Made by a program: the position numbers and the translations under genes
The notes under the pieces: model-generated
Databases searched by the model: none
What the model was told of the DNA's origin: nothing
Seen by the model: only the letters and a program-made list of their open reading frames with translations
DNA from: a virus
Reading direction: 5' to 3' (one strand)
IMG/VR virus record: IMGVR_UViG_3300050029_000517
Coordinates: 1 to 29,541 of that record
Length of the DNA stretch: 29,541 nucleotides
Shown here: piece by piece, positions 1 through 29,541 of the stretch
How positions within the stretch are numbered: position 1 is the stretch's first letter
Layout of the letters: each line of letters begins with the position of its first letter

Positions 1-1302
1 TCAGCCGCGGACTGACCAGCGGAGCTCGAGGACGTTGTCGGTGTGCTGCGGCCGGATCGCGAACCACTGCGCGGCTTTCTCCGGTGTCTTGCGCTCGATG
101 TACTCGCGGCGAAGTACCCGCACTGAATTTCCGAGCTGCGCGGAGACGTGCTTCATGTCGTTTGTGAGCGCGAACAAGTAGGAAGCGCACGACCCGCGCA
201 AAATGTTCCGCTTCCATTTCAACCCGATCTTTTGAGCGAAGCGGCGCACGTGATTGTCGACGCGCGGGATCGATGGATCCAACACCGGACCTGATTCGCG
301 CACGTACGGCTTGAGCCACTCGACCAGGTTGGGCGGCATTTTGATAATGCGCGCTTCGCCTGTTTTGCCGGCGACTTTCGGACTGACGTCGATTTCGGCG
401 TGATCCATGTGGACCGCGCGCCAATCAAGCCGCGCAACTTCTGACGGCCGCATCCCGACGAATGCACCGATGGCAAAGCAGGGAACGAGGCGACATTGCC
501 GGTGATCGCGATGCGCGCCGTTGATGAGCAAGTCGAACTCGTCTGGTTCGTACGTGGGCTCAATGCCTTTGATAATCTTCGGTCTCGATGTTTTTTCCGC
601 GGCTGTTTTTACGCCGGGTGGAAGGTACTCAGCGTCGCGCGCGAAGTTGAAGAGAGCGACGATGCGATCGCGAATGTGGCGGCGCCGGCGCGGACCGACT
701 GGCATCTTCTTTTTGTCGCGCCGTTCGTTTAACCAGTCTTGGAGCTGATCCGTCCGGACATCTGCAATGGGCCCGACGAAATGAAGGCAGAATTTCTCGA
801 GATCCTCGCGCAGATTTTTCACGTGCACGTCGCTGAGATCTCCGTTGCGCAACGCAGTTTGTTTTCCGCGAATGAATTGCAGGAAAATTTCTGGCACCGT
901 CGCCGCGCTTCCGCGCCTGGTGCGATTCTGCATGAATCCGTCGACCGCTTCTATAAGTGAAGAAGTTCCGAGTCGTTTTTTCGCCGCGAACGCTTGTTCT
1001 ACGAGATCGAAAATCGGGATGCTGAGCTCGGCTGCCATGGCTTTGATGCGCAGATGCGTTTCGCGATCTGGTCCGGTGAGCTCGACGGTGAGGGAGCGAT
1101 CGTTAGCAAGGTCTCGCGCGATTTCGCCGGCGCGATCGCGCGCGGCGCGCTCGCCTTTTTTTGTTTGACGCTGGGGTTTATCGCCCGGGAATCGGTACCA
1201 GTAGATGCAGAAGCGCGCTGATTTGTTAGGCCCGGTCCCGTATTTATATGCGCGGACGCTCGAGCTGCCTTCGCGAACGGTGAACGCTGGCTCGCGCTTC
1301 AT
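1..1302 (-). CDS. Tyrosine site-specific recombinase (phage integrase)
   Basis: A 433-residue protein expected to integrate and excise the phage by strand exchange at att sites. The N-terminal 120 residues are basic and probably bind arm-type DNA; a SAM-like core-binding segment covers about 135-235; the catalytic domain follows. Visible catalytic-type residues are Arg285 (GMRPSEVARLDW), a beta-hairpin lysine at 309 or 313, Arg369 (NILRGSCASY) and the nucleophile Tyr401 (REYIERK). Box II reads N-x-x-R rather than H-x-x-R, and the usual GH before the tyrosine is LGNS, so both histidine positions are Asn. Similar Asn-bearing forms occur in integrases I associate with Verrucomicrobia. The start overlaps the upstream gene's stop by four bases (ATGA). 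The stop codon occupies bases 1-3, so the gene is complete but any att site beyond it lies outside the window. Confidence 0.93.
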   Translation of the reverse strand: MKREPAFTVREGSSSVRAYKYGTGPNKSARFCIYWYRFPGDKPQRQTKKGERAARDRAGEIARDLANDRSLTVELTGPDRETHLRIKAMAAELSIPIFDLVEQAFAAKKRLGTSSLIEAVDGFMQNRTRRGSAATVPEIFLQFIRGKQTALRNGDLSDVHVKNLREDLEKFCLHFVGPIADVRTDQLQDWLNERRDKKKMPVGPRRRRHIRDRIVALFNFARDAEYLPPGVKTAAEKTSRPKIIKGIEPTYEPDEFDLLINGAHRDHRQCRLVPCFAIGAFVGMRPSEVARLDWRAVHMDHAEIDVSPKVAGKTGEARIIKMPPNLVEWLKPYVRESGPVLDPSIPRVDNHVRRFAQKIGLKWKRNILRGSCASYLFALTNDMKHVSAQLGNSVRVLRREYIERKTPEKAAQWFAIRPQHTDNVLELRWSVRG

Positions 1303-1961
1303 TTCGCTGGCTCGGTCACCGCGGTGGGAACAGAATAATGTTCCCCGAGGTAATCGACTGTGACGTCATGCTCATAGCGCGCGACGACTCGCAAACGCTT
1401 TCCCGGCTCGAGTGTTTTTACTTCGCGGCCCTTGAAGTTAACCAACGTGAAATCCGTCGTCAGCCTAACGAATTCTGGTGGCGGAAGCGGTGCAAGATAA
1501 TCCGCCGGCGCAGAGCTAGGCGCGCTTTCCGAGGCGGCGACCGCGTCGACGCGCTTTCCTGAATCGTGGAACGCGGCGAAGAAAATCGCTATGATGATAA
1601 CGGCAGCGACGACGGCGCCGGTTATGACGAGCTGATTCTTTCCGCGCTTGATCTGCTCGGGCGTTTGAGGCGGCGGAACTAGCGCTGGCTTGGGCGGCGG
1701 CGCCGGCTCGATCTTTGGCTTTTCGATCTTCGGCAGGTCGCGCTGGCAATGTGGGCAGACGATCGCTTCATGCTTAAGATTCTCGGCGCAGAATGGGCAC
1801 TTCCGGAAGTCGTCTCCCATACACATGGCGATAAGCCAGCCGATCGGACCGAGGAAAATGGAGACAAGTACGCAGGGGCCGACTTCGTTTTTCTTTTGCC
1901 CAATGGCATAACCGATCAGCGCGTTGATGCCGATCCAGAGGATGACGACGGACCAGTCCAT
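1299..1961 (-). CDS. Zinc-ribbon membrane protein, unknown role
   Basis: A 220-residue protein. Residues 4-22 and 28-48 form two hydrophobic segments (an Ile/Gly-rich helix, then VGPCVLVSIFLGPIGWLIAM). They are followed by a CPFC-x10-CPHC zinc ribbon, a proline-rich linker, a third hydrophobic helix near 112-132, and a C-terminal domain of short beta-like stretches that may be SH3-like. Double-zinc-ribbon membrane proteins of this layout are common in bacteria and rarely have an assigned role. It sits between repressor and integrase, abutting the first and overlapping the second by four bases, so the three genes probably form one lysogeny transcript. It could be a lysogenic-conversion or superinfection-exclusion protein, but nothing in the sequence proves that. 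Confidence 0.85.
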   Translation of the reverse strand: MDWSVVILWIGINALIGYAIGQKKNEVGPCVLVSIFLGPIGWLIAMCMGDDFRKCPFCAENLKHEAIVCPHCQRDLPKIEKPKIEPAPPPKPALVPPPQTPEQIKRGKNQLVITGAVVAAVIIIAIFFAAFHDSGKRVDAVAASESAPSSAPADYLAPLPPPEFVRLTTDFTLVNFKGREVKTLEPGKRLRVVARYEHDVTVDYLGEHYSVPTAVTEPAK

Positions 1962-2381
1962 TTAGGCGTCGGAAGAGCGCAAGCGGCGGTAGACCGCGAT
2001 CACCCAATCCGCGGTGTCTGCATTCTTTAATGCGTCTGCGCCGATGAAATCGTAGGCGGCGCGAAGTTCTTTTGGCATTCGGGTGCGATAAACGGGCGGC
2101 TCTTCTTCGACGATAGCGCTTCTGATTTTCGGAGTGACGGAGACAAGCTTGCTCAAGCTCTGGGGGATATCGTCGGCCAAGTAGGCAGTGAGAAGCGCGG
2201 TGCCGTGCGAGTCAGGGAAGGGCCGGCAAAGTTTTTCGAAGGCGTCTGTGGGCGGCCGGTGTTCGCCGCTCATATAGCGGCTGAGCTGGCCCTGCGAGAC
2301 GCCGGTCTTTTCCGAGATCTGCGTTTGGGTGAAATCGCAGGCTTCCATTGAGGCCTGGAGTTGATTCGAGAACTGGCTCAT
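1962..2381 (-). CDS. Helix-turn-helix repressor, Cro/CI-like
   Basis: A 139-residue DNA-binding protein. Residues 1-60 form an HTH_3 domain: the recognition region reads FTQTQISEKTGVSQGQLSRY, with the usual SG/P-x-x-x-x-F-E-K-L helix after it. The C-terminal half contains a possible dimerisation helix and no recognisable LexA-type Ser/Lys protease site, so induction would not be by RecA-stimulated self-cleavage. I chose the internal ATG at 2381. The longer reading from 2468 would cross the divergent promoter region and adds a basic, uninformative tail. It is transcribed away from the early operon, the standard place for the lysogeny repressor, and probably controls both divergent promoters at 2409-2475. 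Confidence 0.9.
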   Translation of the reverse strand: MSQFSNQLQASMEACDFTQTQISEKTGVSQGQLSRYMSGEHRPPTDAFEKLCRPFPDSHGTALLTAYLADDIPQSLSKLVSVTPKIRSAIVEEEPPVYRTRMPKELRAAYDFIGADALKNADTADWVIAVYRRLRSSDA

Positions 2382-2408
2382 CGGGTGAATTTCAATGTGT
2401 AAAGTATG

Positions 2409-2475
2409 CGGATAGCGAATTTTTGATAAAAAGGCAATCTTTTTTCTTGCCAAGGATTCTGTTCCCACATATTTG
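2409..2475. promoter_or_regulatory. Back-to-back divergent promoters with shared inverted repeat
   Basis: The 104-base gap between repressor and early operon is AT-rich. Rightward: TTGCCA at 2447-2452, 17 bases, then TATTTG at 2470-2475. Leftward (reverse strand): TTGCCT at 2437-2432, 17 bases, then TATCCG at 2414-2409. The two -35 boxes are the arms of an inverted repeat, GGCAA (2433-2437) and TTGCC (2447-2451), nine bases apart, so one repressor dimer there could block both. The rightward start would leave only a few bases of leader before ATG 2486, suggesting leaderless translation. Box assignments are by eye against the sigma-70 consensus. Confidence 0.4.
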
Positions 2476-2485
2476 CATAAACAGC

Positions 2486-2653
2486 ATGGAAGCTGAAATC
2501 AAAATTACCGAAGTCCTCCTGAAGCAGGCGCGCGTTCTTCGAAACAGCCACGATCCGGCGGAAGCGATCGCGGCCGCGAAATGGGAAATCCGATTCGAAG
2601 AAGAGATCGCGCGACTTCGGAAGATGAAACCGCAGCTCGCTGGTGGGCGTTAA
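2486..2653 (+). CDS. Small helical protein, first gene of the early operon
   Basis: A 55-residue, charged, probably all-helical protein (MEAEIKITEVLLKQARVLRN at the start, KWEIRFEEEIARLRKMKPQL near the end). Start ATG 2486 was preferred to an upstream in-frame start because the latter would run through the promoter region. By position it corresponds to a cro or cII slot, but no helix-turn-helix is evident, so no function is assigned. It lies three bases before the next gene, consistent with co-transcription. Confidence 0.6.
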   Translation: MEAEIKITEVLLKQARVLRNSHDPAEAIAAAKWEIRFEEEIARLRKMKPQLAGGR

Positions 2654-2656
2654 ACG

Positions 2657-2977
2657 ATGATTACCGACGACGCGATTGCGGAGGCGGTGCGCGAACGGAT
2701 CGAGCGGGCGCTGCCGAATCATGTCGTGCGCGGGATTGCGCGGCAGATGATCCGGAAGGAGCTGGGCGTTAAGACGCTCGAGGAGGCGGCGAAGTTTTTG
2801 AAGTGGACGGATCCGGAGGCGCTGCGCCGAAAGCTGAAACGCGCGGGCGTGGATTGCATCAAGACCAGCTCTCGGATTCTGACTTACACGATCGTGGACC
2901 TGGTGGCGTTCCGTGAGCGCAATCGGGTGCGCGGGAAAGTGAGATCGCGGCTGCGGTCGGTGAAGATGGCGGCCTAA
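2657..2977 (+). CDS. Excisionase/MerR-like winged-helix DNA-binding protein (tentative)
   Basis: A 106-residue basic protein. After a helical N-terminus (about 1-38) the segment KTLEEAAKFLKWTDPEALRR resembles the first helices of a MerR/excisionase-type winged helix, in which a 'layered' HTH is followed by a short wing (here roughly KTSSRILTYT) and a final helix. Such proteins act as recombination directionality factors or early regulators. Its place as second gene of the early operon, opposite the integrase and repressor, suits either role. The gene ends in Ala-TAA within the octamer GCCTAACG. The family assignment rests on pattern recognition only. Confidence 0.6.
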   Translation: MITDDAIAEAVRERIERALPNHVVRGIARQMIRKELGVKTLEEAAKFLKWTDPEALRRKLKRAGVDCIKTSSRILTYTIVDLVAFRERNRVRGKVRSRLRSVKMAA

Positions 2978-2985
2978 CGACACCT

Positions 2986-3705
2986 ATGAACACACAATTG
3001 AAAGTCTTACCCGTTCTCGGTTTGAATGGGATCACGCTTGGCTACGGATCACATGAGAGCCGCGACAAAGGTGTCTGTGCAATGGAAGCGGTGGCCTGGC
3101 TCGCCGGCGAAGAACATAGCGACCGGCCGCAATGTGCCTGCCCAGCGATCGGAGGTTTCATCCGCAGGTGGAACGACATTCTGCCGAGTGATGCGGACCG
3201 TGACCGGTTGATCAAACCGCTTTTGCCGGAACTGATCGGGACGCGCGCTAACTCGAAGATCACCGAAGCGCGCGGCGATCTTGCGGCGAAGTGGGCAGTG
3301 ACGTTCGTTACGCCGGCGACGCTGACGCTGGCCGGCTTTGGGGCCGCCGCGGAGCGCCTCAAGACTGATCCGTCGCTCGAAAATCTGCGCGCCATCAAGC
3401 AAGAGGTCGCAGCGGCGGCCATCAAGCGGTTTGGGAAAGCGGCCTTTGAAAACGCCTACGCCTACGCCTACGCCTACGCCTACGCCTCCGCCTCCGCCTC
3501 CGCCTACGCCTACGCCTCCGCCTCCGCCTACGCCTCCGCCTCCGCCTCCGCCTCCGCCTCCGCCTCCGCCTCCGCCTCCGCCTACGCCTCCGCCTCCGCC
3601 TCGCTTGATAAAAAAGATTTCGCGCCGCTGATCGCGGCGCTCGAAGAGGGCGCAACAGACCTAGTTAGGCGAATGATCGCCTTGAAAGAAAACGGGAAGA
3701 GCTAA
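2986..3705 (+). CDS. Phage protein with an Ala-Tyr/Ala-Ser dipeptide repeat tract
   Basis: A 239-residue protein. Residues 1-155 form a globular domain with a signature I associate with phage and soil-bacterial hypothetical proteins: RDKGVCAMEAVAWLAGEEHS, then DRPQCACPAIGGFIRRWND. Residues 157-206 are a low-complexity run of 25 dipeptides, Ala-Tyr or Ala-Ser, encoded by a perfect-length hexamer array. The last 30 residues are helical and charged. A role is not known. The repeat could form an extended or beta-sheet spacer; the N-terminal Cys residues might bind metal. Array length changes in whole hexamers would keep the frame, so the spacer could vary between phages without loss of function. 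Confidence 0.85.
   Translation: MNTQLKVLPVLGLNGITLGYGSHESRDKGVCAMEAVAWLAGEEHSDRPQCACPAIGGFIRRWNDILPSDADRDRLIKPLLPELIGTRANSKITEARGDLAAKWAVTFVTPATLTLAGFGAAAERLKTDPSLENLRAIKQEVAAAAIKRFGKAAFENAYAYAYAYAYASASASAYAYASASAYASASASASASASASASAYASASASLDKKDFAPLIAALEEGATDLVRRMIALKENGKS
3454..3603 (+). repeat. Hexanucleotide tandem array GCCTMC x25
   Basis: Twenty-five consecutive six-base units, GCCTAC (Ala-Tyr) or GCCTCC (Ala-Ser), with the last unit GCCTCG. The order of Tyr and Ser units is patchy: 5 Tyr, 3 Ser, 2 Tyr, 2 Ser, 1 Tyr, a long Ser run, 1 Tyr, 3 Ser. That pattern suggests repeated local duplication of blocks. It is wholly inside the preceding coding region, in frame. Confidence 0.98.
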
Positions 3706-3732
3706 CCCGAACAAAAACCGGCGCAAAACTAA

Positions 3733-3906
3733 ATGGAGCAGACACAACTGCGAGACCTGGACCTGATCGCGCGGGCGATCGAGGGCTTCATTCTCGCGAT
3801 GATTTTACTGCTGGCCGCGGATGGTTTGACCGCGGACTGGCATTCATGGCGCGCGGCGCGATCGCGCAGGTCGAAGCGATCGGCCGCGCGCAAATTTCGG
3901 AGATGA
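3733..3906 (+). CDS. Small membrane protein
   Basis: A 57-residue protein starting MEQTQLRDLDLIARAIEG, with one hydrophobic segment at about 19-30 (FILAMILLLAAD) and a very basic tail (RRSKRSAARKFRR). Its TGA stop shares bases with the ATG of the next gene (ATGA at 3903-3906), which supports both genes and begins the long chain of four-base overlaps. It could be a holin-like or regulatory membrane peptide, but one short helix is too little for a call. Confidence 0.55.
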   Translation: MEQTQLRDLDLIARAIEGFILAMILLLAADGLTADWHSWRAARSRRSKRSAARKFRR

Positions 3907-4373
3907 ACGCTATCGCTCCAGAGGCCGGAAGCCAGAGGACGGAAGTCAGTGAAGAGCTGACGGAGACGCGGGGGCTGGTGCGGATGGTTCACATGTTCCT
4001 GGAGAACTATCGCCAGATCACGAACAACACGCGAACGGATCAGGTCGTTAGGCGCGCGTCGCGCCGAGTGGAGGAAGCGCTGATCGAGTGCATGCGGAAG
4101 GCGACGGATGAGCTGGCGCGGGCGCAGCCTGGTTCGTTCGAATGTCATTTCTGCGGGGCGAAGCACGATCTGGCGCGTGACCTGGAAGTTTTACAGAGGG
4201 ACGGAATAGGGACGGTGTTTCTGCAGCGCGCGTTTCGTTACGACTATCGTCACGCGGTGGAGGTGGTGCGGCAACTCGTGGAGCGGGGATTCGTTTCGTT
4301 CGTCGGCGAGCAATTTTGCCAGGGCGGCGGCATGGGAGAGAGACCGCCGCTACAGGAAGAGGCGGCAAAGTGA
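3903..4373 (+). CDS. Hypothetical phage protein with a single CxxC motif
   Basis: A 156-residue protein of unknown function. The start at 3903 was chosen over an in-frame ATG at 3846 because it gives an ATGA overlap with the upstream gene. The first 15 codons contain a GGAAG(T/C)CAGAGGAC-type repeat (3925-3949), so the N-terminus may be recent. Residues 28-75 are helical, and residues about 79-84 hold FECHFCGAKHDL, half of a possible zinc site. The last codons (GERPPLQEEAAK) are encoded by another dispersed repeat (GACCGCCGCTACAG at 4342-4355). Both ends of the protein therefore derive from mobile-looking intergenic sequence. Confidence 0.75.
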   Translation: MNAIAPEAGSQRTEVSEELTETRGLVRMVHMFLENYRQITNNTRTDQVVRRASRRVEEALIECMRKATDELARAQPGSFECHFCGAKHDLARDLEVLQRDGIGTVFLQRAFRYDYRHAVEVVRQLVERGFVSFVGEQFCQGGGMGERPPLQEEAAK

Positions 4374-4606
4374 TCACGCGCGCACCGCTCGCGACGGAGC
4401 CGTGGTTCTGGCCGGCAGTTTTCAAGCTGGTCATCTTTGGAACTCTGTGGTGGTGCGTGCTCGAGCTGACGGGGCTCGATGCAATGCCGTGGTTGCATTT
4501 CTTTCTCGCGGCCTTGCTGGGCGTGGTGACGCTGATCTTTTTCGATACCTGGTGGGCGAAGCGGGAAGAGCGCGCGCTGGCGGCGAAGCTGAGAGGCGAC
4601 GAATGA
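4370..4606 (+). CDS. Small two-helix membrane protein
   Basis: A 78-residue protein beginning at GTG 4370, which overlaps the preceding TGA (GTGA). Two hydrophobic, Trp-rich segments are visible: WFWPAVFKLVIFGTLWWCVL (about 11-30) and WLHFFLAALLGVVTLIFF (about 40-57). A charged cytoplasmic-type tail (KREERALAAKLRGDE) follows. Two-helix small proteins early in phage operons may be holins, inhibitors of host membrane proteins, or exclusion factors; the sequence does not distinguish these. Confidence 0.7.
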   Translation: MITRAPLATEPWFWPAVFKLVIFGTLWWCVLELTGLDAMPWLHFFLAALLGVVTLIFFDTWWAKREERALAAKLRGDE

Positions 4607-4953
4607 AGGCGGTCCTGCTCGCGTTCGCGTTCCTGGCGATGGTGCCGGCAGGGTTGTTTTTTTTCTATGCGATTTGGTTTGCGCTGCTCTGCCGCCGTTA
4701 CGCGGCGCGGCGCGGGGTCTGCAAGTTTTGCGGATGCAGTGATTACGATTGCCGGCAGTGCATCGAAAGGACGGGCGAGCCGTGTTGCTGGATCGATAAG
4801 CGCCACACGATTTGCAGCGCGTGCGTGGATCACATGGCGGAAGCGGACCTGGATGATCTCTCGCCGGATTGCAGTCCGCTGAATTCAGGTCCGAGCCGGA
4901 CAGGCGTTTCTAACCGCGGATGGCGCGGATCAAACGGATGGGGGAAGACGTGA
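4603..4953 (+). CDS. Membrane-anchored cysteine-rich zinc-binding protein
   Basis: A 116-residue protein with an N-terminal hydrophobic helix (about 3-27). It is followed by the dense Cys pattern CKFCGCSDYDCRQC...CCW...CSAC (about 42-82). This C-x2-C-x-C...C-x2-C...CSW/CCW...CSAC layout is widespread in small phage and bacterial proteins and probably binds zinc. Start ATG 4603 overlaps the previous stop (ATGA). The C-terminal 20 residues (after SPLNS) are encoded by a repeat with the words CCGCGGATGGCGCGGAT and CAAACGGATG (4913-4943), so the original C-terminus may have been shorter. Confidence 0.75.
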   Translation: MKAVLLAFAFLAMVPAGLFFFYAIWFALLCRRYAARRGVCKFCGCSDYDCRQCIERTGEPCCWIDKRHTICSACVDHMAEADLDDLSPDCSPLNSGPSRTGVSNRGWRGSNGWGKT

Positions 4954-5171
4954 AAAGGGATGCGCTGAAGCTTCTCGCCGAACGGCCTCCAGGTTTCGGA
5001 CGAAACATTCTTAGCGAGGAGCGGGAGTTCATCGGGAACACGTATGTTTATCGGGGCGAATATCCGCGGCGTGACGGGGCGCTCGATCACAAGGTGGAGA
5101 AGGAACGCGTGCGCCAGTACGACGGCGGCCGCGGTGTGCCGCGGTTCGGCGGGGAAGGCGGTGTGGAATGA
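4950..5171 (+). CDS. Hypothetical small charged protein
   Basis: A 73-residue protein if started at GTG 4950, which gives the same GTGA overlap seen along the operon; an ATG at 4920 would add ten repeat-encoded residues. The sequence has an N-terminal basic helix ([19 protein letters not shown]), an acidic stretch (LSEEREFIG) and a C-terminal [15 protein letters not shown] segment. No family was recognised. It may be a small nucleic-acid-binding or accessory protein. Confidence 0.65.
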
Positions 5172-5716
5172 GCGCCGCGATCGCTGTTTCGCGGATAGAA
5201 AAATCCGGTCCTCAACGTTTGGAACGGCCGCGTTATCCGTATTCGTCTGGCGAACTGCAAGAAGCAATGTTGGAGTGGGGCTGCAATTGTGGTCCGGGCG
5301 CGCTGGCGACGATGCTAGGCCTGAAGCCTAACGACGTTCGCAAACACATTCCTTTTTTCGACGAGCGCCGGTACACAAACCCGACGATGATGAAAGCGGC
5401 GCTTGCGTCGCTCGGGGTTAAATTCTCCGCGACGGGCGTTCGGCTGCCCAGGACTGAGCTGGCGAGGTACGGCCTCGTCAGGATCCAATGGGAGGGGCCG
5501 TGGTGCAAGCCGGGCGTTCCGCCCGCGGCCGCTTATCGCCAGACTCATTGGATTGGCGCGATGGTTTGGAACGGCCGTCAATTTGTCTTCGATATAAATT
5601 CTGGTTGGGAGCACGTGACCGAGTGGGAGCGAACAACTGTTCCGAGCCTGGTAGCGCTGTATAAAAAAGCGAGCGGCGGCTGGCATCCAACGCATCGCTG
5701 GGAGCTTTGTCTGTGA
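5168..5716 (+). CDS. Papain-like cysteine peptidase-type phage protein
   Basis: A 182-residue protein. The core contains [15 protein letters not shown] (about 37-51, candidate nucleophile Cys), [25 protein letters not shown], then THWIGAMVW (about 128-136, candidate His) and FVFDINSGW (candidate Asp/Asn). The order Cys, His, Asp and the NCGP/HW/FD context match papain-fold (C39- or NlpC-like) proteins. I associate the wider family with proteobacterial phages and GTA-like islands. The substrate is unknown; peptide, isopeptide or transglutaminase chemistry are all possible. There is no signal peptide, so it should act in the cytoplasm. ATGA overlap at the start and GTGA overlap at the stop place it in the operon. 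Confidence 0.75.
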
Positions 5717-5928
5717 GTGTGACGACCGAAGAGCAACCGCATGGGTTCCGGGTTGTCTACGAGGCGTGGGACAGAGGGCGGATCAAGCGGAAATGGTTTC
5801 GCTCGAGAAGCACGCGCTCGTGCGCGCAATACAAGGCGGTCTATAAGCCTGGGTTTATCCGGGTGCTCGAGCTGGAGGCTTTCACGCGCGAGGAATGGCT
5901 CCGTGTTTTCGGAGGGGAATCATCATGA
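5713..5928 (+). CDS. Hypothetical small basic protein
   Basis: A 71-residue protein started at GTG 5713 (GTGA overlap with the upstream stop). It has alternating beta and basic segments: [20 protein letters not shown], then [10 protein letters not shown] and [11 protein letters not shown]. The gene ends in a region (GGAGGGG at about 5911-5917) that is the best Shine-Dalgarno sequence in the operon, serving the next gene. No family is recognised. Confidence 0.65.
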
Positions 5929-6140
5929 TGAAGCTTCTCGTCGTTTGCGTGACGGTGCTGTTGTTCGCGGTGGTAAGGGAATGCGGGCAGACCTACCGGC
6001 TCCTGATCGAGAACGAGGAACGTAGCCAGGCGTGGCTGCGCGCTAATTACGAGCGGCAGCATCCGGCGCCGCCGTTTCATTTTTTTACCGAGCCGTCGCT
6101 GGAGATCACGCCGGCGCCGAAGAAGGAATGGCAAGTGTGA
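5925..6140 (+). CDS. Small secreted or membrane-anchored protein
   Basis: A 71-residue protein beginning [20 protein letters not shown], a hydrophobic N-terminal segment ending in Cys that could be a signal anchor. It is followed by a helical charged region (YRLLIENEERSQAWLRANYERQH) and a Pro-rich tail. The layout recalls Rz/i-spanin-type proteins (one N-terminal helix then a periplasmic helix), but it is shorter and no lysis cassette surrounds it. A strong purine-rich ribosome site precedes ATG 5925, which itself overlaps the upstream TGA. Confidence 0.65.
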   Translation: MMKLLVVCVTVLLFAVVRECGQTYRLLIENEERSQAWLRANYERQHPAPPFHFFTEPSLEITPAPKKEWQV

Positions 6141-6331
6141 ACTCGTTTTGCGAAGTCGTGTTGTACGGACAGCGTCCTGTTAGCGGGAAAGGCAAGGACC
6201 GGGCGTATCCGCAATGCGGCAAACCCGCGTTTTACGTTTGGACTGCGCTCGGTGGTCGGAAGCAAGTTTGTCTGGAGTGCGGGAATTCCCTTGCTGGCAA
6301 TTTCAGAGACGAGCTTCGAATTATCAAATGA
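6137..6331 (+). CDS. Small zinc-ribbon protein
   Basis: A 64-residue protein started at GTG 6137 (GTGA overlap). It contains PQCGKPAFYVW and, about 18 residues later, VCLECGN, which can be read as a degenerate zinc ribbon: the first knuckle has only one Cys, with a second possible ligand missing. Beta-hairpin content is likely. Function unknown; this is one of a run of such proteins encoded at 6137-7087. Confidence 0.65.
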   Translation: MNSFCEVVLYGQRPVSGKGKDRAYPQCGKPAFYVWTALGGRKQVCLECGNSLAGNFRDELRIIK

Positions 6332-6525
6332 GCCAGGCATCTCTCACTCCAAGGCTGCCGGACGCCGCCGCGATGTATCGCGATATGGCGAAGTCGTTAG
6401 GCACGCGATGCCGGTGCGAGAAGTGCGGCGTCGTCGAAACTGTTGATCCGGCTTTGTGCCTCCGGACCGGATGGCCGAAATGCTGCGGCTACACGATGAC
6501 GCTGCTAGGGAAAGGCGAGCGATGA
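6328..6525 (+). CDS. Small zinc-ribbon protein
   Basis: A 65-residue protein. After a helical N-terminus (PDAAAMYRDMAKSLG) it carries TRCRCEKCGVVETV and then CLRTGWPKCCGYTMTLL. That gives two CxxC-type knuckles (CEKC and PKCC) about 20 residues apart, a classic zinc-ribbon spacing. ATG 6328 overlaps the previous stop by four bases. It could be an anti-repressor, transcription-factor-like or RNA-binding ribbon, but no specific family is recognised. Confidence 0.7.
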   Translation: MSQASLTPRLPDAAAMYRDMAKSLGTRCRCEKCGVVETVDPALCLRTGWPKCCGYTMTLLGKGER

Positions 6526-6779
6526 TCACGCTGGACCCGAAAAAGTTTTCGCTCGCTTTGCCACCGCCAACTCCAGCCTCACGGCTTCGCGAGGCAGCGA
6601 CACATCTTCGCCAGGCCCGCGGTCAAATTCTACTCGCGGTAACTAGCTCGCTCCCGGGACAGTTAGGAAAGGACGCGAGCGCCTTGGAATTCATCGGGAC
6701 TGCGATCGAAGCGGTTGAGAAGCGGGTCTCTGAACCAGCGGCTGAGAAATCGGCAGCCGTTAGGAAGCGCCGATCATGA
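6522..6779 (+). CDS. Hypothetical helical protein
   Basis: An 85-residue protein with a Pro-rich N-terminal segment (SLALPPPTPASRLREAATHL), two amphipathic helices and a basic C-terminus (AAVRKRRS). The start ATG 6522 gives an ATGA overlap; a longer reading from 6456 has no support. Not recognised. Its basic end and helical body would suit DNA binding or bridging. Confidence 0.6.
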   Translation: MITLDPKKFSLALPPPTPASRLREAATHLRQARGQILLAVTSSLPGQLGKDASALEFIGTAIEAVEKRVSEPAAEKSAAVRKRRS

Positions 6780-7087
6780 GCACGGAGCCACTTGTAAAAA
6801 CGCCGCGAATGAGGATCACGCCGACAAGGACGGCGGCGCCGGCGTGGACGGGGCTGAAGTTTATTTGCGAGCGGTGCGGAATATTGAATCAACTGGAGGC
6901 GGCGGATGCGTGCGAATTCGTGACGGAGAGTTTTGTCAGGACGCCGGCGTGCCCGTCTCGTGGCTGTGGTAACCGGCAGTTACTCTACGTCCCGCTGCCG
7001 GCGGAGGAAGTGCGGAAACTTTTATTGATCGGGTTGGAGCCAGGCGATGGGACTGATGAAGAAGGGGAAAGCTGGAACGCGACATGA
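6776..7087 (+). CDS. Zinc-ribbon protein
   Basis: A 103-residue protein with FICERCGILNQL (about 29-40) and CPSRGCGNRQLLYV (about 59-72), a two-knuckle zinc ribbon with a 25-residue insert. An acidic C-terminal helix and tail (EPGDGTDEEGESWNAT) follow. Four-base overlaps exist at both ends. Function unknown. Confidence 0.7.
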   Translation: MSTEPLVKTPRMRITPTRTAAPAWTGLKFICERCGILNQLEAADACEFVTESFVRTPACPSRGCGNRQLLYVPLPAEEVRKLLLIGLEPGDGTDEEGESWNAT

Positions 7088-7308
7088 CGTCCACGGAAAA
7101 AGGGGGCGCCGGCCTGGAAAGCAACGGCGCCCGAAGCAGCGACCGACCCGGGATGGATCGAGAGGCTGGCTTTGGCCTAACGAGTGACAGGGGAAATGCC
7201 GATTGTCAATTATCGAGTGCCGAATTGAGGATAGCCAGGCGGAGGGAAAGCCTGGAGCGGTGGCGCGCGTTTTTCTCTAACTCGGTGCAGCCGCGGAGGA
7301 CACGATGA
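7084..7308 (+). CDS. Hypothetical small protein, mostly disordered
   Basis: A 74-residue protein with a low-complexity, Ser/Gly/Asp-rich first half and an arginine-rich helix (ELRIARRRESLERWRAFFSN) in the second half. The four-base overlaps with both neighbours are the main evidence that it is translated. It may serve mainly to couple translation between the zinc-ribbon gene and the HNH gene. Not recognised. Confidence 0.5.
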   Translation: MTSTEKGGAGLESNGARSSDRPGMDREAGFGLTSDRGNADCQLSSAELRIARRRESLERWRAFFSNSVQPRRTR

Positions 7309-8222
7309 CGCGGCCTGCGATATCGGATTCGCGAGCGCGGCAAATTCTGCGGGATTATCGGCGTCTCGGATCATTTGCGGCGACTGGCGCACTCCACGGT
7401 CGCGCCGGAGCTACGATCTACGGATTGCTTCGGCGCCGCGGATTAATCGCGCCGCGCGGCTGGAGATTGCCGACAGAAGAAGAGTTGTCGGATTTGATCG
7501 CGGAGATGAAGGCGATCAAGGCGATCCCGCCAGTTGTCGGACGTGTGCAGTTTCCACTCCCGCAGCCTCAGCCGACGTCGCCACTTCGTGGCGATGTCGT
7601 TCCTATAACTTTCGCGCTTTATCGATTCGCGCGGAGCGGCCACGCGCCGGCAGCGGTGCAGAAGCTCTACAAAACTTTCGGAGCGTATCACGTGAAGCCG
7701 CATCGGGGCAGCCGCGGCCTTATCTGGAACAACCGCTCGTTTTGGTGGTGCCCGAAAGGCTACTATCGCCCTGGCTTCACGCGCGGTCCGCGACGGCCGT
7801 TACAACACTACATTTGGGAAGCGCATCACGGCCGCGCGATGCCACCGATGCACGAGATCTTCTTTCGCGATCGCGACCGGCACAATTTCGCGATCGATAA
7901 TCTCGAATTACTGAGCAAGGCGGATCTGCACAAGCGGACGATCGAGCTCGGCGAAGTAACACAGATCAGCCGCGAGCAGCGGATGGAAATCGCCGGCAAG
8001 CGCTGGATGCGCTCGGCGCGCCGCGGCACTGCGCTGCTTCTCGAAAATTTTAATCAGTCGGAAACCTCAACCCACAAAAACAATGGTCACTCACCTACAC
8101 TCGAATTCCTCGCGCAACGGCGCGAAGTCATCAACAACGGTCCGACAGACGCAACTACGCGAAGCCGGGACGCGGCAAGAGCGCGAGATCGGGGTGCAGC
8201 TCAAACCCTCAAGGCTGCCTGA
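7305..8222 (+). CDS. HNH endonuclease with N-terminal DNA-binding region
   Basis: A 305-residue protein. Residues 9-48 (RARQILRDYRRLGSFAATGA and following) look like a helix-turn-helix. The HNH segment lies at about 165-205: PLQHYIWEAHHGRAMPPMHE, then IFFRDRDRHNFAIDNLELLS. This matches the HNH_3/homing type, in which a WE-x-HHG helix leads to H-x-x-x-x-x-D-x-D, an Asn and a final NLEL. The usual second His next to Asp is replaced (FFRD), a variant I associate with other phage HNH proteins. It may be a free-standing homing nuclease or assist replication or packaging. The last 45 residues are low complexity and overlap the next gene by 140 bases in another frame. Confidence 0.8.
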   Translation: MTRPAISDSRARQILRDYRRLGSFAATGALHGRAGATIYGLLRRRGLIAPRGWRLPTEEELSDLIAEMKAIKAIPPVVGRVQFPLPQPQPTSPLRGDVVPITFALYRFARSGHAPAAVQKLYKTFGAYHVKPHRGSRGLIWNNRSFWWCPKGYYRPGFTRGPRRPLQHYIWEAHHGRAMPPMHEIFFRDRDRHNFAIDNLELLSKADLHKRTIELGEVTQISREQRMEIAGKRWMRSARRGTALLLENFNQSETSTHKNNGHSPTLEFLAQRREVINNGPTDATTRSRDAARARDRGAAQTLKAA

Positions 8223-9135
8223 CGCGGATGAGATCGCGCGCCTGGTCGCGCTCGGACGTGAACGCGGCGTGATTCGTTTCGCCACTGACAAGGCGGAGAT
8301 CGTGAAAAACGGCGAGGCCATTTCGACGTCGGGTCCGCTGCGATCGCAATGGATCGATATCACGCCGGCGCTGGCGAAGACCTGGCTGGAAAACAATTTC
8401 CGGAACCGGCCGTTGCGCGAGGACACGGTGAAAGCGTACGCGCGCGATATGATCCTGGGCTTATGGGTGGCGACGCACCAGGGGATCGCGTTCAACGATA
8501 AGGATGAGCTGATCGATGGTCAGCACCGGCTCTCCGCGATCGTGCTCGCAAACAAGACGGTGCGGATGATGGTGACGTTCGGGTTGCCGTCGCAAATCGC
8601 GGGCAAACAGATGACGACGATGGATGCGGTGGACCGCGGCGCGACGCGAAGCGTGGGACAGACGCTCGACGTCTACCGATTGTTCGAGCCGTCGATCAGT
8701 TGGGTGATCGCGCATCGGTCGAAGGAGATCGGGATCCGGCAGACGGGAGTGATGGCTGGGTTCGCGTTCGCGATTATGGCGGACAATCCGACGATGGAAA
8801 ATATAGGGTCGTCGGAGACGTGCTTTATGTTCGAGAAGCTGGTGACCGGCGCGGATCGCGAGCGGAAAACGAAACCGAAAAGCCCGAGCAAGACGTGGGC
8901 GAAGTTTTCGCCGATCGCGCGGCTGCGTGCGTTCCTAACGAGCGATGAAGCGAAGCTGTTGACGCGTTCGCTCGATCGCGGCGTAGCTGAGCTGTCGCTC
9001 CAGGCGATTCTGCTCGAGTCGCAAAGTAAGCCGGTCTCGAAGCTGGAGATGTCGCTCGATGGCGCGAATCATTTTCGCGCGGTGCAGAATGAACGCGTGA
9101 AAAAAGTGGCGGCGTTGTTCGCGTTGCCGGCATGA
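8083..9135 (+). CDS. DGQHR-motif protein (ParB/DndB-like superfamily, tentative)
   Basis: A 350-residue protein containing FNDKDELIDGQHRLSAIVLA at about 144-163. The DGQHR signature is shared by DndB-type regulators of phosphorothioate DNA modification and by many phage proteins; the fold is related to ParB. Upstream is the conserved phrase SGPLRSQWIDITPALAKTWL, and downstream TMDAVDRGATRSVGQTL. The likely role is nucleotide- or DNA-dependent regulation or DNA modification. The start is uncertain. ATG 8083 gives a 140-base overlap with the HNH gene, while in-frame GTG 8194 leaves 29 bases. The first 37 residues after ATG are low complexity, which favours the later start. The stop overlaps the next ATG by four bases. 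Confidence 0.75.
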   Translation: MVTHLHSNSSRNGAKSSTTVRQTQLREAGTRQEREIGVQLKPSRLPDADEIARLVALGRERGVIRFATDKAEIVKNGEAISTSGPLRSQWIDITPALAKTWLENNFRNRPLREDTVKAYARDMILGLWVATHQGIAFNDKDELIDGQHRLSAIVLANKTVRMMVTFGLPSQIAGKQMTTMDAVDRGATRSVGQTLDVYRLFEPSISWVIAHRSKEIGIRQTGVMAGFAFAIMADNPTMENIGSSETCFMFEKLVTGADRERKTKPKSPSKTWAKFSPIARLRAFLTSDEAKLLTRSLDRGVAELSLQAILLESQSKPVSKLEMSLDGANHFRAVQNERVKKVAALFALPA

Positions 9136-9452
9136 GCGCGAAATTTCCTCACGGCGTGGAAGGGCATGTGGTGTCGATGAAGCATCGCTACGAAGGCCAG
9201 GCCGCGTTTTCGGTGGCTCTCTGCGAGTGCGGATGGACCTGCTGTCTGCCGGTAGCGGATTATCGAAGGCAGGATAGCGAGATCGAGATGTCGCGCAAAG
9301 AATTGAAGCGCGCGAAACGCGAACTCGATTGGTTAAACACGGGGAATAGTGGATGGCTGACTTATCGGCTCCGCGATTCGATCCGCGAATTAGTGCAAGA
9401 CAAAATCAGGAACACTGATGGCCGTCGCCGTCAGCGATTGCTGCCGTTATGA
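9132..9452 (+). CDS. Hypothetical zinc-knuckle protein
   Basis: A 106-residue protein with a beta-rich N-terminus. It carries CECGWTCCLPVADY (about 31-44), whose clustered cysteines may bind zinc, and then a long charged helix (EIEMSRKELKRAKRELDWLN) predicted to form a coiled coil. It overlaps the stops and starts of its neighbours by four bases (9132-9135 and 9449-9452). Its place directly before the replication protein hints at a replication-accessory role, but this is inference. Confidence 0.7.
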   Translation: MSAKFPHGVEGHVVSMKHRYEGQAAFSVALCECGWTCCLPVADYRRQDSEIEMSRKELKRAKRELDWLNTGNSGWLTYRLRDSIRELVQDKIRNTDGRRRQRLLPL

Positions 9453-10399
9453 CGAATCCGGTGATCGATTTCGAGAAACTGTCGCAGGTGTCGCGGCAGA
9501 TGATCCAGGAGAGCGATCTTTCGAAACGGAAACGCGCTCTCTTGCACGCGATCGTAAGATGGAGTTTCGAGCGGGGGAGGGAATGGGCGGTCTTTGAAAA
9601 ACTCGATGACCTAGTGGCATTAACCGGCGTGCATCGGCCGGATGTGACGAACGCATTAAGCGAACTGCAGGCCGCGGGATTATTGCTGCGGAAGCAATCC
9701 CACGGGGAGCTGCGCTTGCGTTTCCTACCTTATGGCGCTCTCGTGCCGGCGCCGCCGAGCATAGATGGCGGCGCGGCGTCGACGGTGCGGACAAAGCTGG
9801 AGCTGCTCAATCCGCCAGGACCGAACTGGCAACATATCGAGCCCGGCGGACAAGGACGGCTACCACTGCCGCCGTCAAGTGAAGAAGCAGTGATGGATGA
9901 GCTGGCGGCGAACTCGCAAGAGGCCGCAGTGAGTGCTCACACCATTAGTGAATCACTAACGGAAACGGGCGAAAAGCGCGCCAGCGTTAGTAAATCGCTA
10001 ACGCAATCGGTTAGTGAATCACTAACGGAAAAGGCATCGGGTCGAGACGCGCGTACGCGCGCGCCTGCGACATGTCATGAAGCATCTTCTTCGAAGATGC
10101 ATGAACATGATCATGTTCATGCGCCGTACGGCGAGCTGAATCCGGAGCAAACGGATTTGCTCGAGCAAGTGGAGGAGTTGACGGGTTCGGAGGGAAAGAA
10201 CGAGCATTTCGACACGACCTGGCGGATGCGGATCCGCGACAAACCACTGGCGGTGTTCCAGGCGATCGGCGAAACGCGGATGGCGAAGAACGAAGGCCGG
10301 ATCCGGAAGACGATCGGCGGGACGTTGAACTGGCATTTCAAGAATTTCCGCGAGAGCGCGCGGAAAGCGGTGAGTGCAGTGAAGATGTTTTTGGCCTAA
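9449..10399 (+). CDS. Phage replication initiator-like protein (O/DnaD type)
   Basis: A 316-residue protein. Residues about 22-100 form a winged helix similar to phage replication protein O N-terminal domains (KRKRALLHAIVRWSFERGRE, then the recognition segment LVALTGVHRPDVTNALSELQ). A long polar linker follows (about 150-230), then a C-terminal helical domain (EELTGSEGKNEHFDTTWRMR onward) comparable to DnaD/O C-terminal regions. The linker is encoded by a palindrome-rich segment that is probably the replication origin, as in lambda where ori lies inside O. The protein should bind those repeats and recruit host helicase; no phage helicase or helicase loader of the P type is seen nearby. The gene ends in Ala-TAA within GCCTAACG. 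Confidence 0.78.
   Translation: MTNPVIDFEKLSQVSRQMIQESDLSKRKRALLHAIVRWSFERGREWAVFEKLDDLVALTGVHRPDVTNALSELQAAGLLLRKQSHGELRLRFLPYGALVPAPPSIDGGAASTVRTKLELLNPPGPNWQHIEPGGQGRLPLPPSSEEAVMDELAANSQEAAVSAHTISESLTETGEKRASVSKSLTQSVSESLTEKASGRDARTRAPATCHEASSSKMHEHDHVHAPYGELNPEQTDLLEQVEELTGSEGKNEHFDTTWRMRIRDKPLAVFQAIGETRMAKNEGRIRKTIGGTLNWHFKNFRESARKAVSAVKMFLA
9929..10122. other. Probable phage replication origin: iterons and stacked palindromes
   Basis: Inside the initiator-like gene lie several inverted repeats. GTGAG/CTCAC at 9929-9940. TTAGTGA-A-TCACTAA at 9945-9959. GCGTTAG/CTAACGC at 9984-10004. A second TTAGTGA-A-TCACTAA with flanking G and C at 10010-10026. A CGCG-TA-CGCG run near 10040-10055. GCATCTTC-TTC-GAAGATGC at 10082-10100. 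A perfect 24-base palindrome at 10099-10122 (half-site GCATGAACATGA). The first three act like iterons, each read as an S(E/K)SLT peptide. The layout matches lambdoid origins placed in the middle of the initiator gene. Function is inferred. Confidence 0.6.
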
Positions 10400-10418
10400 C
10401 GAGCGGAACAGACGCGCT

Positions 10419-10445
10419 GGCTGAAATAGTCTAATCGTGCTAAAT
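10419..10445 (+). promoter_or_regulatory. Possible promoter for the histidine kinase gene
   Basis: The 54-base gap after the replication gene is the first real break in the early operon and is AT-rich. TAAATA at about 10440-10445 could be a -10 box, with a weak TGGCTG 17 bases upstream. The kinase ATG follows nine bases later, so a transcript from here would be almost leaderless. The -35 match is poor. Confidence 0.3.
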
Positions 10446-10453
10446 AATGTCCC

Positions 10454-11077
10454 ATGCTTGTGCAGGGGATCACTCACGATCTGCGGAATATATTCGCAAT
10501 CATCATCGGAAATTGTGAGCTGGCTGGCGATACGCCGACAGCGCGCCACGTTCTCCGGATCAGGCAAGCGGCTGGCCGCGCGGCCGCGCTCCTGGAGGCT
10601 GATAGGAGCGACGCTGCGAAGGTGGATTTAACGACGCCGATCGATTTGAACATGGTCGCTCGGGAAGTCTCGGAGATGCTGCGCAGCACACTGGTGGTGA
10701 AAGATAAAGTGAGGCTGCAGATGGAGCTTGCCGACGATATACCTAATGTGGCGGGTTCTTCGTTGTGGATATTTCTGTCGGTGTTCAATCTCTGCCTGAA
10801 CGCGCGCGATGCGATGATCCCGGCCGGCGGCATGCTCGAATTGACGACGAGCGTGAAGAAAACAACGGTGGAATTCTCGGTCCGCGACACGGGCAAAGGG
10901 ATGTCTGAGAAACGGCTCGGCTCACTCTGGAAGCCGCGTCTAAGTCCGGACCGGAAGCATGGTCACGGTTTGCAGATCGTGCGGGTGAGCATCGCGCGCA
11001 TGGGCGGGACGATCGATGTGCAAAGCAAGGTGGGCGTGGGAACGACGTTCACGATTTCGCTGCCGGCGCTGGCGTGA
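10454..11077 (+). CDS. Soluble histidine kinase core (HisKA plus HATPase_c)
   Basis: A 207-residue protein with no membrane segment and no sensor domain. His8 sits in an H-box-like sequence (THDLRNIFAIIIGNCELA). A short dimerisation region runs to about 60, then a GHKL ATPase: N box FNLCLNARDAM (110-120), G1 DTGKGM (144-149), and G2 GHGLQIV (169-175), ending with the usual VGVGTTFTISLPALA. Phosphotransfer would go from ATP to His8 and then to an unknown receiver; no response regulator is visible in the window. An alternative is a GHKL ATPase that no longer signals. It follows the replication gene with its own spacing rather than a four-base overlap, so it may be separately controlled. A kinase core in a phage early region is unusual. 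Confidence 0.85.
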   Translation: MLVQGITHDLRNIFAIIIGNCELAGDTPTARHVLRIRQAAGRAAALLEADRSDAAKVDLTTPIDLNMVAREVSEMLRSTLVVKDKVRLQMELADDIPNVAGSSLWIFLSVFNLCLNARDAMIPAGGMLELTTSVKKTTVEFSVRDTGKGMSEKRLGSLWKPRLSPDRKHGHGLQIVRVSIARMGGTIDVQSKVGVGTTFTISLPALA

Positions 11078-11283
11078 GGTCAGCCGGGATTTCGTCCGCC
11101 GCATAATTTCGCGAGCGGCATAACACTAGCTAAACCACTGCGCGTCTCGCGCGGAAGTTCTACCCTCCGCGTCGAACGCATCAACTGGCAGCCGAACAGC
11201 AGGAAAATCGCAGACGCGTCGCTGACGCGACGTACGTCGAGGCCTACCGGCAATGGGAAGAGACTGCGTTCGGCGGGTTGTCG

Positions 11284-11937
11284 ATGGCGAAACGGCTCGA
11301 GTTGCGCAAGCTCGGTCTGCACAAGGCGAAGCTCGAATCGCGCGGAGGCGGTCCGCCGCGCCAAAGCGAGAATGAATTTGATGATCCGGCGGATCTGGCA
11401 ATCGATACCCGCCATCCGATCGCGGAGATGAATGAGTCGGTGCGGGTGTCGGAGTTAGCCGATATCTGCGAGGCGTTCGCGGCGGCGCTGCATTGGGCGG
11501 GCCAGGCGAAGTCGCTGGTGGAAATGGGTTGGCGGATGAGCACGATGTTGCATCTGCTCCGGCCGGCGCTCGTGGAAGGCATGGCGCTCGAGCTGAAGAT
11601 CGATCTGGCGCGTCAGCTGGCGGAAGCGATGGGCGGCAAGCGCGCGGTGATCACCGAGGTGGGCTCGCGCTATCGCAAGGTGCTCGCCTGGGTGCGCCGT
11701 TGCAGCGACCTGGTGCAGCTCGGGCAACGGGGATTTGCGATGATTTATCTGATCGATCGGCGCGCGATCGGCGGCGCGACGAATGCGACGCTCGGCGGCA
11801 TGGACGACAAAACACGGCAGGCTTTTAACAGAATCGTAGGTGATGGGCGGGACTCGCTAAGCGGGTTTCGCAATGAAGTAATGCGCGGTGAGGAAACGAG
11901 GAAAAGATGCAGGATATCGAACAAATCAGGAAGCTAA
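11284..11937 (+). CDS. Hypothetical phage protein, helical
   Basis: A 217-residue protein from ATG 11284 (TTG 11278 also possible). It starts MAKRLELRKLGLHKAKLESR and has mostly helical content; the centre contains GWRMSTMLHLLRPALVEGMA and YRKVLAWVRRCSDLVQLGQR. The reading frame stays open, with coding-like composition, back to 11134 but offers no ATG, GTG or TTG there before 11278. The true start may be non-canonical, or an upstream start may have been lost. It overlaps the next gene by 31 bases. No family recognised; position after the kinase and before a DUF3102-like gene suggests a DNA-metabolism or regulatory role. Confidence 0.6.
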   Translation: MAKRLELRKLGLHKAKLESRGGGPPRQSENEFDDPADLAIDTRHPIAEMNESVRVSELADICEAFAAALHWAGQAKSLVEMGWRMSTMLHLLRPALVEGMALELKIDLARQLAEAMGGKRAVITEVGSRYRKVLAWVRRCSDLVQLGQRGFAMIYLIDRRAIGGATNATLGGMDDKTRQAFNRIVGDGRDSLSGFRNEVMRGEETRKRCRISNKSGS

Positions 11938-12419
11938 CGAAACAGGGCAAGGCGCTGTTCAATCAGTGGCAGCAGGCGGAGGACGCGATCGAGGGCGGCT
12001 TTGATGCTGCGCTGGATCGTGCGTGGCGATTCGGGAAGTTGCTCAACACTCTGAAGGATGAGGTAGGACATGGTGAGTGGATCAAGTTCCGCGATGATGC
12101 GTTCACTGGCCTGGATGATCGCAAGGCACAGACTTGCCAAGCGCTCGATCACAACAATCCAAATGCGCGGAATTCCACGCAATTGACCAAAGAGTCGGTG
12201 CGTAAGTTCCGCTATGGCTACGTGCCAGTGAAGGAGCGGAAGAAGCAGAAGGGCAACGTGAAGTTCAATCGGCCGGCGCACTACTCAGTGTTAGCCACCG
12301 AAGGCGACAAGCTCATGCAGCGCATCAAGGCCGGCCACGAGCACGTCACCGCAGAGATGCTGCACGACCTGCAGCCGCTCCACGATTGGCTCTCTAAACT
12401 CTACGCGGAGGCACGGTAG
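11907..12419 (+). CDS. DUF3102-like phage protein
   Basis: A 170-residue protein. The segment RAWRFGKLLNTLKDEVGHGE followed by WIKFRD resembles the DUF3102 core (W-x-x-G-x-x-L-x-x-x-K-x-x-x-x-H-G-x-W), found in phage and plasmid proteins often encoded near ParB-like genes. The C-terminal part (HEHVTAEMLHDLQPLHDWLS) is helical. DUF3102 proteins are thought to bind DNA, but no reaction is established. It is the last gene before a clear terminator, closing this transcription unit. Confidence 0.7.
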   Translation: MQDIEQIRKLTKQGKALFNQWQQAEDAIEGGFDAALDRAWRFGKLLNTLKDEVGHGEWIKFRDDAFTGLDDRKAQTCQALDHNNPNARNSTQLTKESVRKFRYGYVPVKERKKQKGNVKFNRPAHYSVLATEGDKLMQRIKAGHEHVTAEMLHDLQPLHDWLSKLYAEAR

Positions 12420-12445
12420 GCACCCCCACTAAGGAATCTATTCGC

Positions 12446-12468
12446 CTGGCGCCCTCACGGCCAGTTTT
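12446..12468 (+). terminator. Intrinsic terminator after the early block
   Basis: CTGGC (12446-12450) pairs with GCCAG (12460-12464) across a nine-base loop and is followed directly by TTTT. It lies 26 bases after the stop at 12419 and before a possible new promoter (TATGAT at 12493-12498, with TTTACA at 12466-12471 at a wide 21-base spacing). The stem is short, so termination may be partial or antiterminated. Confidence 0.5.
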
Positions 12469-12515
12469 ACAAACTATCGTCGTTTTCGCACGTATGATTA
12501 AAAAAGCTTATTCCC

Positions 12516-13241
12516 ATGAACCTAGCTAGGCTTCAGCGCTTCACGGCGCGCACGATCAAACGCCGGCAGATCAAGAACGCGGCTTACAACCCGCGGCGCA
12601 TCAAAGCGGCAAATCGACAGCGACTGAACAAATCGCTCGACGAATTCGGCTTGGTCGAGCCGCTGATCTGGAACAAGCGCACCGGCAACCTAGTCGGCGG
12701 CCATCGCCGGCTGGAGAAGATCGATGCGGAGCAGGGGAGCGACGATTACTCACTCACCGTTGCCGAGATCAACATCGACGCGAAGCGCGAAAAGGCGCTC
12801 AACGTCATGCTGAACAATCAGGCCGCGCAGGGCGAGTACGATGAGACGCTTCTCGCGAAACTTTTGCAGGAGCTCGACGCCGCCGGCGATCTCGAGCTGA
12901 GCGGATTCGGCAACGAAGATCTGCAGCGGCTCACCAGCGAGAGCGCGATCGACGAAGCGCAGTTCCCCATCACCGCGAAGCTGAACGAGAGCCACGATTA
13001 CGTGCTCGTCTTCTGCGACAACGACTCAGACTTCGCGTTTCTCCAAACGCTCTGCGGCATTGCCACCGAGCGATCGTACAAGAAAACCGGCATCGGCCTC
13101 GGCCGCGCCATTCCGTTCACCAGGTTCCTGAAATCTATCCGTGAAAATCGTCATTCCATCGATGTCCAGGGCGACCACGATGACCACGCATCGGCTCCTG
13201 CCGAGCGCCGTCGTGTGCGTCCCGGCAAGTCAGCGCGCTGA
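12516..13241 (+). CDS. ParB-like nuclease-domain protein
   Basis: A 241-residue protein with a ParB N-terminal domain at about 15-110. Recognisable parts are NPRRIKAANRQRLNKSLDEF, GLVEPLIWNKRTGNLVGGHR (the GGHRR box), and NVMLNNQAAQGEYDETLLAK. In phages, ParB-domain proteins encoded next to DNA methylases or glycosyltransferases act in DNA modification or as nucleotide-dependent clamps; there is no ParA here, so chromosome-style partition is unlikely. The fold seems to end near SYKKTGIGLGRAIPFTRFLK. The last 35 residues (from about 207) are basic and low complexity and overlap the next gene by 101 bases, possibly from a late frameshift that removed an earlier stop. Confidence 0.85.
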   Translation: MNLARLQRFTARTIKRRQIKNAAYNPRRIKAANRQRLNKSLDEFGLVEPLIWNKRTGNLVGGHRRLEKIDAEQGSDDYSLTVAEINIDAKREKALNVMLNNQAAQGEYDETLLAKLLQELDAAGDLELSGFGNEDLQRLTSESAIDEAQFPITAKLNESHDYVLVFCDNDSDFAFLQTLCGIATERSYKKTGIGLGRAIPFTRFLKSIRENRHSIDVQGDHDDHASAPAERRRVRPGKSAR

Positions 13242-13893
13242 GTACGCGAAAGTTGCCGGCGCCGGGCGCGTCCTCACGCATCCGGATTCCGTGAAAGGTT
13301 TAACTCCCAAGTTAAATTGGATCTTCGACAACGTCCCGGACCGCGAAGCGATCGTCTTCGTCGACGACGACATCGCGAGCCTGCAGCGTTGCTTCACCGA
13401 GCCAGGCGAAGAGAGCACGATCCGCGATCCGCAGCTCATCGAGGCGATCATCCGCGCGACATTCATTCTCGCGCGCGACGTCGGCGCGTTCTACTTCGGC
13501 TGGGAAGCAAGCAACGGCGCGCTGCGTTACTACACCGGGTTGAAGCCGATCATGCTTACCGGCTACATCAACGGCTGCGCGATGGGATTCCGCACCGGCC
13601 ACGGCTTGCGTTTCGATCCGCGCATCGTCGCGAAGAACGATTTCGACATCGCGGCGATGAACGCCTACCGGCATCGGATCTGTTTGAAAAATATCCGGTA
13701 CACTTTCTGCCAGCGCGAGACCTTCAAAGGCAAAGGTGGCCAGGCTGCGTTTCGCACCTCGCACACCGAGAAGAACGACGTCGCGTTACTCCGGAAGAAA
13801 TGGGGCGACGTCTTCAACTTCGGCGGCCACTCCGGAACGCGGAAGCGCGACTACGCCGGCGTGCAGAAAATAAGTTTGAACCTGCCGTTCTGA
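13141..13893 (+). CDS. TET-associated-type glycosyltransferase (TAGT-like), DNA base glycosylation candidate
   Basis: A 250-residue protein, GTG start at 13141. The N-terminus MKIVIPSMSRATTMTTHRLL begins a Rossmann-type GT-A fold. EAIVFVDDDIASLQR (about 69-83) carries the DDD metal and sugar-nucleotide motif. The middle has YTGLKPIMLTGYINGCAMGF, and the end has KNDFDIAAMNAYRHRI and FRTSHTEKNDVALLRKKWGD. This order matches phage glycosyltransferases described alongside TET/JBP dioxygenases and ParB-domain proteins in modified-DNA phages. The expected reaction is transfer of a sugar to a hydroxymethylated base. No TET/JBP oxygenase or hydroxymethylase is seen in the window, so the acceptor is unknown. 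The neighbouring ParB-domain gene supports the link. Confidence 0.72.
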   Translation: MKIVIPSMSRATTMTTHRLLPSAVVCVPASQRAEYAKVAGAGRVLTHPDSVKGLTPKLNWIFDNVPDREAIVFVDDDIASLQRCFTEPGEESTIRDPQLIEAIIRATFILARDVGAFYFGWEASNGALRYYTGLKPIMLTGYINGCAMGFRTGHGLRFDPRIVAKNDFDIAAMNAYRHRICLKNIRYTFCQRETFKGKGGQAAFRTSHTEKNDVALLRKKWGDVFNFGGHSGTRKRDYAGVQKISLNLPF

Positions 13894-13958
13894 TTCGCTA
13901 GAAGAAACGCAATCACCAACCGGGAAGAGCGGACCCGTAAAAACGCGCGCCATGCAAA

Positions 13959-14147
13959 ATGCGAAACGCAGCACTCAAGCTGCCGGACCAACTCCTGGTC
14001 CGGTACTTCCGCCAGGGAACCGCCGACAACATCAAGCACGTCGTCGAGGATAAGAAAACGCGCGACATCACCGTCACGCTGGAATCCGGCGCGATCGAGA
14101 AATGGAAATACCTCCGCGATCTTGGCTGGATTCCTGACGCCGCCTAA
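13959..14147 (+). CDS. Hypothetical small protein
   Basis: A 62-residue protein that looks beta-rich after a basic N-terminus: LLVRYFRQGTADNIKHVVED, then TRDITVTLESGAIEKWKYLR. Not recognised. It starts 65 bases after the glycosyltransferase and ends in Ala-TAA within GCCTAACG. The leader contains ACCAACCGGGAAGAGCGGACC (split by a similar, shorter match at about 14638), which may be a shared control sequence. Confidence 0.6.
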   Translation: MRNAALKLPDQLLVRYFRQGTADNIKHVVEDKKTRDITVTLESGAIEKWKYLRDLGWIPDAA

Positions 14148-14162
14148 CGCAGAGTCGCGCCA

Positions 14163-14480
14163 GTGAGCGCGCAAAACGCAAAAGACGCGGCGGATGATTT
14201 CGTCGCGCTCTTCCGGCTGTCGGCCGAATCAAAGGGCGGCAAGTTCCAGCTCGTCACTTTCGCGAGTGACGAGGACTGCCGTTTCTTTTATCCGCGGCGC
14301 GCACTCGATTGGCAGCGACAGGTGAACACCTACATCTCGCGCGCTCTGCGCGAGCGCGGGATCCGCGTGCGCCGGATCGCACTCACGCCGGCGGATTATC
14401 ACACCTGGCGTGGCGATCGATCCGACGGGCCCGACACGCGCCGCGCATTCGCGGACCAGCATCTGCGACTGCTCGATTGA
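14163..14480 (+). CDS. Hypothetical phage protein
   Basis: A 105-residue protein from GTG 14163. It has a mixed alpha/beta pattern: FQLVTFASDEDCRFFYPRRA, then a helix with QVNTYISRALRERGIRVRRI and a polar end. No family recognised. It is the last gene before a strong hairpin at 14481-14522, so it probably closes the ParB/glycosyltransferase transcript. Confidence 0.6.
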   Translation: MSAQNAKDAADDFVALFRLSAESKGGKFQLVTFASDEDCRFFYPRRALDWQRQVNTYISRALRERGIRVRRIALTPADYHTWRGDRSDGPDTRRAFADQHLRLLD

Positions 14481-14522
14481 TGTTCATTTTTTGTCCCTCA
14501 TTTGAGGGAGCAAAAATGGACA
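14481..14522. terminator. Large palindrome, probable bidirectional terminator
   Basis: CCCTCA-TT-TGAGGG forms the core stem, with a T-run and TTG on the left and CAAAAA on the right. The outer bases TGT and CAT pair with ATG and ACA at the other end with only a few mismatches. The whole 42 bases can fold as one imperfect hairpin, T-rich on both strands' 3' sides. It lies one base after the stop at 14480. A nine-codon reading frame starting inside it is not considered a gene. The following 158 bases hold a small CTACGA/TCGTAG hairpin (14614-14633) and no other gene. Confidence 0.55.
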
Positions 14523-14680
14523 TCCGGGGCACAGCGGCGGCTTAGGCATCGGCCTTGCCAGGCGTCGCTTTATTTTTCTGACGAGCGGATTCGCGCGACG
14601 TCACGACTGCCGGCTACGAAAATCCCCTCGTAGTAAAACCAACACGGAAGAGCCGACCGACCAAACGGGCACAACGAAAA

Positions 14681-15058
14681 ATGCAAAGCAACGCAGTCAG
14701 AAAAATCCGGTCGACCGGGTTCAGCAAGATCAATCAACTGGTGCGCGCAGCGCGCCACATCAAGGAACTCCGCCCAGGATTCGCGGAGTGGGTGGCAGGC
14801 GAAATCTACGTCTGCAAAAAGACAGGCTCTTACAGGTACCGCTTCGGCGAGCGCGGCAAGAGCGTCGCGCCCTGGAGCGCGACGGCGGAGAAAGTTTTCT
14901 CATCGCCGGCCGGCTTCGCGTTCGCGGCCATTGTGCTCGGCGGAACTCTCCGCACGTGCATCACAAAGGCGGAGCAGATCGAGCGCGAGCAACTCGCCGC
15001 GAGCGCGGCGCCGGCGGCGTCGCGCGTCAACGTCATTCAACTCGCGGAGGCGGCGTAA
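14681..15058 (+). CDS. Hypothetical basic protein
   Basis: A 125-residue protein, N-terminus strongly basic (MQSNAVRKIRSTGFSKINQL), then a compact central part (EIYVCKKTGSYRYRFGERGK). A hydrophobic stretch (SPAGFAFAAIVLGGTLRTC) may be a buried helix rather than a membrane segment. The C-terminus is Ala-rich. Not recognised. It opens the next gene cluster after the large hairpin; the SymE-like gene follows four bases later. Confidence 0.6.
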   Translation: MQSNAVRKIRSTGFSKINQLVRAARHIKELRPGFAEWVAGEIYVCKKTGSYRYRFGERGKSVAPWSATAEKVFSSPAGFAFAAIVLGGTLRTCITKAEQIEREQLAASAAPAASRVNVIQLAEAA

Positions 15059-15062
15059 TCGA

Positions 15063-15257
15063 ATGCGCAAGCTAACCGTCTCAACGCTCCGCCGGCAATG
15101 GGGCCAGACCTATCGCACGCGCGAAGGTTACTTCCCGTTCATCCGGATGTCTGGCAACTGGCTGGCTGAAGCCGGCTTCGCCCCGGGCTGCAGAATCAGC
15201 GTCGAGATCTTCGCCGAGACGTCGTCGCTGATCATCAGGAAAGAAAAATCCGAATGA
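15063..15257 (+). CDS. SymE-like toxin-family protein
   Basis: A 64-residue protein. RKLTVSTLRRQWGQTYRTRE leads to FPFIRMSGNWLAEAGFAPGC and ISVEIFAETSSLIIRKEKSE, which matches the SymE family almost along its full length (the P-F-I-x-L-S-G-x-W-L-x-x-A-G-F core, then a G-x-x-x-x-V/I strand). SymE of E. coli is an SOS-induced protein with an AbrB-like swapped-hairpin fold, reported to cleave RNA or compact the nucleoid. In this phage it may instead be a regulator. No antisense RNA is evident. ATG 15063 was chosen; the stop overlaps the AAA+ gene by four bases, so the two are co-translated. Confidence 0.75.
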   Translation: MRKLTVSTLRRQWGQTYRTREGYFPFIRMSGNWLAEAGFAPGCRISVEIFAETSSLIIRKEKSE

Positions 15258-15904
15258 GCGACTACAACCACGCGCTCATCGGGCCCGCCGCCCTCGTTCT
15301 GAGGGCGGCGCGGGCTCTAGCATCCCAGTGCAATCCAGTTGCGATGTTGATCGAGGGCGACCCGGGCGTTGGCAAAGGTCACATGTCTGACCAGCTTGCC
15401 ATCGAAATCACGGGCAGCCAGTTCGCGATCGAGCAGATCAACGGACAATCGCTCTCGGTCGACGTCGTGCGGCTTTGGAAAGAACGCTGCGGGTATGGAA
15501 ACCTGTTCAGCGATCGCACGGTAAAGCGAATCGATGAAATCGATCACGCCAGTTCCTCCGCCATGGCGGAATTGCTGACGTATCTCGATTATCTCCACAA
15601 AGGCCACGCGATCATCGCCACCACTAACGAGTTCGGCAAACTCCGCGCGTTGTGCAAAGGCCGGCTGGAATCTCGATTCGTTAGGTTCCACGTGGAAGCG
15701 CCGAGCGTTCAACAGACAATTAAGCTCTTAACTGAAAGACTAAAACTTCCGTTAACGCAGGCTCGCGCGATCGCGCTCGGCGCGGTCCCGGAAGGATGCC
15801 TTCCGTCCGTCGGCTGCAACATGCGGACAGCGATCAACGACGCGATCGGATTGACGGCCGCGAAGAAAAGCCGCCAGTCCGGCTCGGACCGGAGGGCCGC
15901 ATGA
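15254..15904 (+). CDS. AAA+ ATPase (clamp-loader/RarA-like)
   Basis: A 216-residue ATPase: Walker A GDPGVGKG (35-42), Walker B KRIDEID (91-97), sensor-1 IATTNEF (121-127), an arginine-finger region GRLESRF (about 136-142) and a small lid domain. There is no separate effector domain, and at 216 residues it is about half the length of RarA/MgsA. The next gene encodes what looks like the missing C-terminal part, joined by an ATGA overlap. Together they may form a two-chain version acting at stalled forks or on phage DNA ends. An alternative is a helicase-loader-like ATPase. Oligomerisation is expected but cannot be read from sequence. Confidence 0.85.
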   Translation: MSDYNHALIGPAALVLRAARALASQCNPVAMLIEGDPGVGKGHMSDQLAIEITGSQFAIEQINGQSLSVDVVRLWKERCGYGNLFSDRTVKRIDEIDHASSSAMAELLTYLDYLHKGHAIIATTNEFGKLRALCKGRLESRFVRFHVEAPSVQQTIKLLTERLKLPLTQARAIALGAVPEGCLPSVGCNMRTAINDAIGLTAAKKSRQSGSDRRAA

Positions 15905-16491
15905 CCTTCGCGGAACTCATCACGCCCGGCGGTTACAAGGTCGGCGAAGTCGCGAGCGCGATGCAGAAGTGCATCCGCCGCGGCCTTGCCGAGGACGCGC
16001 TTTTTTGGGCCACAGAATTAGACCTCACTCGCGCGGGCTCCGATTGCACAGGGTTCGGCGAATACGTCTGGAAACGGCTCAAGATCATCGCGAGCGAAGA
16101 CGTGGGCCTGGCAGACAACTCGGCCGCGCCGACGATCTCAGCGCTTTACCAGCACTGGCTCGAGCAGCGGAAGAAGAAGGATACCAGGCACGCGCCCGAG
16201 CGTTTGTTTTTAGTCCACGCAGTTCTCTTCCTCGCCGGCTGCAAGAAGTCGCGCCTGGTCGATCACGCGTTGATCGCGATGTACGAAGCAAACCGGCCGA
16301 CCGCCTCGGTCCCGGATTTCGCACTAGACCGGCACACCGCGGCCGGCCGCAAACTGCGCCGTGGCTGGAAACATTTCTGGGAACACGGCGCGAAGCTCTT
16401 CAACGCCGCGAAGATTCCAGACCCCTACGAAGAAATTGCGCGCGCTACTCGGCACGACAAGCAAGGGAGCTTCCCATTCCATGACCGCTGA
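15901..16491 (+). CDS. RarA/MgsA C-terminal-domain-like protein
   Basis: A 196-residue protein starting at ATG 15901 (ATGA overlap with the AAA+ gene). GGYKVGEVASAMQKCIRRGL, DALFWATELDLT and VWKRLKIIASEDVGLADNSA correspond closely to the C-terminal domain of RarA/MgsA (in which the typical text is 'S-x-x-Q-K-x-I-R-R-G...A-x-x-W...R-x-x-x-I-A-S-E-D-x-G-L-A-D'). That domain makes the RarA tetramer and contacts DNA or SSB. No ATPase motif is present. The C-terminal third (DRHTAAGRKLRRGWKHFWEH) extends beyond the match. It most likely partners the ATPase encoded just upstream. Confidence 0.75.
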   Translation: MTFAELITPGGYKVGEVASAMQKCIRRGLAEDALFWATELDLTRAGSDCTGFGEYVWKRLKIIASEDVGLADNSAAPTISALYQHWLEQRKKKDTRHAPERLFLVHAVLFLAGCKKSRLVDHALIAMYEANRPTASVPDFALDRHTAAGRKLRRGWKHFWEHGAKLFNAAKIPDPYEEIARATRHDKQGSFPFHDR

Positions 16492-16678
16492 AATCGAGCG
16501 CATCCTGGAAGAGCTAATCGCTGCGCACGGCATCGAGAAGGTGCACGACGCGCTCGGGCCGCTCCTCCGACAATTCAAGTGGAGCGACTGGCAGCGCGTC
16601 TACAATTTGGCGAATCGGCTTAATTCCCGGAATCAGACCAAATCGGGCAAACGACGAAAATCCGACGCTCTAAAATGA
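16481..16678 (+). CDS. Hypothetical small helical protein
   Basis: A 65-residue protein, start ATG 16481, overlapping the previous gene by 11 bases. It is helical and acidic at the N-terminus (TAEIERILEELIAAHGIEKV) and basic at the C-terminus (RNQTKSGKRRKSDALK). Not recognised. It is the last gene of the DNA-transaction cluster; an 84-base gap with a tight AACCC-TC-GGGTT hairpin followed by TT (about 16715-16728) separates it from the terminase genes. Confidence 0.55.
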   Translation: MTAEIERILEELIAAHGIEKVHDALGPLLRQFKWSDWQRVYNLANRLNSRNQTKSGKRRKSDALK

Positions 16679-16762
16679 CCGCTATCGAGTTTTCTCGGAC
16701 CCCGCTGCTATCCTAACCCTCGGGTTTTCGGGACTCGCGGAAGCTGACACAGCACGCTCGGC

Positions 16763-17527
16763 GTGAAGCTCACCGCGGACGATCTGCAACGTCTCCATAC
16801 CAAGCAGGTCGCTAACATCATCCGCAAGCTGGGCGAGGGGAAAACCATTACCTCGCGCGAGCAAAAGATTCTCGACGAAGAACAAACCCGTGGCGAATCG
16901 ACTGCAGCCGGCACGGCTGCCACTACAGCTTTCGTTCAGAATTGGGATGAGCTCGCGGATGCCATTCCGATCGATCGGCGGACGCTCCAGAATTTTCGCG
17001 ATCACGAAGCAGCGCTGATCGAGGCGAACAAAAAGGATCTGATCCGGTCCGACGGCCGCAAGTGCGTCGTCGCCTGGCGCGCGCTTCTCAACGAGTGCGG
17101 CGTGAAAGGCCGCGGCGCGAACAACACCGATCCGCACATGCCCGACGTGCGCGACATGCAGTTGCGCGAATGGAAATTCAAACTCGATAAGTCCGAATTC
17201 GCGCTCCAGAAAGAAAAAGACCTGGTCCTGCCGCGGACCGAGTTCGAAGCTGCGCTCAGTGTCACGCTTTCGAAATTCGTCGCGGCGCTCAATGCGTTGC
17301 CCGGCCGCGGGGCCGGCAAGCTGCTCCCGCGCGCGCGCGCCGCCTTGGTGGCCGCGTTGAAAAAAGCGTTGCCGCCAAAAACGTTCGAGCGCGTCGACGC
17401 CGCGCTCTCGAAAGATTTCGCGATCGACTTTGCCGAGATCGAGGAAACGCTCCAGAACGAAGTCGAGCTGGTGAAACGCACGCTCGAAACCTGCGACTAC
17501 CTCAAGCCGGCCGAGAACCTGGAGTAG
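16763..17527 (+). CDS. Phage terminase small subunit (Nu1-like)
   Basis: A 254-residue protein, GTG start. A winged-helix-like DNA-binding segment lies at about 56-105 (NWDELADAIPIDRRTLQNFR, then KKDLIRSDGRKCVVAWRALL), comparable to lambda Nu1, in which the recognition helix is followed by a wing and a K-W-region. The part from about 128 (RDMQLREWKFKLDKSEFALQ) is the coiled-coil and self-association region, followed by a conserved NALPGRG-type stretch. Small terminase recognises the packaging site and hands DNA to the large subunit. The first 40 residues (LHTKQVANIIRKLGEGKTIT) are extra. Position directly upstream of the large subunit supports the call. Confidence 0.8.
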   Translation: MKLTADDLQRLHTKQVANIIRKLGEGKTITSREQKILDEEQTRGESTAAGTAATTAFVQNWDELADAIPIDRRTLQNFRDHEAALIEANKKDLIRSDGRKCVVAWRALLNECGVKGRGANNTDPHMPDVRDMQLREWKFKLDKSEFALQKEKDLVLPRTEFEAALSVTLSKFVAALNALPGRGAGKLLPRARAALVAALKKALPPKTFERVDAALSKDFAIDFAEIEETLQNEVELVKRTLETCDYLKPAENLE

Positions 17528-17699
17528 CTAGCGGCACCGAGTGGCATACAGCCTGAAAGCCTGGCATTCGAATCCAAGGGCGCATGTCGTCTGGGCTAAC
17601 AACACATTCTTTAATCGAATCAACCTCCCAGAGTTTTTCTTGTAGAAGGAATTGGCCGCCGAGCGGCGGTCGTTCAATCGTCGTAATAGTGCACTCCAT

Positions 17700-17721
17700 C
17701 GCTGACACGCCACCGTCAGCG
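17700..17721 (+). promoter_or_regulatory. Hairpin abutting the large-terminase start codon
   Basis: CGCTGAC (17700-17706) pairs with GTCAGCG (17715-17721) over an eight-base loop; the last base is the G of the GTG start codon. In mRNA this would partly hide the start and could limit terminase synthesis. The rest of the 193-base gap (17528-17699) contains no gene I can support and no good Shine-Dalgarno sequence. Confidence 0.4.
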
Positions 17722-19826
17722 TGTTCGGCCGCAAGTGCTACAACCTTTTCGTCTCGCTCATTCGCGCGACGCTGAAACCGCTCCCCACCCAGACCATTTG
17801 GGAATGGATCGATCGCAACGTCGTCGTGCCATTGATCGTCGGCAGCCGCTACCCGGGCGCGATCGACACCGGGCACATGCCGCAATGGCGCGGCCTCCTG
17901 GAGAAATACGCCGATCGCCGCGTTCACTTCTTCACCCTCTGCAAATCCGCGCGGTGCGGCGGCACATTATTTTTCGGGATCTGTCTGGTCCTGGAAAAAA
18001 TCGCGCGATGGCCCGGGCCGATCGGCTGGATGGATCCCACCGCGAAAACCGGGAAGCGCGTCAGCCGCCAGGAGATCGAGCCTTACCTGCTCGCGTGCGA
18101 ACCGGTCAGCACGCTGGCCATTCTCAGCAAGACCACGTGGACCGTGCTCGAGAAGATATTCAAGAACTGCACCTTCTCGATAGTCGGCGCCGGTTCCATG
18201 AACGATCTCGGCGGCCGGCAATGGGAGCTCGTCATCATCAACGAGCAGGACCGGATCCCGAACCGTTGCGCGGACATGGCGCCGCCGAGCGAAGAAGCGA
18301 AAGCGCGCACGAGCCAGTTCGAGGACACGCGCAAGATCGTGCGCAACTCCACTCCCACGCGCGAGAGCGCGCTCACCTGGGGCGAGTTCCTCGCCGGCAG
18401 CCAGGAACATTGCTACGTGCCGTGTCCGGAATGTTTCGGGTACCAGCGGCTCGCCTTCTTCAAGGAATCCGGCGACATCGAGAAATGGATGCGCGTCGAC
18501 GGCGACGATCCGATTCTGATCGGTCACGAAATTAAGAGCGCGACGCGGCATGGCATCCCGTTGCCGGCCGACTCGGCTCGCAGCGAATTAAAAATCATTC
18601 CCGATCCCGACCGGCTCGGGAAATTCCTCGTCCTCGGAATCCCGCCCACCGCGCGCATTTGGTGGCCATCGGATCTGCGCCACAAAAAAAGCAAAGTCTG
18701 GGACGTCGACCTCGTCGCCGCGAATGCGCGTTTCGAGTGCGCCTTTTGCAGCGCAAAAATCCGCCCGGAACAATTGCCCTGGATGAACGATCGCTATGCC
18801 TGGCGCTCGCATAATCCCACCGCGCCGCGCGATCACGTCAGCGCGCATCTCTCCGCGCTTTACTCGCCGTTCCAGAGCTGCGGCGCCATCGCGAAAGAAT
18901 ATCTCCTCGCCTGCGGCAGCATCCTGAAGCTCCACGCCTTTTGGAATCTCATCCTAGGTCTGCCTTTCATCAGTCTGCCCACGAAGCTGAACAAGAAAAC
19001 GCTCGAGCTCGTCCAGCTCGCCAGCCCGAAGTACGAGCGGCAATATCCCGAGAACCTCGAAGTCGAGCTCACGCTGCCCGCGCGCCCGGTAGTTCTCACC
19101 ATGCAGGCCGACGTCCAGCAGACCGAGTTCTGGTGGTGCGTCCGCGCGTTGATGGTCGATGGCGCGCGTTACGTGCTCGCCTGGGGCCACTGCGGCAGCT
19201 TCGCCGAGCTCGACGCCATTTCGAATCGCGTTTGGAAATTCGATCATGGCGCCGGCGACGACGTCACGGGCCCGATCCCACCCGAGATGCGGTTCGAAGA
19301 ATTCACCTGCTTCATTAACGCGATCGACACCGGCTACAAAGCGAAGCGGCAAGGCGGCGTTTACGAATTCCTCCACGACCAGGGCGGCCGTTGGCAGGGC
19401 GTGCGCGGCGGCAATTACTCCGCGCTCGGAAAAGAAAAACCGATCACGGAAACCACCGTCACCTTCAACTACAAAGGGCAAGGCGAAGTCGACGTGCCCG
19501 TGATTCAGTTCAACGATTTCATTCTCAAAGAGCACCTCTACCGCTTCGTGTTGAAAGAACGCCGGCAACCGCCGCTCTATCTTCCGATCGCGCTCGACGA
19601 GCATTTCATCACGCAGACCACGAGCGAGCATTTGGCGAAGCGCAAGATGGCCGATGGCCGGAACGAAGACGTCTGGCAGATCAGCGATAACACCGAGCCG
19701 CATTTGGGCGACGTGCTTAAGTATGGCGAAGTGCTCAGCTTCGTCCTGGAGCCGGCCGTGCTTCAGCGCTTCCGTATGAAACACGACGCGCAGCGAGCGG
19801 CGCTGATGGAGAAGCTCGCGGCCTAA
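17721..19826 (+). CDS. Phage terminase large subunit (GpA family)
   Basis: A 701-residue packaging motor and nuclease. The ATPase half has a Walker A-like CKSARCGGT (74-82; lambda gpA has KSARVGYS, so the lack of a classical GKT is normal). Walker B-like ELVIINEQDRIP lies at 169-180, with NE where many motors have DE, and a coupling motif STPT at 210-213. VPCPECFGYQ (about 234-243) and a later CAFCSAKI form the zinc-binding pairs of this family. The nuclease half begins near TMQADVQQTEFWWC, with later acidic residues near FINAIDTGYKAKRQGG. Start GTG 17721 gives a normal family length. The stop overlaps the stop of the convergent reverse-strand gene. The Asn in the Walker B-like site deserves comparison with homologues. 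Confidence 0.92.
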   Translation: MFGRKCYNLFVSLIRATLKPLPTQTIWEWIDRNVVVPLIVGSRYPGAIDTGHMPQWRGLLEKYADRRVHFFTLCKSARCGGTLFFGICLVLEKIARWPGPIGWMDPTAKTGKRVSRQEIEPYLLACEPVSTLAILSKTTWTVLEKIFKNCTFSIVGAGSMNDLGGRQWELVIINEQDRIPNRCADMAPPSEEAKARTSQFEDTRKIVRNSTPTRESALTWGEFLAGSQEHCYVPCPECFGYQRLAFFKESGDIEKWMRVDGDDPILIGHEIKSATRHGIPLPADSARSELKIIPDPDRLGKFLVLGIPPTARIWWPSDLRHKKSKVWDVDLVAANARFECAFCSAKIRPEQLPWMNDRYAWRSHNPTAPRDHVSAHLSALYSPFQSCGAIAKEYLLACGSILKLHAFWNLILGLPFISLPTKLNKKTLELVQLASPKYERQYPENLEVELTLPARPVVLTMQADVQQTEFWWCVRALMVDGARYVLAWGHCGSFAELDAISNRVWKFDHGAGDDVTGPIPPEMRFEEFTCFINAIDTGYKAKRQGGVYEFLHDQGGRWQGVRGGNYSALGKEKPITETTVTFNYKGQGEVDVPVIQFNDFILKEHLYRFVLKERRQPPLYLPIALDEHFITQTTSEHLAKRKMADGRNEDVWQISDNTEPHLGDVLKYGEVLSFVLEPAVLQRFRMKHDAQRAALMEKLAA

Positions 19827-20407
19827 CGATTCACCAATGCGATGCCTCCCCGGGTCTTCCGTCCAATCGAAATCTTGTCGTGCCTCGTCGCATACCGCTC
19901 CCCGTCGAATGTATGAAAAGAACTATGGTAGATCGGCGGCGGCCTTGTGTCCGGACCGTAGTGAATGTCCATGCACAGGATATCGAAACGCGTCCCATCG
20001 TTGCGGCGCAATCGTCCTTCCGGATGTTCGATCTCGCGCAGGTCCGCTTCCATCTGCACGCCAGTTGAAAGCGTGCACATCGGCTTTGGCCGTGGGCGCG
20101 ATTGCATTCCCATTCCGCGACAGATGTCTCTCAGCAGCGCGTTGTGAAATTCCAAGAAGGCGGTGGACGCGGGCGATGGGACGTGCTGGATCCGCATGAT
20201 CTCTTCACGATCGCGCACCGCTTGCAGTTGCGGTGCGAACCGCGCTTCGTCGAGCGAGCGCTTACAGCACGGCCGCGTTCGGTAATTCCTGGCGACGCGA
20301 TAATCGCGCCCGCAACCGCTGCATTCGAATCCGCAGTAACCGCCCTGGCGCGCAGCCGTCGCCATCTGGATCGTGTCGAAGAAATGTCCCCGCGGCATCG
20401 AATGCAA
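19823..20407 (-). CDS. Reverse-strand cysteine-rich protein, candidate moron
   Basis: A 194-residue protein convergent with the large terminase; its TAG stop overlaps the terminase TAA. Residues 23-48 hold GFECSGCGRDYRVARNYRTR and PCCKRSLDEARF, a probable zinc-binding knuckle. The central part is helical and the C-terminus has FDILCMDIHYGPD and SFHTFDGERYATRHDKI. It reads as a real protein, while the frames opposite look like noise. It is the only reverse gene among the packaging genes and is bordered by an 8-base inverted repeat on its start side, so it is a candidate late-acquired gene expressed in the lysogen. No family recognised. The start could also be 20398. Confidence 0.55.
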   Translation of the reverse strand: MHSMPRGHFFDTIQMATAARQGGYCGFECSGCGRDYRVARNYRTRPCCKRSLDEARFAPQLQAVRDREEIMRIQHVPSPASTAFLEFHNALLRDICRGMGMQSRPRPKPMCTLSTGVQMEADLREIEHPEGRLRRNDGTRFDILCMDIHYGPDTRPPPIYHSSFHTFDGERYATRHDKISIGRKTRGGIALVNR

Positions 20408-20437
20408 CTATGCAACGCATCGCGCATAATTGCATAG
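20408..20437. promoter_or_regulatory. Inverted repeat at the reverse gene's start
   Basis: CTATGCAA (20408-20415) and TTGCATAG (20430-20437) are perfect inverted copies 14 bases apart, ending one base before the ATG of the reverse-strand gene. Spacing near two helical turns suits a dimeric repressor. The gap 20438-20604 holds this site and an AATCKGM heptamer array, and no forward gene. Confidence 0.4.
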
Positions 20438-20548
20438 AACGAATAATCGCCGCGCGTTGACTCGCGCCGGAGAGCGTTACACAAACTGCGCGCAGGCCGG
20501 ACCTCTTCGGAGACCGGCCTGTGTCGTGTACGGGCGCGCGCCTCTTCA

Positions 20549-20582
20549 ATCGGCAATCTGAAATCGGCAATCTGAAATCGGA
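20549..20582. repeat. Heptamer tandem repeat (AATCGGC/AATCTGA)
   Basis: Two copies of the 14-base unit AATCGGCAATCTGA plus AATCGG. The 14-mer is itself two related heptamers, AATCGGC and AATCTGA. The same heptamer family returns at 27966-27993. It lies between the reverse gene and the next forward gene. Confidence 0.85.
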
Positions 20583-20604
20583 TTGACACCGCTTCGCGGG
20601 TGAA

Positions 20605-20886
20605 ATGATCCCAGCCGGTTACAAAGAAGCTCTCATCACGTACGCGGACGCGAAGGGCGCCATGGGTCTCCAGGCGCTGAGCGACGAGTTCGACACCCTC
20701 TTCGATCTCATCAACGCGCGGCGCGGCAAGGAAATGATCAGCTCTGCTGTCAACGGCAAAGCCTTCGGTTTCGCCGTCCAGATGTCGATCGAGGAAAAGT
20801 TTTCCGTCCTCGGCCAGGCCATCCGTGAAATCAACGGCGACCGCGTCACCTGCACCTACCCCGACTTCTCCAGTCTCCAGCGATGA
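20605..20886 (+). CDS. Hypothetical head-region small protein
   Basis: A 93-residue protein with a long helical start (AGYKEALITYADAKGAMGLQ) and a beta-containing end (INGDRVTCTYPDFSSLQR). Its place between terminase and portal is where lambda has gpW, a small head-tail joining protein; similarity to gpW is not clear from the sequence. There is no Shine-Dalgarno match that decides the start; ATG 20605 is the first in frame. Confidence 0.65.
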   Translation: MIPAGYKEALITYADAKGAMGLQALSDEFDTLFDLINARRGKEMISSAVNGKAFGFAVQMSIEEKFSVLGQAIREINGDRVTCTYPDFSSLQR

Positions 20887-20905
20887 ATCGAACAATCTTC
20901 TTCTC

Positions 20906-20940
20906 GTTAGGCGTTGGGCGTTGGGCGTTAGGCGTTAGGC
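20906..20940. repeat. Heptamer tandem repeat GTTRGGC x5
   Basis: Five contiguous units: GTTAGGC, GTTGGGC, GTTGGGC, GTTAGGC, GTTAGGC, then GTTT. It begins 19 bases after the stop of the small head gene. The unit equals the core of the octamer CGTTAGGC that is spread through the window. Confidence 0.95.
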
Positions 20941-20947
20941 GTTTCTT

Positions 20948-20972
20948 CGGCGGTCATAGACCGCCGCTACAG
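20948..20972. repeat. Dispersed hairpin repeat ending in CTACAG
   Basis: CGGCGGTC-ATA-GACCGCCG is a perfect 8-base stem with a 3-base loop, followed directly by CTACAG. The 14-mer GACCGCCGCTACAG (20959-20972) recurs at 4342-4355 and, inverted, at 23664-23677. It sits 11 bases before the portal start codon, where it could affect portal translation. Confidence 0.85.
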
Positions 20973-20983
20973 GGGAGCGCGTT

Positions 20984-22528
20984 GTGAACGTAAAAGTTTC
21001 CTACGCTCCGGCCCTCGCGCTCGCGGATCCAAAATTCCTCGCCGCCGATAGCGTTCCCGCGCCCGACGCCGCGGCTGCCATCGGCTCGAGCTTCTACGAC
21101 GCCGCGATTAATTCGCCGTCGCGTTCCACCTTTCCCGCGTTCCCGCTCACGTCCCGTTTCGAGATCACGCGCTACACGCGCATCCAGATTTTGAAAAAGG
21201 TCCGCGCGCTCGAAGCGAACCTCGGCCTCATCTCGCGCATGAAAGGCCAGGTCCGCAAATACGCCGTCGGCCGCGGCATCTTCCCGCAGCCCCAGACCAA
21301 TCATCCGGAATGGAACGACGAGTCCGCGATGAAGTTCGACGATTGGGCTAACAACCGTTTCGTCTGCGACACCGCCGGCGCCATGACTTTCTGGGAACGC
21401 CAGGGCTTTCACGCCGAGACGTTCTTCGCCGAAGCCGAGAGTTTCGATGCGCTCGTTTCCAGCTCCTTCTCCGGCGCACCGCAGCTCCAGCTTTTTGATA
21501 ACAGTGAAGTCGGCAATCCCTACTACGGCGATATCCGACGCGACTTCCAGGACGGCGTCCGGACGAACGAACAAAACCGGCCGCTCGAGTATCTCGTCAC
21601 CACGCTTTCGCCCGTCGCTTACGGCCTCGGCCAGATCAACACCCGCGGCATCGACGCGAACGACATGATCCATCTCGTGCGCCGCAAGCGCGCAAACCAG
21701 CTCCGCGGCATTTCCGCGTTCGCGCCCGGGATCAATTGCGCGATCGACCGGATGGATCTGCGCGCCCTCACCACCGCGGCCGCGAAATTGCACGAAGCCC
21801 TCGGCGTCGTCGTCAAAAAGAAATCCGGCGAAGCCGGCCGGACCGGGATCAGCGACAAGATCAAGAAAACGCTCGATGGCGACGGCAAGGTCACGCAGGT
21901 CAGCGAAAAATTTATCCAGGGCGCCGCCATTCAATATCTGGGGATCGATGAAGATATCGAGATCCTGGCTTCCGAGCGCCCCTCGCAAAATCTTCTCGCG
22001 TTCGGCGACGAGCTGGTCCGCGACATTTGCACCGGCACCGGCCTGACGTTCGAGATCGTCTGGAACCTTACCTCTCTTGGTGGCGCCACCGCGCGCATCG
22101 CCCTGGCGGACGCGCAATGGTTCTTCGACGGCATCCAGGATTCCATCAACGAAATGTTCAACCAGCGCGTCTGGGTTTGGTGGTGCGCCTCGATGATGAA
22201 GAGCGGCCAGCTTTCGCAGTGCAACGATCCGCGCTGGTGGGCGTGCCATTGGCAGGGCCCGCCGAAACTTACCGCCGACGCCGGCCGCACCATGAAGGGC
22301 GAGATCGAAGCGCTCGGCAGCGGCCTCAATAGCTGGGCCGATTACTACAGCCGCGCCCAGGGCCGGTTCTGGAAAGACCCGATCAAGCAGCGGATCGAAG
22401 AGCTGCGCTGGGCCATGGCGTTTTGCCAGAAGCAAACGCCGCACGTCCCGTTCGAATATCTCTACTCACTCAAACCCGGTACCGCCGTGGCTTCCGCCCC
22501 AGGCTCCGGCAACGACGCCGCGAATTAA
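20984..22528 (+). CDS. Phage portal protein (lambda gpB family)
   Basis: A 514-residue portal, the dodecameric ring through which DNA enters the head. GTG start at 20984. Typical lambda-family features: a helical start with ITRYTRIQILKKVRALEANL, GLISRMKGQVRKYAVGRGI (about 80-98), the charged insertion NPYYGDIRRDFQDGVR, MIHLVRRKRANQLRGISAFA in the stem-like segment, and the crown region RPSQNLLAFGDELVRDICTG then LTSLGGATARIALADAQWFF. The C-terminus is Ala/Gly-rich and disordered. The preceding 24 bases carry a stable hairpin repeat. A 496-codon open frame opposite it is a composition artefact. Confidence 0.92.
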   Translation: MNVKVSYAPALALADPKFLAADSVPAPDAAAAIGSSFYDAAINSPSRSTFPAFPLTSRFEITRYTRIQILKKVRALEANLGLISRMKGQVRKYAVGRGIFPQPQTNHPEWNDESAMKFDDWANNRFVCDTAGAMTFWERQGFHAETFFAEAESFDALVSSSFSGAPQLQLFDNSEVGNPYYGDIRRDFQDGVRTNEQNRPLEYLVTTLSPVAYGLGQINTRGIDANDMIHLVRRKRANQLRGISAFAPGINCAIDRMDLRALTTAAAKLHEALGVVVKKKSGEAGRTGISDKIKKTLDGDGKVTQVSEKFIQGAAIQYLGIDEDIEILASERPSQNLLAFGDELVRDICTGTGLTFEIVWNLTSLGGATARIALADAQWFFDGIQDSINEMFNQRVWVWWCASMMKSGQLSQCNDPRWWACHWQGPPKLTADAGRTMKGEIEALGSGLNSWADYYSRAQGRFWKDPIKQRIEELRWAMAFCQKQTPHVPFEYLYSLKPGTAVASAPGSGNDAAN

Positions 22529-22529
22529 A

Positions 22530-22766
22530 ATGAACGCAACCGGAAGTCAGAGGACAGAGGACAGAGGACAGTCGCTCGCGCATTCGCACGCTGAAGTTCT
22601 GCGCACGCGTGAGCGGGCCCGGCGCGCGATTGCGCACCTCGACGTCGCGCGCGAGCTCGAGATCCCGGCGATGGTCGTACTCGCCCTCACACATTGCGAG
22701 GTAGCCGTCCCGCGCTTCCGCGCCGCGCTCGCGAAACGCAGCTTCGACCTCCGCAATCTGGCCTAA
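22530..22766 (+). CDS. Hypothetical small head-region protein with repeat-derived N-terminus
   Basis: A 78-residue protein one base after the portal stop. The first 14 codons are encoded by an ACAGAGG heptamer repeat; the rest (VLRTRERARRAIAHLDVARE, LEIPAMVVLALTHCEVAVPR) is helical and looks like a real coding sequence. It ends in Ala-TAA within GCCTAACG. The original start was probably inside or just after the repeat. It precedes the protease gene by six bases. No family recognised. Confidence 0.55.
   Translation: MNATGSQRTEDRGQSLAHSHAEVLRTRERARRAIAHLDVARELEIPAMVVLALTHCEVAVPRFRAALAKRSFDLRNLA
22540..22571. repeat. Heptamer tandem repeat TCAGAGG/ACAGAGG
   Basis: TCAGAGG, ACAGAGG, ACAGAGG, ACAG in direct succession after CCGGAAG. 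Related sequences lie at 3925-3949 and, reversed, at 27441-27468, where the 14-base unit CCTCCGACCTCTGT is repeated twice. It lies within the coding region above, near its start. Confidence 0.9.
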
Positions 22767-22772
22767 CGACTT

Positions 22773-23657
22773 ATGAGATACCCACGACTTTTCACGAAAC
22801 TTTTCTGCGAACCGGTCATGATCACCGAGACCGCGTTCTCCGGTCTCGCCACGGCCTTGATCGGCCGCATGAATTCCCCGCGCGCCGCCGCCACTCCCGA
22901 CCAGTTGCCTGACGGCGATTACCTCGCCTGGCGCAAACGGATGCAGGCCACCGACAGCCAGGCCCGGCTCGACGACGTCTACTCTCAGCGCGGCAACACC
23001 GCCATCATCACGCTCGACGGCGTCATCGATCGGCATCTCTCCAGTTTCGAAATGGAATGCTATGGCGGCTGCGATCTCGCCGATATCGATCGCGCTATCG
23101 CTCTCGCCGCTTCGGATCCGACTATCCGCAATGTCGTCCTCGAATTGCGTTCGCCCGGCGGCAGCGTCATCGGCGTCGCCGAAACTGCGCAGCAAGTCGC
23201 GAATCTGGGACGCACCAAGAATGTTTACGCGTTCACCGACTCAGTCTGCGCCAGCGCCGCCTACTACATCGCGAGCCAGGCCCACCAAATTTTCTCGACC
23301 AGCAGCGCCGTCGTCGGATCGATCGGCGTCTATTGCGCCATCCTGGATGCGAGCGGCTGGTACGAAGCGCAAAATCTGAAAGTGAATTTCTTCAAGGACG
23401 GCGACTTCAAGGGCGCCGGGCTCGATTTCAAACCGTTGAGCGACGCCGAAGCCACGATGTTCCAGGACCGCGTCCTCCAGCTCGGCGCCATGTTCCGCGA
23501 TGCCGTCACTTCCATGCGCCCACAAGTTTCGCTCGCGACCATGCAGGGCCAGAGCTTTGTCGGCTGCGACACGAGCGGCAACGGACTCGATGCACTCCAG
23601 GTTGGGCTCGTCGACGGCGTCGTTCTTTCCCTCGAGGAATTGCTCGCGCGGATCTGA
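22773..23657 (+). CDS. S49-family capsid maturation protease (lambda gpC/SppA-like)
   Basis: A 294-residue ClpP/SppA-fold protease. AIITLDGVIDRHL (78-90), LELRSPGGSVIGVAETAQQV (124-143) and VCASAAYYIASQA (158-170) give the nucleophile Ser161 in the S-A-x-Y-x-I-A-S context. Lys213 in FKDGDFKGAGLDFK is the general base, and LSDAEATMFQDRVLQLGAMF follows. S49 enzymes use a Ser-Lys dyad, as here. In phages it degrades scaffold and trims head proteins during prohead maturation. The gene order portal, protease, scaffold, capsid is as in lambda. No signal peptide is apparent, so it acts in the cytoplasm. Confidence 0.92.
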   Translation: MRYPRLFTKLFCEPVMITETAFSGLATALIGRMNSPRAAATPDQLPDGDYLAWRKRMQATDSQARLDDVYSQRGNTAIITLDGVIDRHLSSFEMECYGGCDLADIDRAIALAASDPTIRNVVLELRSPGGSVIGVAETAQQVANLGRTKNVYAFTDSVCASAAYYIASQAHQIFSTSSAVVGSIGVYCAILDASGWYEAQNLKVNFFKDGDFKGAGLDFKPLSDAEATMFQDRVLQLGAMFRDAVTSMRPQVSLATMQGQSFVGCDTSGNGLDALQVGLVDGVVLSLEELLARI

Positions 23658-23663
23658 TTTCTT

Positions 23664-23727
23664 CTGTAGCGGCGGTCTATGACCGTCGACCGCAAAACGA
23701 TTCGGCGATGAGACATCGCCGCTACAG
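23664..23727. repeat. 64-base double-hairpin element with 11-base inverted ends
   Basis: The ends CTGTAGCGGCG (23664-23674) and CGCCGCTACAG (23717-23727) are perfect inverted copies. Inside are two smaller hairpins, CGGTC-TAT-GACCG and CGGCGATG-AGA-CATCGCCG. The left end contains the 14-mer seen at 20959-20972 in reverse. The layout resembles a paired REP or miniature element. It fills the gap between protease and scaffold genes. Confidence 0.85.
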
Positions 23728-23790
23728 TCATTTGCACTAAGCGAATAATTTCGTTTGACGCATAACGCGAACGGGCGTATTCGCAAAATC

Positions 23791-24402
23791 GTGGAAACAC
23801 CGCCGACTCATAAAGCGCAGCTCGAGGCGCTTTTCAAATCTCTCGGGAACGCCGCGGATTTCCCCGCCGCCTACGCCGCTCTCACCTCGCTCCAGGCCAC
23901 CGCCGCGAGCACGACAACCTTCGTGGCGGATCAGCAGGCCTTCTTCGAGCTGCTCGGCGCGAAAGACCAGGCCGGCGCGCTCAACGTCGTCACCCAATTG
24001 CAGAGCGATTGTAACGCTCTCTACAAATCTCTCGGCGCCACCGATATCGCCGGCGCCATCGCCACCGTCACCCAAATGCAGGCCGATCGCGACGCGATCT
24101 GGAAAGCGCTCGGCGCCACCGATCATGCCGGCGCAGTCGCCGCCGTCCCCGCGTTGAACGCCCGCGTCCTCGTGGCCGAAAACGCGCAGAAAGATTTCGA
24201 TGCCCGGCTCGAAGCCGGCATCAGTAAAGGCGTCATCGATCGCGCCGCCGCCGCGGGAATCACCGCGCCGATCGCGAAAGTGACCGCGCTTCCACTCGAC
24301 GCCGCTGCCGCCGCCGAGGCGCAAACGCCGCGCTCGCGTCTCGCCGCATCCATTAACGAGCAGATCGAAGGCTCACTCGGTTCCCGCATCGGCGCTTCGT
24401 AA
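23791..24402 (+). CDS. Probable capsid scaffold protein with internal repeats
   Basis: A 203-residue protein if begun at GTG 23791; an in-frame TTG at 23755 is possible but less likely. It consists largely of three or four imperfect repeats of about 30 residues. Readable units are FFELLGAKDQAGALNVVTQL, LYKSLGATDIAGAIATVTQM and IWKALGATDHAGAVAAVPAL, followed by a charged helix and an Ala-rich end (PRSRLAASINEQIEGSLGSR). Its position between protease and capsid protein, and its helical Ala-rich make-up, fit a scaffold like lambda Nu3, though the repeats are unusual. In lambda, Nu3 is made from within the protease gene; here the genes are separate. Start is uncertain. Confidence 0.65.
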   Translation: METPPTHKAQLEALFKSLGNAADFPAAYAALTSLQATAASTTTFVADQQAFFELLGAKDQAGALNVVTQLQSDCNALYKSLGATDIAGAIATVTQMQADRDAIWKALGATDHAGAVAAVPALNARVLVAENAQKDFDARLEAGISKGVIDRAAAAGITAPIAKVTALPLDAAAAAEAQTPRSRLAASINEQIEGSLGSRIGAS

Positions 24403-24437
24403 AAACACTGTCCATTCACCGCAGCTCAATCACGATT

Positions 24438-25565
24438 ATGAAAAAAGGTTTCGCTCTTTTTGCTCTGGCCATCTCGTTGTTCATCGGCGCGATCGCCGCC
24501 GCGCAAACCCATGACCCCGTCGTCGCGTTTGTTGCTGCAAATGCCGTCGCTTACGCCTACGTCGTTTCTTCGCGCGGTTATTCTTTCGGCGTCGTCGCGA
24601 ACGCGCCCGGGCAGCTCACCCTGCTCGATATCGCCATGCGCAACGGCCAGAACGTCGCCGCCATCGTCGAGGACGTCACCACCGTCGCGCCCGAGTTTTC
24701 CGTAGTTCCCGCCATCATTCGCGGTGGCACCAGTTACGACGTGCTGCGTCGCACCGGTTATCCCGCCGGAGGATTTCGCCAGGTCGGCGCGGGCGTTGCT
24801 CTCAACAAGAGCACCTGGGAACGCGAGACCAAACCGATGTACCTTTTCGATTGCCAGATGCTCATCGGCGAAGACATCGTCAAAGCGCAGACCGCCGAGA
24901 GCATGAGCACTGCCGGCGACGTCCTGGCTGATGAAGCGATCGCGGCCGTGCGCGGCAGCACCATCAACATCGGCTCCCAGATGTATTACGGCGCCAAGGC
25001 CGCGGCGAATGGGTTCTCCGGGCTCGCCACTCTTTTCAACGATGAGATCGACGCCGGCGGCACCTCGGCCACCACCAGCGTTTATCTCTGCTGGCTCGAT
25101 CCGAACCTCACCAATCCCCAGGGCGTGCACTTCGCCGTCGGCCTCGCCGGCGCGATGAACTTCGGCGACTGGATGAAACAGCAGGTCGATATGGGCGGCG
25201 GCAAGAAAGCCATGGCCTACGTGAACGGTTTCCTTTTTTATCTCGGGTTCGCCGCGGCTTCGGCGCTCTCCATCTGGCGCGTGCGCGGCGTGAGCATCGC
25301 TCATCCCTTCACCGACGCGCTCGGCGCGCAGTTGCTCGCGAAAGTCCCGATCGCGCGCCGGCAAAATCTCCGCTGGTTCATGAACAAGACCGCGGCCTTC
25401 ACTCTCCAGAGTTCGCGTTCGACTGTTTACACCGCGGTCCAGACTGGCGGCGGCGGGATCGGTGGCGGCGGCGTGTTTCCGCAGTTGCCCGATAGCTGCA
25501 TGAACATCCCGATCACCTGGACCGATTCACTGCTCGACACCGAGACCAGCGGGAACCTGGTGTAA
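24438..25565 (+). CDS. Major capsid protein with signal-peptide-like N-terminus
   Basis: A 375-residue protein. The capsid core begins near residue 60 (LTLLDIAMRNGQNVAAIVED). It contains VVPAIIRGGTSYDVLRRTGY, NKSTWERETKPMYLFDCQML, an Ala-rich helix region (AQTAESMSTAGDVLADEAIA) and GFSGLATLFNDEI, typical of phage major capsid proteins; HK97 fold is inferred. It is followed by a cement-like protein, an arrangement like Bbp17/Bbp16. The first 60 residues are extra. MKKGFALFALAISLFIGAIA followed by AAQT is a classic Sec signal peptide with an A-x-A cleavage site, which a cytoplasmically assembled capsid should not need. No Shine-Dalgarno is visible; a start at Met68 would cut off this region but also a conserved stretch. 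Confidence 0.85.
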   Translation: MKKGFALFALAISLFIGAIAAAQTHDPVVAFVAANAVAYAYVVSSRGYSFGVVANAPGQLTLLDIAMRNGQNVAAIVEDVTTVAPEFSVVPAIIRGGTSYDVLRRTGYPAGGFRQVGAGVALNKSTWERETKPMYLFDCQMLIGEDIVKAQTAESMSTAGDVLADEAIAAVRGSTINIGSQMYYGAKAAANGFSGLATLFNDEIDAGGTSATTSVYLCWLDPNLTNPQGVHFAVGLAGAMNFGDWMKQQVDMGGGKKAMAYVNGFLFYLGFAAASALSIWRVRGVSIAHPFTDALGAQLLAKVPIARRQNLRWFMNKTAAFTLQSSRSTVYTAVQTGGGGIGGGGVFPQLPDSCMNIPITWTDSLLDTETSGNLV

Positions 25566-25578
25566 CAAAAAAAAGCTT

Positions 25579-25613
25579 CAACCCAACAAGGGTTGATCCG
25601 GTGACAGCGGATC
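25579..25613 (+). promoter_or_regulatory. Two consecutive hairpins after the capsid gene
   Basis: CAACCC-AACAA-GGGTTG (25579-25595) and GATCCG-GTGACAG-CGGATC (25595-25613) sit in the 76-base gap between capsid and cement genes. There is no T-run after either, so they may stabilise the capsid mRNA 3' end or reduce read-through rather than terminate. The next gene has an AGGACAGAG ribosome site. Confidence 0.45.
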
Positions 25614-25641
25614 GACTCGAACCGAAAAAAGGACAGAGATC

Positions 25642-26049
25642 ATGCCGTTAAATATTCGCAGCCTCCAGGACGCAAACCTGATCGTCAGCATCGCGCTGCC
25701 CGCGGCGGCCGCTTCCGCATCCACCCCGGCGATCGATCTCGTCAGCAACACCGCCGGCCGCGTGCCGCGCCTCGAGCTTCTTCTCAGTGTTCCCGCCGTG
25801 CCCGCGCTCGTCGACGCGAAGACGATCATCCACACGATCGAAGACTCGGCCGATAACAGCAGCTTCGCGGCGGTGGCCGATCTTCCCACCGTCACTTCCA
25901 CCGGCGCCGGTGGCCTTGGCGCAGCCGCAGTCGCTCGCCAGTTCAAGCTGCCGATCGGGGTGCGCCGTTATCTGCGCGTTACCTCCGCCGTCCTCACGGC
26001 CGGTGGCGATAACACCGCCGTCAAGACCTCGCTCGGTCTCGTTTTTTAG
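25642..26049 (+). CDS. Capsid cement (decoration) protein, Bbp16-like
   Basis: A 135-residue beta-rich protein. Its central part ALVDAKTIIHTIEDSADNSS and the C-terminal VARQFKLPIGVRRYLRVTSA then LTAGGDNTAVKTSLGLVF match a phage family encoded directly after the capsid gene, of the Bbp16 cement type (similarity by memory). It would bind the capsid surface at threefold or similar positions. Start ATG 25642 has a fair Shine-Dalgarno (AAAGGACAGAG) seven bases upstream. Confidence 0.75.
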   Translation: MPLNIRSLQDANLIVSIALPAAAASASTPAIDLVSNTAGRVPRLELLLSVPAVPALVDAKTIIHTIEDSADNSSFAAVADLPTVTSTGAGGLGAAAVARQFKLPIGVRRYLRVTSAVLTAGGDNTAVKTSLGLVF

Positions 26050-26052
26050 CCG

Positions 26053-26286
26053 ATGGCCGCGCCCGCCGCCAGTAAAGCGGAGGGAATAAAAATTTCCTTC
26101 GTCGCAGTCCGCAAAGTCAGCGGCGAAGTCGAGCTCATGGCCGTGGGCGAAAGCTCCGATCCCGCGCTCGAGCTGCACGAAAAGTTGAAAAAGACCAAAG
26201 GCAAAGACGCCGATGGCAATCTTCTCTACACCGAGTGCGTTCTCTTCGTTAGGCCACGGTCGAATCGGAGGCTGAAATTTTCCTGA
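26053..26286 (+). CDS. Hypothetical structural-region protein
   Basis: A 77-residue protein, beta-rich in the first half (GIKISFVAVRKVSGEVELMA) with a helix and a Lys-rich stretch in the middle (ALELHEKLKKTKGKDADGNL). It starts three bases after the cement gene. Its TGA overlaps the next ATG (TGATG). The region CGTTAGGC occurs near its end. Not recognised; head-tail connector is possible. Confidence 0.65.
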   Translation: MAAPAASKAEGIKISFVAVRKVSGEVELMAVGESSDPALELHEKLKKTKGKDADGNLLYTECVLFVRPRSNRRLKFS

Positions 26287-26459
26287 TGCCAGACACCATC
26301 CAGATCGATCGAGAACAGACCGCCGAAGTTTTCGCGCAATGGTGGGCCGACTTCGAAGCGCATCCAGAAAACTTTGTGCCAGGGCCTGATCTGCCAGGAA
26401 AAGATTCCGCCGACCTCTTCCTCGAGTACGCCATCGCCAAAGGCGCAAAACAGTTATGA
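26286..26459 (+). CDS. Small acidic hypothetical protein
   Basis: A 57-residue protein starting MPDTIQIDREQTAEVFAQWW, with ADFEAHPENFVPGPDLPGKD in the middle and ADLFLEYAIAKGAKQL at the end. It is linked by a TGATG overlap upstream and an ATGA overlap to the Tad1-like gene downstream, so it is co-translated with it. Not recognised; it could be a partner of the Tad1-like protein. Confidence 0.6.
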   Translation: MPDTIQIDREQTAEVFAQWWADFEAHPENFVPGPDLPGKDSADLFLEYAIAKGAKQL

Positions 26460-26767
26460 AAGTCCTGGAGCCAGGTCACCGTTACGAAGTCGCGAACTTC
26501 GAGAACAAAGACGCGGCCGGCCAGGTCATTCAATTCATCGAGAAAGAGGCGATTGCTGGCAGCTCGCAGTTACGCACCGTCCACGACGGCACCACGAACG
26601 AGGAAGTTCTGCGCGTGCTCATCGATCGGCTTCGCTTTCTTGGCGCTAAACTCACCAGCCGCGAAAACAGCATCGCCGTCACGAAGCTCGAAGAAGCTTT
26701 GATGTGGCTTGAAAAACGCACCCGCGATCGCACCGCTCGCGGAGTGGAAGGAACACATTTCTCATGA
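26456..26767 (+). CDS. Acb2/Tad1-like protein, candidate cyclic-nucleotide sponge
   Basis: A 103-residue protein: MKVLEPGHRYEVANFENKDA, GQVIQFIEKEAIAG, TVHDGTTNEEVLRVLIDRLR, then SRENSIAVTKLEEALMWLEK and RTRDRTARGVEGTHFS. The beta-sheet start, TTNEEV helix, REN-x(3)-A-x-TKLEEALMWL helical hairpin and C-terminal GVEGT match a phage family I recall as Tad1 and its relatives; Acb2 shares the helical hairpin. Tad1 binds the Thoeris signal (cADPR isomers) and Acb2 the CBASS cyclic oligonucleotides, blocking host abortive defence. The ligand here cannot be told from sequence. The gene is in the late region with four-base overlaps on both sides, so expression would be late unless an earlier promoter exists. 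Confidence 0.72.
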   Translation: MKVLEPGHRYEVANFENKDAAGQVIQFIEKEAIAGSSQLRTVHDGTTNEEVLRVLIDRLRFLGAKLTSRENSIAVTKLEEALMWLEKRTRDRTARGVEGTHFS

Positions 26768-27000
26768 ATACGTTCGTCACCCAAATTCAGGCGCTCAACA
26801 AACAGATCGCCGATAACAAAGAGCGGATCTCTCTTCACCGGGAAGAGAACGTGCGCCTCACCGCGATGGCCGATCGCATGTTTTCCGTTCTCACGCCCGC
26901 CGAGAAAGCGGAGCTCGATCCGCCCGCTCCACCGCAACCGGAACCGGAAGGGAAAACAGGACAGGATTTACAAGATTCTCAGGATTCAAAATCGGGTTAA
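26764..27000 (+). CDS. Small coiled-coil protein with repeat-derived tail
   Basis: A 78-residue protein with a heptad-patterned helix (VTQIQALNKQIADNKERISL, then REENVRLTAMADRM). A Pro-rich segment (DPPAPPQPEPEG) follows, and a polar end encoded by an ACAGGATT repeat. The original C-terminus probably lay before that repeat. Overlaps the Tad1-like gene by four bases. Not recognised. Confidence 0.6.
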   Translation: MNTFVTQIQALNKQIADNKERISLHREENVRLTAMADRMFSVLTPAEKAELDPPAPPQPEPEGKTGQDLQDSQDSKSG

Positions 27001-27016
27001 TCCAGTTAATCCTGTC
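26960..27016. repeat. Inverted repeat GACAGGATT / AATCCTGTC
   Basis: GACAGGATT (26960-26968) and AATCCTGTC (27008-27016) are perfect inverted copies; a third, direct CAGGATT lies between them (about 26979-26986). Related sequences of the form CAGGATT...AATCCTGT are common in intergenic DNA of several bacterial phyla, so this probably belongs to a widespread class. It spans the end of the coiled-coil gene. Confidence 0.8.
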
Positions 27017-27047
27017 TAAGCCACTGATTGACTTTCGCGTCTAGCCC

Positions 27048-27428
27048 ATGACGCCAAACCAAATCGTAATTCTCGTCGATGAATCCGCCGCTCTCGACCG
27101 ACGCATCAAAGCCGACACCGCGCGGCTCACCGAAATTTTGAAACCTCAGCTCGTGAAACTCTCTCCCGGCACCTACAACGGCACCGATGGTGCGAAAGCG
27201 CTGGTCATCCAGCCCGAGCCTGGCATCAGACCGAGTGCATCAGCGATCGATAGCGCCCGCGCGGTAGCCGGTCCGGAAGCGGCCCGGAGACTTTTCTCGC
27301 GCGTGATCGTGCGGAAAGCCATGAAGAGCTTCCGCGAAATCGCGCGCAACATCCTCACGCCGGCCAAAGCCGAAAAGGTCATCGCCCTCTGCGAAGTGGC
27401 GAGCAATCCGTACGTGATTCTCACGTGA
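27048..27428 (+). CDS. Hypothetical phage protein, helical
   Basis: A 126-residue protein. The N-terminus (QIVILVDESAALDRRIKADT) is helical and the centre is Pro/Gly-containing (KLSPGTYNGTDGAKALVIQP). The C-terminal half is basic and helical (EAARRLFSRVIVRKAMKSFR, LTPAKAEKVIALCEVASNPY). It overlaps the next gene by four bases (GTGA). Not recognised; the fold might be a small connector or DNA-binding protein. Confidence 0.65.
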   Translation: MTPNQIVILVDESAALDRRIKADTARLTEILKPQLVKLSPGTYNGTDGAKALVIQPEPGIRPSASAIDSARAVAGPEAARRLFSRVIVRKAMKSFREIARNILTPAKAEKVIALCEVASNPYVILT

Positions 27429-27598
27429 AGACTTCGCCGACCTCCGACCTCTGTCCTCCGACCTCTGTCTCTATCATCTGTCCGGACTGCCAGAACTACA
27501 TCACGCTGCCGCAGAATCATCGGTCTAGCTGCCCGCGCTGGCGCTTCATTGCTCCCCACTCGCCGCGCTCCACGTCCGTCATGCGAGATCTCCCATGA
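27425..27598 (+). CDS. Small protein with a zinc-knuckle and repeat-encoded N-terminus
   Basis: A 57-residue protein from GTG 27425 (GTGA overlap) to a TGA that overlaps the next ATG (ATGA at 27595-27598). The first 15 codons (SPTSDLCPPTSVS region) are encoded by the repeated 14-mer CCTCCGACCTCTGT. Then IICPDCQNYITLPQNHRSSC forms one CxxC plus a lone Cys, an incomplete zinc site. It is too short and repeat-rich to be certain, but the double overlap supports translation. Confidence 0.5.
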   Translation: MKTSPTSDLCPPTSVSIICPDCQNYITLPQNHRSSCPRWRFIAPHSPRSTSVMRDLP

Positions 27599-27987
27599 GC
27601 ACGGATAGTCCATGGATCCGGTGGTTTGGCTCGGTTCCCTTCATCGGTAAAGAAGTGGATTGCGGTGAACTTGGCCTTGGAATTGTGAACCGGTGGAAAT
27701 CTCAGGACCGCGAATACTATGTTCAATTCGCTTTCTCAAAATTTCGCGCGCGTTGCGGCACGCCATCATTCGGCGCCGGCTACTCGACAGGAATTCCATC
27801 GCACAAAGTCGTGCTGCCAGAATTCGGAGACCAAGGTAACCAACTCGTTCTCGAAGGCTGCGCGCTTCTTGCCGATGCCAGTCTTAAGCTGACTATCGGC
27901 AGCGAAACCATCGAGATCGATCGCACGTTACTTCTGCGCGCGCTGAACGTCTTCCTCCCCGATCCCAATCTGAAATCTTCAATCTGA
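27595..27987 (+). CDS. Hypothetical structural-region protein
   Basis: A 130-residue protein, beta-rich: WIRWFGSVPFIGKEVDCGEL, IVNRWKSQDREYYVQFAFSK, ALLADASLKLTIGSETIEID. The last five codons (PNLKSSI) are encoded by an AATCTGA heptamer repeat. Not recognised. Position before the two beta-domain genes suggests a tail or connector component. Confidence 0.65.
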   Translation: MSTDSPWIRWFGSVPFIGKEVDCGELGLGIVNRWKSQDREYYVQFAFSKFRARCGTPSFGAGYSTGIPSHKVVLPEFGDQGNQLVLEGCALLADASLKLTIGSETIEIDRTLLLRALNVFLPDPNLKSSI

Positions 27988-27993
27988 AATCTG
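27966..27993. repeat. Heptamer tandem repeat AATCTGA/AATCTTC/AATCTGC
   Basis: Four units AATCTGA, AATCTTC, AATCTGA, AATCTGC in a row, crossing the stop codon at 27985-27987 and ending just before ATG 27996. It belongs to the same AATCKGM family as the array at 20549-20582. Confidence 0.9.
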
Positions 27994-27995
27994 CA

Positions 27996-28598
27996 ATGGC
28001 TTCCGACTTCTCCGACCAGCTCCGCGCCGCCTGGCTCGAGTCGCGCCAGTTCCTCGATCCGGAACAAAAGATCACGCTCACCGCCGCGAACGGCCAGAAA
28101 GCTCTCGGCATCGCCACCTCCTTCGTCTCGAGCAAGGAATTGAAAGCCGCCAGTTACGCCGATAAAATTCCTGCCGCCATCGAGCTTCTACGCGAAGACT
28201 TCGCGCGCCTGGCTCTCGCCGATCGGAGCGATCTCACCGTCGCCGCTCGCACGCTCACCATCACCCACATCGGCGACGACCCGATCGATCCGTGCGTGCA
28301 GCTCACCGTCGTTCATCTCAGTCTCCAGGCGGCGGCCGTCGCCGCGGTCAGCGATGCCGGCAGCGTCGCGCTCAGCATCGGTCAAGACACCGTGCCGATC
28401 ACATTCGCGCTCACCGCACGCTTTCCGGATGCGAACTACGTCTTCGATTATCTCTACGTCGGCAACAAGATCGACGCGAACCCGCTCGCCATCGAGGTCG
28501 TGCCAGGCCCGCGGACCGCGCTCGGTTTCACCGCGCTGCTTGGCGGCGCTCCCGACACCGCGAACTATATCCTTTATTGGAAAGCGAAAACGCCGTGA
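27996..28598 (+). CDS. Two-domain tail-region protein with C-terminal beta domain
   Basis: A 200-residue protein. Residues 1-110 are mostly helical (SDQLRAAWLESRQFLDPEQK, then a helix-rich stretch). Residues about 125-200 form a beta-rich domain (DTVPITFALTARFPDANYVF, DYLYVGNKIDANPLAIEVVP, ALGFTALLGGAPDTANYILY). The same domain is repeated as the whole of the next gene. Such jelly-roll or Ig-like domains occur in baseplate and fibre-associated proteins. No family recognised by name. The start follows the AATCTGA repeat; a shorter start is not supported. Confidence 0.7.
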   Translation: MASDFSDQLRAAWLESRQFLDPEQKITLTAANGQKALGIATSFVSSKELKAASYADKIPAAIELLREDFARLALADRSDLTVAARTLTITHIGDDPIDPCVQLTVVHLSLQAAAVAAVSDAGSVALSIGQDTVPITFALTARFPDANYVFDYLYVGNKIDANPLAIEVVPGPRTALGFTALLGGAPDTANYILYWKAKTP

Positions 28599-28837
28599 GA
28601 AACCACGGCTACATCGGCCTTGCCATCGGCCAGGTGGAAGTGACGGTCCCGCTCGCCTTCTTCGAGCCGAGCGAAGATTTCACGTTCGATTATCTCTACG
28701 TCGAGAACCAGGTGGATCCGAATCCGCTCGCGATCGCCGTAGTGCCGGCGGCGCGGACAACCAAGAGCTTCGTCGTGAAGCTCGGCGCCGCGCCCGATAG
28801 CGCGAACTACGTCCTCAAATGGGCAATAGCATCATGA
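28595..28837 (+). CDS. Stand-alone copy of the beta-rich tail domain
   Basis: An 80-residue protein from GTG 28595 (GTGA overlap with the preceding stop). It is a paralogue of the previous gene's C-terminal domain: VTVPLAFFEPSEDFTFDYLY against ITFALTARFPDANYVFDYLY, and PNPLAIAVVPAARTTKSFVV against ANPLAIEVVPGPRTALGFTA. Conserved blocks include FDYLYV, NPLAI-x-VVP and APD-(S/T)-ANY. It probably arose by tandem duplication. Its stop overlaps the fibre gene's ATG by four bases. Confidence 0.75.
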   Translation: MRNHGYIGLAIGQVEVTVPLAFFEPSEDFTFDYLYVENQVDPNPLAIAVVPAARTTKSFVVKLGAAPDSANYVLKWAIAS

Positions 28838-29541
28838 AAAAACTTCTACTTTCCCGGCTCCGCCGTGGACGGGCTACGCCGTGGCGAGCTACTTTCCTCC
28901 GGCACGCCGTAGCCTTGTGCGTAGGCGGCTACTTTCTACTTTGCGCCGCCGCGTCGGCGCAGACCACCGGCGCTAAAACACCGATCCGCAACGGCGTCCT
29001 CCAGACCGATCTCGACGCGGCCGGCTTCAACTTCATCCACGTCGGCACGCTCAACGGCAACGCGATTGTCACGCCAACCGATCTCGCCGGCAAGCAGCCG
29101 CTCGATCCGGACCTCACTGCGCTCGCCGCGCTCATCACTGATGCTTTCGGCCGCGCCTTACTTACGAAGACTGACGCCGCCTCGATCCGCACCTACATCG
29201 GCGCGGGCACTTCGAGCTTTGATGGCGCGTTCGGCTCGCTCTCCGGAAAGCCCACTACGATCGCCGGCTACGGCATCCTCGATTTCAATTCATTAGGCGA
29301 CGCCCGCTGGTCGCTCCTGGCGCACACTCATAGCTTCGCCAGTCTCACCGGGACGCCGACGACGGTGGGCGGCTATGGCATCACGGACTTTAACAGCCTG
29401 GGCGACGCCCGCTGGTCACTTCTCGCGCATACGCACACCTTTGCCAGCCTCACGAGTAAGCCGACCACGATCGCCGGCTACGGCATCACCGATTTCAACT
29501 CGTTAGGCGACGCCCGCTGGCAGCCGCTCGATAGCGATCTC
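28834..29541 (+). CDS. Tail fibre protein, N-terminal part, with signal-peptide-like start (partial)
   Basis: The frame is open for 236 codons to the window edge. N-terminus MKKLLLSRLRRGRATPWRAT, then a hydrophobic stretch (HAVALCVGGYFLLCAAASAQ) ending in A-x-A, which looks like a Sec signal with a basic n-region. Downstream is LQTDLDAAGFNFIHVGTLNG, then fibre repeats of about 38 residues: SFASLTGTPTTVGGYGITDF, NSLGDARWSLLAHTH, repeated three times with small changes. The H-T-H-x-F-A-S-L-T-x-x-P-T-T-x-x-G-Y-G-I phrase is common in phage receptor-binding fibres, where it forms trimeric beta-helix or intertwined segments. The start contains a 90-base insert flanked by 9-base direct repeats. Receptor-binding tip lies outside the window. 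Confidence 0.8.
   Translation, partial: MKKLLLSRLRRGRATPWRATFLRHAVALCVGGYFLLCAAASAQTTGAKTPIRNGVLQTDLDAAGFNFIHVGTLNGNAIVTPTDLAGKQPLDPDLTALAALITDAFGRALLTKTDAASIRTYIGAGTSSFDGAFGSLSGKPTTIAGYGILDFNSLGDARWSLLAHTHSFASLTGTPTTVGGYGITDFNSLGDARWSLLAHTHTFASLTSKPTTIAGYGITDFNSLGDARWQPLDSDL
28853..28942. repeat. 90-base in-frame insert flanked by TTCTACTTT direct repeats
   Basis: TTCTACTTT occurs at 28844-28852 and again at 28934-28942. Between them is an imperfect palindrome, GGCTACGCCGTG (28872-28883) and CACGCCGTAGCC (28903-28914), with one mismatch. Insert plus one repeat copy is exactly 90 bases, 30 codons, so the fibre frame is kept. The layout resembles a small transposed element with a 9-base target duplication. 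It supplies most of the hydrophobic signal-like region. Confidence 0.65.

Follow-up and report, generated by a model that had tools for sequence, protein, structure and literature searches.

The window studied here spans 29,541 bases and is a complete virus record of IMG/VR. Its head-gene module has the order terminase (GpA), lambda-type portal, S49 protease, GP7-type capsid and Bbp16, followed by a block of small open reading frames that includes tad1 (Table 1). The tad1 reading frame starts with ATG, comprises 103 codons and is connected to the reading frames on both sides: Its start and its stop are each part of an ATGA overlap, the usual sign of translational coupling. A promoter-like site was looked for near tad1, and none was found. 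The preliminary description had regarded the acidic protein encoded upstream as a co-translated partner of the tad1 product. The overlap agrees with co-translation, but the role as a partner had to be given up: In a blastp comparison of all reading frames of the window with those of 119 other tad1 loci, no relative of the 57-residue protein was detected, and it is thus a neighbour of tad1 rather than a part of the system.

Table 1. Features of the window (positions refer to the window unless residues are indicated).
Feature	Position	Strand	Description and basis
Protein of 239 aa	2986-3705		Long (YA/SA)n repeat
ORF of 207 aa	10454-11077		Sensor histidine kinase-like by eye
ParB-like protein	12516-13241		phrog_9353, phrog_620
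TET-associated glycosyltransferase	13141-13893		PF20691 (43 bits), phrog_842
Major capsid protein	24438..25565	+	GP7 type; PF20911, phrog_212
Bbp16-type capsid protein gene	25642..26049	+	Upstream border of the block; PF21190 (33.9 bits)
Small-ORF block	26053..27987	+	Between head genes; ORFs 26053, 26286, 26456 (tad1), 26764, 27048, 27595
Acidic ORF of 57 aa	26286..26459	+	Overlaps the tad1 start (ATGA); translationally coupled neighbour
tad1	26456..26767	+	Predicted Tad1-family signal-sequestering protein of 103 aa; PF24729, phrog_2428, PDB matches, AlphaFold with Foldseek/VIA
tad1 product, predicted domains	residues 1-43; 48-65 and 69-94; 96-100		Beta-sheet; helical hairpin; conserved C-terminal tail G96-V-E-G-T100
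ORF of 78 aa	26764..27000	+	Overlaps the tad1 stop (ATGA); no family match
Imperfect palindrome	26960-27016		27-base arms
Tandem duplications of 14 bases	27441-27468 and 27966-27993		In or around the block

Genomic context of the small-ORF block

The block differs from its surroundings in base composition: The GC content at the third codon position (GC3) is 0.64 in the block, 0.79 in the neighbouring head genes (Fisher p 2e-13 for block versus head genes) and 0.74 in the early genes. Such a low-GC3 block of small reading frames within the head-gene module points to acquired cargo that is expressed late. In three prophage regions of Verrucomicrobiota, whose major capsid and Bbp16 genes are related to those of the window, Bbp16 is followed within about 80 bases by a reading frame that is dissimilar to tad1. 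In other phages, the neighbours of tad1 are unrelated to those in the window: The relative in Bacillus phage CM1 is located between SSB and UvsX, a second one (L024) adjoins RusA, and two more (L018 and L025) adjoin head-gene homologues. Since its neighbours are unrelated from phage to phage, tad1 seems to move independently of the structural genes and behaves as mobile cargo. A head gene that lies downstream of Bbp16 in one of the Verrucomicrobiota genomes, prophage G079, has no similarity to window ORF 27996, and the downstream border of the block is therefore drawn from composition only.

Just behind tad1 and the reading frame downstream of it, there is an imperfect palindrome (GACAGGATTTACAAGATTC...TTAATCCAGTTAATCCTGTC). 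Its 18-base core, AATCCNGTTAATCCTGTC, is present in seven copies in one genome (G014) and in a single copy in another of 59 genomes sampled from the Opitutus phylum, and the palindrome looks like a dispersed host repeat that was picked up together with the block. Two short tandem duplications were also noticed in this region.

Sequence relationships and predicted fold of the tad1 product

The sequence of the tad1 product matches the Tad1 family far beyond chance, be it in domain collections, among the proteins of the PDB or among viral relatives, of which IMG/VR contains at least 98. The Pfam family of the Acb2/Tad1 hairpin, PF24729, matches with 32.3 bits (gathering cut-off 27), and phrog_2428 matches residues 4-101 (4.6e-23). 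A phmmer search of the PDB with the single sequence gave CmTad1 as the best match (8kbb, 1.4e-11) and CbTad1 at about 7e-10 (7uav); with a profile made from 41 relatives, the values were 1.1e-29 for CmTad1 (chain residues 37-131) and about 1e-27 for CbTad1 (chain residues 29-124). The profile alignments start at residue 37 of CmTad1 and residue 29 of CbTad1 and reach the C-terminus; the homology therefore includes the N-terminal domain, and the significant similarity to the solved Tad1 proteins spans both this domain and the hairpin. Searches of NCBIfam and PADLOC gave no model that matches the tad1 product. The phrog_2428 family is listed with unknown function; its matches include all 41 aligned relatives, the canonical Tad1-like ones among them, and PHROG 2428 can thus be annotated as Tad1 family. 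The motifs that had initially drawn attention to the gene, NFEN, TTNEEVL, LIDRL, TKLEEALMWL and GVEGT, are all present in the translation in the order given by the preliminary description; only the spacing REN-x(3)-A has to be corrected, since the actual string RENSIAVTKLEEALMWL reads REN-x(2)-A-x-TKL.

As judged from the alignment, the tad1 product belongs to a sub-branch of short Tad1 proteins of about 100 amino acids. The alignment took in 23 distinct short relatives from IMG/VR, which have about 95-111 residues like the query, share 48-68% identity with it and in most cases have in their N-terminal part GHxYELxNFEN...QxIQFIEK...TxxDGTTNEEVL; for the canonical Tad1-like relatives (NHKY...FQxGPIKExGxNG), the identity is 32-44%. 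In a maximum-likelihood tree, a branch with support 99/93 has all short forms except L025 on the same side. Among the GTDB genomes, it is mainly those of Bacteroidota (Runella, Emticicia, Tenacibaculum and others) that contain the short form, and one Opitutus MAG (L091) carries a short relative with 67% identity. Four residues, G45, R58, R88 and R92, are invariant over the 41 members and are all kept in the tad1 product, and E70, T76, E79-W84, T89, R95, V97, E98 and G99 are nearly invariant. Near the end of helix 2 lie invariant arginines whose position, like that of the VEG tail, would fit a candidate ligand-contact region. The relative in the Opitutus MAG is encoded on a Verrucomicrobiota-binned contig of 239 kb (JANPZY010000003.1), where by eye SSB-like and DnaB-like genes surround it; this may be a large phage or prophage.

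AlphaFold2 was run on the 41-row alignment and gave a single-chain model with a pLDDT of 95.3 and a pTM of 0.81. In this model, five strands (residues 2-5, 9-12, 23-27, 29-32 and 38-43) precede the two helices, and this corresponds to the Tad1 pattern of an N-terminal antiparallel beta-sheet followed by two long C-terminal helices. The Foldseek comparison with Tad1 and Acb2 structures that had been proposed beforehand turned out in favour of a Tad1-like model: All 12 PDB matches with E<1e-3 are Tad1 chains (probability 1.00). In the VIA structural alignment, CbTad1 ranks first (Z 9.7, rmsd 2.5), and the Tad1 entries rank above unrelated helical hairpins (Z 7.6 and below). Both this Z score and the TM-score of 0.6-0.7 are modest, as expected given that CbTad1 and CmTad1 are 20-30 residues longer than the tad1 product, and since a Z score near 7 can reflect a common helical arrangement, the assignment to Tad1 rests on sequence and fold together.

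The gene had initially been called a Tad1/Acb2-like candidate. Of the two, sequence, profile and fold argue for Tad1, and the predicted N-terminal sheet argues against Acb2. The idea of an Acb2-type protein, i. e. a three-helix protein directed against CBASS only, could draw on the common Pfam family of the two hairpins and on the appearance of the Acb2 protein Vs.4 of T4 in the structural list (Z 6.4), but it is hardly tenable: Acb2 protomers are all-helical, with a short N-terminal helix and two antiparallel helices, whereas in the model the hairpin is preceded by five strands, Vs.4 is a weak structural match that aligns only with an rmsd of 7.7, and the significant sequence matches are Tad1 chains and phiKZ gp184 only. 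Thus, the protein is Tad1 proper, with a predicted beta-sheet domain that is absent from Acb2.

Among the known proteins, CbTad1 from a Clostridium botulinum prophage (PDB 7uav, 7uaw, 8smd, 8kbe-8kbh) has the fold in common over 98 of the 103 residues, at about 30% identity; in both proteins, the sheet is followed by the helical hairpin and this by the C-terminal tail. The tad1 product is about 20 residues shorter, with no counterpart to approximately the first 15 residues of CbTad1, and its GHxYELxNFEN...QFIEK...DGTTNEE stands where canonical Tad1 proteins have FQxG-P-I/V-KE...NG. CmTad1 (PDB 8kbb-8kbd), a chain of 132 residues, has a longer N-terminal part as well. The Tad1 proteins of the SPO1-like Bacillus phages SBSphiJ7 and SPG24 are also longer; here tblastn aligned the hairpin and the tail (residues 44-101, 52-54% identity), whereas the N-terminal half was left unaligned. 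Finally, gp184 (phiKZ Tad1), an injected virion protein of a jumbo phage with 230 residues, shares the hairpin and a part of the sheet (profile 7e-10, PDB 8y6v chain I) and is longer by about 150 residues on its N-terminal side.

Host group and its defence systems

Several observations support the host group well, and they bear out the earlier assignment to a Verrucomicrobia phage. First, the portal protein has matches with E<1e-20 in 14 of 241 genomes from the phylum of the Opitutus MAG (best match 43% over 474 residues, in G079), as compared to none in the phyla of betaproteobacterial, planctomycetal and Runella genomes (0/249, 0/246 and 0/247, i. e. 0/742 in total). Second, among isolated phages, Akkermansia phage Moulinsart has the best portal match (25%). 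Finally, G079 has homologues of the terminase, portal, S49 protease, capsid and Bbp16 in the same order as the window, and the tad1 relative with 67% identity in the Opitutus MAG points to this group as well. The phage is thus very probably one of Verrucomicrobiota, with the phylum label taken from the name 'Opitutus sp.' of the L091 genome. Terminase scans of IMG/VR and of the GTDB genomes detected no relatives, and megablast of positions 17000-29541 against phage records gave no match.

The presence of the gene had been taken to imply Thoeris or CBASS pressure on this host group, and of CBASS and SLOG-type Thoeris, it is the former for which such pressure is more readily made plausible in this phylum. 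The SMODS (CD-NTase) domain, which is also present in proteins other than CBASS cyclases, scores above the cut-off in 11 of the 241 genomes of the phylum. PADLOC identifies all four loci that were checked as CBASS cyclases (E 1e-101 to 1e-197), and at three of them a 2TM effector adjoins the cyclase, which makes CBASS an evident target. For SLOG-type Thoeris the outcome was different: STALD, the SLOG part of ThsA, gave two weak matches in the 241 genomes, one near a TIR-domain reading frame and the other in a short SLOG-like reading frame, and neither is convincing. This search detects Thoeris of the SLOG type, which looked rare in the phylum, and says nothing about the absence of Thoeris overall; Thoeris is a possible target.

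Proposed function and timing

On the basis of its homology to characterised Tad1 proteins, we consider it highly likely that the tad1 product is a Tad1-family sponge that counters a nucleotide-signalling defence of the Verrucomicrobiota host. Tad1 proteins act by sequestering signals (PMC12043709, PMC13282480). By analogy, the protein would assemble as a trimer of dimers, in which the pockets between the protomers bind gcADPR or cyclic dinucleotides and the trimer interfaces bind cyclic trinucleotides; the alarm signal would thus be taken away before the effector is activated. The phage would then evade the protection of its host, with CBASS as a target that is at least as likely as Thoeris and probably likelier. 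The position of the gene suggests that it is transcribed together with the head genes and that its product is probably made late. Such a role would not establish a new kind of system, but it would extend a known kind of counter-defence to Verrucomicrobiota, a phylum in which the immunity between phage and host is little studied. Moreover, the compact branch of about 100 residues (phrog_2428) could be tested for its bound signal.

It is conceivable that the protein does not act only late in infection, but is packaged in the virion and injected with the DNA to act at once. The gene is part of the head-gene module beside the major capsid and Bbp16 genes, two of its relatives also lie beside head-gene homologues, and gp184, a longer member of the family, has been validated as an injected virion protein (PMC10449902) that, according to a review, blocks both CBASS and Thoeris (PMC13282480). 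By analogy with gp184, virion carriage of the tad1 product is possible; however, it seems unlikely, since the large N-terminal extension of gp184 is absent from the 103-residue protein, no packaging signal was identified in it, other relatives (CM1, L024) are encoded among replication genes, and the low GC3 of the block points to cargo and not to an assembly gene. It is tempting to speculate that the short branch in general represents a virion-carried sponge of small temperate phages that is produced along with the head proteins, is packaged and, like gp184, is injected with the DNA. This idea, improbable as it is, would mean that the sponge absorbs the alarm signals of the next host right from the first minutes of an infection. 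Together with gp184 and the head-adjacent genes of two relatives, tad1 adds to the hints that the timing of some Tad1 proteins may follow that of the virion, or that the virion may carry them.

Even less probable is a head or assembly protein that has the Tad1 fold but binds no signal. The position of tad1 among head genes and the designation of homologues as 'putative structural protein' in some phage records are in line with such a role, but in one of these very records, that of CM1, the gene lies among replication genes, tad1 has no match in the syntenic prophages whose capsid genes are related, and the unrelated neighbours of tad1 in other phages again speak against it.

Besides the candidate Tad1-family sponge, some other proteins encoded in the window were noticed. 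The 239-residue protein is encoded by a low-complexity stretch that is open in several frames, and it has no Pfam match. By eye, the 207-residue reading frame with its DTGKGM motif looks like the ATPase part of a sensor histidine kinase, and it has no PADLOC match; such a protein is unusual for a small phage. Finally, the gene of the ParB-like protein overlaps that of the TET-associated glycosyltransferase. This pair suggests that the phage may carry glycosylated modified bases as a further means of counter-defence.
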